Assembly (NCBI GenBank): GCA_038561985.1 | Contig: CP073276.1 | Location: 1,054,001-1,118,000 of the forward strand | Source: Petrimonas sulfuriphila | Lineage (GTDB): Bacteria > Bacteroidota > Bacteroidia > Bacteroidales > Dysgonomonadaceae | Direction: 5' to 3' | Length of the DNA stretch: 64,000 bases | Notes under the pieces: model-generated | Told to the model about the DNA's origin: nothing | Database searches by the model: none | What the model saw: the letters and a program-made list of their open reading frames with translations, nothing else | Position numbers and translations under genes: made by a program | In this document: positions 1-64,000 of the stretch, piece by piece | Layout: every line of letters starts with the position of its first letter | Numbering within the stretch: the stretch's first letter is position 1

Positions 1-644
1 AAAAAAATAAATAATCCAACAGCAATAGCAGCCGGTTGGGTATAGGTTGAAGAAGAGATAGCAGCGAAATCAAAAGTACCTGTATTAACCTTTACCATCA
101 TAATGGCAATGGTTAGAAACAAAATAGAAACATGTGATTGTATCAGGAAATTAATTCCAGCCTTCAAGGTCCTGATCTTATAATGTTCAAAAATTACCAG
201 AACGAAAGAACTCAGCGCCATAACCTCCCACAAAATAAGAAACACAAGGCCGTTCTGAACCAGGCAGATATCAACCAATGCAGTATATGCCAGCAAGTAA
301 GCAGCAGCATGAGAGGCTAAATTACCTGACTGACTCTTATAAGCCATCATGTACCTGATACCATACCAGGCTCCTGTTGCGAAAGTAAAACTGATTATCA
401 GCACAAACCAAGCCGATAAATAATCAATCCTTACCGGTATCTCTCCCGTAACCCATGAACCGCGATAATAAAATTCAATCAATCCATTGTTAAATACAGA
501 AATTGCTACCACAGATGCAATAATCACCTGTATTGTTATCACACTAACGGCAAGTATACCCTTTCCTTTTGTTTTAAAAAGAGGAAAACATAAAATTGCA
601 CCTATCGCAATTAGATTTAACAACTCTACTAAGAATTTTTCCAT
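1..644 (-). CDS. Hydrogenase-4 component B / formate hydrogenlyase subunit 3-like membrane protein (partial)
   Basis: Reading the minus strand from an ATG at 642-644 gives an open frame of about 214 codons that runs off the window edge, so only the N-terminal part is here. The translation is very hydrophobic, with several membrane segments. It contains WEVMALSSFVLVIFEH followed by a K-rich loop and INFLIQSH, which resembles the proton-conducting NADH-quinone-oxidoreductase-like subunits HyfB/HycC. Members of this family are antiporter-like subunits of membrane-bound [NiFe] hydrogenase or formate hydrogenlyase complexes. Neighbouring subunits would lie left of the window. An NuoL/MrpA-type antiporter subunit is the main alternative. 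The family call is fairly secure; the exact complex is not. Confidence 0.7.
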   Translation of the reverse strand, partial: MEKFLVELLNLIAIGAILCFPLFKTKGKGILAVSVITIQVIIASVVAISVFNNGLIEFYYRGSWVTGEIPVRIDYLSAWFVLIISFTFATGAWYGIRYMMAYKSQSGNLASHAAAYLLAYTALVDICLVQNGLVFLILWEVMALSSFVLVIFEHYKIRTLKAGINFLIQSHVSILFLTIAIMMVKVNTGTFDFAAISSSTYTQPAAIAVGLFIF

Positions 645-1018
645 TTATCCATTGAAAAGTATCCCTAACAACTATACATCTATTCTATTAAATACGCGGA
701 TACTGCATAAAATCATTATAGGACACCCCATATATTGTCATTTTTTGAAAAGTAACCCCTTTCGATTAAAAGCAAATCCATAAGAAGCGATTGTGTACAG
801 AAGGCCAATCATTATTATCGAAGTACACGCTTGTTCGAATTCCACAGTAAAATTAACATGTACATTATTCGGTTGGCACACAGAAAAAATTACACATCGA
901 TGATTATACAAAATAAATGCAAGAATAGTTGAGCTAGCAATAAGTTTTTTAAAGTCATATTATAAAAAATAAATGGTTTAGACAAAAGAAATACCAGAAA
1001 AAATAAAATTGCTTGTTT
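645..1018. other. Intergenic gap before the hydrogenase-type gene
   Basis: This AT-rich stretch separates the 3' end of the metal permease gene from the start of the hydrogenase-type gene, both on the minus strand. It should hold the promoter of the latter, but I found no clean TAnnTTTG element in the right orientation. I see no convincing ORF, RNA gene or strong hairpin. Confidence 0.5.
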
Positions 1019-1852
1019 TTAAGCTGAAGATTGCTTACTTGAACCGGGATTCCATATTTTCACTATTTTTCCCGCAAAAAACATCACGATCAAAACGAAA
1101 ATGATAAACGCTCCCGACGGCACATTCAGGTAATATGACAATAACAATCCTACAACGCAGGCAACAAAACTGACTCCTACGGAAAGGTAAATGATCCGGG
1201 AATAATTCACAGTAAAAAGATTGGCTGTCATCTGGGGAACAGTAATGAGCGACATCAACAGCACGATGCCGACCAACCGAATGCTTAGAACAATGGTGAC
1301 GGCAACAAAAAGCATCATCGCGTATTCTATAAACCGGGTATTAACCCTCCGGGTCTGGGCAAATTGCGTATCGAATGATACCGATACAATGGCATGGTAA
1401 TTGACTGCGAAAAACAGAAAAAGGACAGAAGTAAGTATGGCGAGAGAAACAATATCTGTTCGGGTAATGGTGAGGATATTTCCAAAAAGATATTCAGATA
1501 AGTTGGGAGCATATCCCGACGTGAGAAATGTAAGCATAATTCCTACCGCCATTCCCAACGACCAGAAAACAGCGATGGCAGAATCTTCCCGAACACCTTG
1601 TTTTCGCGATAACCATTGAATACCGAATGCAGAAAACACCGAGAATATCATCGCCGAAAAGATGGGATTCAGTCCGAAATAAAAACCTATACCCAGTCCG
1701 CCAAACGAAGCATGCGTGATTCCCCCGCTGATAAAAACCAACCGGCGCGTAACCACATAGGTGCCTATAATACCACACGCAATGCTTGCAAAAAAACTTC
1801 CCAGCAATGCATTCCGAAAAAAAGCATAATCCAGTAATTCAATGATATCCAT
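1019..1852 (-). CDS. Metal ABC transporter permease (ZnuB/MntB-type)
   Basis: This 277-residue, multi-spanning protein belongs to the ABC-3 permease family that imports Zn2+, Mn2+ or Fe2+. Family features include an N-terminal ALLGSFFASIACGIIGTYVV segment and GGITHASFGGLGIG, followed by seven or eight more hydrophobic segments. I start it at MDIIELLDYAFF (ATG 1850-1852). The upstream in-frame extension is Arg/Cys-rich, unlike the family, and overlaps the previous gene. It lies 8 bases after the stop of the Cys-rich membrane-anchored protein, so the two are probably co-transcribed. No ATPase or solute-binding partner is in the window, so the permease is an orphan here. Metal specificity cannot be told. 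Confidence 0.85.
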   Translation of the reverse strand: MDIIELLDYAFFRNALLGSFFASIACGIIGTYVVTRRLVFISGGITHASFGGLGIGFYFGLNPIFSAMIFSVFSAFGIQWLSRKQGVREDSAIAVFWSLGMAVGIMLTFLTSGYAPNLSEYLFGNILTITRTDIVSLAILTSVLFLFFAVNYHAIVSVSFDTQFAQTRRVNTRFIEYAMMLFVAVTIVLSIRLVGIVLLMSLITVPQMTANLFTVNYSRIIYLSVGVSFVACVVGLLLSYYLNVPSGAFIIFVLIVMFFAGKIVKIWNPGSSKQSSA

Positions 1853-1860
1853 GGGTGGGG

Positions 1861-2307
1861 TCAAGCATGCATTTTTGCTTCGCGTAAATCGCTGACAACA
1901 AGCACAATTTCGTCTTTTATCTGATCGGGGACAGCGATTCCGCGTAGCTGCAGGCTGCGTACCCATCGCGGCTTCTCTTCATCCACAATAGTGTAGAATA
2001 CTTCGCGAAACTCCTCCACCTCCTTATCGGAATAACTACCGGATTCCCGAAAATGAAAACGGTCGAGCTCTTCATCATCAAAATATTCGGGTTCCTCCCG
2101 GAAAGCAGCGATAAGGCTGTCTTTCTCGCAAACCTCATGCATACCGCAACATCCGCTTTCTTTTTCCTGTTTTGTCCTTACGTCTATCGACGGGAGAGGC
2201 GTTTTACGTTCCTGTGTGTTCCCCTTTTTGCGTTGTATTGTATTGGAAATATACAACGCCATGAGAAAGAACACGATAATTCCGAGTAATATATATAAAC
2301 TTGTCAT
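1861..2307 (-). CDS. Conserved membrane-anchored protein with a CCGxHxxC motif
   Basis: The 148-residue protein begins with one transmembrane segment (about residues 3-20), then a basic linker. Around residue 52 comes GCCGMHEVCEK, a compact Cys/His cluster that could bind a metal. The rest is acidic and probably soluble (EEPEYFDDEELDRFHFR). I recognise it as the kind of conserved Bacteroidales protein found beside metal permeases and aroA, but I know no established function. It lies just upstream of the metal ABC permease on the same strand. A role in metal handling is inferred only from the Cys/His motif and the neighbour. Confidence 0.6.
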   Translation of the reverse strand: MTSLYILLGIIVFFLMALYISNTIQRKKGNTQERKTPLPSIDVRTKQEKESGCCGMHEVCEKDSLIAAFREEPEYFDDEELDRFHFRESGSYSDKEVEEFREVFYTIVDEEKPRWVRSLQLRGIAVPDQIKDEIVLVVSDLREAKMHA

Positions 2308-2381
2308 TTTTTAAAGATTAAAGAATTTTATAACCAAAACAGACAGACAAAAAAGTATAGAGTTATCAGTCAATCGGTATG

Positions 2382-3605
2382 TCAAACCTCTTCGATACGG
2401 AACCCTGCTTTTCTGAGGTCGTCCCAGAAGTTCGGGTACGACTTGCTGACAACATGCGGATCATTCATTGTTAATGACTTAAACAGAATAGCTGCCGATG
2501 ACAACGACATCGCCATCCGGTGATCGTCGTACGTGTCCATAACCGCGTTCTCTTCAACAAAGCAACGTTCACCGTCCCATTCCAGCATCTCGCTGTCGGT
2601 TTCACGCAAGACAAATCCCAGTTTTTTCAATTCCGTTTTCAGCGCTTCAATACGGTCCGTTTCTTTGATACGCAAACTTTGAACACCCGAAAAAATAAAC
2701 GGCACATGCAGAAAACAACAGGTTGCGGCAAAAGTTTGCGCTAAGTCCGGTTCATAGATAAAATTATGGAAAAACTTTTTGATGGGCTTTCCTGCTTTTC
2801 GGATAACCACACCGTTTGAAACAAACTCCGTTGAAACGCCCAGATCCTTAAAAAGGCTTACCAGGTTGGCATCTCCCTGATAGCTGTTTTCTTTCAATCC
2901 GAGCAGGGTAATCTCGGCATCAGGGCAAAGCGCTACCATTTCGTACCAGTAAGAGGCGGCCGACCAATCCGACTCTACCTTAAAACTAACGGGTTTATAA
3001 GACTGCGGCTTGATCTTTATTCTGTTCCCCTCCCATTTAAGGTGAATACCATATTCTTCCATCAGTTTAGCGGTCAGACTGATATAAGGCTTCGATATAA
3101 TTTCGTCCCGGATATTGATGATCAATCCATTCTCCATAGTGGGAGCCACCATCATTAGCGCAGAAATAAACTGCGAGCTGACGCTACCGGAGACATAAAC
3201 CTCTCCACCCTGTAACCTTTTTCCCCGAATTTTCAACGGAGGACAACCTTCATTTTTCAGGTATTCAATATCTGCTCCTATTGCCTTCAATGTATCCACC
3301 AACGGATAAATGGGACGTTCGTGCATTCGTTTTGAGCCCTGAACAATCCACTCTCCGTCCATTCCGGCCAGGAAAGCCGTCAGAAACCGCATGGCCGTTC
3401 CTGCACCTTTCACGTCAAACACATTTGAATCGGAGTTGAAAGCATCGATAATAACCTGTGTATCCTCGCAATCCGAAAGATTCTCCACCGGGTTGGTATT
3501 CAAGCTAAGCGCATTCAGGATGAGAACCCGGTTGCTGATGCTCTTGGATGCCGGAAGTTCGATGGTTGTTTTTAACTTTTCGGGCGGATATATTTTGTAT
3601 TGCAT
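2382..3605 (-). CDS. aroA: 3-phosphoshikimate 1-carboxyvinyltransferase (EPSP synthase)
   Basis: This cytoplasmic enzyme joins shikimate-3-phosphate and phosphoenolpyruvate in chorismate synthesis. The 407-residue protein has the N-terminal PASKSISNR substrate-binding loop (Lys21), GAGTAMRFLTAFLAG in the PEP-binding region, SSQFISALMM, and the C-terminal RIKETDRIEALKTEL and DDHRMAMSL motifs. It is slightly shorter than the E. coli enzyme but all signature regions are present. Its promoter is visible just upstream (3626-3656). The next gene downstream is the Cys-rich membrane protein 74 bases away, so read-through into the metal permease pair is possible. Confidence 0.97.
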   Translation of the reverse strand: MQYKIYPPEKLKTTIELPASKSISNRVLILNALSLNTNPVENLSDCEDTQVIIDAFNSDSNVFDVKGAGTAMRFLTAFLAGMDGEWIVQGSKRMHERPIYPLVDTLKAIGADIEYLKNEGCPPLKIRGKRLQGGEVYVSGSVSSQFISALMMVAPTMENGLIINIRDEIISKPYISLTAKLMEEYGIHLKWEGNRIKIKPQSYKPVSFKVESDWSAASYWYEMVALCPDAEITLLGLKENSYQGDANLVSLFKDLGVSTEFVSNGVVIRKAGKPIKKFFHNFIYEPDLAQTFAATCCFLHVPFIFSGVQSLRIKETDRIEALKTELKKLGFVLRETDSEMLEWDGERCFVEENAVMDTYDDHRMAMSLSSAAILFKSLTMNDPHVVSKSYPNFWDDLRKAGFRIEEV

Positions 3606-3625
3606 GCTGTGCCGCTATTTTGATG

Positions 3626-3656
3626 CAAAAATAATAATAAATTACGGAGTCCCAAA
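3626..3656 (-). promoter_or_regulatory. aroA promoter, Bacteroidota consensus
   Basis: On the minus strand TTTG (3653-3656) is followed after 19 bases by TATTTTTG (3626-3633). This fits the Bacteroidota vegetative consensus TTTG-N19-21-TAnnTTTG. The -7 box ends 20 bases before the aroA ATG. Confidence 0.75.
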
Positions 3657-3676
3657 GCAATGGGTTGTCTTTAGGA

Positions 3677-4075
3677 TTATTTAAACCGTTTTCTTTTCAT
3701 TCTCAGAAAAGTAATCTTTTCGTAAGGATTCTCCAACCCGTTTTCGTAAACGATTCCAACATCTCCGTTACGGAAAACCGTCATGTCCGAGTATGCGGAG
3801 GGTCCATCATAAACCAATACGTTGGGTTGCCACGATACCCCACCATCACGACTAATTTGTACGGTCATCTTCTCCCTCACGGTCGAACGTGGATTGGAAA
3901 AAAGCCGGGCCGGGAGCAGACAAGCTCAATCCGTCAGTATCGGAGTGGATCACAAAAACGCGCCGCCGTCAGTAGAACGCCGTATCACCAAGTCTATATT
4001 GCCTGTGTCGGAACAACCGTTCTTCCGGGCTTCGGCAAACACCAAAATCGATTCTCGCTGCGTGAGAACCACTGG
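3677..4075 (-). pseudogene. Remnant of an exo-alpha-sialidase (GH33-like)
   Basis: On the minus strand one frame shows two separate pieces of a bacterial sialidase. The upstream piece reads PVVLTQRESILVFAEAR, then NGCSDTGNIDLVIRRSTDGG, which is the first Asp-box region. Two in-frame stops follow, and then a C-terminal piece: RLFSNPRSTVREKMTV, ISRDGGVSW, GPSAYSDMTV, GIVYENG and YEKITFLRM. The N-terminal export and lectin part and most of the propeller between the two pieces are missing, so this is a deletion relic. It sits 15 bases after the sodium symporter stop. Living sialidases release sialic acid from host glycans; this one cannot. Confidence 0.85.
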
Positions 4076-4090
4076 CTACTCGCTTCATTG

Positions 4091-5425
4091 CTATCCGATT
4101 AATCCGTATAAAAATATCAACAAGATGGCAACTGGCGCCAGAAATTTAAGAATGAAGCTGTATGTTTTCAGGAAGGAGATACCAAATTTTATTTTTCCAT
4201 CGTTGGTCAGTTCCACCTGAACAATTTTCTTGTCGAGATACCATCCTGCAAAAAGAGAAATAAACAATCCACCCACGGGGAGCATTATTTTTGCCGAAGC
4301 CATATCCAATATATTAAAGGACTGTGGGGAAAGGGCAGAAAGAGTGCCCAGGAGCAAGACTCCGATTAACACAAAAAAAAGGCCTTTTTTCCGGCTTACC
4401 TTGTGCTCTTCCTGGATATAAATTGTAACAACCTCCATCAGCGAAATGGTGGAGGTAAGCGCGGCAATCGCCAAAAGGAGGAAAAACATGGCCGACCAGA
4501 TCATCGATCCTTCCATTTGATTGAAAAGCCCGGGAACGGTAATAAAGAGCAATCCGGGACCGCCTGCCACCAGTTCCGAAACGATGGTATCGGGATTTGT
4601 GGTCAACGCAAAAGCCGACGGGAAAATGACCATTCCGGCAAGAAGTGCCACTGTAGAATCGAGCAGGGATACCTGTACTGCTGTTTTTGTTAAATTCGTA
4701 TTGTCCTTGAAATAGGAAGCATAAGTCATCATGCATCCCATTCCCAGGGACAGCGAGAAAAATGCCTGTCCCATGGCATCGAGGAAAACAGTGGATTTTA
4801 CCTCTTGAAAATCCGGCTTAAAAAGAAAATCGATGCCCCCCCTTGCCCCTTCGAGCGAAAGTGCCCTGACAACAAGGACGATTAGCAACAGAAACAAAAC
4901 CGGCATCATGATTTTTGCCGACCGTTCAATTCCTTTTTGTACCCCTGAAAAAATAAAATACGCCGTAAGAAGGACAAAAAAGGCCATTAAGCCGACCTGT
5001 TTGGGACGGTTGGCGAGCAACGTGTTAAAATTGGCTGAAAAATCGCTCACCTCTTTCAAACTTCCTGTAACGGATTGAATAAAATAATCCACAGTCCAGC
5101 CACAGACCACCATATAGAACCCCAGAATGACAAATCCGGTAAGCACTCCGAGCCGCCCCACCCATTTCCACGGGGTGTTCGGCGCCAGTTTGTGAAAAGC
5201 GCCTGCAGCATTGGCTCTTGATGAACGTCCGATTAAAAACTCTGCCACCATCAGCGGGATTCCGAAAAACAGGATGCACGCTATGTAGACGATGATAAAA
5301 ATGGCACCGCCCCCGTCGGCCGTTTCACTCGGGAAGCGCCAAATATTTCCCAACCCAACCGCGGAACCCGCTGCCGCTGCCACCATACCCAATTTTGATC
5401 CGAACGTGGACCTTTTTTCGTTCAT
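4091..5425 (-). CDS. Sodium-dependent transporter, NSS/SNF family
   Basis: The 444-residue inner-membrane protein starts with the family signature FGSKLGMVAAAAGSAVGLGNIWRFP, the unwound TM1 that binds Na+ and substrate, followed by GGGAIFIIVYIACI in TM2. About eleven hydrophobic segments can be counted. Prokaryotic NSS members carry amino acids with Na+; the substrate here cannot be read. It is the third gene of a cysS-yaaA-transporter run, 12 bases behind yaaA. Confidence 0.9.
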   Translation of the reverse strand: MNEKRSTFGSKLGMVAAAAGSAVGLGNIWRFPSETADGGGAIFIIVYIACILFFGIPLMVAEFLIGRSSRANAAGAFHKLAPNTPWKWVGRLGVLTGFVILGFYMVVCGWTVDYFIQSVTGSLKEVSDFSANFNTLLANRPKQVGLMAFFVLLTAYFIFSGVQKGIERSAKIMMPVLFLLLIVLVVRALSLEGARGGIDFLFKPDFQEVKSTVFLDAMGQAFFSLSLGMGCMMTYASYFKDNTNLTKTAVQVSLLDSTVALLAGMVIFPSAFALTTNPDTIVSELVAGGPGLLFITVPGLFNQMEGSMIWSAMFFLLLAIAALTSTISLMEVVTIYIQEEHKVSRKKGLFFVLIGVLLLGTLSALSPQSFNILDMASAKIMLPVGGLFISLFAGWYLDKKIVQVELTNDGKIKFGISFLKTYSFILKFLAPVAILLIFLYGLIG

Positions 5426-5437
5426 ACAGTTATTTTT

Positions 5438-6199
5438 TTATCTGACAAACACCCATTTGTTTTCAGAGGAAAGTTGCGGATAGTAGAAATAGTCCTCGTA
5501 ACCGAAAGCTTTTACATCCTCAGCAACATTCAGCCGGTTCTTGATGATAAACCGGGCCATCAACCCACGAGCCTTTTTACTGTGAACCACTATTTGCTTA
5601 AGGTCATTGCCTTCCTGCTGAAGGAAGCTTATCTCAACGATCCGCGTTTTTTCAGGTAAAAGCTTTTTAGATAAAACGCTTGAATATTCTTTGGAAGCTA
5701 CATTGATGATTACCTTCTCGTCTTTTGCCAATTTTCCGGAAAGGTATTGGTTTACTTCGTTTTGCCAAAATTCGTATAAATCCTTATACCCCTTGGGTTG
5801 GATTTTCCGGGCAAATTCCAACCGGTAAGGCTTTATCCGGTCGAAAGGTTTCAGAGCGCCGTAAAGTCCAGAGAGGATGCTCAGGTGTTTCTGGGCAAAC
5901 AGGACCTCTCCCTTATTGAAATCATGCGCGTTTAACCCTTTGTAAGCAATACCGTCATAAGCCAGCGCGGCTGCCCGAAGCGGAATTGTCCTGGAGTTGA
6001 ACGATTGAAAATATCCATACACTTGCTGAGCAATTTCGCGGTTCACCTTCATTTTCTCAGCGATATCGGTTTCCGAAAGTTTTCTGCACACTTCCAACAC
6101 TTCTCCGGTTTTTCGGGAGAAGACCGGAGGGGTCGTTTTTATATTTTCTTCCTGCGCATTAAAATTCATCCGCTTGGCGGGAGACATAACGATTTGCAT
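5438..6199 (-). CDS. yaaA: Peroxide stress protein YaaA (DUF328/UPF0246)
   Basis: The 253-residue cytoplasmic protein opens with MQIVMSPAKRMNF, typical of the YaaA family. It also has the family blocks AALAYDGIAYKGLNA, HLSILSGLYGALKPFDRI, PYRLEFARKI and FIIKNRL. In E. coli YaaA limits free iron and oxidative DNA damage under peroxide stress. It lies between cysS (35 bases upstream) and the sodium symporter, all on the minus strand. Confidence 0.93.
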   Translation of the reverse strand: MQIVMSPAKRMNFNAQEENIKTTPPVFSRKTGEVLEVCRKLSETDIAEKMKVNREIAQQVYGYFQSFNSRTIPLRAAALAYDGIAYKGLNAHDFNKGEVLFAQKHLSILSGLYGALKPFDRIKPYRLEFARKIQPKGYKDLYEFWQNEVNQYLSGKLAKDEKVIINVASKEYSSVLSKKLLPEKTRIVEISFLQQEGNDLKQIVVHSKKARGLMARFIIKNRLNVAEDVKAFGYEDYFYYPQLSSENKWVFVR

Positions 6200-6234
6200 A
6201 TTCTTTAGATTTTCGATCAGTCAAATGCCAAGCC

Positions 6235-7713
6235 TCAAATCCGCCATTCCACGCCGTCCTTCGTATCTTTTATTTCCACACCTGCGGCTTTCAATTGATC
6301 GCGAATCTTATCGGAGGTAACCCAATCCTTGTTTTCACGGGCCGATTTGCGAATATCAAGTATCAGATCCATCAAGCCATTGATTACATCGCCCCCGGCA
6401 TTCGCTTCGCTCTCGTCCGTCAATCCAAGAACATCAAAGACAAAGGTTTGCATCAAAGCGTTCAACTTGCCGATGTCGTCCCTCGTGAGGGTTTCCGTTT
6501 TATCTACTGCCGAATTGATGACCCTGACAGCCTCAAACAGCTGCGCAATAAGTACAGGACTGTTGAAGTCGTCGTTCATGGCTGAATAACAACTTGCGCG
6601 AAGCTCATCTATATTCACCGATGAGTGGGCTGCAGGCTCAATCTTTGATATTCTTTTGATGCTTTCCATCAGTTTTTTGTAGCCTTTTTCTGCAGCCTGC
6701 AGCGCTTCATTGGAAAAATCAAGTGTACTGCGATAGTGCGATTGCGCCATAAAAAAGCGTACGGTCATTGGTGAATACCCCCTGTCCAATAAGGGGTGGT
6801 CGCCCGTAAACAATTCTTTAGGCAAAAATCCGTTCCCGGCTGTTTTTGACATTCGGGCGCCGTTAACTGTCAACATATTGGTGTGAACCCAATATTTTAC
6901 CGGTTCCGCATGATGACAAGCCTGCGATTGGGCAATTTCATTGGTATGGTGCGTTGCCTGCAAATCCATCCCTCCCCCGTGGATGTCAAAGGTAGTTCCC
7001 AAATACTTGGTGCCCATGGCAGAACACTCTATGTGCCAGCCAGGAAATCCCCAACCCCACGGCGATGGCCACTTCATCAACGTCTCGGGTTTTGCCTTAA
7101 TCCAGAGCGCAAAATCCAGCCTGCCTTTCTTTTCGTCTTGCCCGCTTAGTTCCCGCGTTCCTTCGAGCAGATCTTCCAGTTTACGGTTTGTGAGTATCCC
7201 GTACGAATATTTACGGCTGTATTTCTCCACATCGAAATAAACCGTTCCCGCTGTTTCGTAGGCATACCCTGCAGCAAGGATCTCTTTTATCATCTCTATT
7301 TGCTCCACGATATGTCCGGTTGCCGTGGGCTCAATGCTAGGAGGCAGCGTATTGAAAATACGCAATATCTCGTGGAAACCGAGGGTGTATTTTTGTACAA
7401 TCTCCATCGGCTCCAGTTGTTCCAATTTCGCTTTTTTAGCAAACTTATCTTCACCCTCATCGTTATCGCCTTCCAGATGTCCCGCATCCGTGATGTTCCT
7501 CACGTACCTCACCTTGTATCCGATATGAATCAAGTACCTGTAAATAAGATCAAAAGAAATAAATGTACGGCAGTTCCCCAAATGCACATCGCTGTACACC
7601 GTAGGTCCGCAAACATACATTCCCACAAAAGGCGGCTTTATGGGCTCGAAAAGCTCCTTTGCGCGACTGAGCGTATTGTAAATGACCAGAGGTTGCGAAA
7701 TATTTTCCTGCAT
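6235..7713 (-). CDS. cysS: Cysteinyl-tRNA synthetase
   Basis: The 492-residue class I synthetase charges tRNA-Cys. It shows MYVCGPTVYSDVHLGNCRTF (the HIGH-type motif with the zinc-ligand Cys), GWGFPGWHIECSAMG with the zinc Cys/His ligands, and ARMSKTAGN as its KMSKS-type loop. I chose the ATG at 7711-7713 (MQENISQPLVIYNT). The in-frame extension upstream is hydrophobic and runs into the promoter at 7752-7784. The gene heads a run with yaaA and the NSS transporter. It is divergent from the DUF5020 gene. Confidence 0.96.
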   Translation of the reverse strand: MQENISQPLVIYNTLSRAKELFEPIKPPFVGMYVCGPTVYSDVHLGNCRTFISFDLIYRYLIHIGYKVRYVRNITDAGHLEGDNDEGEDKFAKKAKLEQLEPMEIVQKYTLGFHEILRIFNTLPPSIEPTATGHIVEQIEMIKEILAAGYAYETAGTVYFDVEKYSRKYSYGILTNRKLEDLLEGTRELSGQDEKKGRLDFALWIKAKPETLMKWPSPWGWGFPGWHIECSAMGTKYLGTTFDIHGGGMDLQATHHTNEIAQSQACHHAEPVKYWVHTNMLTVNGARMSKTAGNGFLPKELFTGDHPLLDRGYSPMTVRFFMAQSHYRSTLDFSNEALQAAEKGYKKLMESIKRISKIEPAAHSSVNIDELRASCYSAMNDDFNSPVLIAQLFEAVRVINSAVDKTETLTRDDIGKLNALMQTFVFDVLGLTDESEANAGGDVINGLMDLILDIRKSARENKDWVTSDKIRDQLKAAGVEIKDTKDGVEWRI

Positions 7714-7751
7714 AATAGCTAAGCTTGAGTTTGAATTGAAGAGCAAAAATA

Positions 7752-7784
7752 CAAATTTATCCATTAACTGAAGAAGATATCAAA
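7752..7784 (-). promoter_or_regulatory. cysS promoter, Bacteroidota consensus
   Basis: On the minus strand TTTG (7781-7784) and TAAATTTG (7752-7759) are separated by 21 bases, matching the Bacteroidota consensus. A second -7-like TATTTTTG (7744-7751) follows directly. The site lies 38 bases before the chosen cysS ATG, which supports the shorter start. Confidence 0.7.
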
Positions 7785-7879
7785 CAAAAGATAAAAAAGT
7801 AGCATTAACACTTAAATGGTTTACATTTTTTTATTATTTTCGCCATTTCTTTTCAATAATCTTTAAATTTTAATTATTT

Positions 7880-8593
7880 ATGTTGCGAAAATTATTTCTG
7901 TTTACCTTATCATTGGTGGCTTTTGCCTCGATGAATGCGCAAAACCTACAATTGCACTTCGATCCGCGCCACTCGCTCTACGGCGATAATATTAACGCCC
8001 CAATCAATTACCTGACGGCAACCTTCGAGATGTTTAAACCCGATGCCTGGGGTTCAACATTCATGTTCGTGGATTTTGATTTTAACTTTGACAAAAGAAA
8101 TCCGGGATTAGCGTATGCAGAGATTGCACGTGCATTTAAGATAGGCGATTTCCCGTTGATGCCGCATTTGGAATACAACGGTGGGCTAGGTTTGGTAAGA
8201 GGCACGGGTTACAGTTTCTCCATTCCGAGTTCTTATTTAGCAGGAATGCAATATCCGTTTCAATTGGGTAATTTCTTTATGGGAACCTATTTAGCTTACA
8301 AATTAAATGCTTTCGAAACCAACAGTCACGACGTACAATGGACCTTGACGTGGAATTCAGCATTTCCAAACAGCAAAGTATCGCTGGCCGGTTTTCTGGA
8401 TCTGTGGACTGAAAACAAAAATCGGGCTACCGGAGAAGGCGGCAAGAAATTGATTCTTTTAAGCGAGCCTCAGGTATGGTATAACTTCACACCGAATTTT
8501 GCTATCGGTAGCGAAATTGAATTGAGTTACAACTTTGCTCGCCTCGAAAAATTCACTGCCATACCTACTATAGCTACCAAATGGAACTTCTAA
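7880..8593 (+). CDS. DUF5020 family outer-membrane protein, Tsx-like
   Basis: The 237-residue protein has a signal peptide (MLRKLFLFTLSLVAFASMNAQ) and then alternating, aromatic-rich beta segments (ATFEMFKPDAWGSTFMFVDFDF, FMGTYLAYKLNAF). It ends in a strand with terminal Phe (IPTIATKWNF), as outer-membrane barrels do. It matches my memory of DUF5020, which resembles nucleoside-specific Tsx channels. It is followed 82 bases on by a purine-type permease on the same strand, so an outer/inner membrane pair for nucleobases or nucleosides is a reasonable inference. A -7-like TATTTTCG is at 7835-7842. Confidence 0.75.
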   Translation: MLRKLFLFTLSLVAFASMNAQNLQLHFDPRHSLYGDNINAPINYLTATFEMFKPDAWGSTFMFVDFDFNFDKRNPGLAYAEIARAFKIGDFPLMPHLEYNGGLGLVRGTGYSFSIPSSYLAGMQYPFQLGNFFMGTYLAYKLNAFETNSHDVQWTLTWNSAFPNSKVSLAGFLDLWTENKNRATGEGGKKLILLSEPQVWYNFTPNFAIGSEIELSYNFARLEKFTAIPTIATKWNF

Positions 8594-8675
8594 TCGCTTC
8601 GCCTATGTAATTGCCTAAAGGCGAATATCATTTCGTCCTGGCTGTGAATATCAACTGAATTACAAACGAACAATC

Positions 8676-9992
8676 ATGATAGAAAAACTATTCAAACTTA
8701 AAGAAAACAACACCAACATCCGCACAGAGATCTTGGCCGGTATCATCACCTTTTTGACCATGTCCTATATTTTGGCTGTGAACCCTCAAATATTGGGTGA
8801 GACAGGTATGGATAAAGGAGCGCTATTCACGACGACTGCCGTTGCGGCTATTGCCGGAACCATTTTTATGGCACTCATTGCCAATGTACCTATAGCCCAG
8901 GCACCTGGAATGGGGTTGAACAACTTTTTTGCTTTCAGCGTAGTTATCGCGATGGGACACTCCTGGCAATTTGCTTTGACAGGCGTTTTACTTTCAGGTT
9001 TCTGTTTCATGCTGCTGACCATTTTCAATATTCGAAAAATTATTGTAGACAATATTCCGGTGGCGCTAAAAAATGCGATTCCTATTGGTATTGGATTGTT
9101 TATCACGTTGATAGGACTGAAAAGTGCGGGGATTGTAACCCCAAACCAGTTTACGCTCGTTCAACTCGGGAACATGGCAGATCCCAATGTTTGGATTGCA
9201 GTACTCGGATTGGTGGTTATTGCAGTGCTTTTGGTTAAAAAAGTACACGGTGCGATCCTGATCGGAATTATTATTTCCACCATATTTGCCGGATTTTTGG
9301 GAATGATCCAGTTACCTCAAGGCAGCTGGATTACACTTCCGCCCAGCATAGAGCCTATCTTTTTTAAATTCGAATGGAGCAGTATCTTAACTTTCGACAT
9401 GCTGATCGTTGTGTTTACTTTCCTGATGGTCAACATCTTTGACGCTATGGGCACATTGATTGGTGTCATCTCAAAAATTGGAAAATCGGAAAAAGACGGT
9501 AGTTTCCCTCAATTACAGAAAGCATTGTTTGCCGACGCATTGGGAACATTCGTAGGAGCTGTCTTGGGTACAAGTCCGAATACCTCATACGTGGAAAGTG
9601 CTTCGGGGGTCGCAGCCGGTGGAAGGACAGGACTTACCAGTGTGAGCACTACACTAATGTTTGTACTGGCCCTTTTCTTTGCCCCGATATTCTTAATGGT
9701 GCCAGCTGCAGCAACAGCTCCGGCACTGATCATTATTGGGCTATTTATGATGAGTTCGGTTGCTGATATCGACTTCAACGAAATAAGCGAAGGACTTCCG
9801 GCATTCGTCACCATCATATTTATGCCGTTCACATACAGCATTGCCAACGGAATTATTTTCGGAATGTTGAGCTTCACCCTTGTTAAACTCTTATCGGGAA
9901 AAGTAAAAGACGTAAGCATTACCATGTATGTACTGACGCTTTTTTTCCTGATTAAAATTATTCTTGACGCGTCAAATGCATTTGTTCACTAA
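8676..9992 (+). CDS. NCS2 family purine (adenine/guanine/hypoxanthine) permease
   Basis: The 438-residue inner-membrane protein belongs to the AzgA-like branch of nucleobase-cation symporters. It has ILAGIITFLTMSYILAVNP, then NVPIAQAPGMGLNNFFAF, the glycine-rich stretch that helps bind purine in this branch. It also has FDAMGTLIGV and LGTSPNTSYVESASGVAAGG. About twelve membrane segments are visible. It sits behind the DUF5020 barrel gene. The 82-base gap holds a small inverted repeat (TTCGCC 8599-8604, GGCGAA 8620-8625) but no riboswitch that I can recognise. Confidence 0.9.
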   Translation: MIEKLFKLKENNTNIRTEILAGIITFLTMSYILAVNPQILGETGMDKGALFTTTAVAAIAGTIFMALIANVPIAQAPGMGLNNFFAFSVVIAMGHSWQFALTGVLLSGFCFMLLTIFNIRKIIVDNIPVALKNAIPIGIGLFITLIGLKSAGIVTPNQFTLVQLGNMADPNVWIAVLGLVVIAVLLVKKVHGAILIGIIISTIFAGFLGMIQLPQGSWITLPPSIEPIFFKFEWSSILTFDMLIVVFTFLMVNIFDAMGTLIGVISKIGKSEKDGSFPQLQKALFADALGTFVGAVLGTSPNTSYVESASGVAAGGRTGLTSVSTTLMFVLALFFAPIFLMVPAAATAPALIIIGLFMMSSVADIDFNEISEGLPAFVTIIFMPFTYSIANGIIFGMLSFTLVKLLSGKVKDVSITMYVLTLFFLIKIILDASNAFVH

Positions 9993-10025
9993 TGGCTCAA
10001 AAAACGCACTCAACCCGTTAATTTA

Positions 10026-10057
10026 TTTGCTGTTCTGGAATAAAACCATTACTTTTG
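10026..10057 (+). promoter_or_regulatory. efp promoter, Bacteroidota consensus
   Basis: TTTG (10026-10029), a 20-base spacer and TACTTTTG (10050-10057) match the Bacteroidota vegetative promoter exactly. The -7 box ends 37 bases before the efp ATG. Confidence 0.8.
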
Positions 10058-10094
10058 CGGCCTAATCCAAATATAACTCAGACAAATACAATTT

Positions 10095-10661
10095 ATGGCA
10101 ACAACAGCTGATTTCAGAAACGGAATGTGCATCGATTTGGAAGGACAATATTATTTCATCGTAGAATTTCTTCACGTGAAACCCGGAAAAGGTGCAGCTT
10201 TCGTACGTACAAAACTTAAAAACGTAACAACGGGACGTGTTCTCGAAAAGACTTTCAACTCGGGTGTCAGGGTGGATGAGGTTCGCATAGAACGCCGTCC
10301 GTTCCAATACCTTTATCAGGACGATATGGGATATAACTTCATGAACACCGAAACTTTCGAACAAATACCTATCCCTGCCGAACAGATTGAGGGAGTGCAG
10401 TTCCTGAAAGAGGGCGACCTGGTGGAAGTTCAAATCCATTCCGAAAGCGGTACCATCTTAACAGCAGAAATGCCTACACACGTAGTACTGCAGGTTACGT
10501 ATACCGAACCCGGTATCAAGGGCGATACGGCTACTAACACATTGAAGCCTGCCACCGTTGAAACCGGAGCGGAAGTCCGAGTTCCCCTGTTCATCAACGA
10601 AGGTGAAAAAATTAAGGTAGATACACGCACGGGAACATATGTTGAACGTGTGAAGGAATAA
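10095..10661 (+). CDS. efp: Elongation factor P
   Basis: This 188-residue ribosome-binding factor relieves stalling at polyproline stretches. The N-terminal KOW-like domain has [15 protein letters not shown], with Lys32 at the loop tip that is post-translationally modified in many bacteria. The C-terminal OB domain ends with [29 protein letters not shown], the family signature. No EpmA/EpmB modification genes are nearby. It has its own consensus promoter and is followed by a hairpin-plus-T terminator at 10695-10726, so it appears monocistronic. Confidence 0.97.
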
Positions 10662-10694
10662 CACCTGCTATTGGAGAAATTTACCAGCAAGAAG

Positions 10695-10726
10695 AAAGAC
10701 ATCGTATTTTACGGTGTCTTTTTTTG
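10695..10726 (+). terminator. Rho-independent terminator after efp
   Basis: AAAGACATCGTA (10695-10706) pairs with TACGGTGTCTTT (10710-10721) with one G-U pair and a three-base loop, and a T run follows. The hairpin lies 33 bases after the efp stop. Confidence 0.85.
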
Positions 10727-10729
10727 TGT

Positions 10730-10737
10730 TATCTTTG
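10730..10737 (+). promoter_or_regulatory. -7 element for radC
   Basis: TATCTTTG is a perfect TAnnTTTG box just after the efp terminator and 23 bases before the chosen radC ATG. The -33 region, TTTTA at about 10707, is only a partial match and lies inside the terminator loop, so terminator and promoter overlap. Confidence 0.6.
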
Positions 10738-10760
10738 CGATTGACCGAGAATTGAAAGGA

Positions 10761-11450
10761 ATGAAAAAAATCAGCATAAAAGAGTGGGCCGAAGAGGATC
10801 GTCCGCGTGAAAAAATGATGCTGAAGGGTGTTTCGGCACTGTCGGATTCCGAGTTACTAGCTATTCTTATCGGTTCAGGCAACGACAAGGAGAGCGCAGT
10901 GGAACTATGCAAAAGAATTCTGCAGAAAGCCGGTAATAACCTCAACAAATTAGGCCGTTTCAGCGTTAACGATCTGGTGACTAATTTCCGTGGTATCGGA
11001 CCGGCAAAAGCAATTACTATAATTGCTGCTCTGGAGCTGGGTAGAAGAAGGAAATCGGAAGGAGCGGTTAACAGAAAAAAAATCACCTCTTCCGATGATG
11101 CCTATGCCGTTTTCTATCCTGTGCTGGTAGATTTAAATCACGAAGAGACGTGGGCATTGCTTCTCGACCGATCCAATAAAGTGGTTGCCACTTTGCAGGT
11201 CAGCCGTGGTGGTATATCGGGAACAGTAGTTGACATACGGTTAATCCTCCGCGAAGCAATCAGTCATTATGCAAGCAGTATCGTGTTGGGGCATAACCAC
11301 CCGTCGGGGAACTGTACGCCTAGCGCACAGGATACCGCAATCTCAAAAAAACTGAAGGAGGCAGCCCGATGGATGGATATTTCTTTACTTGATCATATAA
11401 TCGTATGTGGTGAAACGTATTACAGTTTTGCCGATAATGGCATGATATAA
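10761..11450 (+). CDS. radC: RadC family protein, JAMM/MPN domain
   Basis: The 229-residue protein starts MKKISIKEWAEEDRPREKM; an upstream in-frame start would overlap the efp terminator and the -7 box. An N-terminal helix-hairpin-helix-like part (NFRGIGPAKAITIIAALELG) is followed by the MPN domain with GHNHPSGNCTPSAQD, the JAMM metal-binding motif with both His and the Asp in place. Despite the historical name, a DNA-repair role is not established for the family. The chromosomal setting among housekeeping genes argues against a recent mobile-element copy. Confidence 0.92.
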   Translation: MKKISIKEWAEEDRPREKMMLKGVSALSDSELLAILIGSGNDKESAVELCKRILQKAGNNLNKLGRFSVNDLVTNFRGIGPAKAITIIAALELGRRRKSEGAVNRKKITSSDDAYAVFYPVLVDLNHEETWALLLDRSNKVVATLQVSRGGISGTVVDIRLILREAISHYASSIVLGHNHPSGNCTPSAQDTAISKKLKEAARWMDISLLDHIIVCGETYYSFADNGMI

Positions 11451-11557
11451 GAAGATTGAATAAGATAGATAACAGATTGAAAAAGATAGATAACAGATTG
11501 AAAAAGATTGAATAAGATAAACCCGCTTCTCAATCTCTTTCAAGCTAAATCAATCTA
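11451..11557. repeat. GATTGAA-type short repeat cluster
   Basis: Two copies of a 21-base unit (AAGATAGATAACAGATTGAA plus one A; 11462-11482 and 11483-11503) are flanked on both sides by AAGATTGAATAAGAT (11452-11466 and 11504-11518). About 20-40 bases later come inverted relatives, CTCAATCTCTTTCAA and ATCAATCTAC. The arms could form an imperfect A/T-rich hairpin between radC and the SufT-like gene. A related cluster occurs at 52494-52580. Confidence 0.7.
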
Positions 11558-11600
11558 CAATTTTAATAAACAGTTCAACGCACTTGAAAAAATAAAAAAA

Positions 11601-11918
11601 ATGAACGACGAATTACAAAAACTTCAAGATAAAATAGTGGTTTTGCTCCGCACGGTGTACGACCCCGAAATTCCGGTAAATATCTACGACCTGGGATTAA
11701 TATATGACGTGGACATTGACGATACCAACAACGTAACCATTGAAATGACCTTTACTTCTCCCAGTTGTCCCGCTGCCGACTTCATCCTGATGGATGTGCA
11801 GATGAAAATAGAGTCCATACCGGAAGTGAACAGCGTAGACCTTAACCTTACGTTTGATCCACCATGGGATAAATCGATGATGAGCGAAGAAGCTTTGCTG
11901 GAACTTGGGTTTATGTAA
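11601..11918 (+). CDS. SufT/MIP18-like DUF59 iron-sulfur assembly protein
   Basis: The 105-residue cytoplasmic protein is a single DUF59 domain. It has TVYDPEIPVNIYDLGLIYDV at the front and EMTFTSPSCPAADFI with the conserved Cys in the middle. It ends in FDPPWDKSMMSEEALLELG, the typical C-terminus. Family members help Fe-S cluster maturation. I start it at MNDELQKLQDK (11601); the in-frame extension upstream is translated repeat DNA. The lpxH ATG follows 3 bases after the stop, so the two are probably co-translated. Confidence 0.88.
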   Translation: MNDELQKLQDKIVVLLRTVYDPEIPVNIYDLGLIYDVDIDDTNNVTIEMTFTSPSCPAADFILMDVQMKIESIPEVNSVDLNLTFDPPWDKSMMSEEALLELGFM

Positions 11919-11921
11919 AAA

Positions 11922-12659
11922 ATGAACAAAAAAGTATATTTCGTTTCCGACGCTCATTTGGGTTCAAAAATGCACGCCGATTCCGTTGAAACGGAGCGGA
12001 AATTGTGCCGTTGGCTCGATTTTGTAAAGGAAGATGCGCAAGCCATTTACCTGCTGGGCGATATCTTCGATTATTGGTTCGAATATAAAACCGTTGTACC
12101 CAGAGGATTTACGCGTCTGCTGGGTAAACTGTCGGAAATTACCGACTCAGGGGTGGTTGTGTATTTTTTCATTGGCAATCACGACATCTGGCTCACCGAT
12201 TATCTCCAGAACGAATGCGGGTTAATTGTCCACCGCAAACCGTTTGTCACGGAACTTTCCGGCAAGAAATTTTTTATCGCTCACGGCGACGGATTGGCCG
12301 ATAAATCGGCTTCGTTCAGGATACTTCGTAGAATTTTTCACAGTACGTTCTTGCGACGCTGTTTTGCGGCTATCCATCCTCGATGGACCGTGGGCCTGGC
12401 ACACGCATGGTCGAATAAAAGCCGGGAATCAGGCGGTGTACAGGATTTTTTAGGTGAGGACAACGAATACCTTATCCAGTTTGCAAAGCAGGAAATTATC
12501 CGAACTCCGGATATTGACTATTTTGTTTTCGGACACAGGCACCTCTTATTGGATTTACCGCTGAACGAAACGTCGCGCGTTATCAATATCGGCGACTGGA
12601 TACAGCATTTCTCGTACGGTGTCTTTGACGGAAAGGAAATGGAACTGAAAAAGTTTTAA
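11922..12659 (+). CDS. lpxH: UDP-2,3-diacylglucosamine diphosphatase
   Basis: The 245-residue calcineurin-like phosphoesterase has the metal-ligand motifs SDAHLGS, GDIFDYW, GNHDIW, HGDG and GHRH in the expected order. LpxH removes UMP from UDP-2,3-diacylglucosamine to give lipid X in lipid A synthesis, acting at the inner membrane surface. Bacteroidota LpxH proteins have this length and the Arg/His-rich insert seen here (FHSTFLRRCFAAIHPRW). Its stop codon directly abuts the stop of the convergent rhamnosidase gene, with no spacer and no terminator. Confidence 0.88.
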   Translation: MNKKVYFVSDAHLGSKMHADSVETERKLCRWLDFVKEDAQAIYLLGDIFDYWFEYKTVVPRGFTRLLGKLSEITDSGVVVYFFIGNHDIWLTDYLQNECGLIVHRKPFVTELSGKKFFIAHGDGLADKSASFRILRRIFHSTFLRRCFAAIHPRWTVGLAHAWSNKSRESGGVQDFLGEDNEYLIQFAKQEIIRTPDIDYFVFGHRHLLLDLPLNETSRVINIGDWIQHFSYGVFDGKEMELKKF

Positions 12660-14915
12660 TTACCTGTTGCTCAACATTACCCGATACACCTGTTTTCCCG
12701 AAGTTATTCTTCCAACATACAGGTGTTCCGGCTCCTTTTTCCCTTTAGCAAAAGTAATTTTTTTACCGTCGAGAAAAACCTCTCTGACCCGTTTACCGGA
12801 TTTAATCGGTAGATAGAGTTCTGCTTGGGTATTTGGCGGAATCTCTACCGACAACTCATATTCATCATTATTGATCGTCTTGTAAGTAAATAAAATGTTT
12901 CCTCTAATGGTGGGAACAGCAGATTCAACCGAAGTAAGGCTGTAAACATGCGGTTTAATTTCAATGCTCTCGAACCCTGGAGCAGATGGTTTAATACCAA
13001 CCACGTATCGGGCAATCGTGTTTGCAGGAACCGCTCCCCAAGCATGATTCCAGTCCAGGTTAGGTTTATATTTAATGTCCCAGGCTTCCAGCGCTACTGT
13101 TGAGCCTGATCGTATCATGTTGTACCAGCTCCTCTCACCGGTCGATGCCAGCAATTCCTCCGCGTACGCCCCATTACCACCGTTATACAAAGCATCCATC
13201 AGGAACTGAGCCCCGTAAACGCTGCACGCCATTCCTCTGGACTTGATAAAATCCTGCACTCCCTGGGAATGTTGTTGAGGAACTAACCCAAAAGCAAAGG
13301 CAAACATATTGGCATGCAATGATGTATGGCTGGTGGTATCGCCATCTGTATACAGTTTCCGTTTAAGATCAAAAAAAGTGTCGTTAAATAGTTTATAAAC
13401 CTCTTGATGTGCTTTGGCATAAAACAACCTGTCCTCCTGTTTATTCAATACTCGGGCAATCTGCTCCATTATTTTCAGGGCTTCGTAATAAAATGCATTT
13501 ACCACCGCGTTATGGTCACAGAAAACAAACCCGTCTCTTTCTTCCCCGGGCCAATCCACAATATCCTGTATGGGTTTATTGAAATTTATAGATTGAAGAA
13601 AAGCAGATGTTTGCAGGCCTGCAGTAGTGGAAATCAACCCCTTACTGGTTTTAAGTTGCATCAACGATCTGTTTTTCAGCAACGGATAATTCTTTTCCAG
13701 GGATCGAGCATCACCCGTATACATATAGTCATACCAAGCGATAAGTATAGCCTGCAAAATCCATTCGGTAGGCCAGGTGGGTTTTTTCAAGATATACTCC
13801 AGGGATTTACGTGCAATGGAATATTCCCTATCCACACTGTAATGACTTAGCTGATTGATAAGTATGTCTGCTTCATACGGGATACGTTCTCTGTCTCCAT
13901 CAACGTAAACTCCTGTGAATGAAGTTGCCTTCATCGTATACTTACTCATCTCCCAGATTTGATTCAGGGTATCATTATCGCAGCGGAAGAAGGAGGTTGA
14001 ATCATCGAATGGATAATGAACAGATTCCCTTATGACATCTTCTTTATCCAACTTATTGCCGTAATGCAGCACTTCCGCATAACGGAAAGGAACTACCTCG
14101 CCTATGTAAGCAGGCATTTTTACGGCAACTTCCAATGTGTTTCGTTTATCTTTATGCACTTTTATACGGTACAGGTGAGTACCTTTCAATAACGCCAAAG
14201 AGTAGGATTGATAACGAATGGTTCCTCCTGGCCGGGAGTCCACACGCCCATCCCGGACTTTCTCTCCCAGGTTTACGATAACCGTATCATTCCCGGTTTC
14301 AGACGTCAGTCTGACAAGCAATTGCCCGAAGGATGCCTTACCAAAGTCAAAAAACCAATTGTCATCGCGGGTCGAACACAGAACCGGATGTTCGACAGAC
14401 TTAACAAGAACCTCACTCGAAGATTGGTATGGCTTTAACTCATCTCCTGTTCTAAAAGATTTGATATCTGACCAATCGCTTTCTTCGCTATTGCCGGTTA
14501 TCGCCTTGACTCTCCAGTAGTACACTTTTCGTGGCTGCAACGACCTGCCCCGGTACGCAACGGAGACAGACCTGCCGGAGTTTACCGTCCCGCTATCCCA
14601 CACATTCCCTTCCCCTTTTTGAATAAGGTGCAAAGAGTCCGACAGAATAATCCTGTAACCGGATTGTAGCGTATTCTTCCCTTTGTTGGGAACAATCCAA
14701 CTGAACGATGGGTACTCCGAGAGGATTTTGGCTGTCTGAACAGGTTCAATGGCTGAATCGATCCCTTCATGATCCAGGGTAGAGGGATAACCATTGATAA
14801 AAACCTCCCCCGTATTTTTCAACAAATCCGTCATCAAACCCGTAGGTTTGTTTTGTGCATATGTACAGAAAATCACCAGCACAAAACACACCAGCAAGCA
14901 TCCTCGTCTTCTCAT
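12660..14915 (-). CDS. Alpha-L-rhamnosidase, GH78 family
   Basis: The 751-residue protein has a signal peptide (cleavage likely after CTYAQ) and an N-terminal beta domain with fibronectin-like YYWRVKAITGNSEESDWSDI at about 130-150. The (alpha/alpha)6 catalytic domain carries VDGDRERIPYEAD with the acidic active-site residues, WPTEWILQ and a C-terminal beta-sandwich (NTIARYVVGIKPSAPGFESIEI). GH78 enzymes release terminal alpha-L-rhamnose. It is the last gene of a minus-strand operon with two Gfo/Idh/MocA proteins and a tandem DUF1080 protein, so its product may feed or be processed by that oxidative system. Exported location is inferred from the signal. Confidence 0.88.
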   Translation of the reverse strand: MRRRGCLLVCFVLVIFCTYAQNKPTGLMTDLLKNTGEVFINGYPSTLDHEGIDSAIEPVQTAKILSEYPSFSWIVPNKGKNTLQSGYRIILSDSLHLIQKGEGNVWDSGTVNSGRSVSVAYRGRSLQPRKVYYWRVKAITGNSEESDWSDIKSFRTGDELKPYQSSSEVLVKSVEHPVLCSTRDDNWFFDFGKASFGQLLVRLTSETGNDTVIVNLGEKVRDGRVDSRPGGTIRYQSYSLALLKGTHLYRIKVHKDKRNTLEVAVKMPAYIGEVVPFRYAEVLHYGNKLDKEDVIRESVHYPFDDSTSFFRCDNDTLNQIWEMSKYTMKATSFTGVYVDGDRERIPYEADILINQLSHYSVDREYSIARKSLEYILKKPTWPTEWILQAILIAWYDYMYTGDARSLEKNYPLLKNRSLMQLKTSKGLISTTAGLQTSAFLQSINFNKPIQDIVDWPGEERDGFVFCDHNAVVNAFYYEALKIMEQIARVLNKQEDRLFYAKAHQEVYKLFNDTFFDLKRKLYTDGDTTSHTSLHANMFAFAFGLVPQQHSQGVQDFIKSRGMACSVYGAQFLMDALYNGGNGAYAEELLASTGERSWYNMIRSGSTVALEAWDIKYKPNLDWNHAWGAVPANTIARYVVGIKPSAPGFESIEIKPHVYSLTSVESAVPTIRGNILFTYKTINNDEYELSVEIPPNTQAELYLPIKSGKRVREVFLDGKKITFAKGKKEPEHLYVGRITSGKQVYRVMLSNR

Positions 14916-14936
14916 TTTAAATCCTGTTCTTTCTTC

Positions 14937-16307
14937 TTAGAGTTTGGGTAACTTCCAGGGTTCCCTATAATGGGCTTTAGCCAGCCGGTTCGCTTCCGGG
15001 TTATCAAAAGTGCCGGTTTCGTTATCCCAGTTCAGCGCTGATCCAACTCTACAAGAAATATTGGCCATATGGCTCAGCTTGGCTACTTCCGCCCCTATCG
15101 CAATATCGGCATTGGGCAACTGGCGTGAACGCATGCATTCCAGCATGTTTCCTGCATGCAGGTACAATCCTTTCCCTCCACCCGTTTTTTTCTCTACCGC
15201 CTCCATTCTCGGGGTGTTGGGCTTTCGCTCGTTGTCGCAAGGATAACAATAAGGAAAATTGCGGCTGTTAACCCCCTGTTCGGGCATCACCTCCCATCCT
15301 TGCCGGGTTAGGACAAGCGTACCGTTCTCTCCGAAGAAGGCGACCCCTTCGCGAAGCCCGAACAATCCATTACCAATGCCGCAGGCATGATCCCAGATAA
15401 TGTTGAAATCCGGATATTTATAGGTCGCCATAAGTGTATCGGGCGTCTCCATTGCATCATCGGGATAACCGAATTTCCCTCCGGCACCGTATACATACGA
15501 TGGCAATCCGACATTCATTCCCTTCATGGCATAGTCCAGCAAATGTACTCCCCAATCGGCCATCAATCCGCCGGCGTAATCCCAGAAAAAGCGAAAATTA
15601 TAGTGGAACCGGTTCTGATTATACGTTCGCTTCGGTGCAGGACCCAGCCACATGTCGTAGTCTACTCCAGCGGGAGGTGCCGAATCAGGCACCACCGGCA
15701 ACGTCCATTTGCTGGTTTGGTACGCCCAAACCTTAACGGTTCTCACTCGTCCCAGCTTCCCGCTCTGCACATAGGCAGCCGCCTCATCCCAGTGGGGATC
15801 GCTCCGCTGCCATTGTCCCACCTGTACAATCCGGTTATATTTCCGGGTAGCACGCACCATCAGGTCACACTCCTCCATGGTATTGGCAAGCGGCTTTTCC
15901 ACGTATACGTCTTTTCCGGTTTCGCAGGCGGCCACCAACTGAAGACAGTGCCAATGATCCGGTGTACCGATAATCACCATGTCTATATCTTTGTTGTCAA
16001 TCACCCGGCGCCAATCTTTAACCAGCTGAGGTGGTTTTTTTCCGGTTATTTTTTCTACGTCGGCAGCCCGTTGATAGAGCCACTGATCATCTACATCACA
16101 CAAGGAGATACATTCGGTCCCGGGGTAGTCGAGGAAAGTTTTCAAGTTGGCCCACCCCTGGTTACGGCAGCCAATGAGTCCGATTTTGATTTTATTCCCA
16201 GGCGCCGATTGTCCGAAAACGGATGAGTAGGATTTCCCTATTAAAGGATTCAGGCTTAGGCCGGTAACCGTAACGGCTGATCTCTTGAGAAAATTTCTTC
16301 GATCCAT
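14937..16307 (-). CDS. Exported Gfo/Idh/MocA family oxidoreductase
   Basis: The 456-residue protein starts MDRRNFLKRSAVTVTGLSL, a twin-Arg-like export signal. A Rossmann domain follows (IKIGLIGCRNQGWANLKTF, SLCDVDDQW). The catalytic-Lys motif is YVEKPLANTMEE, preceded by IIGTPDHWHCLQLVAACE. The C-terminal alpha/beta domain has the DWGVHLLDYAMKG block common to secreted members. These NAD(P)-dependent enzymes oxidise or reduce sugar hydroxyls; the substrate is unknown. An ATG five codons upstream would overlap the preceding gene by 8 bases and cannot be excluded. The order is Gfo, DUF1080, this gene, GH78. Confidence 0.9.
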   Translation of the reverse strand: MDRRNFLKRSAVTVTGLSLNPLIGKSYSSVFGQSAPGNKIKIGLIGCRNQGWANLKTFLDYPGTECISLCDVDDQWLYQRAADVEKITGKKPPQLVKDWRRVIDNKDIDMVIIGTPDHWHCLQLVAACETGKDVYVEKPLANTMEECDLMVRATRKYNRIVQVGQWQRSDPHWDEAAAYVQSGKLGRVRTVKVWAYQTSKWTLPVVPDSAPPAGVDYDMWLGPAPKRTYNQNRFHYNFRFFWDYAGGLMADWGVHLLDYAMKGMNVGLPSYVYGAGGKFGYPDDAMETPDTLMATYKYPDFNIIWDHACGIGNGLFGLREGVAFFGENGTLVLTRQGWEVMPEQGVNSRNFPYCYPCDNERKPNTPRMEAVEKKTGGGKGLYLHAGNMLECMRSRQLPNADIAIGAEVAKLSHMANISCRVGSALNWDNETGTFDNPEANRLAKAHYREPWKLPKL

Positions 16308-16314
16308 GATATTG

Positions 16315-17673
16315 TTATTCAAGTTCTTTAATCTTTATGTTCTGAAACCATACTTCATCGCCGTGATCCTGCAATAAGAGCAACCCCTCTTCTGCATTTC
16401 CGAAATCGGGCCAGTCTTTATACTTGCTGTAGTTTACCAACGCATCCCACATCTGGTTGTTGCGTTCATATTCAATAATTTTCACTCCGTTCAACCAGTG
16501 TTCTACGTGATTTCCCTTCACAACCACCATAGCCGTATTAAAGAAGCCGGGCCTGAAAGGTTTGTTATCGGGGGCTGCAATCAAGTCGTAAAGTGAACCA
16601 AGTGTCCTGTTTCCAGCAACACCTAATTTGGCATCGGGATGTTTTTTGTCATCCAATATTTGAAATTCGCAGCCGATGGCTGAACCTGCGCCTTTGTTCA
16701 GGTTTGTGTCCACAAAATACTTGATGCCACTGTTGGCACCTTCGGTAATCTTAAAGTCCACTTTCAACATAAAATTTTTATACGGGCGGGTGGTAACAAT
16801 ATCGCCACCGTTCGTAGATTCTCCTCCACCGCTTTTTTGAACTTTGAGGATTCCGTTATCGACTGACCAGCCTTTTTCGGGAAAATTATCGAGCTTTGCT
16901 CCTCGCCATCCGTTGGTAGTCTTTCCGTCCCACAACAGTTTCCATCCTTCACGTGCTTCTCGCTCGGAAATGGTATTGGCGATGGTATTTACTTGTTCTA
17001 TTCCGTCTGTGTTTTCACGCGACCTGAACTTATCGAGGTCCTGAGTCAGGATACGGATGTTTCTCCAGGAGACCGTTTTGCCTTCGAGTTGTTTGTTGTT
17101 TATTGAGTGGACCTGTAAGGCAATAAAACCCGATTTTGTGACGTCGTCCAATATATCGGCACAGGGGACACCGTTTACCCACGTGCGTATGGAGTTACCG
17201 ATTGCCTCTATGCGTGCTTTGTTCCACTGATTATGTTTAAAGGCTTTCTGTCCAATGGGATTGACAGTCATAGGATAAAGCCATCCTCTGCGTGCTTCAT
17301 CGTAAACGCCTCCCGTCCACGATCTGTCGGAAGGGTCAATCTCGAACTGATACCCGTGCACGCGTCCGTTTTGATACTCTTTCAAGCTATTGCTTCTAAA
17401 CTGAACTCCGGAGTTCAGTCCGTCGTCCACTTTAAAGTCAAATTCCAGGATAAAGTCGTCATACATCTTATTGGTAGCCAAGAATGTATTAGGCGTTCCG
17501 CTTTTTGAAATCCCGACAATGGCCTTCTCCTGAATTTTATATTCGGCTGTTCCGTTTAGTTTGGTCCACCCTTTCAGGTTCCTTCCGTTGAAGAGATCCT
17601 GCCATTTGGCTTCCTGAGCCGAAGCAGAAACAATAAAAACCGTTGCAATTAATACAAGAATATTCCTTTTCAT
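16315..17673 (-). CDS. Exported tandem DUF1080 (3-keto-disaccharide hydrolase-like) protein
   Basis: The 452-residue protein has a signal peptide (about residues 1-19) and two DUF1080 domains. The first (about 22-215) has [33 protein letters not shown] and [19 protein letters not shown]. The second (about 240-450) has [47 protein letters not shown] and the C-terminal [23 protein letters not shown]1080 is a concanavalin-like fold used by 3-keto-glycoside hydrolases. It lies between two Gfo/Idh/MocA genes with gaps of 7-15 bases, fitting a pathway of sugar oxidation followed by cleavage. Confidence 0.9.
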
Positions 17674-17686
17674 AGATTACTATTTT

Positions 17687-19108
17687 TTATATTTCATAAA
17701 AATGTTCCCATCCTTTTCGTGGAGGTGCCCCTGTCAGAAAAGCATCCGCAAAAACATCGTCAACAACCCGTTTTGTTTTTCGGTCAAAGACAATTCTCCG
17801 ATTCAGTCGCTGCACTGCTACCCCCAGACAGAACACCTGGCTCAGCGGGCCGGCAATCTCGAAGGGCGAGCGTGTTTTCTCTTCTCCCTGACAGGCCAAT
17901 AGGAAATTGGCGAAATGGTTCGACGGGCTTTTCGGAACAACGGGAAGCTTCCTCTCCATTTCCCGGGCTTTGTCATCCGGAATAATGCTTAACGTACTCC
18001 CGTGCGAACCACCCTTAAAAATCAGGTTTTTGCTGTAAATTTCCTTCCCCGGATTCAGCTTGGCCGGTTGAATTTTTCCGCCTCCAACACTGGGAATATT
18101 CGGATCAAGTTCAGAAACCCCATAACCTTCCGGAACGGGAGGAATGTTATCCACACCGTCGTACCACGTTATGACAACAGGCGGCATTTTTCCACGTTTT
18201 GGAAACTTAAATTCGATCGTGCTCGACATCGGAAAGAAGTATTCGTTGTGCTTGGAGAGTTTTACCGGATTCACCTCTTCCGGCAAACCCAGATCAAGAA
18301 ACTCGTGAGCCGTATCGAGGATATGCGCTCCCCAGTCGCCTAAAGCCCCCATTCCGAAATCGTACCAGCAACGCCATTGTCCATAGTGAAAGTCCTTGTT
18401 GTAATCGTGATACGACTGGGCCGACAACCAGGTGTCCCAATCCATTGTTTCCGGGATGGGCTCGGCACCAGGGAACTTCTTGATGTTCGGATCCCATCCG
18501 TGCCAGCGGCGGGCGTTGTTCATGTGCGCTGTAATGGCGGTAACATCTTTTATGATGCCGGCTTCTTTCCAGGCTTTGAACTGGAAATAATTACCTTCAG
18601 AATGTCCCTGGTTACCCATCTGCGTTACAACTTTTGGATACTTCCGGGCTGCTTTTATCATCAGTTCAACTTCGTTAAATGTGCGGCCCATAGGTTTTTC
18701 CACATAGACATGCTTTCCTTCTTTAATGGCTAGCATCACTGATGGGAAATGAGCAAAATCGGGAGTGGCGATGGCTACCGCCTCAAACTCGTTTCCGATT
18801 TTATCGAACATCTCTCTAAAATCCTTGAAACGTTTTGCGTTTGGAAATTTAGCCATGGCTTTTTGGGTGTGCTCGGCTCCTAAATCCACATCACAGAGGG
18901 CAACAACGTTTGCCAATTTTGTTTTATCAAAATCGTTGATAATCTCCCAACCTCTGTTTCCTATCCCGATGTGTGCCAGATTTACTTTTCGATTAGCCCC
19001 TACAATACGGCTGTAGCTAGCTGCATTGGTCTTGGTATAGATACCGCTTAACGCAATTCCCGCAGAGGCTAAAGCTGTATTTCTCAAGAAATCTCTTCTT
19101 GTCGTCAT
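17687..19108 (-). CDS. Exported Gfo/Idh/MocA family oxidoreductase, first gene of operon
   Basis: The 473-residue protein starts at MTTRRDFLRNTALASAGIAL (twin-Arg-like signal); the 13-codon upstream extension lies in the leader and lacks signal character. It has the Rossmann part (VNLAHIGIGNRGWEII, ALCDVDLG), AIATPDFAHFPSVMLAIKEG and VYVEKPMGRTFNEVE with the catalytic Lys. GMGALGDWGAHILDTAHEFL follows in the C-terminal domain. It reads from the consensus promoter at 19145-19176 and leads into DUF1080, a second Gfo and GH78. The two Gfo proteins of this operon are clearly different from each other, so they may act on different substrates or in opposite directions. Confidence 0.9.
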   Translation of the reverse strand: MTTRRDFLRNTALASAGIALSGIYTKTNAASYSRIVGANRKVNLAHIGIGNRGWEIINDFDKTKLANVVALCDVDLGAEHTQKAMAKFPNAKRFKDFREMFDKIGNEFEAVAIATPDFAHFPSVMLAIKEGKHVYVEKPMGRTFNEVELMIKAARKYPKVVTQMGNQGHSEGNYFQFKAWKEAGIIKDVTAITAHMNNARRWHGWDPNIKKFPGAEPIPETMDWDTWLSAQSYHDYNKDFHYGQWRCWYDFGMGALGDWGAHILDTAHEFLDLGLPEEVNPVKLSKHNEYFFPMSSTIEFKFPKRGKMPPVVITWYDGVDNIPPVPEGYGVSELDPNIPSVGGGKIQPAKLNPGKEIYSKNLIFKGGSHGSTLSIIPDDKAREMERKLPVVPKSPSNHFANFLLACQGEEKTRSPFEIAGPLSQVFCLGVAVQRLNRRIVFDRKTKRVVDDVFADAFLTGAPPRKGWEHFYEI

Positions 19109-19144
19109 AATATATATTCTAACGTATTTGTTTTTGTAGAAAAA

Positions 19145-19176
19145 CAAAAATATAAAAAAACGCCTTTTAAAGCAAA
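19145..19176 (-). promoter_or_regulatory. Promoter of the Gfo/DUF1080/GH78 operon
   Basis: On the minus strand TTTG (19173-19176), exactly 20 bases, then TATTTTTG (19145-19152). This is a full match to the Bacteroidota vegetative promoter. The -7 box ends 36 bases before the ATG of the first Gfo gene. I see no obvious operator or attenuator in the leader. Confidence 0.82.
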
Positions 19177-19211
19177 AAAAATGCTTGGATTGCTATCTCT
19201 TTAAACGGTCT

Positions 19212-20498
19212 TCAATACTCAAACCGGTCCCTGTGCGCCCATAATCCCAAGGCGGGGCTTGAAATATAATATACCTCTTCCCCGTCCGGCAGGATGTTAA
19301 ATCCTTCTTTCAGGTGTTGGAAATTATATTTTTGCATCGTTTCATCGATATCTCCCCACCGAAAGCCCACACTTTCAATCTCTTCCCGTGTGAGGTTTTC
19401 TGCTCCTTTACCCGGACAATAGGTGATGGAAAACCTGCCTTCCGACGACCCGTGAATAAGATGTGCCGCGGCACCCAGATTATTCCTCAACTCTTCGTTA
19501 TCCTCAACTGCTTTTAATGTTTCAGGAGTTCCAAAATAACCGTATTTCCGGATCAACCGGTCTATCTCCTTATCCTCTCCGAATTCCTTTAATGCCGGCG
19601 CCAACACAACAAGCTCCCCTCCGTCGGCAATAGCCATTCGTGTTCTGTAAATGGATTTGTTTCCCAGCCAGGTGCTTTTGAACTCCGTGGGGTCTAACCA
19701 CACTACGACCTTCTTCAACGGTTTTTCAACCATTTGGAAATTAACCTCGAGAGAGAGCTTGGCAGCTACGTCAAAAACAGCGAAATCATCACCCACAAAC
19801 AGTCCGTAAGTCTGTTGTTTTCCTTCTTTGTTTACACCCACTACCGTGAGCACATACACAATAGGGAGTTGTTTTGCGAAATTTTCCGAAGCATAATTGA
19901 ATAGCCTGCGAACCGGGGTATCGGCACGTCCCATCATCCGCTCCATGCCATAGACCGCTCCCACATAATGGCTCTTGTTGATCGCTTCGAATCCACCGGT
20001 TCCCACAAAAACATTCTTGTTATAGTTTGCCATCCCCACTACTTCGTGCGGAACAACCTGTCCGATAGAAAGGATAAGATCGAAATTGCCCTCAACCAAC
20101 AACCTATTTACTTGAACCGGCCAATCGAAGTGTACTTTATACTCAGAAACCTCTTCCACAATTTCTGCCGAAACCCTACCAAGCGTTACCACATCGTTTC
20201 GCCAGTCGTGAATTCGTACCAAATTAGCCGGAGTTTTTCCGAACATGTGTGAGATCTGATCATCGGTCATGGGTGTATGCGTCCCCAACGCCGGAAGAAT
20301 ATCGGTTAGCCTGTCACCATAATATTCCCAGCTTATTTCTGTCAGTTCACCCGCACGGCTGGGCAGGCGAGTATAATCGGGCGGGATAGCCAGCACTTTA
20401 TGCTTTTCACCCAATTTACCGAAAGCCTCGCGAAGACCCGCCTCCAGGTCTTCGCGCGACAGGTTGTTTGTGGCAGAGCCGTTTTGATAATAAATCAT
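19212..20498 (-). CDS. LarA-family (DUF2088) nickel-pincer racemase/epimerase
   Basis: The 428-residue cytoplasmic protein, started at MIYYQNGSATNN, carries the LarA active-site pattern. This comprises PPDYTRLPSRAG (Asp41, Arg44), LGTHTPMTDDQI (His74) and VVPHEVVGMANYNK with His151 and Lys161. The Lys lies ten residues after the His, as the cofactor-attachment Lys does in lactate racemase. LarA homologues invert the alpha-carbon of hydroxyacids, including aldonic acids, using a nickel pincer nucleotide. No larB/C/E cofactor genes are in the window. It lies 16 bases behind gnd in an SDR-kinase-gnd-LarA operon, so a sugar-acid C2 epimerase fits better than lactate racemase. The next in-frame upstream start overlaps gnd. 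Confidence 0.85.
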   Translation of the reverse strand: MIYYQNGSATNNLSREDLEAGLREAFGKLGEKHKVLAIPPDYTRLPSRAGELTEISWEYYGDRLTDILPALGTHTPMTDDQISHMFGKTPANLVRIHDWRNDVVTLGRVSAEIVEEVSEYKVHFDWPVQVNRLLVEGNFDLILSIGQVVPHEVVGMANYNKNVFVGTGGFEAINKSHYVGAVYGMERMMGRADTPVRRLFNYASENFAKQLPIVYVLTVVGVNKEGKQQTYGLFVGDDFAVFDVAAKLSLEVNFQMVEKPLKKVVVWLDPTEFKSTWLGNKSIYRTRMAIADGGELVVLAPALKEFGEDKEIDRLIRKYGYFGTPETLKAVEDNEELRNNLGAAAHLIHGSSEGRFSITYCPGKGAENLTREEIESVGFRWGDIDETMQKYNFQHLKEGFNILPDGEEVYYISSPALGLWAHRDRFEY

Positions 20499-20514
20499 CT
20501 CTTCAGATTGAATA

Positions 20515-21969
20515 CTAAACTTGGTATGTGGACGAGGCGGTATTTCCTCCGCGACCTGTCCAGTCGGTATGGAAGAACTCACCGCGCGGTTTATCTACCC
20601 TCTCATACTGATGTGCTCCAAAATAATCACGCTGCGCCTGCAGCAGATTAGCCGGTAAGCGGTCGTTACGGAACCCGTCGAAATAGCACAAAGCCGATGT
20701 CAGTGCAGGAACAGGAATTCCGTTTTCGAGTGCAGTAGCGCACACCCTGCGCCAACTTTCCTGAACCGATTCGATACTTTCTTTGAAGAACGGATCGAGC
20801 AACAGATTTTCCAGCTTGGGATTATTGTCGAATGCTTTTTTGATGTCACCCAGAAATACCGAACGGATGATGCATCCTCCACGCCACATCAGCGCTATTC
20901 CTCCGTAATTGAGGTTCCAGTTATATTCTTTGGCAGCCTCCATCATCAGGTCGTACCCCTGTGCATACGAAATGATTTTCGCTCCGTAAATGGCCTGTTC
21001 GAGGTCGTTAATGAATTGTTGCCTGTCTCCTTTGAATGCCGGTTTTTTTCCTGCAATCACCTTCGATGCTTTTACACGAAGGTCTTTCTGAGCCGAAAGG
21101 CAGCGCGAAAACACGGACTCGCCGATAAGCGTAAGCGGGATTCCCAGATCGAGCGCCGTTACGGCTGTCCATTTCCCGGTACCTTTCTGTCCGGCCGTAT
21201 CGAGAATTTTTTCTACCAAAGGGCTCCCGTCTTCGTCTTTGTACGCCAGGATATCGGTGGTGATTTCAATAAGATACGAATCGAGTTTTCCGGCATTCCA
21301 TTTTTTAAACACTTCGTGTTGTTCAAAAGCATCCATCCCCAGTAATTCCTTCATCAGGTGATATGCCTCATTAATTATCTGCATGTCCCCGTATTCGATA
21401 CCGTTATGTACCATTTTCACGAAATGTCCGGCACCGTCTTCGCCTACCCAGTCGCAACACGGAGATCCATCCTCTACTTTTGCCGCTACCGCCTGAAAAA
21501 TTTCTTTTACGAAAGGCCATGCTTCCGGCGATCCGCCGGGCATCATCGAAGGCCCGAGCAATGCACCTTCTTCACCCCCGGAAACACCGGTACCTATGTA
21601 CAGTAATCCTTTACTTTCCACCTGTTTTGTACGGCGGACGGTATCCGGGAAATGGCTGTTTCCCCCATCAATAATAATATCTCCGGGTTCAAGGAGAGGA
21701 ATGAGTTGTTCAATGAAATCATCCACCGGCTTTCCGGCTTTTACCAACATCATTACCTTACGAGGGCGTTCGAGTGAATCCACCAATTCTTCAAGTGAAT
21801 GTGCCCCGATAAAATTCTTGCCTTTACCTCTGCCGCTCACAAAATTATCTACTTTTTCAACCGTGCGGTTATAAACGGCTACTGTGTAACCTTTACTTTC
21901 CATGTTCAGGACGAGGTTTTCGCCCATTACTGCAAGCCCAATGAGTCCAATATCTGCTTTTTGTTTCAT
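20515..21969 (-). CDS. gnd: 6-phosphogluconate dehydrogenase, decarboxylating
   Basis: The 484-residue enzyme converts 6-phosphogluconate to ribulose-5-phosphate and CO2 with NAD(P)+. Visible features are the dinucleotide fold IGLIGLAVMGENLVLNMESKG, IIDGGNSHFPDT, GVSGGEEGALLGPSMMPGG and the catalytic HFVKMVHNGIEYGDMQ. The long C-terminal helical domain ends with RDYFGAHQYERVDKPRGEFFHTDWTGRGG. Length matches the long (E. coli-like) type. It sits between a PfkB-family kinase (22 bases) and the LarA-type epimerase, so here it probably serves aldonate catabolism rather than only the general oxidative pentose pathway. Confidence 0.97.
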   Translation of the reverse strand: MKQKADIGLIGLAVMGENLVLNMESKGYTVAVYNRTVEKVDNFVSGRGKGKNFIGAHSLEELVDSLERPRKVMMLVKAGKPVDDFIEQLIPLLEPGDIIIDGGNSHFPDTVRRTKQVESKGLLYIGTGVSGGEEGALLGPSMMPGGSPEAWPFVKEIFQAVAAKVEDGSPCCDWVGEDGAGHFVKMVHNGIEYGDMQIINEAYHLMKELLGMDAFEQHEVFKKWNAGKLDSYLIEITTDILAYKDEDGSPLVEKILDTAGQKGTGKWTAVTALDLGIPLTLIGESVFSRCLSAQKDLRVKASKVIAGKKPAFKGDRQQFINDLEQAIYGAKIISYAQGYDLMMEAAKEYNWNLNYGGIALMWRGGCIIRSVFLGDIKKAFDNNPKLENLLLDPFFKESIESVQESWRRVCATALENGIPVPALTSALCYFDGFRNDRLPANLLQAQRDYFGAHQYERVDKPRGEFFHTDWTGRGGNTASSTYQV

Positions 21970-21991
21970 ATTATATTTTTGATTGGTTGTT

Positions 21992-23068
21992 TTATCGTTT
22001 CACCCGCGCATTTCCTTTCCAGATGCTCCAGATCATTTCTTCATCGGCAGGCTGGGCATAATCGGTGAGGAAAGTGGTGGCCAAAGCGCCACTGGCCCAC
22101 GCAAACTGGATCCACTTTTCAGACGGCATTTCCTTCAGAATACTATAGAGCAATCCACCCACGAAACCGTCACCCCCCCCAATACGATCCACCACGTTAA
22201 TCTTGCGCAACGGGGCAACGTGCCAGTTCTCATTTTCATAAACAATTGCTCCCCAAAGATGTTCATTGGCACTGATCACCTCCCGGAGCGTATTTGCAAA
22301 TACTGAAACGTTGGGAAATGCTTTTCTTGCATTCAAAATCATCCCTTTAAAGGCATCAATGGTGTCTTCAATATTTTCACCCCCTGCTTTCGGACCCTGG
22401 ACACCTAAACAGAGTTGAAAATCTTCCTCGTTTCCAATTAAGATATCCGACAGGGAAGCGATTTCAGCAAACGCCTCTTTCAACTCCTTTTCCCGGCCCT
22501 TCCAGAATGTTGCTCTGTGGTTCAGGTCAAAAGAGATAAGGGTGCCGTGTCTTTTGGCATAGCGGGCTAGCTGGAGGCAGAAATCACTTGTCTCGGGCGA
22601 TAAGGCAGCTATCAATCCCGACAAATGCATGATCTGAACTCCCTCTTTGGCAAAAATCCGTTCCAAATCAAAATCTTTCACGTTCAAGGTCTTTCCTACT
22701 TCCCCTGCCCTGTCGTTCTGGACACGGGGCCCACGTAATCCAAAACCACTATCGGCAATATTGAACTGGTGACGGTAACCCCACGGGCCTCCCTGCGGGA
22801 TCTCCGGCCCTTCGAAGTCAATGTCTCTTGCCCTCAGGTCGGATTTGATAAAAGCCGCAATCGGGCTGTCTTTTACAAAGGTAGTCAGCACCTTGACCGG
22901 AAGTCCGAGAGAAGATGAAATACTAGCCACATTTGTTTCGGCGCTCGTTGCCTGCATTTCGAAAATCTTGCTGCTATGTACCGGCTGGGCATTTACCGGT
23001 GTAATTCTCACTCCCATACTGGAAGCGACTATCAGTGAATACCTACATTCTCTTTTAAGTTGAAGCAT
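21992..23068 (-). CDS. PfkB-family sugar(-acid) kinase
   Basis: The 358-residue cytoplasmic kinase has the ribokinase-fold blocks SAETNVASISSSLGLPVKVLT, HLSGLIAALSP, ISFDLNHRATFW, ILIGNEEDF and the C-terminal VDRIGGGDGFVGGLLYS with the catalytic Asp at about residue 300. Overall it resembles 2-keto-3-deoxygluconate kinases. The N-terminal GG-x-NVA motif is altered to QATSAETNVA, so the substrate may differ from the textbook KDG. It lies between an SDR (23 bases upstream) and gnd. If gnd uses its product, the kinase would make 6-phosphogluconate. If it is a true KDG kinase, an aldolase must lie elsewhere. Confidence 0.85.
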   Translation of the reverse strand: MLQLKRECRYSLIVASSMGVRITPVNAQPVHSSKIFEMQATSAETNVASISSSLGLPVKVLTTFVKDSPIAAFIKSDLRARDIDFEGPEIPQGGPWGYRHQFNIADSGFGLRGPRVQNDRAGEVGKTLNVKDFDLERIFAKEGVQIMHLSGLIAALSPETSDFCLQLARYAKRHGTLISFDLNHRATFWKGREKELKEAFAEIASLSDILIGNEEDFQLCLGVQGPKAGGENIEDTIDAFKGMILNARKAFPNVSVFANTLREVISANEHLWGAIVYENENWHVAPLRKINVVDRIGGGDGFVGGLLYSILKEMPSEKWIQFAWASGALATTFLTDYAQPADEEMIWSIWKGNARVKR

Positions 23069-23091
23069 AATGGTGAAGAAGTTAAGTCTGT

Positions 23092-23904
23092 TTAAATACT
23101 AAAGGCATCAAAACCGCCATCCACAATAGCAACGGTACCGGTAACAAACCTAGAAGCATCGCTCACCAGATAGTGTAGCGTACCAAGTAGATCTGCCGGA
23201 TTGCCGAAACGTCTGAAAGGAGTATGGGCAATTATGGTATTTCCTCTATCGGAATAAGTCCCGTCAGGATTAGTAAGCAGGTTTCTGTTCTGTTCAGTAA
23301 TGAAAAATCCCGGACAAAGTGCATTTACACGGAAATCTTCACCAAACTTAATAGCCAGTTCACCGGCCATGTATTTGGTAAAGTTGGTAACAGCTGCTTT
23401 TGCTGCGCCGTATCCGGCCACACGTGATAACGGACGCAACGCCGAAGCGGATGAAATATTGATGATGTTTCCCTTTTTCTCTTTCACCATATATTCGGCG
23501 AAGATAACTGTCGGAACAACAGTTCCCATCAGGTTCAGGTCTACCACCTTACGGAAATCATCCATTTTCAAATCGAAGATGGTGTTTTTCGGTCCTATAG
23601 TGGCACCGGGCATATTGCCTCCCGCTCCGTTAATAAGGGCATCTATTTTACCGTATCTGGCAATGATCGCCTCTGCGTTTTGCCTTAATACTGCCTCATC
23701 AGTCACATCGGTTTGAAGGAACAACGCATCTCCACCCTTTGATCTTACATGCTCAATCTGCTCGTCCCCCTTTTCTTTGTTCCGGGCCAATACGGCTACC
23801 TTCGCTCCGTGCAAAGCCAAGTACTCCACCATCGATGCGCCCAAAACGCCTGTTCCGCCGGTAACAACAATTACTTTGCCTTGAATGTTAAATAGTTCGT
23901 ACAT
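23092..23904 (-). CDS. SDR family oxidoreductase (sugar-acid type)
   Basis: The 270-residue classical short-chain dehydrogenase has the cofactor loop VTGGTGVLGAS (Gly16-Gly22), NGAGGNMPGAT in place of the NNAG block, INISSASALRPL with the catalytic Ser, and GYGAAKAAVTNFTKYMA with Tyr-x-x-x-Lys. It ends CPGFFITEQ...TGTVAIVDGGFDAFSI. Related Bacteroidota and Thermotoga proteins act on fructuronate/mannonate or keto-gluconate. It is the first gene of a four-gene operon. A LacI-type operator candidate lies 36 bases before its ATG (23941-23956). The substrate is inferred, not seen. Confidence 0.88.
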   Translation of the reverse strand: MYELFNIQGKVIVVTGGTGVLGASMVEYLALHGAKVAVLARNKEKGDEQIEHVRSKGGDALFLQTDVTDEAVLRQNAEAIIARYGKIDALINGAGGNMPGATIGPKNTIFDLKMDDFRKVVDLNLMGTVVPTVIFAEYMVKEKKGNIINISSASALRPLSRVAGYGAAKAAVTNFTKYMAGELAIKFGEDFRVNALCPGFFITEQNRNLLTNPDGTYSDRGNTIIAHTPFRRFGNPADLLGTLHYLVSDASRFVTGTVAIVDGGFDAFSI

Positions 23905-23940
23905 GATTTATTTTTGTTTATTAATTGAATTCACGCCTAC

Positions 23941-23956
23941 TTGTGTACGTGCACAA
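23941..23956. promoter_or_regulatory. LacI-type operator candidate 1, before the SDR operon
   Basis: TTGTGTACGTGCACAA is a 16-bp inverted repeat with one mismatched pair and a central ACGT, as LacI-family sites have. It lies between a -7-like TACTTTAC (minus strand, about 23974-23981) and the SDR start, where a bound repressor would block transcription. It shares TTGT-S-TACGT-NN-ACAA with the sites at 29261 and 29695. Confidence 0.75.
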
Positions 23957-24056
23957 AGTTAACACTATCTTCGGTAAAGTACAAATAATATCCCGTGTTT
24001 TTTATTTTTCAAAAAAACACATCCAACTTACGAGATTACGAATCGGAAGATTTTCT

Positions 24057-25778
24057 TTATTGATATCCCGGATTCTGCGGAAAATCACCACTGATGTTTA
24101 GATCAATCTGCTCCTGCGGTATGGGAAGCAACACGTGATAATCCTGAATATTCAGTCCCGGAGTAAGCGGATTATTGTTGTATTTCCGGACTCGTTCAAC
24201 AAGCTTTCCCGTCCTGCGCAACACATAAAAACGGCACTCTTCCTGGTACAATTCACGGGCGCGTTCATCCAGCAGGTAATCGATATCCACCTCATCCACT
24301 GTGGCGGGTGTGGCCTTGGCCCTGTTGCGTATGACATTGATATCTGCCAACGCCTTTTCTTTCTGCCCGGTCTGGATATACGCTTCTGCCCGGAACAGGT
24401 AGGTTTCGGCCAGCCGCATGGCATATATGTCCTTGTAAGAAGCCCCGTTTCCCGATGTGGCCGGATTTTCAAGGACATTGCAGGGATCATAGAATTTTAA
24501 AAAGAACGGATAAATATATTGACACGTGTCTCGGATCGGGTCACGCCCCGCGCTTGGCGGGTACAGGCTGAAATCGATTCGTTGGCCATGATAGGCGGAC
24601 TCGGGATTATCGAAGTAGAAATCACGCTTCACCATGTGTTTGGCATTCCGGATATCCTTGTCGAAATCCTTTCCCCACACGATATGCGTCATATAGTAGG
24701 TCGGCCGTATCCAGGACACCCCTCTTCCCAGGGAATCGGAATAACCCGTGTATTTACCGTCTATCAGCTCACCCCGAAACGCTTTTTTGCCGTCGGGGGT
24801 GTTCCCCATTCTGAAATAGGCCGGCCCCCAGGCACGCCCCCCGCGGTTGTTGCTCCCTCCGATAACTCCCGGTTCATCAAACTGGATTGACCAGATATTT
24901 TCCGTGTTTTCGGCCAGGTTCTGGTTGTTGGCCGCAAACAGGTCATAGAAAACATCTCCCGTGCCCCATACAGAGTTTCCGGCGCTGCCGAAGCGGTTGG
25001 TCATCAGTTTGTATCCCATGTTATCGATCAGCCGGGTTGACGACTGTATCGCTTCATCGTATTTACCCTCCATCAGGTATATCTCGGTAAGGAGATGCAA
25101 TGCCGCACCTTTGGTAATACGGCCGGGACTCTCTTCTTTACCCCTGTCGGGGAGGAAAGACACGGCTTTTGTCAGGTCCTCCTCCATCAATTTGAAGGCA
25201 TCGGCTTTCGGCTGCCGTACATAGTCCGTCTTAAACTCGTTGGTCACCTCCGTGACAACGGGAACGTCCCCGTAATTAGACACCAGGTGACGGTAACACC
25301 ACGCGCGAAAAAACAATGCTTCACCGGAAAACTCATCTTTCTTTGTCGGCGTGGACCAGTTAATATCCGATTTGTCTATGTATTCCAGAATCAGGTTCGC
25401 ACGCTGAATGATACGGAACGGGCGACGCCACCACTCCCTGACAATTAGGTTGGTGGATGTGAAGTAATTCACGTAATTGCTTACAAACTTCGTGCTGTTC
25501 GGATCCTCTCCGTGAAAGGCAACATCGGTGCCAAGCCCTTTATAGGTACTGCTGTGCTCCTGTATCTCTTCGCCAAAAAAGAAATCGTTGCGGACAGACC
25601 AATGAAGCCCGTTAATTCCTTGCCGTAGACCGGCTTCCGTGTTGTATGCATTTTCCGGGGCAAGGAAGTCCATCGGCTTCTCCTCCAGGAATGCGCTGTC
25701 GTTGCACGACCCCCATGTCAAGGGGATAACCAGCAGCAGGCAAAAAATAATATTTTTATAATCAATAGAAGTCTTCAT
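24057..25778 (-). CDS. SusD/RagB family nutrient-binding outer-membrane lipoprotein
   Basis: The 573-residue protein has a lipoprotein signal (IIFCLLLVIPLTWGSC, lipid-modified Cys at about 24). The all-helical SusD fold follows (LEEKPMDFLAPENAYNTEAGLRQGINGLHW at the front). Tetratricopeptide-like parts include AALHLLTEIYLMEGKYDEAIQ and LAETYLFRAEAYIQTGQKEKALADINVIRNRA. The end LLPIPQEQIDLNISGDFPQNPGY is typical. It caps the adjacent SusC channel on the cell surface and captures the ligand. SusC lies 17 bases upstream. The following SDR operon has its own operator but the same strand, so this pair probably imports the substrate of the sugar-acid pathway. Confidence 0.94.
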   Translation of the reverse strand: MKTSIDYKNIIFCLLLVIPLTWGSCNDSAFLEEKPMDFLAPENAYNTEAGLRQGINGLHWSVRNDFFFGEEIQEHSSTYKGLGTDVAFHGEDPNSTKFVSNYVNYFTSTNLIVREWWRRPFRIIQRANLILEYIDKSDINWSTPTKKDEFSGEALFFRAWCYRHLVSNYGDVPVVTEVTNEFKTDYVRQPKADAFKLMEEDLTKAVSFLPDRGKEESPGRITKGAALHLLTEIYLMEGKYDEAIQSSTRLIDNMGYKLMTNRFGSAGNSVWGTGDVFYDLFAANNQNLAENTENIWSIQFDEPGVIGGSNNRGGRAWGPAYFRMGNTPDGKKAFRGELIDGKYTGYSDSLGRGVSWIRPTYYMTHIVWGKDFDKDIRNAKHMVKRDFYFDNPESAYHGQRIDFSLYPPSAGRDPIRDTCQYIYPFFLKFYDPCNVLENPATSGNGASYKDIYAMRLAETYLFRAEAYIQTGQKEKALADINVIRNRAKATPATVDEVDIDYLLDERARELYQEECRFYVLRRTGKLVERVRKYNNNPLTPGLNIQDYHVLLPIPQEQIDLNISGDFPQNPGYQ

Positions 25779-25795
25779 AATAAATATTTTTTATG

Positions 25796-28700
25796 TTAAA
25801 AAGCAAATTTGATTCCCACGACAATGTTACGGGTATTGGGCCTGAATTTTCTGTTGTCCGCGTCGTCGGCAAGTTCAGGGTCCCATCCCTGCCATTTGGT
25901 CCAGGTATAAAGATTCTTTCCCGATACGTAAAGCTGTAAATAATCAAAACCTCCGAATGACTTTAACAAATCCGGACTGCATTTGTACATCAGGGATATA
26001 TCTTGCAGGCGGACAAAAGACCGGCTCTGGTATATGGCTCCGGATTGCGGCTGCGAGTTATAGATTCCGGTGGCATTGCCCACGCCGTTATCGGGAGTCC
26101 AGTATTGACGTATGGCGGGCTGATTAACCCGGTATACATCGTCCGACCGCGACGACACGTTCAGGAACTCGGCGTTGTTCAGCATGTAATACCCGTTACC
26201 GCCCTGGATGGAGTTCAGCATGAAATAGAGCGACCAGCTTTTGTAAGCCAGGGTATTGCTTAAGCTGAAACGAAAGTTCGGTGATTTATAACCTACGATC
26301 TTGCGGTCATTATCCGGATCGATGATCCCGTCGCCGTTTACATCTTCATATTTCCATTGTCCGGGGCGCCATCCGGGATATATCTGCCCGGGAGTCCATC
26401 CCATCTCCTCCGGAGTCATGTTGCTCTGTTCGGTATATGTCTTCGAAAACAGGTCTTCTTCCGTCCAGATACCTGTGATATGGTAGTTGTACAACGATTG
26501 GATGGGCTGTCCCACGAACCAGGAGTTTCCGATATCCTTATCGTTCTTGCCGCCGTATAATTTGGAAATCTTATCCCGGTTCAACGAGAAAGTGAACGTT
26601 GAATTCCAGCTGAAATTTTTAGTTTCAATGTTTGAGGATCTCAGTTCAAGGTCCACCCCTTTCGTTTTCACATGTCCGATATTGGTCCACCCCTGCTCGT
26701 ACCCGGAGGAGTACGGAAGCTTCCTCCTCACCAGCACATTGGACGTTTCGGAAGTATAGAGATCCAGTGATCCGGAAATCCTCCGGTTCCGGAGCAACCC
26801 GAAATCGATGCCGAGATTGAACGATGATGTTTTCTCCCATGCCAATGACGCATTCCCCAGTTGATCAAAATTAGGAAAAACCCCTACTCCGGTGGTTTTA
26901 TCAAAGACGTAGTTGTCGCTCGACATCTTGGAAAGGCTTGTGTACCGTCCCGCCCCCTGGTTGCCGTTCTGTCCGTAAGAAAGCCTGAACTTCAGGTAAA
27001 GCGATTTCAGGTTTTCCATGAATTGCTCTTCCGAAGCAATCCAGCCTAAGGAAAACGACGGCAGGTCAACGTACTTCGAGTTTGCTCCAAAACCCGAAAA
27101 TCCGTCTCGCCGTATTGTCGCCGTAGCCATATAACGGTTTCTAAACGTATAATTCAGGCGCCCCATATAAGACACTCCGGTTTCCTGCCACTTCTCATTG
27201 TTGCCGGTACTGAGGATGGTTCCGAAGGCCATCTGGTAATATCCCAATGCCTCGTTATCGAATCCCTCGGAAGTAAAACGAAACCTTTCGCCCATCGACT
27301 TTTCACGGCTGTACAGAAGCGTCGCATTGATACTGTGCTCATCAAATGAGCGTAGGTAAGTAATTATGTTGTTAAAAATCCAACTCCTTTGCTCTTCGGG
27401 GATTTTTTCAGCTTTACCCTTGTTGGCGGCACCGTCATGCATCGACGCCGGGTAAAACGAATTGTTTTTCCGGTTCCAATACGTGTTTGAATAGTTAAAA
27501 TCGTAAGACAACCCTTTTACGAACGGAACATCCATCCTTGTATTGGCCACGAGAAAAAGAGAGTTTCGGATATCTTCATTTTTAATTTTTGTCCATCCCA
27601 GGGGATGCGGCATGTAGTTTTCGCCCGTCAGGTAAACAACGTATTTATCCGGAGACTCCAGATCGTTGTTTGCCAGAGGGCTGGCGTTGCGGACATCCAC
27701 AAAGGCGGGCTCCCTACCGGAATAGTCCTGATAAGAATAATTGACGTTGAACCCCACGGACATCCAGTCCGTTATTTTTCCGTCCACCTTCGAATTGAAC
27801 GTCAGGCGGTCCCACTGATCATTGACAATAATTCCTTCTTCTCCGGTGTATGAGCCGGAGATATAGTAATTCACCTTGTTTGTGCTTCCGGAATAACTCA
27901 CGTCGTAGTTCTGGATCACCGGCTTGTCGCGCATAACCACATCGAACCAGTCGATATTGTTGCCGGCCTTGTAGTTCTCCATTTCTTCCCGGGTCCTCAA
28001 ATAGGAAGCCACAACTTCCCTGTCGGAAGCGTCCGGACGTACAGGCTTGCTTGAAATTTCATCCGATCCCTTTGCATATTTGCCGTACCAATTGTAGAGG
28101 TTTTGTTGGTAATAATAATCCAGCATCCGCAACGCATATTGGTTGCCATTCATGTATTTCACCGGATGGTTGGTTTCGAATTGCGTCCCGTAGTAAGCAT
28201 TGACCGTAATTTTCGGTTTTTCGCTTCTTCCTTTTTTAGTGGTTATGATGATAACACCGTTGGCCGACCGGGAGCCGTAAACGGCGGCGGCGCTGGCGTC
28301 CTTCAGCACGTCGATATATTCGATATCGCTTACGTTGATATCGTTCAGCCTTCCGTTGAAGATGATGCCGTCCAGCACGATAAGAGGTGATTTGCTGGCC
28401 GACAATGTGGTTTGTCCGCGGATGGATATGTCCGCATCTCCTCCGGCCATCCCCCGGCTTGAAAGGTTGACCCCTGCCATTGTCCCAGACAGTGCCTGAG
28501 ATAAGTTCATGTTCGGCAGGGAAGTTTTGTCGTCCAGTGTCACTCGGCTTACAGCTCCGGTCAGGTCACTTTTTTTCATGGTTCCGTAACCCACCACAAC
28601 CAGTTCGTCCAGGGCCTGCGTATCTTCCTGCAGGGTTATCGTGACGGTTGTTTGTCCTACGGTGTTGACTTCCTGTGTGAGGTAGCCAATGTAAGAGATC

Positions 28701-28996
28701 TGGAGTATACCGTCGTTTTCCAAGGTGAGGGAAAAGCCTCCGTTGTTGTCGGTCACCGTTCCGTTCGTCGTGCCTTTTTCTATGATATTGGCTCCGATGA
28801 CGGCCTCCCCTTTTGCATCCGTAACTATACCTGCAATCTGCCTTTTCTGCTGTTGTATGTTAAAAGACGGTTGCGATTCCGGGAAATAGTCGTCGGCAAA
28901 ACTGTCAAATGTGTTCAACAATGCCAAAATAAAAACGAATAAGATGGTCGAGGATAACCCTACCCTCTTCCACCGGAGTAATTTAATGATTTTCAT
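25796..28996 (-). CDS. SusC/RagA family TonB-dependent outer-membrane transporter
   Basis: The 1066-residue protein has a signal peptide, then a carboxypeptidase-regulatory-like domain (about 52-125, GIVTDAKGEAVIGANIIEKG). The TonB box/plug follows (LDELVVVGYGTMKKSDLTGAVSRV; DISIRGQTTLSASKSPLIVLDG; DVLKDASAAAVYGSRSANGVI) and then a 22-stranded barrel. There is no STN domain, so it is not a FecA-type signalling receptor. That agrees with control by the neighbouring LacI-type regulator instead of an ECF sigma factor. Its final strand ends in Phe (NIVVGIKFAF). An operator candidate lies 264 bases before its ATG. Confidence 0.95.
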   Translation of the reverse strand: MKIIKLLRWKRVGLSSTILFVFILALLNTFDSFADDYFPESQPSFNIQQQKRQIAGIVTDAKGEAVIGANIIEKGTTNGTVTDNNGGFSLTLENDGILQISYIGYLTQEVNTVGQTTVTITLQEDTQALDELVVVGYGTMKKSDLTGAVSRVTLDDKTSLPNMNLSQALSGTMAGVNLSSRGMAGGDADISIRGQTTLSASKSPLIVLDGIIFNGRLNDINVSDIEYIDVLKDASAAAVYGSRSANGVIIITTKKGRSEKPKITVNAYYGTQFETNHPVKYMNGNQYALRMLDYYYQQNLYNWYGKYAKGSDEISSKPVRPDASDREVVASYLRTREEMENYKAGNNIDWFDVVMRDKPVIQNYDVSYSGSTNKVNYYISGSYTGEEGIIVNDQWDRLTFNSKVDGKITDWMSVGFNVNYSYQDYSGREPAFVDVRNASPLANNDLESPDKYVVYLTGENYMPHPLGWTKIKNEDIRNSLFLVANTRMDVPFVKGLSYDFNYSNTYWNRKNNSFYPASMHDGAANKGKAEKIPEEQRSWIFNNIITYLRSFDEHSINATLLYSREKSMGERFRFTSEGFDNEALGYYQMAFGTILSTGNNEKWQETGVSYMGRLNYTFRNRYMATATIRRDGFSGFGANSKYVDLPSFSLGWIASEEQFMENLKSLYLKFRLSYGQNGNQGAGRYTSLSKMSSDNYVFDKTTGVGVFPNFDQLGNASLAWEKTSSFNLGIDFGLLRNRRISGSLDLYTSETSNVLVRRKLPYSSGYEQGWTNIGHVKTKGVDLELRSSNIETKNFSWNSTFTFSLNRDKISKLYGGKNDKDIGNSWFVGQPIQSLYNYHITGIWTEEDLFSKTYTEQSNMTPEEMGWTPGQIYPGWRPGQWKYEDVNGDGIIDPDNDRKIVGYKSPNFRFSLSNTLAYKSWSLYFMLNSIQGGNGYYMLNNAEFLNVSSRSDDVYRVNQPAIRQYWTPDNGVGNATGIYNSQPQSGAIYQSRSFVRLQDISLMYKCSPDLLKSFGGFDYLQLYVSGKNLYTWTKWQGWDPELADDADNRKFRPNTRNIVVGIKFAF

Positions 28997-29260
28997 TGTC
29001 TTATTTATATAGTTAACGTTTAAAATACATATTCCCGTGATTCAGGGATTTTAAAGATTTAGAAAATTTAAAAAGATTGAACGGAGCCAATCAAGCGCAG
29101 AAAAGGAAAACTCCCTTCTTCCACAATTTGGTTTTATTTTTATTCATCATAGGCGAATTATTTTAAATGGTTTTGATTATGCACAGCTATTAACCAAAGT
29201 CGTTTTTCCAGAAATACAAAAAAACCAAAAACTTGGACGATCTATTTGTCAAACCTCATT

Positions 29261-29276
29261 TTGTCTACGTACACAA
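29261..29276. promoter_or_regulatory. LacI-type operator candidate 2, before susC
   Basis: TTGTCTACGTACACAA is a 16-bp inverted repeat with one mismatched pair around a central ACGT. A weak -7-like TACATTGT on the minus strand overlaps it, so binding would block transcription toward susC. Confidence 0.72.
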
Positions 29277-29463
29277 TGTAAAATCAATGAAAAAATCGGT
29301 GTTTTTAAAGCATTTTATTTATTAGAGAACAACAATCACAAAAACAAACAATGTGACTCTAAGTTTGAGAATTCCCGGCTCCATGTTAATTTAATCTGTT
29401 TCTAACCGGTAAGACAGTCGCCTTTTTCCGGGTGCGTAGCAACGATATTTCAACATGAAGAAT

Positions 29464-29493
29464 ACCCGTTCTTTTGGGCGGGTACCCTACCCG
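29464..29493. promoter_or_regulatory. Mutually exclusive hairpins in the susC/lacI-type intergenic region
   Basis: ACCCGTTC (29464-29471) pairs over eight positions, with two G-U pairs on the plus strand, with GGGCGGGT (29476-29483) around a TTTT loop. The CGGGT of the right arm (29479-29483) can instead pair with ACCCG at 29489-29493. No T run follows, so it is not an ordinary terminator. A switch or small RNA is speculative. Confidence 0.35.
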
Positions 29494-29684
29494 ATTGGTT
29501 TCCCATTGTACGTATCTTCGGAAAATCGGCCATGGCTTTCTTGTATCTTATTATTTCACTCTGGATTTGCACAAACAATAAATTTTCACGTAAAATCTAT
29601 CATCAAAATCTCAATAGCAATTTAATGTATTTTCAATGTAGCTATACACACGCTGATCAAGCGAATCAACAGAAAATTCATTTT

Positions 29685-29710
29685 TTGTAAACGCTTGTGT
29701 ACGTTTACAA
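29685..29710. promoter_or_regulatory. LacI-type operator candidate 3, before the regulator
   Basis: TTGTGTACGTTTACAA (29695-29710) matches the other two sites at all shared positions. It sits inside a perfect wider repeat, TTGTAAACG (29685-29693) and CGTTTACAA (29702-29710), with an 8-base spacer. It lies 164 bases before the regulator ATG and may serve autoregulation. Confidence 0.7.
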
Positions 29711-29832
29711 AAATAACTCGCCTTTTTTGACCGACAAATAAAATTATGTTAAATTTTACTAATTAAAAGATACTTATATAAAAACACCAATGATTTAATT
29801 CTGTGTTTTCACACAAAAATAAATTAACCGAT

Positions 29833-29840
29833 TATCTTTG
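29833..29840 (+). promoter_or_regulatory. -7 element of the LacI-type gene
   Basis: TATCTTTG is a perfect TAnnTTTG box 34 bases before the ATG. The -33 match (TTTC at 29807-29810, 22-base spacer) is poor. Confidence 0.6.
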
Positions 29841-29874
29841 TGATTTAAAACAATAAGAAGATTACAGTATCTCA

Positions 29875-30948
29875 ATGAAAAAACGTATCAGAATCAAAGA
29901 CATAGCTGCTCAGGCTGGAGTATCCTCGGGTACGGTGGACAGGATCCTGCACAACCGCGGCAATGTATCGGATAAAGCAAGGATAGCTGTGGAAAAGGTG
30001 TTGAAACAGGTGGGTTATAAACCCAATATCCACTTGTCGGGCCTTTCGTTGAAAAAAACGTATGAGATAGTGATTACCACTCCTCATGCTTCTCGCGGTG
30101 AGTACTGGGAAAGTATTCATAACGGCATTCAGGAAGCGATCGATCAGCACGAAAGCTTGCATATCAAAACCACCTACCTGACCTACGACCAATACAACAT
30201 TTATTCTTGTCAGAATGTCTTTACCCAAATCCTTATCCTTGAACCTGATGCGGTTATCATTGGTCCCACTTTTAAAGACGAAACTATTGCCCTCGCAAAT
30301 AAACTGACAGAAAAAAATATCCCGTTTACATTTGTCGACTCCATGGTCGAAGGGACATCACCCCTGGCATTTTATTCAGCTAACCACTACATTTGCGGCT
30401 ACCTGATGTGTAAATTGTTAAAATCACTTATCCCGGAATCAAGTGATATCGGGGTACTTCAAGCTATCCGGATTGGTGACCAGAGCGCGAATACAAGTAT
30501 CCTCCGGCGAAAAGGCGCATACGATTATTTGACTGAAACCAACTTCTCCAACCGGATACACCACATCCAGTTTTCCGTTTACGAAGCCCAGCGGAACGAA
30601 GAAAAAATGAGGGATTTTTTCTCTTCGCATCCCAACGTGAAGGGTGTGATTGTGCTAAACTCCAGAGGGAATGTTGTGGCTAATTTTCTGGAACAAAATA
30701 ATATAACCGACGTAAAGCTGGTTGGAGTGGATTTGACAAAGCCCAATATTTGTGCCTTAAAAAATGAGCGGATCAATTTCCTTATCGATCAAAATCCTGA
30801 CTACCAGGGGTATATGGCGATGAAAACATTGCTCGAGTACTTGATTTTGCAGACCAAGCCCAAGGTTGAAAATTACATGCCTTTGAATATTGTAACCAAA
30901 GAGACCATTGACCTGCAACTTGAATTTAATTTTTTGAAAAAAATTTAG
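29875..30948 (+). CDS. LacI-family transcriptional regulator
   Basis: The 357-residue protein has an N-terminal HTH (IKDIAAQAGVSSGTVDRILHNRGNVSDKARIAVEKVLKQVGYKPN, residues about 7-52) with the hinge region after it. A periplasmic-binding-protein-like effector domain follows (VIGPTFKDETIALANKLTEKNIPFTFVDS; GVIVLNSRGNVVANFLEQ; LIDQNPDYQGYMAMKTLLEY). It is divergent from susC. Three near-identical palindromes with central ACGT before itself, before susC and before the SDR operon make it the natural regulator of this locus. The effector, perhaps a uronate or aldonate, is not visible. The helix wording GTVDRILHNRG is the less common LacI branch seen in Bacteroidota. Confidence 0.93.
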   Translation: MKKRIRIKDIAAQAGVSSGTVDRILHNRGNVSDKARIAVEKVLKQVGYKPNIHLSGLSLKKTYEIVITTPHASRGEYWESIHNGIQEAIDQHESLHIKTTYLTYDQYNIYSCQNVFTQILILEPDAVIIGPTFKDETIALANKLTEKNIPFTFVDSMVEGTSPLAFYSANHYICGYLMCKLLKSLIPESSDIGVLQAIRIGDQSANTSILRRKGAYDYLTETNFSNRIHHIQFSVYEAQRNEEKMRDFFSSHPNVKGVIVLNSRGNVVANFLEQNNITDVKLVGVDLTKPNICALKNERINFLIDQNPDYQGYMAMKTLLEYLILQTKPKVENYMPLNIVTKETIDLQLEFNFLKKI

Positions 30949-30981
30949 AAACATTTCTCTTACTCTAACGTTAAAGTAGCG

Positions 30982-31740
30982 ATGAAAAGAGAAAAAGTAA
31001 CGTTCAAAAATTCAAGGGGGCTGATTCTTTCCGGCGCAATAGAATTGCCTGAAAACAATTCACCAAAGGCCTTTGCCATTTTTTCGCACTGTTTTACCTG
31101 CAACAAGAACCTGATAAATGTCAAATACATTTCGGAGGCGCTTAGTGAAAAAAGAATTGCTGTACTTCGCTTTGATTTTGCAGGATTGGGAGATAGCCAG
31201 GGTAATTTTGCGGAAACTGATTTCTCATCGAACATCGATGATTTATTGTACGCTGCCGAGTTTTTAACGCTCAATTACGAAGCGCCCAAACTCCTGGTCG
31301 GACACTCCTTGGGAGGTGCCGCATCTATTGTGGCTGCCGGACAACTAGCCTCTGTTAAAGCTGTTTCTCTACTGGGAACTCCGTCGACATTGGATCATAT
31401 AAAACGATTATTCGTCAATAAAATGGAGGAGATCACCCACTATGGAAGTGCCATGATCGACGTGGCCGGGAGGGATATTGAGATAGGCAGAGGCTTTGTG
31501 GATGACCTGGCGAATCACAACATCAAGAAGTCGCTTAATAGACTGAACAAGCCCTTACTTATCTTACACTCCCCCGAGGATGAAATGGTAAGTATAGATC
31601 ACGCCACGGAGATATTTATGGCTGCAAGGCATCCGAAAAGCTTCATCGCCCTGGACGGTATCGATCACCTCATCAAAAACATAAAAGATGCCCGGTACGT
31701 CGGAAGTTTAATAGGTGAATGGGTAATGAGGTACCTGTAA
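30982..31740 (+). CDS. Alpha/beta hydrolase
   Basis: The 252-residue cytoplasmic protein has the serine-hydrolase pattern VGHSLGGAAS (nucleophile elbow), VLRFDFAGLGDSQGNF before it, LILHSPEDEMVSIDHATEIF with the acid residue, and LDGIDHLIKN with the His. The shape resembles the hydrolase half of alpha/beta hydrolase-OsmC fusions, but no OsmC domain is present. Substrate unknown. It begins 33 bases after the LacI-type gene and might be its operon partner, or simply a neighbour. Confidence 0.82.
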   Translation: MKREKVTFKNSRGLILSGAIELPENNSPKAFAIFSHCFTCNKNLINVKYISEALSEKRIAVLRFDFAGLGDSQGNFAETDFSSNIDDLLYAAEFLTLNYEAPKLLVGHSLGGAASIVAAGQLASVKAVSLLGTPSTLDHIKRLFVNKMEEITHYGSAMIDVAGRDIEIGRGFVDDLANHNIKKSLNRLNKPLLILHSPEDEMVSIDHATEIFMAARHPKSFIALDGIDHLIKNIKDARYVGSLIGEWVMRYL

Positions 31741-31743
31741 GTT

Positions 31744-32427
31744 TCACCTTTTCTCAAAATGATGGTCGTCGTAATATTTTGAAAAAGTGTGCCCCCACCG
31801 GAACCCGAGTCTTTGGAACTCCTCCACCACTCTATGTCCAGAATACAAAGTCCCGTTAACGGTTGTATCCAGCACTGCCCCTTCGGGCTGATTGGGATAA
31901 TCTGCGTTTTTCCACCGTAACGGATTAAAACGCGGATTTATATCAATCGCCATTCCCCGCGCGTGTTTTGAGTAAGAAACGTTGCGGTAACAAAAACTGT
32001 AGGTGTTGTTATCGTCCATCGACAAGCTGTCGTCCCAGTTATAATGCACAATAGGAATGGCTTTTTCGATGACGAAATCATTTTCGAGCATAAACACGAA
32101 CATATTTCGTATGTCGTTTTCGATCTTTTTGTTTGTCAGTATTTGTCCTTGATGTAACCTCTGATCTGTTGATCTATACAAAACATCCATAAGAAACAAT
32201 TCATCCAATATAGATTTTGGCGCTTTCGTCCCGGCAGTTGCTTCCAGGAAGGTTAACCGGGAGTCGATAATAACGGTATCTCTGGGTTCAACGGCATCGG
32301 CCTGGGTATACAAGGAAACTTTCCGGGCCTGCTGTGCCTCTTTTTTTTTACAGGATTGGATGGAACAGAACAACACCGCAAAACCGATAAAAGACAGGGA
32401 AATTATTTTGTTGCGTTGATTTTTCAA
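31744..32427 (-). CDS. M15-family D-alanyl-D-alanine carboxypeptidase-like lipoprotein
   Basis: The 227-residue protein has a lipoprotein signal ending SIQSC. The C-terminal zinc-peptidase region reads SYSKHARGMAIDINPRFNPLRW (first His and the Asp) and RLGFRWGHTFSKYYDDHHFEKR (last His ligand). M15 enzymes trim peptidoglycan peptides. It is convergent with the alpha/beta hydrolase (3 bases between stops) and lies 13 bases after dnaX on the same strand. Confidence 0.82.
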   Translation of the reverse strand: MKNQRNKIISLSFIGFAVLFCSIQSCKKKEAQQARKVSLYTQADAVEPRDTVIIDSRLTFLEATAGTKAPKSILDELFLMDVLYRSTDQRLHQGQILTNKKIENDIRNMFVFMLENDFVIEKAIPIVHYNWDDSLSMDDNNTYSFCYRNVSYSKHARGMAIDINPRFNPLRWKNADYPNQPEGAVLDTTVNGTLYSGHRVVEEFQRLGFRWGHTFSKYYDDHHFEKR

Positions 32428-32440
32428 AACAGCGACCGTT

Positions 32441-34159
32441 TTAGCTCAACTCCAAATCAAATTCGTCGGATAACTTTTGCAACGAAGGGTTTTTCTGTAC
32501 CAGTTCATCAAAAATCTCTCTCGAAGTCAAGGGTTTCTTAACCACGGTTGCTTCTGAAATTTTAATGGTCATCGTAATATCATCGTTCTGCAAACTCTCC
32601 CGCAAGTAGGCTAAGATTACGTTGCCATAATCATCCAGATAATTCTTGTTGATTTCCGTGTTCACTTCCACCTCAAAAACAGTGTTTCCCAGCATCTTGG
32701 GCTTATAAAGCATCATCGTATTTCTCAGCAGCTTTTCCTCGACCAAATTCTCAGCAAATTCTTGCCAGGCTTTTTGCAACTCTTCTTCGGTAAAGAGCCG
32801 GTTGCTCTGCCTGGGTTCCGCCTGCAGAGAAATACTTTTCTCAACCGGTTTTTCCGGATTCTCTTCCGTCAATGATGACAACGAAACACCCAATCCCGCA
32901 ATCGTTGTTACGGTTGACTTCTTCTCTCCTGGGATTACGGGCAGGGGTTTAATTTCCGGTTTTGGTTCGGAAACAGTCCCTGAAATTTGAACTGGTTGTG
33001 TTTTTGTTTTCGGATGAACTTTTTCCGATGGAGTCACGGGGTTAAGGTTTTTAGGATCTTCGGAATTTTCCGATAACTGACAAAGCTTGATAAGGGTCAG
33101 CTCGAGCAACAAGCGTTTGTTTTTACTCATGCGATAGTTCAGGTCGCAATCGTTGGCCATCTCAATGGCTTTATATAAAAACGCGTTACTGCACTGTTTT
33201 GCGGTGGCAACATACTTTTCACGAATAGATGCTCCCACTTCGAACAATGTTGCAGTTACGGGATCTTTACAAACCAGTAAATCGCGAAAATGCGACGTTA
33301 TTCCGCTAATTACATACTGCCCCTCGAATCCCCGGTTCAAAATATCGTTCAGAACCAACAGGCAATCTACCACACTTCCCGCAACGATGGCATCGGTAAG
33401 CTTGAAATAGTATTCGAAGTCGAGCACGTTGAGGTTCTCAATCACCGATTTATACGTAACATTTCCCGCTGTATAACTTACTGTTTGATCAAAAATGGAA
33501 AGCGCATCACGCATCCCCCCGTCCGCTTTCTGCGCGATGATGTTTAATGCTTCGGGTTCGGCAGAAACATTTTCCTTCTGCGCAACATATTGTAAATGAT
33601 TCACCATATCGGCAACGCTGATGCGGTTGAAATCATACACCTGGCAGCGTGAAAGAATGGTAGGAATAATTTTATGCTTCTCCGTAGTTGCCAAAATGAA
33701 AATAGCATGTGCAGGAGGCTCCTCCAGTGTTTTGAGAAAAGAGTTGAATGCCGATGTGGAGAGCATATGAACCTCATCTATAATATACACTTTGTATTTC
33801 CCTATCTGAGGCGGAATGCGTACCTGATCAATAAGCGAACGGATATCATCCACGGAGTTGTTGGACGCGGCATCCAGTTCGTGAATGTTGTAGGAACGTT
33901 GTTCATCGAAAGCCACACACGATTCACATTGATTGCAGGCTTCATGTTCAGGTGTCGGATTCAGGCAGTTGATGGTTTTCGCAAAAATACGGGCACACGT
34001 TGTCTTTCCCACACCCCGCGGGCCGCAAAACAGATAAGCATGAGCGAGTTTATTTCCTGTAATGGCATTTTTAAGCGTAGTGGTCAATGCCTCCTGCCCC
34101 ACCACTGAGCGAAAAGTCACCGGCCTGTATTTCCTCGCCGAAACAACATAATTGTCCAT
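32441..34159 (-). CDS. dnaX: DNA polymerase III subunit gamma/tau
   Basis: The 572-residue clamp-loader ATPase has Walker A FCGPRGVGKTTCARIFAK, the four-Cys zinc module (CLNPTPEHEACNQCESC), Walker B YIIDEVHML and sensor LATTEKHKIIPTILSRCQ with the SRC motif. The C-terminal tau-type extension after a Pro/Lys-rich linker (about 365-430) is short. I saw no obvious slippery A-run to make a separate gamma form. A perfect -7 box is just upstream. Confidence 0.96.
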   Translation of the reverse strand: MDNYVVSARKYRPVTFRSVVGQEALTTTLKNAITGNKLAHAYLFCGPRGVGKTTCARIFAKTINCLNPTPEHEACNQCESCVAFDEQRSYNIHELDAASNNSVDDIRSLIDQVRIPPQIGKYKVYIIDEVHMLSTSAFNSFLKTLEEPPAHAIFILATTEKHKIIPTILSRCQVYDFNRISVADMVNHLQYVAQKENVSAEPEALNIIAQKADGGMRDALSIFDQTVSYTAGNVTYKSVIENLNVLDFEYYFKLTDAIVAGSVVDCLLVLNDILNRGFEGQYVISGITSHFRDLLVCKDPVTATLFEVGASIREKYVATAKQCSNAFLYKAIEMANDCDLNYRMSKNKRLLLELTLIKLCQLSENSEDPKNLNPVTPSEKVHPKTKTQPVQISGTVSEPKPEIKPLPVIPGEKKSTVTTIAGLGVSLSSLTEENPEKPVEKSISLQAEPRQSNRLFTEEELQKAWQEFAENLVEEKLLRNTMMLYKPKMLGNTVFEVEVNTEINKNYLDDYGNVILAYLRESLQNDDITMTIKISEATVVKKPLTSREIFDELVQKNPSLQKLSDEFDLELS

Positions 34160-34181
34160 TTTTTCCTGAAATTATGAAAGA

Positions 34182-34189
34182 CAAATGTA
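34182..34189 (-). promoter_or_regulatory. -7 element of dnaX
   Basis: On the minus strand TACATTTG matches TAnnTTTG and ends 22 bases before the dnaX ATG. No TTTG occurs at the right distance upstream. Confidence 0.55.
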
Positions 34190-34227
34190 CGAAAAAAACT
34201 CAAAATCTCTATTCATTTGATGAATAG

Positions 34228-34260
34228 CTTGAGAACTTCAATGAAATTTTTGTACTTTTA
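34228..34260 (+). promoter_or_regulatory. Promoter candidate for the DUF5106 gene
   Basis: CTTG (34228-34231), 21 bases, then TACTTTTA (34253-34260) is a 7-of-8 match to the -7 consensus. Transcripts would begin just before the structured leader at 34276-34333. Confidence 0.5.
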
Positions 34261-34275
34261 CACCAAACAAAAAGA

Positions 34276-34333
34276 GCTATTTCGCTAAGCGAGACAGGGC
34301 CAGACTTGCTTGAGCGAAGGCGACTCAAATAGC
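34276..34333 (+). promoter_or_regulatory. Strongly structured 5' leader of the DUF5106 gene
   Basis: A stacked stem can be drawn: GCTAT (34276-34280) with ATAGC (34329-34333), TTCGCT (34281-34286) with AGCGAA (34313-34318), and AAGCGAG (34287-34293) with CTTGCTT (34305-34311). It has an 11-base loop, one bulged G and an 8-base bulge. It ends 20 bases before the ATG. It could regulate translation or be a palindromic repeat. I do not match it to a known riboswitch. Confidence 0.5.
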
Positions 34334-34353
34334 CTGATGAAACCGAATGAATT

Positions 34354-35331
34354 ATGAATCAATATTCTCTAAAATCATTTTTCGTACTTACCGCTTTTCT
34401 TATGATCTATGCCTGCTCATCGAGCAAGAAAGCTCAGATCGACACTATCGGTGAAGATTCTTTGAAACGGGAACAAACCATCGTTCCCGACACCTTTGTT
34501 TTGCCATACATCCCTGAAGAGATGACCAATTCCGATGCCCGTGCCGTATATCTTGTGATGCACTACTGGGACAGGTTCGATTTTTCCGACGAAAAGCTCA
34601 CACTTCGTCCTGAAATTACAGAGCAGGCTTTCGTGGATTACATCAATATTCTTTCTTATGTTCCGTTCGACAGAACCAAAGAATCGCTCAACTACACGTT
34701 AAGGAAAGCCGAAGCGAACAACACCATGTATACTTATTTTGGCACGCTGTTCGATAAATATTTCTACGGTGCCAATTCCCCATTCCGCAACGAAGAGTTT
34801 TACATTCCCGTTTTGCAGGAGTTGGTAAATTCCGAAATTCTATCCGAAACGGATAAATCCAGGTACCGGTTCCAATTCGAGATGGTAATGAAAAACCGCG
34901 TGGGAGAGACGGCCAATGACTTCGCCTACACACTGGCTTCGGGAGAATCACAAAGGATGCACTCCATCAAAAGTGAATACCTTGTTTTGATGTTTTCAAA
35001 TCCCGGATGTTCTACTTGTGCCTCTGTTACCGATGTGCTAACAAAGTCAGTCACTCTTAACAAGGCTTTTTCAATGAACTCGCCTACCCGCACAATGATA
35101 ACCGTATTAACCGTTTATCCCGATGCAGATATCGACGAATGGAGATCATATTTACCGCAGATGCCTGCAAACTGGATACACTCGTACGATAAAGAAACAA
35201 CTATTACCAAACAGAAACTGTACGACATTAAAGCCATTCCAACGCTGTATTTGCTGGACAAAGACAAGAAGGTGATCCTTAAAGACACCTCCATTGAAGC
35301 CATTGAGTCGTTTTTTGCAAAGCCTAATTAG
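34354..35331 (+). CDS. DUF5106 thioredoxin-like lipoprotein
   Basis: The 325-residue protein has a lipoprotein signal (FLMIYACSSSKK, Cys at about 21), then a helical DUF5106-like N-domain (residues 50-190). A thioredoxin-like C-domain follows, with LVLMFSNPGCSTCASVTDVL (CSTC redox pair) and the cis-Pro loop IKAIPTLYLLDKDKKVI. Bacteroidales encode many such envelope thiol proteins. Partner unknown. It lies alone on the plus strand behind a structured leader. Confidence 0.8.
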   Translation: MNQYSLKSFFVLTAFLMIYACSSSKKAQIDTIGEDSLKREQTIVPDTFVLPYIPEEMTNSDARAVYLVMHYWDRFDFSDEKLTLRPEITEQAFVDYINILSYVPFDRTKESLNYTLRKAEANNTMYTYFGTLFDKYFYGANSPFRNEEFYIPVLQELVNSEILSETDKSRYRFQFEMVMKNRVGETANDFAYTLASGESQRMHSIKSEYLVLMFSNPGCSTCASVTDVLTKSVTLNKAFSMNSPTRTMITVLTVYPDADIDEWRSYLPQMPANWIHSYDKETTITKQKLYDIKAIPTLYLLDKDKKVILKDTSIEAIESFFAKPN

Positions 35332-35372
35332 TCAGGAACTCCTTTTACCAATAATTTTACACTTCAAACTCC

Positions 35373-36566
35373 ATGGAAATGAAAAAAGAGATACTTTACC
35401 TGCTGTTGTTTACGTTAACAACAACGCTGTTTGCCCAGAACTACGATGAAACCAAAGCCGGCAGCTATGTATTACCGGAACTGCTAAAGGCTCAAAACGG
35501 CAAAGAAATCGTGTCTGCGGAAGACTGGGACAGGATCCGCCGTCCAGAAATTCTAAAACTTTTTGAGGATAACGTGTACGGGCAGGTTCCCAAGGATTTC
35601 GATAAAATCGAATTCAAGGTGTTGGAACAAAACTACAAGGCATTGAACGGAAAGGCCACCTATAAGCAGGTAGCTGTTGACGTTATCCGGAACAAAAAAG
35701 TTATTACTGTTCAGGTCCACTTGTTTATCCCCAACAAAATAAAAAAGCCGGTTCCTGTATTCCTGACGATTAACCACCGCGGACTGGATACGATGCAAGC
35801 ATCACCCGAAAATGAGTTTTGGCCTGCCGAAGAGATTGTGAACTCTGGCTATGCCATTGCCGGATTTGATGTAAAGGACGTCGCACCGGATCACAAAACA
35901 GACTACGTAAATCAAATTCTCACCAAACTTTATCCCGAGCAAACCCTGCAACCAAACGGAATGCGTGCATTAGGCGCCTGGGGCTGGGGCGTCAGCCGGA
36001 TAATCGATTATTTTGAAACCGATAAGGATATAGATGCCAGTAAGGTAATTGTTGTTGGACATTCCCGTGGGGGCAAAGCTGCACTTTGGTGCGGAGCACA
36101 AGATAGACGGGTAGCCATTGCCGTATCGAACGAGTCGGGAAACTCGGGCGCAAAAATCTCCCGCAGGAATTTTGGAGAAACAGTGGAAGTAATTACCCGT
36201 AACTTCCCGCATTGGTTTGTTCCGGGATATGCTGCTTTCGCCAACAACGAAGGAAACCTGCCTGTTGACCAACATATGCTGCTGGCATTAATGGCTCCCC
36301 GGGCAGTCTATGTCGCCAGTGCAGCCGATGATTCGTGGGCGGACCCCAAAGGACAATACCTGGCTCTGGTTGCCGCACAACCGGTTTTCAGCCTGTTTGG
36401 CCTCAAAACAAGTTTACCCGCCAACATGCCCCCGAACAACGAACAGGTCATTCAGTTGCCGTTGGGCTTTCATAACCGAGACGGCATCCACAACATGAAT
36501 CTTTTCGACTGGAAACAGTTCGTCAAGTTTGCCGACGAATATTTTAAGAACAACAACAAAAAATAG
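35373..36566 (+). CDS. CE15-like glucuronoyl esterase / alpha-beta hydrolase, exported
   Basis: The 397-residue protein has a signal peptide ending TTLFAQ; start at 35373 or the ATG at 35379. The catalytic region matches carbohydrate esterase family 15: VVGHSRGGKAALWCGA with the nucleophile Ser, SNESGNSGAKISRRNFGETV with a Glu, and GFHNRDGIHNMNLFDWKQF with the His. CE15 enzymes cut esters between glucuronic acid and lignin alcohols; related clades have other ester substrates. A DUF1080 lipoprotein follows after 8 bases. This link to uronic acids makes a functional tie to the sugar-acid locus worth considering, but it is only inferred. Confidence 0.8.
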   Translation: MEMKKEILYLLLFTLTTTLFAQNYDETKAGSYVLPELLKAQNGKEIVSAEDWDRIRRPEILKLFEDNVYGQVPKDFDKIEFKVLEQNYKALNGKATYKQVAVDVIRNKKVITVQVHLFIPNKIKKPVPVFLTINHRGLDTMQASPENEFWPAEEIVNSGYAIAGFDVKDVAPDHKTDYVNQILTKLYPEQTLQPNGMRALGAWGWGVSRIIDYFETDKDIDASKVIVVGHSRGGKAALWCGAQDRRVAIAVSNESGNSGAKISRRNFGETVEVITRNFPHWFVPGYAAFANNEGNLPVDQHMLLALMAPRAVYVASAADDSWADPKGQYLALVAAQPVFSLFGLKTSLPANMPPNNEQVIQLPLGFHNRDGIHNMNLFDWKQFVKFADEYFKNNNKK

Positions 36567-36574
36567 AATATAGC

Positions 36575-37372
36575 ATGAAACAAGTATGGTCACTTTTGGG
36601 TGCCACGACCGCGGCATTCATTCTGATATCCTGCAGCCAGAAAAAAAGCAGCGATGCATCCAGCGGTTGGACTCCTCTCTTCAACGGAACCGATTTAACC
36701 GGTTGGACGGTAAAAATTAAAGGTTACGATGCGGGCGACAATTTCGGCAATACATTCCGGGTGGAAGAAGGCATGATAAAGGTACGTTACGAACAGTATG
36801 ACTCGTTACGCGACCGTTTCGGCCACCTGTTTTACAACGATGAGTTTTCGCATTATAAACTGCGAGTAGAATACCGTATCGTTGGCGAGCAATGTCCGGG
36901 AGCACCCGGATGGGCGTATAAAAACTCCGGAATCATGGTACACGGGCAGACACCGGAGTCAATGGAAAAAGACCAGGATTTTCCCACTTCCATTGAGGTA
37001 CAGTTGCTGGCCAGCGACTCCCTGGTGCAAAGGACCAATATGAATGTTTGCACACCCGGAACAAATATCGTCATGGACGATCAGTTGATCCTTGATCATT
37101 GCATCAACTCTTCCTCGGAAAACTTCTACGGTGAAGATTGGATAACGGCCGAAGTAGAGGTCAGGGGAAACAATGTTATTAGTCATATTATCAACGGCGA
37201 TACGGTTTTACAGTACAACCGCCCACAGTTGGATGAAAGGGATGCGACCTACGCCAAACTTATCGTGATGAACGGTGGCGACAAAATGCTGAGCAAAGGG
37301 ACCATCTCGCTTCAAAGCGAAGGGCACCCCATTGATTTTAGGAAAGTGGAGATAATGAAACTGGACGATTGA
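36575..37372 (+). CDS. DUF1080 (3-keto-disaccharide hydrolase-like) lipoprotein
   Basis: The 265-residue protein has a lipoprotein signal (AAFILISCSQKK, Cys at about 20). It has a single DUF1080 domain: WTPLFNGTDLTGWTV, HYKLRVEYRIVGEQCPGAP, NSGIMVHGQ, FPTSIEVQLL and the C-terminal IDFRKVEIMKL. It is translated 8 bases after the CE15-like esterase and is followed by a strong bidirectional terminator, so the two form a small operon. A surface or periplasmic glycan-processing role is inferred. Confidence 0.87.
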   Translation: MKQVWSLLGATTAAFILISCSQKKSSDASSGWTPLFNGTDLTGWTVKIKGYDAGDNFGNTFRVEEGMIKVRYEQYDSLRDRFGHLFYNDEFSHYKLRVEYRIVGEQCPGAPGWAYKNSGIMVHGQTPESMEKDQDFPTSIEVQLLASDSLVQRTNMNVCTPGTNIVMDDQLILDHCINSSSENFYGEDWITAEVEVRGNNVISHIINGDTVLQYNRPQLDERDATYAKLIVMNGGDKMLSKGTISLQSEGHPIDFRKVEIMKLDD

Positions 37373-37387
37373 CTTTCTTGACTGAAT

Positions 37388-37430
37388 AAAAAATCCCGCT
37401 CTCACGAAAGGAGGCGGGATTTTTTTTTTA
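37388..37430. terminator. Bidirectional terminator between DUF1080 and pckA
   Basis: AAATCCCGC (37391-37399) pairs with GCGGGATTT (37414-37422), with A and T runs on the outer sides, so it can serve both the plus-strand DUF1080 operon and minus-strand pckA. Confidence 0.85.
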
Positions 37431-37441
37431 ATCGGTTACGT

Positions 37442-39040
37442 TTAGTCCAATTGCGGTCCGGACGCAACTAACGCCAATGCATCGTCGTTGTCGCAATATT
37501 GCTCAAAGTTTTTGATATATTTGGCCGCAAGCGATTTGGCTTTTGCTTCCCACTCGGCAACATCAGCGTAAGTATTGCGCGGGTCAAGAATTTCAGTGTC
37601 CACATTGTTCAATGCGGCAGGCGCAACCAGGTTCAAGATAGGAATCTGAATGGTTTCAGCTTCTTCAATTGAACCATCGATGATGGCGTCAATGATGGCA
37701 CGTGTATTCTTTAAAGAGATGCGCTTTCCTGTTCCGTTCCAGCCTGTGTTTACCAGGTAAACTTTTGCATTGTGTTCTTGTGCTTTTCCAATCAATGTTT
37801 TTGCGTACATAGTCGGGTGCAGGGTCAGGAATGCTTCACCAAATGCGGGAGAGAACGAAGGAACCGGCTCGGTAATACCGCGTTCAGTGCCTGCTAGTTT
37901 TGAAGTAAAGCCGGAGAGGAAGTGATATTGAGCTGATTTCTCATCCAAAATAGATACCGGAGGTAATACGCCAAACGCGTCAGCCGACAGGTAAATGATT
38001 TTGCTCGCATGTCCTGCGCGAGATGGAGAAACAATTTTACTGATGTGATAGATGGGGTAAGAAACACGTGTGTTCTCTGTTTTTGAAGCGGCAGCGGAGT
38101 AATCGGGAGTTCCGTCAGGAAGAACAGTTACGTTTTCCAGCAATGCATCGCGACGAATAGCTCTCCAGATATCGGGTTCTTTGTCTTTTTCCAGATCAAT
38201 AACCTTGGCGTAGCAACCACCTTCGTAGTTGAATACACCGTGATCGTCCCAGCCGTGCTCGTCGTCACCGATCAGATAACGTTTCGGGTCTGCTGAAAGA
38301 GTCGTTTTTCCCGTTCCCGAAAGCCCGAAGAAAATGGCTACGTCTCCTTCTGTACCTACGTTAGCCGAGCAGTGCATAGAAGCAATACCTTTCAATGGCA
38401 AATAATAGTTCATCAGAGCAAAGATACCTTTTTTCATTTCACCTCCGTACCAAGTACCGCCAATCACCTGCATTTTACGAGTAAGATCAAACAACGTAAA
38501 TACTTCTGAATTCAGACCTTGTTCTTTCCAGTTTGGATTGCTGGTTTTGGAACCGTTTAAGCAAACAAAATCAGGCTCACCGTAGTTTGCCAGCTCGTAG
38601 TGTGAAGGACGAATAAACATATTGGTCACAAAGTGTGCCTGCCAGGCTACTTCCATCACAAAACGCACTTTCATACGGGTATCTTCGTTGGTGCCGCAGA
38701 ACGTATCAACAACATACAATTTTTTAGCTGTTGAAAGCTGAGTTGTCACGAGATCTTTACAGTGGTCGAACACCTCAGGAGTAGTCGGGCGGTTGATGGT
38801 ACCGTCCCACCAAAGCGTGTCTCTGGTAGTGTCGTCCATTACGATGAATTTGTCTTTGGGTGAGCGGCCTGTAAATTTTCCGGTATCCACTGCTACTGCA
38901 CCGGTTGAAGTCAGCACGCCTTTTTCAAAACCTTCATTGGCCGGATCAATTTCCGCCTGAAATAACTCTTCGTAAGTAGGATTGTGAAGGATCTCGAAGT
39001 TGCCTACAATTCCATACTTGCTTAAATCTAAATTTGCCAT
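37442..39040 (-). CDS. pckA: Phosphoenolpyruvate carboxykinase (ATP)
   Basis: The 532-residue enzyme interconverts oxaloacetate plus ATP with PEP, CO2 and ADP; anaerobic Bacteroidales often run it toward oxaloacetate. Visible signatures are [30 protein letters not shown] (kinase-1a P-loop), [22 protein letters not shown] (metal site) and [17 protein letters not shown]. It is monocistronic, ending at a shared terminator. Confidence 0.97.
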
Positions 39041-39355
39041 GTTAATAATAATTGTTTGTGAATATAAATGTGTGAATAAATCTCTATCTGCTCAAACCGT
39101 TTTACTTGTGAATAACATCCTAAAACATCAACGATATCCTAAAACGGCGACAAAAATAATTAATTAAGTTGAGATAATAAAGTAATTAAAGAAAAATTTC
39201 TTTAATTATTCCTGTTTTAACTCAAATTTCTTTCCTGAGAAAAAAACACTCAAGTAAATGGAACAAAAAAACGGTGAAAATGTTTATCGTTGAGACCAAA
39301 AATATTACCTTTGTTTTTCGAAAAAAGATAGTATGAACAATTTGTTATTACAACA
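39041..39355. promoter_or_regulatory. Divergent pckA/upp control region with a 26-bp palindrome
   Basis: A perfect palindrome lies at 39183-39208: 12-base arms TAATTAAAGAAA and TTTCTTTAATTA around AA. A pckA -7 candidate, TATTTTTG on the minus strand, is at 39151-39158. An upp promoter, TTTA (39283-39286), 19 bases, TACCTTTG (39306-39313), is on the plus strand. No ORF is supported here. Confidence 0.65.
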
Positions 39356-40015
39356 ATGAATGTAATTGATTTTTCGAAAAACAACTCACTCCTGAATTCT
39401 TTTGTCCGTGAAATAAGAGACATAACCATCCAGAACGACAGGCTCAGATTCCGTAGAAATTTAGAAAGGATCGGTGAAATAATGGCTTATGAAATCAGTA
39501 AGGATTTAAGCTACAAAACAATATCCGTAACCACCCCTCTCGACGTGGCCGAAGTTTCTGTCCCCGATGAAGAGATTGTTATCGGCACCATTTTACGGGC
39601 AGGATTACCTTATCATCATGGCGTGCTGAACTATTTTGATTGTGCCGGAAATGCGTTTGTGTCGGCTTACCGGAAATACAAGGAAACAGGGCATCAATCG
39701 TTTGATATTCATATCGAATACATTGCCTCGCCCAGTATTGATGGAAAAACGCTTATCCTTACCGATCCAATGCTGGCCACAGGAAGCAGCATGGAACTGA
39801 CGTACAGAGCTTTACTAACGAAGGGAACACCTCGGAGGATTCATATTGCATCCATTATTGCCAGCCAGCAGGCTGTGGATTATTGCACCCAACATTTTCC
39901 TGAAGATAAAACCACCATATGGGTCGCAGCTATTGATCCGGAATTAAATGAATCCTCTTATATCGTACCGGGAATTGGCGATGCAGGCGATTTGGCCTAC
40001 GGGGAGAAGATTTAG
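39356..40015 (+). CDS. upp: Uracil phosphoribosyltransferase
   Basis: The 219-residue cytoplasmic salvage enzyme converts uracil and PRPP to UMP. It has the type I PRTase loop LILTDPMLATGSSMELTYRAL, PDEEIVIGTILRAGLPYHHG at the front, and the family C-terminus IVPGIGDAGDLAYGEK. It is the slightly diverged Bacteroidota version, with a shorter N-terminus than E. coli. A promoter is seen 43 bases upstream. It is convergent with the GT2 gene. Confidence 0.93.
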   Translation: MNVIDFSKNNSLLNSFVREIRDITIQNDRLRFRRNLERIGEIMAYEISKDLSYKTISVTTPLDVAEVSVPDEEIVIGTILRAGLPYHHGVLNYFDCAGNAFVSAYRKYKETGHQSFDIHIEYIASPSIDGKTLILTDPMLATGSSMELTYRALLTKGTPRRIHIASIIASQQAVDYCTQHFPEDKTTIWVAAIDPELNESSYIVPGIGDAGDLAYGEKI

Positions 40016-40027
40016 GTTGATAGACTA

Positions 40028-41017
40028 CTACTCATAAAATTTTTTCTCAAAAGCGTTGAATTCTCCTTTTTTCAGGATTAATCGTTTCCAGATCGCAGAG
40101 ATGAATCCTGCACCGTATCCGAAAAGTTGTGTCCAGGCTGCTGCAATACTGTAAAAGCCGACCCTCAACGAGTTGTTTCTTGCGGTTGAGTCGATCAGTA
40201 CCAGCAAGCTGTATAATGCGGGAGCAAGCACAACGACCGGGTAAAAAAAGGATAAAAGCAGGGAAAGAACCATCACTGTTACGAAGAACGATGGCAGAAA
40301 GTGTACTAATCTTAATGAACCCGGGTGCGCCAGGTGCAAATTGATCCGGGCTATTCCTGAATTGTAAACTTGCTTGAAAAACTGCCTGAAGGTCGACCGG
40401 CGTTTATGATAAACATATGCTTCGGGAATAAGTGCCGTTCCAAATCCTTTTTTAAGCAGCCGGAGGCTGAAATCGATGTCTTCCCCAAAACGCATCTTAC
40501 CGTATCCGCCAAGGGCTTCGAACGCTTTTTTGGAGACCCCCAGGTTGAAACTCCGGGGATGAAACTTATCCATCGATTTTTTTCCGCCGCGAATACCTCC
40601 GGTAGTAAAAAAAGAGGTCATGGAATAATTTATAGCTTTCTGTACCGTTGTAAAGGAGGGCAACGCATTATCAGGGCCACCGTAGGCATCAACAAAATTC
40701 CTTTCCAGGTAAAAAGAGACATACTCCATGTAGTGTTCGGGGATAATACAGTCGGAATCAAAAAAAATGAGGTAGTCATACTTCGCTTTTTTGGCACCAG
40801 CGTTTCGGGTCAGCCCAGGACCGGAATTAGGTTTCTCAAAATAAACAACAGGGAGTTGCGATACATATTTCTGGACTATACCATCGCACTTCTCAGACGA
40901 CCCATCTTCGGCAATGATTACTTCAAAATTCTTGCCGGATTGTCGGGTTAAACTGTCTAAAAGCTCGTCAACTTCTTCCGGACGATTGTAAACAGGGATA
41001 ACAACAGAAAAATTCAT
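40028..41017 (-). CDS. Glycosyltransferase family 2, membrane-associated
   Basis: The 329-residue protein, started at MNFSVVIPVYNRPEEVDEL, has a GT-A domain. It shows VIIAEDGSSEKCDG, NSGPGLTRNAGAKKAKYDYLIFFDSDC (the DxD-type motif), GGIRGGKKSMDKFHPR and FGEDIDFSLRLLKKG. Two or three hydrophobic segments follow near residues 240-300 (FLPSFFVTVMVLSLLLSFFYPVVVLAPALYSLLVL in two parts). It transfers a sugar from a nucleotide donor; acceptor unknown. No glycan cluster surrounds it. A perfect -7 box TAGTTTTG (41042-41049, minus strand) is 24 bases upstream, which supports the shorter start. Confidence 0.88.
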   Translation of the reverse strand: MNFSVVIPVYNRPEEVDELLDSLTRQSGKNFEVIIAEDGSSEKCDGIVQKYVSQLPVVYFEKPNSGPGLTRNAGAKKAKYDYLIFFDSDCIIPEHYMEYVSFYLERNFVDAYGGPDNALPSFTTVQKAINYSMTSFFTTGGIRGGKKSMDKFHPRSFNLGVSKKAFEALGGYGKMRFGEDIDFSLRLLKKGFGTALIPEAYVYHKRRSTFRQFFKQVYNSGIARINLHLAHPGSLRLVHFLPSFFVTVMVLSLLLSFFYPVVVLAPALYSLLVLIDSTARNNSLRVGFYSIAAAWTQLFGYGAGFISAIWKRLILKKGEFNAFEKKFYE

Positions 41018-41041
41018 GTTCACGAAATTGGAATTACAGTG

Positions 41042-41049
41042 CAAAACTA
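41042..41049 (-). promoter_or_regulatory. -7 element of the GT2 gene
   Basis: TAGTTTTG on the minus strand matches TAnnTTTG and lies 24 bases before the chosen GT2 ATG. No -33 TTTG is seen. Confidence 0.5.
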
Positions 41050-41150
41050 ATTAAATTAAATGATTTTATCTGTAATCCCAGCCATTTCTGTGATTTTATA
41101 AAAAGTATTAAAAATATGTGAAAATATATAGAATTCTTAAAATTAATCTT

Positions 41151-41158
41151 TATCTTTG
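41151..41158 (+). promoter_or_regulatory. -7 element of the DUF4369 gene
   Basis: TATCTTTG matches the consensus exactly. It would give an untranslated leader of about 85 bases before the GTG start at 41250. Confidence 0.55.
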
Positions 41159-41249
41159 TCAACTTTCAACGTTTTACTATTTCGGGAGGAACAGTTGGAA
41201 AATCAGGGAAAGGTAAAGCTGAGTTAGAAGAAACAAAAAAATCAATCGA

Positions 41250-42377
41250 GTGAAGTTTGTAAAGTTGTCCATATTAATCATTATCTGCGCATTGTTGTTT
41301 TCCTGCAAAAACAACGAAAATGGGGTTGCGCTTAAAGGTGACATCTCCAGCCTGGAAAATCCCCAGGTTCTGGTTTCTTATTTCGCCGGCGATACCCTCG
41401 CTATCGACACCATCATGAGCGATAAACGCGGCAGATTTACGTATAAAAATACCATAGATACCCTTACTGTATTTTCGTTGTATTTCAACAACCAAAGTTC
41501 TTCAGTCATGGTTTTTGCCCATCCGAAAGATAACATATCCATCAAAGGGGATGCGCAACTGTCCGATTTAATCAAAGTAAACGGAAACGAAATAAACAAC
41601 GACCTCACGTTGTTTAAAGAATCAAACAAAGAGCTGCTTCAACAACGTACGCTTTTACTTCGTAACCTGAAAGAAGAAAAAGAATCGAACTCCGCGTCCA
41701 ATAATAGGATCTTAGCCAATGCTGACGAAATAGCCAAGATCAACTCTTTCAATCAGGAGTTGACATTAAATGCCGAAGAGCAGGTCAAAAAAAATCCCAC
41801 AAAAATATCGAGCCTGATTCTTATCAACGAGTTTTTTGCCAACTCGGAAAATCCGAAAGGGCTTAGCCGTGTATTGGAATATATGCAGGGGGATATACTG
41901 AAATCGAAAATGGGGTTGAACCTGAAGGCTTATTCCGAAAAAATCAACCGCTCCGCAGAAGGTTCATCTATGCCTTACTTCCGGCTGGTTGATAAATCGG
42001 GCGACACCATACAATCGTACGATTACCGGGGAAAATACCTCTTGTTGTCTTTCATCTCAACTACAGGAATCGATTCCCGCGAAACGATTCAATCACTCAA
42101 GCAAACCTACAGGGATGTTAACAAAGACAGCGTGGAGTTCATTTCCGTATATATCGATTCCGATATTTATCCCATCAGTTATATTGAAAACGATTCTATC
42201 CCGTGGACCGTTGTACCGGAGAAAAAAAGCTGGGCATCAGACATCGTGGAAGCATACAATATTGAGTTCATTCCGAACAATATCCTTATTTCCCCTGCCG
42301 GCATCATCAGCGACAGAAACGTCCCGGCCATCGCAGTGGAAAATGCACTTAAAAATTCTGTAAAAAACAATCGTTAA
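41250..42377 (+). CDS. DUF4369/thioredoxin-like lipoprotein lacking CXXC
   Basis: The 375-residue protein starts at GTG 41250, directly in front of a good lipoprotein signal (LSILIIICALLFSC, Cys at about 19); no ATG fits. An N-terminal DUF4369-like beta domain (GDISSLENPQVLVSYF, ISIKGDAQLSDL) is followed by a helical linker (KELLQQRTLLLRNLKEEKES) and a thioredoxin-fold C-domain. There the usual WCxxC site is replaced by LLLSFISTTGIDSRETIQ, so redox activity is unlikely. The cis-Pro loop FIPNNILISPAGII is kept. yifB follows after 5 bases. Confidence 0.78.
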   Translation: MKFVKLSILIIICALLFSCKNNENGVALKGDISSLENPQVLVSYFAGDTLAIDTIMSDKRGRFTYKNTIDTLTVFSLYFNNQSSSVMVFAHPKDNISIKGDAQLSDLIKVNGNEINNDLTLFKESNKELLQQRTLLLRNLKEEKESNSASNNRILANADEIAKINSFNQELTLNAEEQVKKNPTKISSLILINEFFANSENPKGLSRVLEYMQGDILKSKMGLNLKAYSEKINRSAEGSSMPYFRLVDKSGDTIQSYDYRGKYLLLSFISTTGIDSRETIQSLKQTYRDVNKDSVEFISVYIDSDIYPISYIENDSIPWTVVPEKKSWASDIVEAYNIEFIPNNILISPAGIISDRNVPAIAVENALKNSVKNNR

Positions 42378-42382
42378 ATGCC

Positions 42383-43921
42383 ATGCTGGTCAAGGTTTTT
42401 GGTGCGGCAGTACAAGGTATAAATGCCACACTTATAACTATTGAGGTAAATTGCACAAAGGGGATCAAGTTCTTTCTGGTGGGTTTGCCCGATGCATCAG
42501 TGAAAGAAAGCCACAAAAGGATTGTATCCGCCATTCAGGTAAGCGGTTTTAAGTATCCCCGGCAACAAATTGTGATCAACATGTCTCCGGCGGATATCCG
42601 GAAGGAGGGATCAGCTTACGACCTGCCCCTGGCGATAGGCATACTGGCCACCTCCAAAACCATTATGGCGGATAAACTGCCCGATTACCTTATCATGGGT
42701 GAGTTATCGCTCGACGGAAATATCCTGCCCATCAAAGGTGCCTTACCTATAGCTATCATGGCTAAGGAAAACGGATTCAAAGGGTTCATCCTTCCTACGG
42801 AAAATGCTAAAGAAGCAGCTGTTGTGGAAGGATTGGAGGTTTACGGGGTAGAAAATATCCGTCAGGTCGTCGGTTTTGCAAACAATGAACTTGAGCTTGA
42901 AAAAACAACCGCAGATATAGGGCAGGAGTTTTTGCAGAGCCAGTCGAATTTCGAGTTCGACTTCAGCGATGTAAAAGGACAGGAAAATGTGAAACGCGCG
43001 TTGGAAGTAGCGGCTGCAGGTAGCCACAATATAATTATGGTAGGGCCTCCCGGCGCAGGGAAATCGATGATGGCGAAACGAATGCCCTCTATCCTCCCCC
43101 CTTTCACCCTTGAAGAGGCACTCGAAACCACAAAGATACACAGCGTTGCCGGCAAACTGGAAAAAGGCATCTCCCTTATGTCGCGCAGGCCATTCCGGTC
43201 CCCACACCATACCATCAGTAATGTAGCCATGGTCGGTGGCGGAGCCGATCCTCAACCGGGTGAAATCAGTTTGGCCCACAACGGAGTGCTGTTTTTGGAT
43301 GAACTTCCGGAGTTTAATCGAAATGTTCTCGAAGTGATGCGTCAGCCATTGGAAAACCGAAAAATAACAATTTCCCGCGCCAAATATTCCGTGGAGTACC
43401 CTGCGAGCTTTATGATGGTTTCGGCCATGAATCCCTGCCCTTGTGGTTATTACAACCATCCCGATAAAGCGTGTGTCTGTCCGGGAGGAGCCGTACAGAA
43501 ATATTTAAACAGAATCTCAGGACCTTTACTGGACAGGATCGATATCCATATCGAAATCGTACCGGTCGCGTTCGAAAAGCTATCCGACAGCACTCCGGCC
43601 GAACGCAGTGCAGAAATCAGTAAACGTGTGGTAAAAGCCCGCCGGATTCAGGCGGAACGGTTTAGAAAAACTCCCGGCATATATTGCAATGCGCAAATGA
43701 CATCGAGAATGCTGCTCGAATATGCTGCTCCCGATGCAGCGGGACTGCAATTACTCAGAACCGCCATGGACAGGCTTAGCCTATCGGCAAGGGCCTACGA
43801 CAGGATACTGAAAGTTTCCCGGACCATTGCCGATCTGGAAGCCAGCCCCCATGTCTTACCGGTTCATCTGGCGGAAGCAATCAACTACCGCAATCTCGAC
43901 AGGGAGGTTTGGGCGGGGTGA
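42383..43921 (+). CDS. yifB: YifB family Mg-chelatase-like AAA+ ATPase (ComM-like)
   Basis: The 512-residue protein has the N-terminal Lon-like fold (FFLVGLPDASVKESHKRI). The AAA+ core follows: Walker A VGPPGAGKSMMAKRMPSILPP, Walker B GVLFLDELPEF, RPFRSPHHTISNVAMVGGG and the Cys cluster NPCPCGYYNHPDKACVCP. Homologues such as ComM help branch migration during recombination of incoming DNA. It follows the thioredoxin-like gene closely, probably as an unrelated neighbour. Confidence 0.93.
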   Translation: MLVKVFGAAVQGINATLITIEVNCTKGIKFFLVGLPDASVKESHKRIVSAIQVSGFKYPRQQIVINMSPADIRKEGSAYDLPLAIGILATSKTIMADKLPDYLIMGELSLDGNILPIKGALPIAIMAKENGFKGFILPTENAKEAAVVEGLEVYGVENIRQVVGFANNELELEKTTADIGQEFLQSQSNFEFDFSDVKGQENVKRALEVAAAGSHNIIMVGPPGAGKSMMAKRMPSILPPFTLEEALETTKIHSVAGKLEKGISLMSRRPFRSPHHTISNVAMVGGGADPQPGEISLAHNGVLFLDELPEFNRNVLEVMRQPLENRKITISRAKYSVEYPASFMMVSAMNPCPCGYYNHPDKACVCPGGAVQKYLNRISGPLLDRIDIHIEIVPVAFEKLSDSTPAERSAEISKRVVKARRIQAERFRKTPGIYCNAQMTSRMLLEYAAPDAAGLQLLRTAMDRLSLSARAYDRILKVSRTIADLEASPHVLPVHLAEAINYRNLDREVWAG

Positions 43922-43950
43922 TTTGAAACGGAAAGAAGTAAGGAGAAAGA

Positions 43951-44520
43951 ATGAAAGAAAAAGATACAATATATGAGAACCTGTTTCGAAAAGTTGCTTT
44001 TCGGGACGATGAGCAGGCCTTCAGGGAACTTTTTCTCGAATTTTATCCGGCACTGTGTGTATTTGCCATGCGGTATATCACACAGGAAGAAACAGCCAGA
44101 GACGTTGTGCAGGATGTTTTTTTTAAAATTTGGAAAAACCGGAAAAGCATGGATATAACCGTTTCTTTTCGCAATTTTCTGATTACTTCCGTCCGCAACC
44201 ATTGTACGGACTATCTACGGAAGCAGGAAGTAGAAAACCGCTATCAAGAAGAAAACATGTTGTCTGTCATTCACACTTCACCGGAAGAAGTATATACCTT
44301 AAAAGAGTTGGAAACCACTATTGGCGAAGCATTGGCAAAACTACCGCCCAACGTGCGGGAAGCGTTCGAGATGAGTCGCTTTAAGGGAATGACCTACCTT
44401 GCCATAGCCGATAAAATGGAGGTTTCCCAAAAAACCATTGAATCCTATATCAGTAGGGCATTAAAAATTTTACGCATTGAATTGCGTGATTACCTTCCCT
44501 TTTTACTGCTGTTTATATAG
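43951..44520 (+). CDS. ECF RNA polymerase sigma factor, Bacteroidota type
   Basis: The 189-residue sigma factor has region 2 (LFLEFYPALCVFAMRYITQEETARDVVQDVFFKIWKNRK) and region 4 (LPPNVREAFEMSRFKGMTYLAIADKMEVSQKTIESYISRALKIL) with no extra domains. Such factors sit beside FecR anti-sigma proteins and SusC receptors with STN domains, and switch on uptake when the ligand binds. Here FecR (113 bases on), SusC and SusD follow, so the target set is visible. Confidence 0.94.
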   Translation: MKEKDTIYENLFRKVAFRDDEQAFRELFLEFYPALCVFAMRYITQEETARDVVQDVFFKIWKNRKSMDITVSFRNFLITSVRNHCTDYLRKQEVENRYQEENMLSVIHTSPEEVYTLKELETTIGEALAKLPPNVREAFEMSRFKGMTYLAIADKMEVSQKTIESYISRALKILRIELRDYLPFLLLFI

Positions 44521-44633
44521 ATATTCCTTTTCACCCCACATTGTTAAATTTTTACTTTTCTTAAAAAACTTCACTTTTTTTATAGGGTAACCCGGGAGTT
44601 GTTCGTCAAGTATATATAAATGTCAAAAACGAG

Positions 44634-45551
44634 ATGATTGAAAAGGAGAATCCCAATTCTTTGAATGCTTTACTGGAGAACTACGAGAAACAAAAAACGA
44701 TAGACGCTGTAGCTGATTGGGAACAATTGCGGAAACGCATCACGTCCGATCGGAACAGGCGCTTGTTCTTCAACTACCTGAGAAATACGGCCGCGATTCT
44801 TCTTCCCCTGTTTCTGGTATACCAGTATACGCTCTATCCCATTCTCAAAAAAAGCGGGTCCATCGTAGAAACCATTACGGTCACCTCTGCTCCGGGGATG
44901 GTGACAAAAACCATACTTCCGGACGGAAGCGAAGTATGGCTGAATGCGTTAAGCTCACTTACCTATCCACAACGCTTCACAGAAAAAGAACGCAGGGTTC
45001 AACTTTCTGGAGAAGCTTATTTCAAAGTAACCTCCGACAAGAAACACCGTTTTAATGTGGAAACACCCCAAAAAATGGTCGTCAGCGCTTACGGAACGGA
45101 ATTTAACGTAAATGCTTACGAAAGTGAGACAAGCCACGAGGTTACTTTGGCAAGCGGACAGGTAGAGGTCTCTTCTGAAATCGGCTCAAAAGCAACGGAA
45201 ACGTTGGTGGTTGACGAAAAGGCGATCCTCCAGGTTAAAACCGGTAATATCCATGTGGTAACGGCAGATACCTACGTAGAAACAGCCTGGAAAGACGGTA
45301 AAATGGTGTTCCGCCGGGAAAAATTGGATAAGATTGTGACCAGGCTTTCGCGCAAATTCGGAGTAGATATACACCTTGAGGGCGACAGGCTTAAAGAGTA
45401 TGAATACACGGCCACGTTTACCGACGAAACGCTCGAGGACATCCTCGACCTATTGAAACGGTCGGCCCCCATTACCTATTCCATATCCAAACAAAAACAA
45501 TTAAACAATGAAACATTCACTCGAAGAGAAGTAACTATAAAATCGAAATAA
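44634..45551 (+). CDS. FecR-family anti-sigma factor
   Basis: The 305-residue protein has a cytoplasmic N-terminal part (residues 1-42) and one transmembrane segment (FNYLRNTAAILLPLFLVYQY, about 43-62). The periplasmic FecR domain follows (VTKTILPDGSEVWLNALSSL; RRVQLSGEAYFKVTSDKKH; VVSAYGTEFNVNAY). A C-terminal DUF4974-like domain (KLDKIVTRLSRKFGVDI; TFTDETLEDILDLLKRSAPI) contacts the receptor STN domain in this family. It holds the ECF sigma factor until the SusC receptor signals. Confidence 0.94.
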   Translation: MIEKENPNSLNALLENYEKQKTIDAVADWEQLRKRITSDRNRRLFFNYLRNTAAILLPLFLVYQYTLYPILKKSGSIVETITVTSAPGMVTKTILPDGSEVWLNALSSLTYPQRFTEKERRVQLSGEAYFKVTSDKKHRFNVETPQKMVVSAYGTEFNVNAYESETSHEVTLASGQVEVSSEIGSKATETLVVDEKAILQVKTGNIHVVTADTYVETAWKDGKMVFRREKLDKIVTRLSRKFGVDIHLEGDRLKEYEYTATFTDETLEDILDLLKRSAPITYSISKQKQLNNETFTRREVTIKSK

Positions 45552-45597
45552 GGAGGGCTGCCAATGATAAGATAAACACCAATTGAAACACAAAAAA

Positions 45598-45621
45598 CGG
45601 GAGAGTTTAATACCTCTCCCG
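45598..45621 (+). promoter_or_regulatory. Stable hairpin between fecR-like and susC genes
   Basis: CGGGAGAG (45598-45605) pairs perfectly with CTCTCCCG (45614-45621) around an 8-base loop. No T run follows, so it may be a partial terminator, an RNA-stability element or a processing site that separates regulator and receptor expression. Confidence 0.55.
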
Positions 45622-45716
45622 CCCATGATTTACATTACCATCGCGGAAAATCTCACCTCACCGCCAGGCAATCAATTACTAAACCCATAAAATGAATTTA
45701 ATAACAATGTAAAAGT

Positions 45717-48700
45717 ATGAATAAAACAACAAAAAACCAAAAAGCACACCTTTTTTATGCTTTATTAAAAAAAATCCCTATTGCTATGAGAATAACGCTT
45801 TTACTACTGTTTGTGCTCACTTTTCAACTACAAGCTGAACACATCTATTCTCAGGACACCAAAATTTCGCTGAATTTGAAGCATTCAACCATCGAAAAAG
45901 TATTGCAAACCATTGAAGAGAAATCCGATTATTACTTTCTGTACAACAACCGGTTAATTAATGTTGACCGGAAAGTAAGCGTGCGGGTAAGGAATGCCGC
46001 TATTTCAGCCGTACTGGAGAAGCTTTTTAAATCGGAAAATGTGGATTATGAAGTGAAAGGGACACAAATCATCCTTTCTCCTAAGGAAATGTACAGCCAG
46101 ATAACTGCAGTTGCCGAAGCGGTGCAACAACAAAAAAAAGCCATTACCGGAACCATTATTGATGCCGCCGGCGTACCCGTTATTGGGGCTAACATTGTTG
46201 AAACCGGAACAACCAACGGTACCGTTACCGATGTGGATGGAAAATTTTCACTAAATGTGGAAGACAACGCTATTATTCGTATTTCGTACATCGGCTATTT
46301 GGAACAAGATATCAACACTTCAGGAAAAGCTAGTTTCAACATTACACTCCTAGAAGATACACAGGCGTTAGAAGAAGTGGTTGTTGTGGGATATGGTTCG
46401 ATGAAGAAAGTGAATTTAACAGGGTCCGTTTCCACTATAAAATATGATAAAGGTTTAGAAAACAGGCCTATTACAAATGCTTCGCAATCACTTTCGGGTA
46501 AAATACCTGGTATTTGGGTAAGCCAGAATTCCGGTTCTCCAGGTAGCGATGGCGCTACTATTCGCATTAGAGGATTTGGCACACTTAACAATACTAATCC
46601 TCTTGTGCTTATTGATGGGGTAGAGGGTCGTATGGCAGAATTAAATCCAAATGATATTGAGAGTATTACAGTTTTGAAAGATGCTGCTTCAGCAGCTATT
46701 TATGGGTCCAGAGCTGCTAATGGTGTTATCCTTATAGAAACTAAAAAAGGTGAAGGATTGGATGGAATTACTCTTAATTATAATGGATATGCCGGAATGC
46801 AACAATTAGTGCGTCGGTATGATTTAATTTCGGATAGTCCTGAATATATGGGGTATTGGAACGCTGCAATTATTAATAGCGGAGGTTCGCCCCTCTTTCC
46901 TGAAGATGTTATAAATTCGTTTAAATCAGGTAATGATCCGTACAAATACCCAAGTACAAATTATTTTGATGAGGTATTCAGAAATGCTTTTACAACTCAG
47001 CACAATTTGTCTGTATCAATAAATAATAAAGTATCTAATACTTATGTTGGGGTTAATTATTTAAAACAGGATGGTATTGTGAAAAATACTAATTCGGACA
47101 GGTATGGTATTACTGTAAATAATAATACAAAGATTAATAAATGGTTGGATTTAGGTGCGAAGATCAGATTTTCAAGAAAGAATTCGCATCAACCTTACGA
47201 TGGAATAGGACGTGTAATATACATGATGGCAAATGGACATCCCTTCTCTACACCCTATCTTCAAGATGGTAAAACCTTTGGTGGTACTCAGGCTTTGTAT
47301 CTTTCGGGTGAAAGAGCAGGGCAGCCTATTGTAGATACTAGGAATCCCTTTCCTGATTTATATAACGGACGCAACGATAATACCAATAACTTTATGAAAG
47401 GTAATATTTTTGCAACTGTGAAGTTTATGGATGGATTGAGTTTGACTACACAATATAGTGGGCAGTATAATAATAACATGTATGACCGTTATAATGAAAC
47501 GCACTTTTGCTATACGGATCTAGATTTAAATAACAAAACAAAGCCTCTTGATTATCCATCGACTCTTAATATTATTAGGAGTGATAATGACGAATATTAT
47601 TCGACTTTCTTTTCTAACCTTAATTTCAATAAAACATTTAATGAAATTCACGAGATTTCTTCTGTGGTAGGTGTTCAAACCGAAGATTTAGTTCTTAGAA
47701 CGGTTCAGGCTCAGAAATCTGATCCACCTAAAGATGGATTACATCAGGTAAGTTCAGGTACATCTAATCCGATAGCAAATGGAAACAAATTTTCCTGGCG
47801 CATGCTTTCTTACTTTGGTAGGGTTAACTATGCTCTGATGAGTAAATATTTGTTTGAAGCAAATTTCAGGTCTGATGCATCATCTAGGTTTGCAAAAGGT
47901 AACCGTTGGGGATATTTCCCTTCTTTTTCAGCTGCTTGGCGCTTGAACGAAGAATCATTTATGAAGGGAACTGGAATCTTTGACAACTTTAAATTAAGAG
48001 CATCGTGGGGGAGATTAGGTAATCAAAATATTGGAGAATCGAGCAACAGAGATTATTTTCCTTACCTGACAATTGTAACTCAGTCTTACGCTACTAGCTA
48101 TAACTTCGGTAATCAACTTGCACCAGGTGCAGCTGTAACATCATTAGTTGATCCAAATATTACATGGGAAACAACAACCTCTGCCGACTTAGGTTTAGAT
48201 TTGGGTTTTTTAAAAAACAGACTTACTATTGAAACCGATTTATTTCTGAAAAAAACAAGGGATATTATTGTTCAATTGCCTATACCTAATGTTATGGGTG
48301 GTCTTACTCCTCCTTTTGAAAACGTTGGAGAGATGACAAATAAAGGTTTTGAAATTAATGCTAATTGGAACGATAAAATTCAGTCATCGGGTTTGTCTTA
48401 TGGTATTGGTGCAAATCTAACATATGTTGAAAATAATGTAGATAAGTTTAGAGGTGGAAAATCTCCAGACCAATTATACCTGATTAGGGAAGGTTATTCG
48501 TATAGAACTTTATATGGTTTCATACAGGAAGGTGTTTACCAATCTAACGATGAAGCTGAGCAGCATATGCATAGCAATGGATATATTCCGCAAGCAGGTG
48601 ACTTAAAATATAAGGATTTGAATAATGATGGAAGACTCGACTATAGAGATAAAAAGGAGATTGGCAATACAATACCTAAGTTTGTTTATGGTGTAAACGG

Positions 48701-49157
48701 TAATCTTTCATGGAAAAACTTTGACTTGAATTTTGTATTATCAGGCATTGCTGGAGTAACTGGGTATTTTCAGAATTCATGGACTCAACCTCTTGGAATA
48801 TCTGGAGGTACTATAACAGAGAGATGGCGTGATGCATGGACTGAAGATAATCCATCAAAGACAACTCCTCGAATTGTTATAAATGATACTTGGAACAGAC
48901 AAGAGTCATCATTCTGGACAACCGACATGTCATGGCTGAAGCTGAAAAATATACAGTTGGGTTATTCAGTGCCAGAAAGTATAGTAACCAAACTTTCACT
49001 ACAAAACGTATATCTTTATGTAAATGGAACCGATGTTTTTACGTTGGTTAGTAGCAAGTATGAAGGTTTTGATCCTGAAAGAGATACCTTTACAGATGGT
49101 TATGGGCATTATCCCATACCTCGTATTTATTCAATGGGATTAAATATCACTTTTTAA
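45717..49157 (+). CDS. SusC/RagA TonB-dependent receptor with STN signalling domain
   Basis: The 1146-residue protein has a signal segment (MRITLLLLFVLTFQLQAEHIYSQ) and an STN domain (about 52-112, LNLKHSTIEKVLQTIEEKSDYYFLYNNRL). A regulatory-like domain (about 140-215, GTIIDAAGVPVIGANIVETG), a plug (LEEVVVVGYGSMKKVNLTGSVSTI; ATIRIRGFGTLNNTNPLVLIDGVEG; DAASAAIYGSRAANGVI) and a barrel ending NITF follow. With FecR and ECF sigma upstream it is a signalling receptor. From about 46.4 kb the DNA becomes much more AT-rich (28-35% G+C in lines I counted near 47.1 kb, against 35-52% near 46.0-46.4 kb), suggesting a replaced ligand-binding part. Confidence 0.95.
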   Translation: MNKTTKNQKAHLFYALLKKIPIAMRITLLLLFVLTFQLQAEHIYSQDTKISLNLKHSTIEKVLQTIEEKSDYYFLYNNRLINVDRKVSVRVRNAAISAVLEKLFKSENVDYEVKGTQIILSPKEMYSQITAVAEAVQQQKKAITGTIIDAAGVPVIGANIVETGTTNGTVTDVDGKFSLNVEDNAIIRISYIGYLEQDINTSGKASFNITLLEDTQALEEVVVVGYGSMKKVNLTGSVSTIKYDKGLENRPITNASQSLSGKIPGIWVSQNSGSPGSDGATIRIRGFGTLNNTNPLVLIDGVEGRMAELNPNDIESITVLKDAASAAIYGSRAANGVILIETKKGEGLDGITLNYNGYAGMQQLVRRYDLISDSPEYMGYWNAAIINSGGSPLFPEDVINSFKSGNDPYKYPSTNYFDEVFRNAFTTQHNLSVSINNKVSNTYVGVNYLKQDGIVKNTNSDRYGITVNNNTKINKWLDLGAKIRFSRKNSHQPYDGIGRVIYMMANGHPFSTPYLQDGKTFGGTQALYLSGERAGQPIVDTRNPFPDLYNGRNDNTNNFMKGNIFATVKFMDGLSLTTQYSGQYNNNMYDRYNETHFCYTDLDLNNKTKPLDYPSTLNIIRSDNDEYYSTFFSNLNFNKTFNEIHEISSVVGVQTEDLVLRTVQAQKSDPPKDGLHQVSSGTSNPIANGNKFSWRMLSYFGRVNYALMSKYLFEANFRSDASSRFAKGNRWGYFPSFSAAWRLNEESFMKGTGIFDNFKLRASWGRLGNQNIGESSNRDYFPYLTIVTQSYATSYNFGNQLAPGAAVTSLVDPNITWETTTSADLGLDLGFLKNRLTIETDLFLKKTRDIIVQLPIPNVMGGLTPPFENVGEMTNKGFEINANWNDKIQSSGLSYGIGANLTYVENNVDKFRGGKSPDQLYLIREGYSYRTLYGFIQEGVYQSNDEAEQHMHSNGYIPQAGDLKYKDLNNDGRLDYRDKKEIGNTIPKFVYGVNGNLSWKNFDLNFVLSGIAGVTGYFQNSWTQPLGISGGTITERWRDAWTEDNPSKTTPRIVINDTWNRQESSFWTTDMSWLKLKNIQLGYSVPESIVTKLSLQNVYLYVNGTDVFTLVSSKYEGFDPERDTFTDGYGHYPIPRIYSMGLNITF

Positions 49158-49169
49158 ATTTAATAAATT

Positions 49170-50711
49170 ATGAGCAATTTGAATATAAAATTATTATCAT
49201 CTATTTTCTTGTCGATATTATTAGGACTCTATTCTTGTGATAACTATTTAGATATACTTCCAGATGATCAGATTACAAATGAGACTTTTTGGAAATCTCA
49301 ACAAGATGTAGAATTGGCATTAAATGGTGTTTATAATACTCTGAGAAATAACTATGTTTATGGTTATGGTGGTGGTTATGATGCTTGTACACCTAATGCA
49401 TACCAATGGGCACATTGGGAAGGACAACAAATGCAGGTAGGTGCGGGTCAAATATTTTCAGGTTCCGGAGGTATTGTTACAGAAAGATGGAAGTTTTGTT
49501 ATCAAGGAATCTATAGAGCAAATTACTTTTTAGAAAATGTTGATAAAGCAGAAGATGTATCGGCAGAGCTTATAAATCGATATAAAGGCGAAGTTTACTT
49601 TTTAAGAGCAGTTTTTTACGATTTACTTGCAAAAACATACGGTGGTGTACCTTTAATACTTAAAACAATTTCGACACAAGAAGCTCGTGAATTGACACGT
49701 GCAAGTGAAGATGAAGTATGGAATCAAATCCACAAAGATTATGATGAGGCAATTAAAGTACTACCTAAAACAGCTTCTACTGGACACATTACTCTCGGTG
49801 CTGCTTTAGGTATGAAAATGAAAGCATATTTGTATAATTCGCAATGGGATAAAGTTTTGGAGTATAGTAATAAAATTGATGATCTGGAAAAATATTCACT
49901 TTTCCCTTCATATTATGGATTGTTTCAATTTGAAAACGAAGGTAATAGCGAGACAATTTTTGCACTGAGTTTTATGGCTGGACCATTTAGTCAGGGTAGT
50001 GTGTTTGATAGGTACTGGCAACCACAAAATCTTAAATATGGAATAGATGGTTCTAACTCTGTTGTTCCAATACAAGATTTAGTTGACGCTTATGAAACAA
50101 TAGATGGTTCTCCTATTGACTCCGACAATCCCTATAAAAATAGGGATCCGCGTCTTGACTTTACCATATTACGTCCGGGAGCATATTTTCAGGGACAACT
50201 GTATCCTATCGAAATTAAGAACCATACAGGGCAGAAAGTTGGTTTTGGAATTAGAAAATATACAATTGAGACGATGCAAGTTAAAGGTAATGAATCTCCA
50301 TTAGATTTTATGATTCTTCGCTATGGCGATGTTGTATTATGTAAAGCTGAGGCGCTTATTGAATTGAATCAGAATATTGACCAGGCTATAGATCTTATTA
50401 ATTTGATTAGAACGAGTCGTTCTGATGTGAAAATTAAACCAATATCTAAAGGATTATCACAATCGCAGGCGCGGGAGGTCCTTAGAAAGGAAAGAAGAAT
50501 TGAGCTTGCCCTTGAAGGACAATATTGGGATGATATTAAACGCTGGAAAGCTGGTACGGAAATCTATCCAGTTGAAGTAAGAGGTGCTCTTGGAGAACTA
50601 ATTCAAGTAAAATTCCCTGATGGTTATAATATATCAAAAGATAATCATTTGCCAATACCTGACAGTGAAATCGCATTGAATCCTAATCTCACTCAAAATC
50701 AAGGTTATTGA
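49170..50711 (+). CDS. SusD/RagB family outer-membrane lipoprotein
   Basis: The 513-residue protein has a lipoprotein signal (IFLSILLGLYSC, Cys at about 23) and the SusD fold. It shows DNYLDILPDDQITNETFWKSQQDVELALNGVYN, GEVYFLRAVFYDLLAKTYGGVPL, ILRYGDVVLCKAEALIELNQNIDQAIDLINLIR, and RRIELALEGQYWDDIKRWK. It starts 12 bases after the paired susC. Its DNA is as AT-rich as the second part of that susC (25-35% G+C in counted lines), so the two were probably acquired together. Ligand unknown. Confidence 0.93.
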   Translation: MSNLNIKLLSSIFLSILLGLYSCDNYLDILPDDQITNETFWKSQQDVELALNGVYNTLRNNYVYGYGGGYDACTPNAYQWAHWEGQQMQVGAGQIFSGSGGIVTERWKFCYQGIYRANYFLENVDKAEDVSAELINRYKGEVYFLRAVFYDLLAKTYGGVPLILKTISTQEARELTRASEDEVWNQIHKDYDEAIKVLPKTASTGHITLGAALGMKMKAYLYNSQWDKVLEYSNKIDDLEKYSLFPSYYGLFQFENEGNSETIFALSFMAGPFSQGSVFDRYWQPQNLKYGIDGSNSVVPIQDLVDAYETIDGSPIDSDNPYKNRDPRLDFTILRPGAYFQGQLYPIEIKNHTGQKVGFGIRKYTIETMQVKGNESPLDFMILRYGDVVLCKAEALIELNQNIDQAIDLINLIRTSRSDVKIKPISKGLSQSQAREVLRKERRIELALEGQYWDDIKRWKAGTEIYPVEVRGALGELIQVKFPDGYNISKDNHLPIPDSEIALNPNLTQNQGY

Positions 50712-50723
50712 TTTTCAGAGAAA

Positions 50724-50757
50724 TAAAAAAAGAGAAATTCAATTTTCTCTTTTTTTA
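50724..50757 (+). terminator. A/T-rich terminator-like hairpin after susD
   Basis: AAAAAAAGAGAAA (about 50724-50737) is followed by its complement TTTCTCTTTTTTT ending in T-rich DNA, 13 bases after the susD stop. It overlaps the signal-peptide codons of the dead TIM-barrel gene, so part of the pairing could be coincidental. Confidence 0.6.
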
Positions 50758-51196
50758 TCTTCGCGTTGTTGACACTTGTTACCGAATGCTCGTCTGAAAA
50801 ATTGGAATCGATAACCGAGGAAAAGGAATGGAAACTATCCATGTTATCCTATACCTTTTATTAATTCATAGCGATTGAAGTTTTAGATAAAACAAGGCAG
50901 CTCGACTTGAAACACATTGAAATCTATACAGGACAAAAGATGAGAGAACATTTCAGTGATGTTATTTTTGACTATGATCTAACTCCCGAAAAACAAGAAC
51001 ACCTGAAAGAAGTGGCAACGTCGAAAGACATAAAATTGTATCGTCCGGTGTTTGGACTTCTTCACGCTAAGAGTGGGAGAAAGTGTTTTCTTTTGCCAAA
51101 AACAAGGAGATGGAATTTATAAGTGCAGAACCATCTCGTGAGGATTGGGACATTGTCGAAAACCTTGCCGGGAAATATGGCATAAAATTGGTGATT
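50739..51196 (+). pseudogene. Dead sugar phosphate isomerase/epimerase-like (TIM-barrel) lipoprotein gene
   Basis: One frame gives a signal and lipobox (SFFIFALLTLVTECSSE), then EEKEWKLSMLSYTFY, an in-frame TAA, and FIAIEVLDKTRQLDLKHIEIYTG on to LKEVATSKDIKLYRP. After a deletion and frameshift the reading continues as VFSFAKNKEMEFISAEPSREDWDIVENLAGKYGIKLVI and then breaks off. Order and wording match Bacteroidota exported xylose-isomerase-like TIM-barrel proteins. There is no start codon, one stop, one frameshift and no C-terminal half. It lies between susD and a Gfo/Idh/MocA gene; living copies (one at 61137) are usual partners of such oxidoreductases. Confidence 0.82.
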
Positions 51197-51239
51197 ATAT
51201 TTACAAAATTTAATTTTATTATACATTACAACTTAATTT

Positions 51240-52493
51240 ATGACCTCCAGAAGACAATTTTTAAAAACCCTCGGTGGGGTAACGCTTCTCACTGTGGTTC
51301 CCCGAAATGTATTGGGGAAAGGGTTTGTCGCACCCAGCGATGAACTGACAAAAGGCATTATCGGCGTAGGCGGAATGGGTCGCGGACACATTTCTTATGA
51401 CAAGACGCGCGTTGTAGCCATGTGCGATGTCGATAAGAACCACCTTAACCAGGCCGCAGCCCTGGTAAAAGACAACATCAGCCTCTATCACGACTTTCGT
51501 GAGCTTATCCTCGACAAAAATGTGGATATTGTGCATATTGCGACTCCGCCCCACTGGCACGGGATTATGTCGGTAGAAGCAGCCAAAGCAGGAAAAGATA
51601 TTTTCTGCGAAAAGCCGATGACCAGAACTATCGGCGAAAGCAAGCGTGTTGTTGAAGCCATTCAGCAATACGGAAATATATTCAGGTTGAATACATGGTT
51701 CCGGTTCAAAGACCCGTTTTATGGACTGGGCACGCCGGTAAAGCCACTCAAAAAGCTTGTCGACAGCGGACTTCTCGGCTGGCCGTTAAAAGTTACTATC
51801 AGCAAACATACCGGTTTTGACTGGAAATTCTACTGGGTAGGAAAAACACATCTTGAACCGCAACCCATTCCCGAAGAACTCGATTACGACATGTGGTTGG
51901 GCCCGGCTCCTTACAAACCATACAATGCACATCGCGTGCACGGAACATTCCGCGGATACTGGGATTACGACGGCGGTGGCCTGGGTGATATGGGTCAACA
52001 CTATATCGATCCGGTTCAGTATTTGTTAGGAAAAGACAATACAAGCCCGGTAAAAGTAGAAGTGGATGCTCCTCAACAACATCCCGACGCAGTAGGTACC
52101 TGGCGTTCCATTACATACACCTATGACGACGGCTGCCAGATTATTCTGTGGGGAGGCGACTACGGTGAGCCTAATACGCCCTATATTGCCGGGCCAAACG
52201 GAAATGTCTACAGAAACTTCGTCTGCGACATTCCCGACTGGCAGAAAAAACTGGCCGATTTCCCCGAACCGACAGAACAAAATACCAATTTCATCGAATC
52301 AATACGCAACCGACAGAAATTCGCTTTGAACGAATTGAACGGACACCGTTCCGCTACTATTGTGAACATGGGTGCCGTAGCACTCCGGTTAAACAGAACA
52401 ATCGAATACGATCCGGTGAAAGAGATTTTTGTGAACGACGAGGAAGCCAATCGCTTATCCGATCAGCCAATGCGTGCGCCGTGGAGTATTTAG
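51240..52493 (+). CDS. Exported Gfo/Idh/MocA family oxidoreductase
   Basis: The 417-residue protein begins MTSRRQFLKTLGGVTLLTVV, a twin-Arg-like signal. The Rossmann part follows (GIIGVGGMGRGHISYDK, AMCDVDKNH), then HIATPPHWHGIMSVEAAKAG, FCEKPMTRTIGESK with the catalytic Lys, and GGGLGDMGQHYIDPVQYLLG in the C-terminal domain. G+C is back to the local norm after the AT-rich SusCD pair. Upstream is the dead TIM-barrel gene, downstream the HEAT-DUF1080 giant, separated by a repeat-rich gap. Substrate unknown. Confidence 0.9.
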   Translation: MTSRRQFLKTLGGVTLLTVVPRNVLGKGFVAPSDELTKGIIGVGGMGRGHISYDKTRVVAMCDVDKNHLNQAAALVKDNISLYHDFRELILDKNVDIVHIATPPHWHGIMSVEAAKAGKDIFCEKPMTRTIGESKRVVEAIQQYGNIFRLNTWFRFKDPFYGLGTPVKPLKKLVDSGLLGWPLKVTISKHTGFDWKFYWVGKTHLEPQPIPEELDYDMWLGPAPYKPYNAHRVHGTFRGYWDYDGGGLGDMGQHYIDPVQYLLGKDNTSPVKVEVDAPQQHPDAVGTWRSITYTYDDGCQIILWGGDYGEPNTPYIAGPNGNVYRNFVCDIPDWQKKLADFPEPTEQNTNFIESIRNRQKFALNELNGHRSATIVNMGAVALRLNRTIEYDPVKEIFVNDEEANRLSDQPMRAPWSI

Positions 52494-52580
52494 ATTGAAC
52501 AAGGTCGAACTAGATTGAATAAGATTGAAACATAGGCAGCCCGCCATCTATCTTTACCAATCTTTGTCAATCTTATAAAA
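52494..52580. repeat. GATTGAA-type short repeat cluster (second copy)
   Basis: AGATTGAAC, AGATTGAAT and AGATTGAAA occur within 40 bases. They are followed by the inverted pieces CCAATCTTTG and TCAATCTTAT, giving an imperfect hairpin. Words and arrangement match the cluster at 11451-11557. Confidence 0.65.
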
Positions 52581-52598
52581 CAATTAAATTAAACAACA

Positions 52599-55500
52599 AT
52601 GAAAAAATACCTATCCATTTTAACAGCCATTCTGCTCGCAACGGGTGCATTAATGGCTCAACTGCCGCAGGGCAGAACAAGTGCCACCATTATTGCGGAT
52701 GCACTGGCACAACTTCCGGCCGATAATCAAACTCAATATAACCGGACGATGACCGATCTGGTTTCCACGGGAGAACAGGGTTTACTGGACTTGATCGGAC
52801 GAATGAACCCTCCGGGCAACCGGAGCAACGAAGCATTGGACTATGCCATCAGCGGATGGACAAACTTTGTGGCAAACGATGATGCCAAACGGGCCCTTGC
52901 GGCAAATGCTTTCGGAAAAGCATTGAACCAATCGCTGGATAATGAAGTAAAAGCTTTTGTTATCCGCCAGCTTGGACAAATAGGAACTGACAACAATGTG
53001 GAAACTTTATCTGCTTTTCTGAAGGATTCGCACCTTTCAGCTCCGGCTGTACAGGCATTGGCTTCCATCGGAAGTGAGAAGGCAAATCAAGCCATCGTTG
53101 CAGCACTTTCGGGTAACGCCCCGGATGCTGTAAAGTTCAATATTGTGAACGCACTAACTCAGACCGGATACAGCCAAGCCGAACCCGCACTGCTCTCAAC
53201 ACTGTCACAAAATCCCTCAGCAGAACTCAGCAACGCATTGCTTACGGCTTTAGGAAGCCTGGGAAGCCGCAATGCCCTTATCCCACTGAAAAATGCCGCA
53301 CAAAAAGTCAATTATTCCTATCAGCTTAACAACAATGCTACGGCATCCTACCTTTCTCTTTTAAAAAGATTAACTCACACCGACGTTAAGTTGGTGGAAA
53401 AGGAGGCAAATGGATTGCTCAACTTTGCCATAAAGCAAAACCGTTCCGATCTGAAAGTGGCTGCAGCCGGGCTTTTACTGGCAATTCCTTCGACGGACAA
53501 AAATAAACTCCTCAACAGTGCACTGAAAGACGGGGATATCGCTTACCTGGCCCGTTTGCTTAACGCCTATCCTTTCAACAACGACCGAAAAGCGGTTGAA
53601 AGGATTATGAAGGAACTAAGTCCAAAAGCTTCTGCAGAGAAACAAACCGCCATCATTTACTGGTTGGGCGATAAGAAAGTAGCGAATACAGCTAATATGC
53701 TTGCCAATTTCGCTACATCCGGTAATAAAATGGTACAGAAAGCGGCCATTTCTTCCTTGGCAAAAATTGGAAACGAACAAGCGATGCTTGTATTAGCCGG
53801 ACTATTGAAAAGCCAGGACGATGAAACGGTGTTGCTCGCCAAAGATGCTTTATCAACATACAAGGGTGATATCTCCTATACACTTGCATCGGTTTTCAAC
53901 GAAAGCGGGGATGTCGGGAAAAAAGCTATCCTACAGCTTATTGCCAACCGGAAAATGGAAAGTCAGTATAACCTGGTTTATAACCAAATGTTCACTGGTA
54001 ACGAAAACGTAAAAACAGAAGCAGCCAATACGCTTCAATACGTTTCTACGGATAAAAACCTGCCCGACTTGTTCACATTGCTCGAACAATCGGATGCTGC
54101 CAATGTTCCCGCTCTTCAACAAGCTGTAAACGCAGCCCTGTCGTATCTTCCGGCCAACGAACAAATGAAGCTGGTATCAGACCGGATGAACAAGTCTGTA
54201 AACAAGCACCTTTACTATACTGCACTGGCAAACAGCGGGTCTCAAAAAGCAATGGAGATGATTACCAAGGCCTACAATACCGAAACCGGGGCCAATAAAA
54301 ATGCCGCTTTTGATGCACTGACCAATTGGAAATCGTTCAACTCCATTTACCCGATGCTGGATATAGCCAGAAACAGTAAGAACAAAAATGAATTGAGCAA
54401 AGTAACGGATGCAATCGTTGCTACCATCAATAAATCAAATGAAACAGGAGCCATAAAATACCTGTATCTCCGTGAAGTGATGCAATTTGCACAGACCGAG
54501 AAACAGAAAAACGACATTCTCCGCCTGTTGGGAAACACCGGACAATATCAGGCTATGCTTTTCGTAGCCCCGTATATGGATAATGTGGCATTGAGCGAAA
54601 ATGCCGCATTGGCTGCCATGAACATCGCCACAAATAATCCGGCTTTTGCGGGTGTTGTAACTACCGGAATCCTCCAGAAAGTGAGTAAAACATTGAAAAA
54701 TCCAGATGCTGGCTATCAACGTGAGTCCATAAAAAAATACCTGGACGAAAATCCACAAGACGGAGGTTTTGTGTCCATCTTCAACGGTAAAAACCTGGAC
54801 GGATGGAAAGGCTTGGTAGAGAATCCCATCAAACGCGCGAAAATGACGCCAAAAGAACTCGCTGCAGCCCAGGTAAAAGCCGACGCAGCAGCAAAAACGG
54901 GCTGGGTCATCGAAAACGGTGAACTGCTCTTCACCGGAAAAGGGGACAACCTCTGTACCAACAAACAATACGGAGATTTCGAAATGCTGGTTGACTGGAA
55001 GCTTTATCCCGGGCCGGAGCCTGATGCAGGGATCTACCTTCGCGGCACGCCACAGGTTCAGATCTGGGACACCGCCCGTGTAAATGTAGGAGCACAGGTT
55101 GGATCAGGTGGATTGTACAACAACCAGCAGAATCCGAGCAAACCGCTAAAAGTTGCTGACCAGAAAGTAGGTGAATGGAATACATTCCGAATCAAGATGA
55201 TTGGTGAAAGGGTGTCGGTGTGGCTTAACGATGAACTGGTTACTGACAATGTAGTGTTGGAAAACTACTGGAACAGGAGTCAACCCATCTTCCCGACGGA
55301 ACAGATTGAGTTGCAGGCACACGGCAGCAAGGTGGCTTATCGCGATATATTTATTAAAGAAATTGAACGCCCCGAACCTTTCCAGCTTCCTGCTGACGAA
55401 AAGAAAGAAGGTTTTCGGGTACTCTTCGACGGTACTAACCTCAACGAATGGACAGGAAACAAAAAAGACTACGTGGTGGAAAGTGGAAACATCGTGCTGA

Positions 55501-55985
55501 ATCCCAGCCAAAATTTTGGCGGCAACCTTTACACCAAAGAACAATTCGATAATTTTATATTTCGTTTCGAATTTATGCTCACACCGGGTGCCAACAACGG
55601 ATTAGGCATCCGCGCGCCGCTAGAAGGCGATGCCGCATATGGAGGAATGGAATTACAGATTCTTGATAACGATGCCCCGGTCTACAAAAATCTCCAAATC
55701 TACCAGTATCACGGTTCGGTTTATGGCGTTATTCCTGCTAAACGCGGTTACCTGAAGCCTGTAGGCGAGTGGAACTATCAGGAAGTAATTGCCGATGGCG
55801 ATCACATCAAAATTATTCTTAACGGTACAACTATCCTGGACGGAAACATCCGCGAAGCCTCCAAAAACGGGACGATTGATAAACGGGATCATCCCGGGTT
55901 ATTGAATAAAACCGGACATATTGGTTTCCTGGGGCACGGCTCCTTGGTAAAATTCCGAAACATCCGGATAAAACCACTGAAGTAA
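52599..55985 (+). CDS. Exported HEAT-repeat protein fused to two DUF1080 domains
   Basis: The 1128-residue protein has a signal peptide (LTAILLATGALMAQ) and roughly 700 residues of HEAT-like helical repeats. Examples are DNEVKAFVIRQLGQIGTDNNVETLSAFLKDSHLSAPAVQALASIG and NKMVQKAAISSLAKIGNEQAMLVLAGLLKSQ. Two DUF1080 domains follow, at about 722-925 (FVSIFNGKNLDGWKGL; WKLYPGPEPDAGIYLRG; IELQAHGSKVAYRDIFIKEI) and 936-1127 (FRVLFDGTNLNEWTG; FMLTPGANNGLGIRAP; IGFLGHGSLVKFRNIRIKPL). DUF1080 belongs to 3-keto-glycoside hydrolases. The solenoid may hold partners or long glycans. It follows a Gfo oxidoreductase and ends at a strong terminator. Confidence 0.9.
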   Translation: MKKYLSILTAILLATGALMAQLPQGRTSATIIADALAQLPADNQTQYNRTMTDLVSTGEQGLLDLIGRMNPPGNRSNEALDYAISGWTNFVANDDAKRALAANAFGKALNQSLDNEVKAFVIRQLGQIGTDNNVETLSAFLKDSHLSAPAVQALASIGSEKANQAIVAALSGNAPDAVKFNIVNALTQTGYSQAEPALLSTLSQNPSAELSNALLTALGSLGSRNALIPLKNAAQKVNYSYQLNNNATASYLSLLKRLTHTDVKLVEKEANGLLNFAIKQNRSDLKVAAAGLLLAIPSTDKNKLLNSALKDGDIAYLARLLNAYPFNNDRKAVERIMKELSPKASAEKQTAIIYWLGDKKVANTANMLANFATSGNKMVQKAAISSLAKIGNEQAMLVLAGLLKSQDDETVLLAKDALSTYKGDISYTLASVFNESGDVGKKAILQLIANRKMESQYNLVYNQMFTGNENVKTEAANTLQYVSTDKNLPDLFTLLEQSDAANVPALQQAVNAALSYLPANEQMKLVSDRMNKSVNKHLYYTALANSGSQKAMEMITKAYNTETGANKNAAFDALTNWKSFNSIYPMLDIARNSKNKNELSKVTDAIVATINKSNETGAIKYLYLREVMQFAQTEKQKNDILRLLGNTGQYQAMLFVAPYMDNVALSENAALAAMNIATNNPAFAGVVTTGILQKVSKTLKNPDAGYQRESIKKYLDENPQDGGFVSIFNGKNLDGWKGLVENPIKRAKMTPKELAAAQVKADAAAKTGWVIENGELLFTGKGDNLCTNKQYGDFEMLVDWKLYPGPEPDAGIYLRGTPQVQIWDTARVNVGAQVGSGGLYNNQQNPSKPLKVADQKVGEWNTFRIKMIGERVSVWLNDELVTDNVVLENYWNRSQPIFPTEQIELQAHGSKVAYRDIFIKEIERPEPFQLPADEKKEGFRVLFDGTNLNEWTGNKKDYVVESGNIVLNPSQNFGGNLYTKEQFDNFIFRFEFMLTPGANNGLGIRAPLEGDAAYGGMELQILDNDAPVYKNLQIYQYHGSVYGVIPAKRGYLKPVGEWNYQEVIADGDHIKIILNGTTILDGNIREASKNGTIDKRDHPGLLNKTGHIGFLGHGSLVKFRNIRIKPLK

Positions 55986-55995
55986 CAATTTATCC

Positions 55996-56026
55996 AAGAG
56001 ACGCATTGAATGCGTCTCTTTTTTTT
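55996..56026 (+). terminator. Rho-independent terminator after the HEAT-DUF1080 gene
   Basis: AAGAGACGCA (55996-56005), loop TTGAA, TGCGTCTCTT (56011-56020) and a T run give a perfect 10-bp stem, 10 bases after the stop codon. Confidence 0.92.
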
Positions 56027-56096
56027 GGTCCATCGGCACAAAGATGCTGTTTATCGATATTAACCCTCTCGATACCCGATATTTCAAAATAAAAAC

Positions 56097-56129
56097 TATA
56101 TTTGCAATACAGATCTGACAATTGCAAAT
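56097..56129 (+). promoter_or_regulatory. Promoter-like -7 box with inverted repeat, now in front of a dead IS
   Basis: TATATTTG (56097-56104) is a perfect -7 box overlapping ATTTGCAAT (56100-56108). That arm is mirrored by ATTGCAAAT (56121-56129) across a 12-base spacer centred on AGATCT. No gene starts directly downstream; the IS begins at 56161. It may be the old control region of the FAD oxidoreductase gene at 57876. Confidence 0.5.
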
Positions 56130-56160
56130 ATACACTCAATCGTAAACCTGAAAACCTATG

Positions 56161-57638
56161 TAGGGTCTGCTGAATAATTGATATTTATGCTGAAAATCAG
56201 CAAATTAATTGATCTAAAATTTGTATATCTGCAAGATATTGAGTATTTTTACTTCATAATCCTTGCATTTTATGATACGATACAAGAGCTCCAGGCAGCT
56301 TTCAATTTCAGAGTTCAATATGCCCTTTGAGGCCAAACTGGATGAGAATAACCGGTGGCTTGTTCTTTCTAAAATAGTTCCATGGGAAGAGCTCGCCCGG
56401 CTTTATTAAGAACTTCAAAAAGTAACCGGGGTGCACCCACGAAGGATGCCAGACTTGTGCTGGGAGTGATCATCATCAAACACATCATGAAGACGGACGA
56501 CCGTGGAGTGATCGAGATGATCCGGAAGAATCCCTACATGCAGTATTTTCTCGGGCTCGAGGCCTTCACCTATGAACAGGTGATGACACCGTCACTGCTG
56601 GTCTCCATCCGAAAGCGAATCGATCTGGATGTCTTTGAATCATTGACGGATGATCTGATAAGAAAAGGATTGAAGCTGAAAGCTGGGGAAAAACCGGAAG
56701 AGGTTGACACGGATAAGAAGGATGAAGATGATAATGATGACGACCCTGATTCGCATCCGGGTAACAAGGGAAAACTCCAACTGGATGCCACTGTTTGTGA
56801 TGCGGACATCAAGTAGCCCACCGACCTGGACCTGTTAAACGAGAGCCGTCAAAAGGCAGAAGAATTGATTGATGATTTGTGTTTGAAGCTGGGAGTTCAG
56901 GATAAACCCCGCACCTACAGGAGAGTTGCTCGCAAGGAGTTTTCTGAATGTGTCGAAAATGAAGAGAAAACCTGCCAACGTGTTAAGGAAAACGATACGA
57001 AAGCAGATCAACTACCTGAAACGGGATATACGGATTATTAACAAGATGCTGGACGCCATAAAGGTTGAACCGATTCCTTTCGACCGGTGGCAACTGAAAT
57101 ATTTTTTGTCATCCAGCATCTGTTGGAACAACAGGAGACCATGTACAGGAAAAAGACACATCAAGTGGAGGATCGCATCGTGAACATTCATCAGCCACAT
57201 GTACGTCCAGTCGTGCGTGGCAAGGCCAAGGCAAAAACAGAGTTCGGGGCGAAGATCAACATCAGCCTGTTGGATGACTATGCCAGGATGGACAAGATAT
57301 ATCTTATCCAGGAGAACAGGCGGATCTGCTACACCGGGGAGCCGCCGCTGGGCCGAAAGCCGGTAAAAGCGATCAGGAGCAGATACCGGAAACGTAAAGA
57401 GCGACTGGAAGCGGCAAAACACAACCGGGTTGAGGGGAAGTTTGTTCTGGTCAAACGTGGATATGGCTTGAATGATATCCGCGCCAGACTGTCCTCGACG
57501 TCAAACAGTTGAATAGGGGCTATCATTTTTGTGATGAACCTGATCCGGCATATGAGAGATATTCCCCTGCCTAATTTTGTCTCGTTACTACTGAAGCTGA
57601 TGAAAGTGAGAAATATAAACATTTATCCACTCAGACCT
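56161..57638 (+). mobile_element. Degenerate IS5/IS1182-type insertion sequence
   Basis: The left end TAGGGTCTGCTGAATAA (56161-56177) is imperfectly mirrored by TTATCCACTCAGACCT (57623-57638), proposed as terminal inverted repeats. Between them is a broken DDE transposase. A hairpin TGCTGA-AAA-TCAGCA (56188-56202) lies near the left end. No target duplication could be recognised. The element separates a promoter-like site from the FAD oxidoreductase gene. Confidence 0.7.
56274..57622 (+). pseudogene. Transposase of the IS5/IS1182-type element, multiply broken
   Basis: The reading starts MIRYKSSRQLSISEFNMPFE and jumps frame near 56400 into SNRGAPTKDARLVLGVIIIKH (DUF772 region). It continues to DATVCDADIK with TAG at 56814-56816 in place of a residue before PTDLDLLNESRQKAEELIDDL. 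It shifts frame near 56940 and again near 57105 (HQPHVRPVVRGKAKAKTEFGAKINISL). It then jumps from LDDYARMD straight to KIYLIQENRR, so the middle DDE part is deleted. A TGA at 57510-57512 replaces the Trp before IGAIIFVMNL. It cannot make an active enzyme. Confidence 0.85.
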
Positions 57639-57875
57639 CAAATGAAATTTTGTGCCTGATTGGAAATTAATAAGCACACCCTAAGTAACTGCTATTCATA
57701 TTAGTAAATAATACTGATTAAGAGGCAATTTGAGTAAGTTATCGAATAGGATCTCTAAAGAAAATCCCCGCCCCGCGTGAAATTACCATAGGGGTATACA
57801 ACTTGCTATCAACTAGGTTGGCACGAATTTTCAAACAAAAAATATTAGGTTTTTTCAACCTCGACTAATTATCCA

Positions 57876-59777
57876 ATGAAACAGAAATCCATAAAAGCTA
57901 TCTTATTGTTTTCTTTATCTTTCCTCTGCATGGTGTCATCCCATGCTCAGTCGATTTTCATTGAAGCGGAGAGTTTTCAAAACAAGGGAGGATGGGTGGT
58001 AGACCAACAATTCATGGATCTGATGGGGTCTTCCTACCTGATGGCACATGGCCTGGGCACCCCGGTGAGTGACGCAACCACAACGGTGAATTTCGCCAAA
58101 ACCGGAGAATATACCGTATTTGTCAGAACGTATAACTGGACATCACCGTGGACCACAAAGGAAGGTCCAGGCAAATTTCAATTGACGGTAAACGGAAAAG
58201 TATTAAACAACAAAATTTTAGGCACGAAAAGCACTGCCTGGGAGTGGCAGGAGGTCGGTAAAGTAAAGATAAGCTCCGGGACAGTTACCGTTGGTTTGCG
58301 TGACCTGACCGGTTTCAACGGCCGTTGCGATGCTGTATACTTTACTATGGACAACATTTTGCCTCCTAACGAACCGGAGGTTTTGACGGCCTTTAGAAAA
58401 GAAAAACTGGGATTACCTGAAGTTGTACCCAAAGCAGGAAAATTCGATCTTGTGGTTATCGGTGGAGGAGTAGCCGGCACTGCCGCCGCGCTCACCGCTG
58501 CCCGGCAGGGCCTTAAGGTAGCTCTCATCCAGGATCGGCCAGTTTTGGGAGGGAACAACAGTTCAGAAGTCAGGGTACACCTTGGGGGTAGGATTAACCT
58601 CGATCCCTACCCGAAGCTAGGGGATGTGGTCAACGAGATTGCCCCTCTCAGGGGAGGTAACGCCCAGCCGGGAGATTACTACGAAGATGAGAAAAAGCTG
58701 GAGATGGTCAATGCTGAAAAAAACATTAGTTTGTTTCTTAATTTCAGAGCATTTAAAGTTGAAAAAGAGGGAACAACTATTCGGACAGTATTTGCCAAGC
58801 ATATTGAAACAGCCGAAGAATTAAGCTTTTCCGCACCACTTTTTGCGGATTGTACCGGAGACGGGACGATTGGCTACTTAGCAGGTGCTGATTTTGCCAT
58901 GGGAAGAGAAAGTAAAGCTGAATTTAATGAACCTACCGCTCCCGAGGAAGCGGATAAAATGACCATGGGTTCATCTGTCCAGTGGTACTCAAAAGAAGGA
59001 GACAAAAGTTCCGATTTCCCGGAGTTTAACTACGGAATAGACTTTAATGAAACAAACGCCCAAAAAGTAACCATGGGTGAATGGACGTGGGAAACGGGCA
59101 TGAACTTTGACCAGATTTCCGATTTCGAGAGGGTAAGGGACTACGGCATGCTGGTGGTATACTCGAATTGGTCCTATCTGAAGAACAAAAGTTCATTTAA
59201 AGAAGAGTACAAAAACAAGTATTTGGATTGGGTAGCGTATATTGCGGGAAAAAGAGAGTCACGCAGGCTAATTGGCGATATGGTGTTGACAGAACAGGAC
59301 ATTACCGATTTCGTAATCTATCCTGACGCCTCTGCACCAACAAGCTGGACGATTGATCTCCATTACCCCGATCCAAAAAATACAAAGCATTTTCCCGGGG
59401 CTGAGTTTAAATCGATTGCGGTTCACAAAACCATACATCCTTACCCCATACCTTACCGTTGTTTTTATTCCCGAAACGTGGATAACCTTTTTATGGCAGG
59501 AAGAAACATCAGCGTTACACACGTGGCGCTAGGTACCGTGAGGGTTATGCGTACAACCGGTATGATGGGCGAAGTGGTGGGAATGGCTGCCTCGGTCGCT
59601 GCAAAAAATAAAACAACACCACGCGGTGTTTATCAGGAACACCTGGATGAATTACAACGGCTCATGACAAAAGGAGCGAGCAAATATAACATCGAAAACT
59701 TACAGAATTATAATTTAGGAGGAACCTTAGGGCCAAAAAAAATAAATCTTCAGATTCCACCTTATGACAAAGACTAA
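57876..59777 (+). CDS. FAD-dependent oxidoreductase with N-terminal carbohydrate-binding-like domain
   Basis: The 633-residue protein has a signal peptide (LFSLSFLCMVSSHAQ). A beta-sandwich follows (about 26-160, IFIEAESFQNKGGWVVDQQF; GEYTVFVRTYNWTSPW; VTVGLRDLTGFNGRCDAVYF) like carbohydrate-binding modules. An FAD_oxidored domain then has DLVVIGGGVAGTAAALTAAR (GGGVAG at 196-201), PVLGGNNSSEVRVHLGG and FADCTGDGTIGYLAGADFAMG, and ends with NLFMAGRNISVTHVALGTVRVMRTTGMMGEVVG. It probably oxidises a sugar it also binds. A Gfo protein and a TIM-barrel isomerase follow closely. The 237-base gap before it (57639-57875) shows only a short AGGTT/AACCT hairpin. Confidence 0.85.
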   Translation: MKQKSIKAILLFSLSFLCMVSSHAQSIFIEAESFQNKGGWVVDQQFMDLMGSSYLMAHGLGTPVSDATTTVNFAKTGEYTVFVRTYNWTSPWTTKEGPGKFQLTVNGKVLNNKILGTKSTAWEWQEVGKVKISSGTVTVGLRDLTGFNGRCDAVYFTMDNILPPNEPEVLTAFRKEKLGLPEVVPKAGKFDLVVIGGGVAGTAAALTAARQGLKVALIQDRPVLGGNNSSEVRVHLGGRINLDPYPKLGDVVNEIAPLRGGNAQPGDYYEDEKKLEMVNAEKNISLFLNFRAFKVEKEGTTIRTVFAKHIETAEELSFSAPLFADCTGDGTIGYLAGADFAMGRESKAEFNEPTAPEEADKMTMGSSVQWYSKEGDKSSDFPEFNYGIDFNETNAQKVTMGEWTWETGMNFDQISDFERVRDYGMLVVYSNWSYLKNKSSFKEEYKNKYLDWVAYIAGKRESRRLIGDMVLTEQDITDFVIYPDASAPTSWTIDLHYPDPKNTKHFPGAEFKSIAVHKTIHPYPIPYRCFYSRNVDNLFMAGRNISVTHVALGTVRVMRTTGMMGEVVGMAASVAAKNKTTPRGVYQEHLDELQRLMTKGASKYNIENLQNYNLGGTLGPKKINLQIPPYDKD

Positions 59778-59807
59778 AGCAATAAATACAATTAAACTAT
59801 CACAACA

Positions 59808-61130
59808 ATGAACTATTCAAGAAGAAAATTTATCAAAACTGCAGGACTGGCTACTGCCGGAACAATTATCTCTTCCAGGGTCGCCTTGGGGTCTAACTCC
59901 ATCTGGACGTCCAACAGCAACACGCTGAAAGTGGGGCTGATCGGTTGTGGTGGCCGCGGGACAGGTGCCGCAGGAGAAGCATTGAATGCCGATCCGAACG
60001 TCATCTTAACCGCAATGGCGGATGCTTTTGAAGATCAGCTGCAAACATCATTCAACACCCTTAAAGAAAAGTACGGGAATAAAGTGCAGGTGCCGGAAAG
60101 CAATAAATTCGCCGGTCTCGATGCCTTCCAAAAATTGATCGACTCCGATGTGGATGTTGTCCTGCTTGCCGCGCCCCCCTGTTTCAGGCCTCAACACCTG
60201 GAAGCAGCCGTTAACGCCAACAAGCATGTCTTCTGTGAGAAACCCTTTGCCGTGGACGCTCCCGGTTTACGAAGGGTGATGGATGCCGCAAAGAAGGCCA
60301 AGGCAAAAAACCTATCCCTGGTTTCCGGATTCTGCTGGAGGTACCATCAACCCAAAAGAGATACCTTCGGAAGGGTTCTGAACGGTCAGATCGGAGAGAT
60401 CCTGGGTGGGGAGGCAACTTACAACACCGGTGAACTGTGGTTCAAGGAAAGACAACGCGGCTGGTCAGACATGGAGTACAAACTCCGTAACTGGCTTTAT
60501 TACAACTGGCTTTCGGGAGACCACCTTATTGAACAGGCCATCCACAGTATCGATATGTTCTCCTGGGCAATGGGGGACAAAGCTCCGCTGAAAATCAGCG
60601 GTACCGGCGGAAGGCAAAAGAGAACCGATCCGAAGTTCGGAAATGTATACGACCATTTCGGACTGACCTACGAATATGATAACGGCGTGAAAATATATTT
60701 CTTCTGCCGTCAACAAGCGGAAACAACCCCTTCCTATGCGGTTGAATTAATTGGAAAGGACGGTAGATGCTACGTAGACTGTCGAACCGGCGAACATAAA
60801 ATTACCGGAAAAAACGCGTGGAACCTGGCTGACGTGACCAAATTCACCGATGCGGAAGCTTACAAGCAGACAAAGGTAAGAGGCATGTACCAGGTGGAGC
60901 ACGACGAATTGTTTGCTTCCATACGGGCAAACAAGCCGATGAACGACGGCGAGTGGATGACGCGCTCCAACCTGCTCGCTCTGGCCGGCCGCATGGCTGC
61001 CTACTCGGGACAGACCATCACCTTTGACCAGGCGCTGAACTCATCGGAGGTATTGTTCCCGGGAGATATTTCCCGGGATACAAAGTACGACCTTCCCATT
61101 GCGATACCGGGGGTTACAGCATTTAAATAA
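59808..61130 (+). CDS. Exported Gfo/Idh/MocA family oxidoreductase
   Basis: The 440-residue protein begins MNYSRRKFIKTAGLATAGTI, a twin-Arg-like signal. It has VGLIGCGGRGTGAAGEAL, MADAFEDQLQTSF, VLLAAPPCFRPQHLEAAVNANKHVFCEKPFAVD with the catalytic Lys, and WLYYNWLSGDHLIEQAIHSIDMFSWAMG in the substrate domain. It lies 30 bases after the FAD oxidoreductase and 6 bases before the TIM-barrel gene, so the three form an operon of sugar redox and isomerisation. It differs clearly from the other four family members in the window. Confidence 0.9.
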   Translation: MNYSRRKFIKTAGLATAGTIISSRVALGSNSIWTSNSNTLKVGLIGCGGRGTGAAGEALNADPNVILTAMADAFEDQLQTSFNTLKEKYGNKVQVPESNKFAGLDAFQKLIDSDVDVVLLAAPPCFRPQHLEAAVNANKHVFCEKPFAVDAPGLRRVMDAAKKAKAKNLSLVSGFCWRYHQPKRDTFGRVLNGQIGEILGGEATYNTGELWFKERQRGWSDMEYKLRNWLYYNWLSGDHLIEQAIHSIDMFSWAMGDKAPLKISGTGGRQKRTDPKFGNVYDHFGLTYEYDNGVKIYFFCRQQAETTPSYAVELIGKDGRCYVDCRTGEHKITGKNAWNLADVTKFTDAEAYKQTKVRGMYQVEHDELFASIRANKPMNDGEWMTRSNLLALAGRMAAYSGQTITFDQALNSSEVLFPGDISRDTKYDLPIAIPGVTAFK

Positions 61131-61136
61131 ACCAAC

Positions 61137-62063
61137 ATGAACAAAAGAGATTTTATCAAATCGGCAGCGGTGATGGCGGGAGTTTCTGCCATCACCCCGT
61201 TTGCAACCGTATCGGGCAAAAATAAAACACCATCTGCGGCGGCACAGCAAAAATCCAAGGTGTCGTTAAAAAAAGCGTTGGTCTTCGGGATGATCCAGGA
61301 CAAGGGTTCACTCACGGACAAGTTCAAGATTGCCCGGGATGCGGGTTTTGACGGAGTTGAGCTCAATAGTCCGACCGACCTTTCCTTAACCGATCTCCTT
61401 CAGGCAAAACGGAATGCCGGCATAGAACTGCCCAGCGTGATCAATAAGGACCATTGGTCAAAACCATTATCGGATCCGGATCAACAAATCAGGCAGCAAT
61501 GCATTGAATCGGTGATCAAGTCAATGCATGAAGTGAAAGAACTGGGTGGAGACACCGTATTGGTCGTTCCAGGCGTAGTGAATGAAAAGGTATCCTATGA
61601 ACAAGCTTACATAACCTCGCAAAGCGCGATCAGAGAACTGATTCCCCATGCTGAAAAAACGGGTGTGCAAATTGCCCTGGAAAACGTTTGGAACAACTTT
61701 ATACTCAGCCCCGTAGAAGCAAAGCGATTTATCGATGAACTCAACCACCCGCTGGTCGGCTGGTATTTCGATATCGGAAATGTGCTACGGTACGGATGGC
61801 CGGAACACTGGATCCACACCTTGAAGTCCCGTATCATGCGGCTGCACATCAAGGAGTTCAGCCGTGAGAACATGAACTCGAAAGGATTAAGGGAGGGCTT
61901 TAAGGTAGAACTCCTTGAGGGAGACAACAACTGGCCGGTGGTCATGAAAGCCGTACGGGACACTGGCCATAAAGGAGGTTGGCTGACCGCTGAAGTTCCC
62001 GGTGGAGATTTAACGCATTTAAAGAAAATCTCCGCACTGATGGACAAGATTATCTCCTTTTAA
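61137..62063 (+). CDS. Exported sugar phosphate isomerase/epimerase-like TIM-barrel protein
   Basis: The 308-residue protein has an N-terminal signal of twin-Arg-like layout (MNKRDFIKSAAVMAGVSAI, though with KR in place of RR). An AP-endonuclease-2-type barrel follows. Likely metal ligands are Glu in IALENVWNNF, Asp in GWYFDIGNVLRYG, His in IMRLHIKEFSR and Glu in GGWLTAEVPGGD. Family members isomerise or epimerise ketoses or keto-sugars, and some act on 3-keto-glycosides with DUF1080 and Gfo partners. It is the last gene of the FAD-Gfo-isomerase operon. A decayed relative is at 50739-51196. Confidence 0.88.
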   Translation: MNKRDFIKSAAVMAGVSAITPFATVSGKNKTPSAAAQQKSKVSLKKALVFGMIQDKGSLTDKFKIARDAGFDGVELNSPTDLSLTDLLQAKRNAGIELPSVINKDHWSKPLSDPDQQIRQQCIESVIKSMHEVKELGGDTVLVVPGVVNEKVSYEQAYITSQSAIRELIPHAEKTGVQIALENVWNNFILSPVEAKRFIDELNHPLVGWYFDIGNVLRYGWPEHWIHTLKSRIMRLHIKEFSRENMNSKGLREGFKVELLEGDNNWPVVMKAVRDTGHKGGWLTAEVPGGDLTHLKKISALMDKIISF

Positions 62064-62124
62064 AAAAGCAGAATACAACCAAGCACCTATCCCTATCCGT
62101 AATGAAGAGATAACGGAAGATCTA

Positions 62125-62184
62125 AAAAAAGTAGCATAAACACTGATCGATCGCGTTTTTATATCACAAGTTTTTGTAAATTTG
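62125..62184 (+). promoter_or_regulatory. Promoter region of the last Gfo/Idh/MocA gene
   Basis: TAAATTTG (62177-62184) is a perfect -7 box 59 bases before the ATG; the -33 region is weak. A 20-base word (AAAAAAGTAGCAT-A-AACACT, 62125-62144) just upstream recurs with one change at 7793-7812, before the DUF5020 gene. Confidence 0.5.
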
Positions 62185-62243
62185 AAGTGTAAATCGTGCA
62201 GAAAAATATACCGGCAAAACAACTTATACCTAAATTACATCAT

Positions 62244-63584
62244 ATGCAAAACAGACGCGAGTTTCTAAAAAAAATGGCCATAGGCACTGTTGCCTTGAAT
62301 TCGGCCACTTCCCTGCTCCATGCAGCAGGAAGCAAACCAGCCAAAAACGTGAAATTATCGGTATCACCCAACTCTTTTATCAATATCGGCCTGATCGGCA
62401 AGGGAGGCATGGGAACCTCAGACACCCTTACCGCATTAACGGTTAAAGGCGTTAAGCTTGTTGGGGTTTGTGACTTGTACGATAAACGGTTAAAAGATGC
62501 CAAGGCGCAATGGGGAAATGAAATTTTCGTTACGAAAGATTACCGGGAAATTCTTCTGCGGAAAGATATCGACGCGGTAATTATTGCTACTCCCGACCAT
62601 TGGCATCAGCCGATTGCCATTGAAGCGATGAAGGCCGGGAAACACATCTATTGCGAAAAACCAGTCATCCATAAGCTGGCAGAAGGAAAAGGCCTGATCG
62701 AAGCGCAGAAAAAAAGCGGAGTCCTTTTCCAGGTAGGCAGTCAGGGTATGGCCTCTTTGGGGAACAGAGCAGCCCGGTTGCTGATTCGGCAGGGAATTAT
62801 CGGAGCGGTTAATTTTGTTGACGGGCAGTTCACTTCAGCTCCGGGCATGCTAAATGCCTTTACCGCACCCGATGATGCCTCTGAAGAAACAATCTGGTGG
62901 AGCCGTTTTCTGGGAAACGCGCCTAAAATCCCATTCAACCCCCACCATTTTTTTGAATGGAGAAACTGGAAAGATTATGGTACGGGCATAGCAGGAGACC
63001 TGTTTGTACATGTCCTCTCAAGCATTCACTATATCATGGATGCAAAAGGCCCGGAAAAGGTATATACCACCGGAGGAATACATCACTATACCGACGGTTC
63101 ACGAGATACGCCCGATATCATGCTGGGATATTTCGATTATCCCGACAGGAATAACACAGGAGCTTTTACGGTGCAGCTGGGAGCCAATTATGTGGATGGC
63201 GTATCCAAAAAGTGGGGAAGCATGGATTTCAGGATTGTCGGCTCAAAAGGTTCATTGGACGTGGGCTGGGATAAAATTGTACTGAAAACAACCGGGGATG
63301 TCAATACCAAAGATTTTGAAGCATTGGGGGAATTGGGACAGGAGTTTGATGCTCCCCGGAAAGTATCCTCCCGTGAGTATGTTTTCAATGCGAAAAAAGG
63401 GTACAAAGGAGGACATTATGACCATCATTTCAATTTTTTCAATGGAATCAGGAACAATACACCGTTGACGGCAGACGTCCTCTTCGCAGTCAGAACTGCA
63501 GCACCTGCACTGCTGAGTTACGAAAGCTATTTACGCAACGAAGCAATCAAATGGGATGCTCAGAAACTCAAAATAAGAAAATAG
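62244..63584 (+). CDS. Exported Gfo/Idh/MocA family oxidoreductase
   Basis: The 446-residue protein is started at MQNRREFLKKMAIGTVAL, which has the twin-Arg-like signal; a GTG start 16 codons earlier gives a charged, signal-poor extension. It has INIGLIGKGGMGTSDTL, GVCDLYDKR, IIATPDHWHQPIAIEAMKAG, IYCEKPVIHKLAEGK with the catalytic Lys, and GIAGDLFVHVLSSIHYIM in place of the usual DWG-H-LD block. Its own promoter separates it from the upstream operon. The GH2 beta-galactosidase start follows after 103 bases. Confidence 0.9.
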   Translation: MQNRREFLKKMAIGTVALNSATSLLHAAGSKPAKNVKLSVSPNSFINIGLIGKGGMGTSDTLTALTVKGVKLVGVCDLYDKRLKDAKAQWGNEIFVTKDYREILLRKDIDAVIIATPDHWHQPIAIEAMKAGKHIYCEKPVIHKLAEGKGLIEAQKKSGVLFQVGSQGMASLGNRAARLLIRQGIIGAVNFVDGQFTSAPGMLNAFTAPDDASEETIWWSRFLGNAPKIPFNPHHFFEWRNWKDYGTGIAGDLFVHVLSSIHYIMDAKGPEKVYTTGGIHHYTDGSRDTPDIMLGYFDYPDRNNTGAFTVQLGANYVDGVSKKWGSMDFRIVGSKGSLDVGWDKIVLKTTGDVNTKDFEALGELGQEFDAPRKVSSREYVFNAKKGYKGGHYDHHFNFFNGIRNNTPLTADVLFAVRTAAPALLSYESYLRNEAIKWDAQKLKIRK

Positions 63585-63618
63585 ATAAGCTGCAAAAAAA
63601 TTATTAGCCGCAAGATTT

Positions 63619-63661
63619 AAGTGTTTTTGTAACACTTGTGAAGATTTAATTAATATTTTTG
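63619..63661 (+). promoter_or_regulatory. Inverted repeat and -7 box before the GH2 gene
   Basis: AAGTGTT (63619-63625), TTTGT, AACACTT (63631-63637) is a perfect inverted repeat. It is followed by TATTTTTG (63654-63661), a perfect -7 box 26 bases before the ATG. The repeat covers the -33 area, as a repressor site would. Confidence 0.6.
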
Positions 63662-63687
63662 CACTATCAAACATAAAGAAACATAAC

Positions 63688-64000
63688 ATGAAAAGAACAA
63701 TTCCTCTGATCCTGATGTCCCTGATCGTATGCGGTAGACCGACCGCCGGCATGCTATCTGCCCAGGAGCAGTCAGACCGTTATGCGGAAATCATCAACCC
63801 TAAACTGTTGCACATCAACCGCGAAGAGCCGCGGTCAACATTCTCTTCATTCACAGATCTAAAGGAAGCCCTTGCTGCCGGTTACATATCCAAAGGAAGC
63901 GATGTGGTGCTACTGAACGGGAGTTGGAAGTTTCATTACACCGACCGGTTCAGTCAACGCCCTAAAGAAGGCTTTCAGAAGGCTGATTTTGACGACAGCG
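63688..64000 (+). CDS. GH2 beta-galactosidase-like glycoside hydrolase (partial)
   Basis: Only the first 104 codons are in the window. After a signal peptide (LILMSLIVCGRPTAGMLSAQ) the sequence reads INPKLLHINREEPRSTF, then SDVVLLNGSWKFHYTDRFSQRP and FQKADFDDS. This is the N-terminal sugar-binding domain of LacZ-type GH2 enzymes. The catalytic domain lies outside, so beta-galactosidase rather than another GH2 activity is a family-level guess. It carries its own promoter and inverted repeat. Confidence 0.82.
   Translation, partial: MKRTIPLILMSLIVCGRPTAGMLSAQEQSDRYAEIINPKLLHINREEPRSTFSSFTDLKEALAAGYISKGSDVVLLNGSWKFHYTDRFSQRPKEGFQKADFDDS

Follow-up and report, generated by a model that had tools for sequence, protein, structure and literature searches.

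A Petrimonas operon with a LarA-type epimerase probably channels hexuronates into the pentose phosphate pathway in a genome without detected larB, larC or larE

Introduction

A route that leads from fructuronate via mannonate, gluconate and 6-phosphogluconate to ribulose-5-phosphate was proposed for Thermotoga by Rodionova 2012, as cited in PMC6978723 and PMC3750489, and the Thermotoga epimerase was assayed by Desguin 2020 (PMC7583248). For galacturonate catabolism in T. maritima, the available part of PMC3750489 lists UxaE, Gnd, a LarA-type epimerase, UxaD and a kinase as required. The UxaR-regulated pectin locus of this bacterium, gnd-uxaE-uxaD-gntE-gntK, resembles the Petrimonas genes described here in UxaE, Gnd, the LarA-type epimerase and a kinase. 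However, the T. maritima kinase is named GntK, whereas a PfkB protein fills the kinase slot of the Petrimonas operon, and T. maritima, included as a control genome, has LarB, LarC, LarE and a KDPG aldolase family member, none of which was found in the Petrimonas genome. The galacturonate-phosphoketolase route of Lactobacillus suebicus likewise runs from mannonate via 6-phosphogluconate to ribulose-5-phosphate, but its kinase precedes the epimerase (PMC6978723), unlike the order that we propose for Petrimonas. The canonical isomerase pathway (UxuA, KdgK, KdgA) shares UxaC and fructuronate reduction with the proposed route, but its KDPG aldolase family has no match in the Petrimonas genome.

The window analysed here is a stretch of 64,000 nucleotides from the anaerobic bacterium Petrimonas sulfuriphila (contig CP073276.1). 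Its LarA homologue has catalytic and nickel-pincer (NPN) cofactor residues and the signature residues E and V, likely also A and H, in common with the D-gluconate 2-epimerases GntE1, GntE2 and LarAH15, yet lies in a genome without detected NPN synthesis genes. It belongs to NF052594 (group 18), whereas GntE2 is a member of group 20; in the consulted part of PMC7583248 hexonate activity of group 18 is put forward as a hypothesis, and the literature searched, as far as its text was available, yielded no assay of a group-18 member.

Results

The window encodes the following run of genes on the minus strand.

23092..23904, minus strand: SDR oxidoreductase, predicted fructuronate reductase (mannonate oxidoreductase; PRK08277)
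21992..23068, minus strand: PfkB-family sugar-acid kinase, predicted gluconate (or mannonate) kinase (PF00294, 2afb)
20515..21969, minus strand: 6-phosphogluconate dehydrogenase, decarboxylating, Gnd (TIGR00873, PDB 5uq9)
19212..20498, minus strand: LarA homologue of group-18 type, predicted D-mannonate/D-gluconate 2-epimerase (NF052594, PDB 4nar)
17687..19147, minus strand: Gfo/Idh/MocA dehydrogenase downstream of the LarA homologue (PF01408), in 20 of 80 named loci
16315..17673, minus strand: 3-keto-disaccharide hydrolase family protein, downstream (PF06439), in 22 of 80 named loci
12660..16322, minus strand: second Gfo/Idh/MocA protein and an alpha-L-rhamnosidase-like protein (Bac_rhamnosid6H), closing the same-strand run

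The listed open reading frame of the LarA homologue begins at GTG 20582 and overlaps Gnd. Translation from the conserved start, ATG 20498, yields a protein of 428 amino acids whose residues 1-428 align with those of near relatives. With this start the SDR, PfkB, Gnd and LarA genes are separated by 23, 22 and 16 bases, confirming the single tight operon that the sequence-only reading had described. The same four-gene order was looked for in 80 named loci of relatives, several of them broken by contig ends: all four genes occur together in 57 and in the exact order of the window in 24. Co-occurrence in 57 of 80 loci indicates that the operon is not a product of chance. The module is patchily distributed across Bacteroidales, and in the order-level sample the PfkB kinase was present in only 25 of 56 loci. 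Among the 80 named loci, UxaC is found in 31, UxaE in 39, a separate KdgK in 17 and UxuA in 8.

Three further features lie upstream of the operon.

23966..29870, minus strand: segment with SusC and SusD, adjacent to the module, delimited by blastn of window positions 11001-34000 against IBARAKI
29682..29713, no strand assigned: perfect 12-base inverted repeat with an 8-base spacer, operator-like, within the segment missing from IBARAKI
29875..30948, plus strand: LacI-family regulator (PF00356, PF13407); IBARAKI and other relatives have it divergently oriented beside the SDR gene

In Petrimonas sp. IBARAKI, a closed genome of the same species, SusCD is missing here; both flanks are 98-99% identical to the window, and the LacI gene is the immediate upstream neighbour of the SDR gene. 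SusCD, described earlier as lying next to the operon, thus lies outside the conserved module, and a uronate substrate could not be deduced from it as IBARAKI lacks it here. No exact copy of the 7-base arms of the operator-like repeat was found in 228 loci. The repeat was also considered as a tie between the operon and the UxaC-UxaE locus and rejected: a single match with three mismatches (in locus L221) was equalled by 15 of 200 shuffles.

The SDR exceeds the cut-off of the PRK08277 'D-mannonate oxidoreductase' subfamily (362 bits, cut-off 281), and its relatives in the PDB include 4wuv (175 bits) and, after it, 1vl8, a 'gluconate 5-dehydrogenase' (113 bits). Gnd has both Pfam domains, reaches the equivalog score of TIGR00873 (759 bits, cut-off 427) and aligns over 480 residues to PDB 5uq9. 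The kinase belongs to PfkB (PF00294, 86 bits, cut-off 26), and none of its 15 NCBIfam matches reaches the family cut-off. The KDG-kinase models, with cut-offs of 440 and 400 bits, give it 93 and 55 bits, and the presumed KdgK proteins of relatives also remain below these cut-offs, at 217 and 212 bits. Numerous invariant positions set the window kinase apart from the latter, among them 103 and 118 with N for Y, and some relatives encode a separate KDG kinase alongside the PfkB kinase of the module. Judged by its sequence, the window kinase appears to belong to a subfamily apart from KdgK.

Elsewhere on the same contig, about 1.5 Mb from the operon, UxaC, UxaE and an MFS protein adjoin each other. 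The KDPG aldolase family gave no match in this genome, in a search that was positive in 8 of 14 control genomes. At the corresponding position, its sister species P. mucosa carries UxaC-KdgK-KdgA-MFS. UxaC is present in 86 of 101 genomes of the family and so also in many without a group-18-type LarA. One genome (G040) has the operon and no UxaC match, so its substrate may differ. An ordinary KDG kinase in the operon, with LarA and Gnd serving something else and mannonate passing via UxuA to KDG and an aldolase, would suit the best sequence matches of the PfkB protein, which are KDG kinases (nearest solved relative 2afb, 109 bits), as well as the occurrence of UxuA in the 8 named loci and, in P. 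mucosa, close to the LarA operon. We regard this reading as highly improbable, given the lack of a KDPG aldolase match, the presumed true KdgK in 17 named loci and the divergence of the two kinase groups.

The LarA homologue matches NF052594 over its full length (648 bits, cut-off 500), and its best PDB match is 4nar (GntE2, E 4e-31). As read earlier from the sequence, His74, His151 and Lys161 (numbered from the ATG) are retained. Together with D41, R44, H177 and K281 they are invariant in 63 of 63 rows of one alignment and in 100 of 100 rows of another, the latter comprising 98 sequences of the window's subtype and two of a 45%-identical subtype, with some genomes counted twice, once through a named and once through an unnamed locus. 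By motif and 4nar alignment, D41, R44, H74, H151, K161, H177 and K281 correspond to D72, R75, H108, H174, K184, H200 and K298 of LarA, whose catalytic and NPN-binding residues we took from PMC7583248. The GntE signature was published as E, V, A, H (PMC11770544). E152 and V153, immediately after the catalytic His151, occur in 100/100 and 63/63 rows; A345 is found in 99 and H346 in all of the 100 rows, and their placement at LarA W358 and T359 depends on the 4nar sequence alignment (the place of W358 in GntE2 is N348 according to PMC7583248). The homologue thus appears to carry the signature residues of gluconate epimerases, likely also at A345/H346. Its dN/dS is 0.024-0.050 in three Petrimonas pairs, and purifying selection acts on it.

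Phosphorylation might instead come first: PfkB would then act on mannonate, and the LarA homologue would epimerise 6-phosphomannonate to 6-phosphogluconate. Both activities were found in extracts of galacturonate-grown Lactobacillus suebicus, with genes unidentified there (PMC6978723), and the gene content suits this order equally well. Since the assayed GntE enzymes use free mannonate and gluconate and the window LarA has their signature residues, we consider it unlikely.

Profile searches of the P. sulfuriphila genome (one contig, 100% complete) found no larB, larC or larE, an outcome that the sequence-only reading had itself named as refuting its proposal. The earlier expectation of a nickel-dependent route is therefore unsupported as stated, as far as the models can see. 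The best LarE-like and LarB-like matches proved to be GuaA and PurE. Two further LarE-like matches in this genome are weaker than that to GuaA. In a sample of 392 Bacteroidales genomes, 59 have a group-18-type LarA; larB, larC and larE are all present in 34 of these (NPN-plus) and all absent from 25 (NPN-minus). Across 31 NPN-minus and 32 NPN-plus rows the seven NPN and catalytic residues do not vary, and no residue change was seen in NPN-minus LarA at eleven positions compared. Invariant residues, purifying selection and the 25 of 59 genomes without larB, larC and larE together indicate that LarA is kept in genomes that lack the known cofactor pathway.

Might the genes have been missed because the searches were too insensitive or the genomes incomplete? 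The LarE and LarB searches also match paralogues weakly, so that distant versions could hide; in the control C. glutamicum, LarB and LarC were found and LarE fell below the cut-off; in G226 and G464, LarC (75 and 74 bits) and LarB (186 and 187 bits) pass weakly. We nevertheless consider artefacts very unlikely, as the three models behave all-or-none across the 59 genomes, the two weak matches inspected in the complete Petrimonas genome have other identities, and absences recur in single-contig genomes: G475 has none of the three, and G049 and G041 have no LarC, with LarB and LarE not over cut-off.

It is also conceivable that the group-18-type LarA works without NPN, or with another or nickel-free cofactor, so that LarBCE is dispensable. 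This would fit the 25 NPN-minus genomes, each with one Lar_N match, and three genomes with LarA, LarE and LarB in which LarC was not seen. Against it stand the invariant residues and the co-occurrence of LarE with LarA, far above chance with kinship uncorrected (34 of 59 genomes with a group-18-type LarA, 14 of 333 without), a pattern that favours NPN use in general. A second LarA homologue does not generally explain LarBCE in NPN-plus genomes: 24 of the 34 NPN-plus genomes have a single Lar_N match, their sole visible NPN user, although the Lar_N model scores this subgroup weakly and further LarA proteins may escape it. An NPN-free enzyme seems doubtful on balance.

Discussion

We propose that the operon probably forms the lower half of a shunt that carries hexuronates into the pentose phosphate pathway, with the LarA cofactor obtained without LarBCE. 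From gene presence and absence by profile search, gene order and conservation, we infer each reaction and the cofactor source. Galacturonate or glucuronate would enter via the MFS carrier and be isomerised by UxaC, and UxaE would convert tagaturonate to fructuronate. The SDR would then reduce fructuronate to D-mannonate, the LarA homologue would turn this into D-gluconate by epimerisation at C2, and phosphorylation by the PfkB kinase would yield 6-phosphogluconate, which Gnd would decarboxylate to ribulose-5-phosphate. Such a route would replace the KDG/KDPG-aldolase route in this genome. Of the sequence-only reading, which holds in part, the substrate chain is supported by genomic context and sequence: the UxaC-UxaE-MFS cluster, the lack of a KDPG aldolase match, the likely GntE signature and a kinase that appears distinct from KdgK are consistent with it. 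As an idea the route is not new, having already been proposed for Thermotoga, and NF052594 is already named 'putative hexonate epimerase'.

With its full NPN site, the LarA homologue would most likely use scavenged NPN, otherwise a cofactor from an unknown route or another cofactor. It seems reasonably likely that an NPN-site epimerase works in the catabolism of many Bacteroidales unable to make NPN by known genes, be it through scavenging, a second route or NPN-free chemistry. The available part of PMC11796402 mentions the reverse case, LarBCE without LarA. No statement on LarA without LarBCE was found in the literature searched, as far as its text was available, and an earlier report may exist.

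These findings would place a kinase subfamily and the group-18 LarA in a defined sugar-acid route of pectin-degrading Bacteroidota. Relatives with the same enzyme, a similar operon and either the whole LarBCE set or none of it offer a clean test case for cellular NPN supply; G254 (NPN-plus) and G475 (NPN-minus) are such a pair from one genus. If NPN is scavenged, it would be an organometallic cofactor supplied by the community, with NPN auxotrophy as for B12; if it is not, LarA biochemistry would need revision.

Operon layout and genomic surroundings

The host genome, a single contig of 3.83 Mb with a completeness of 100%, carries four genes in close succession:

23092-23904, minus strand, SDR
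21992-23068, minus strand, PfkB kinase
20515-21969, minus strand, Gnd
19212-20498, minus strand, LarA homologue

With the conserved ATG at 20498 assumed as the LarA start, the intergenic gaps are 23, 22 and 16 bases, in agreement with the 16-23 bases of the sequence-only reading, and the residues H74, H151 and K161 that it had named in the LarA homologue are indeed present. Downstream of LarA on the same strand (12660-19147) lie two Gfo/Idh proteins, a PF06439 protein and a rhamnosidase-like protein, a gene set reminiscent of the 3-keto-glycoside route of Bacteroides; its match to the NCBIfam BT_2158 family scores 269 bits, below the cut-off of 750.

The operon had also been described as adjoining SusCD and a LacI-type regulator. 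This adjacency holds in the window, but SusCD is not part of the conserved module. The host belongs to the species of Petrimonas sp. IBARAKI (L032), to which G049 is also assigned. The window is 99.2% identical to IBARAKI up to ~23965 and 98.1% identical again from ~29871; the intervening 5.9 kb (23966-29870), which holds SusC and SusD and separates the LacI gene from the SDR operon, has no counterpart there. In IBARAKI the LacI gene lies 217 bases from SDR, and LacI is found beside SDR in two further relatives of 91-93% (L033, L034). The SusC and SusD homologues found in the vicinity in P. mucosa (L035) are different and more distant. The window SusCD thus says little about the substrate of the module. 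A perfect 12-base inverted repeat with an 8-base spacer (29682-29713) is located upstream of the LacI gene, inside the SusCD segment; no exact copies of its 7-base arms were found in 228 loci.

The LarA homologue resembles hexonate epimerases

The LarA homologue scores 648 bits with NF052594 (‘nickel-dependent putative hexonate epimerase’), whose cut-off is 500. In Desguin 2020 (PMC7583248), group 18 is hypothesised to epimerise hexonate, with members of groups 19 and 20 assayed; according to a 2024 paper (PMC11770544), GntE enzymes usually carry E, V, A and H at four places. E152 and V153, directly after the catalytic His, are invariant in 100/100 and 63/63 rows. A345 (99/100 and 61/63 rows) and H346 (100/100 and 63/63), placed by sequence alignment to 4nar, would fit the remaining two GntE places, at one of which the 2020 paper has N348 of GntE2.

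A probable hexuronate route

The presence of Gnd defines 6-phosphogluconate as the end of the chain; gluconate and mannonate are epimers at C2. The operon probably serves a hexuronate route via LarA, PfkB and Gnd, running from fructuronate to mannonate (SDR), gluconate (LarA), 6-phosphogluconate (PfkB) and ribulose-5-phosphate (Gnd).

The PfkB kinase has 15 NCBIfam matches, all below their cut-offs; among solved structures, the KDG kinase 2afb is closest to it. R120, R185 and D300 are invariant both in the kinases of this operon type (99 distinct) and in 21 KdgK sequences taken from those loci or from P. mucosa. Many positions are fixed within each group yet differ between the two, such as 103 and 118 (N versus Y); residues of this kind would contact the substrate in KdgK. 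It is the genomic context that suggests gluconate or mannonate as the kinase substrate. The main rival has the kinase act before the epimerase, the order reported for L. suebicus (PMC6978723); we consider it unlikely here.

Further uronate genes lie elsewhere in the genome. UxaC is at 2.62 Mb, followed by UxaE (PF16257, 193 bits) and an MFS protein (L221). The matching place in P. mucosa (G041, L228) reads UxaC-KdgK-KdgA-MFS, so that UxaE stands where P. mucosa has KdgK-KdgA; both keep the LarA operon, and P. mucosa has a UxuA protein near it. As for KDPG aldolase, which the sequence-only reading had asked about, a search confined to the PF01081 family gave no match in the host genome, with 8/14 control genomes positive, including Bacteroides ihuae. 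UxaC occurs in 86/101 genomes of the family Dysgonomonadaceae and by itself therefore carries little weight. Petrimonas is described (PMC7768429) as a pectin specialist, pectin yielding galacturonate. The pathway would be a Bacteroidota version of one already proposed for Thermotoga.

The module recurs patchily and with variations

LarA homologues at E 1e-40 or better occur in 55/101 family genomes; in two (G040, G084) the sole LarA is a 45-46% identical subtype, leaving the window's subtype in 53, of which G086 and G097 hold fragments that lie at contig ends and G098 a copy with an internal stop. At E 1e-60, LarA was found in 59 of 392 Bacteroidales genomes with completeness of at least 90%, one of which (G433) has only a 47% subtype. 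Among 80 named loci, those ranking highest of at least 576 relatives, 57 hold all four genes and 24 the exact window order, with UxaC in 31, UxaE in 39, PdxB in 41, KdgK in 17, KdgA in 12 and UxuA in 8. Of 56 loci from the Bacteroidales order sample (which does not include the own locus or G092, and from which G433 and second loci were dropped), SDR occurs in 48, Gnd in 46, UxaC and UxaE in 27 each and PfkB in only 25. In some of the remainder a gene pair takes the kinase place: in L164 (9042-11382), where Gnd is followed by a class II aldolase, it consists of a PPi-phosphofructokinase-type protein (363 bits, cut-off 273) and a HAD protein. By gene listing alone, pairs of similar size occupy this place in several other loci, L183 and L186 among them. 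Neither of the HAD proteins of these two loci matches an NCBIfam model, although the one in L186 matches HAD_2.

The gene of a PdxB-type protein (4-phosphoerythronate dehydrogenase; L121:12440-13567, NF001309, 452 bits) neighbours LarA and Gnd, in many cases standing between the two. Gnd is inhibited by 4-phosphoerythronate, a side product that the protein may clear. Four-helix-bundle genes (L121:9578-9946, scanned as TIGR02436; L127:9507-9875) lie between PfkB and LarA; their protein cluster is present in 13 of the 80 named loci. Two records labelled Chromatiales (L090) and Xanthomonadales (L110) carry LarA 76% and 73% identical to the window's and are either mis-binned or transferred.

LarA without the known cofactor genes

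The nickel-pincer cofactor (NPN) is made by LarB, LarC and LarE. The route had been expected to be nickel dependent; a genome-wide search for larB, larC and larE found none, the best weak LarE-like and LarB-like matches being GuaA and PurE. LarC (PF01969) matched 0/101 family genomes, with 6/14 controls positive, and LarE (TIGR00268) and LarB (NF033503) passed their cut-offs in the same three (G040, G052, G084).

In the order sample, LarE is above cut-off in 48/392 genomes, namely 34/59 with LarA and 14/333 others (odds ratio 31, Fisher p 5e-22, kinship ignored). LarC and LarB were searched in the 59 LarA genomes plus G040, G052 and G084; of the 59, the 34 with LarE have both and the other 25 neither, with both passing only weakly in G226 and G464. 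A single Lar_N match was obtained in 25/25 genomes without the NPN genes and 24/34 with them (in G433 the 47% subtype), although this model is weak on the subgroup (24-57 bits) and divergent LarA may escape it. A tree was built by a quick method from 63 LarA sequences, 57 from the 59 genomes and 6 from further members of the family, with G433 and the fragment of G323 excluded. The NPN label needs 9 changes on it, at least 5 of them forced by starred branches, compared with 21 when shuffled. G254 (LarBCE present) and G475 (LarBCE absent) belong to one genus and are sisters on this tree. NikR occurs at 3/4 LarBCE places examined.

The active site is untouched: D41, R44, H74, H151, K161, H177 and K281 are invariant in 31 NPN-minus rows (including G052, which has LarB and LarE) and 32 NPN-plus rows. 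Among NPN-minus Petrimonas genomes, LarA dN/dS is 0.024-0.050 (three pairs), and in Petrimonas Gnd has 0.018-0.023, PfkB 0.021-0.033 and SDR 0.026 and 0.049; more distant pairs are saturated at synonymous sites and yield no value.

One LarA subtype accompanies LarE and LarB, in three genomes with no LarC match. The G040 operon (L051) reads SDR-PfkB-LarA-LarE-LarB-Gnd-Gfo-PF06439-rhamnosidase; its LarA is 45% identical to the window's, yet matches NF052594 at 586 bits. G052 (L050) and G084 (L216; 87% complete) have the same LarA-LarE-LarB set in other surroundings, and a profile search for LarC gave no match in the three genomes. LarA of 46-47% identity also occurs in G349 and G433, both with LarBCE. 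In the three genomes with no LarC match, the cassettes would either have nickel inserted by other means or use the metal-free pincer as cofactor.

The unusual feature of this system is the cofactor. Together, the LarE association and the untouched site point to NPN use, and the repeated all-or-none absence of LarBCE with LarA under purifying selection favours outside supply or undescribed synthesis. Of the cofactor sources we would rank NPN scavenging first, since scattered loss of a whole pathway with its user retained resembles vitamin auxotrophy.
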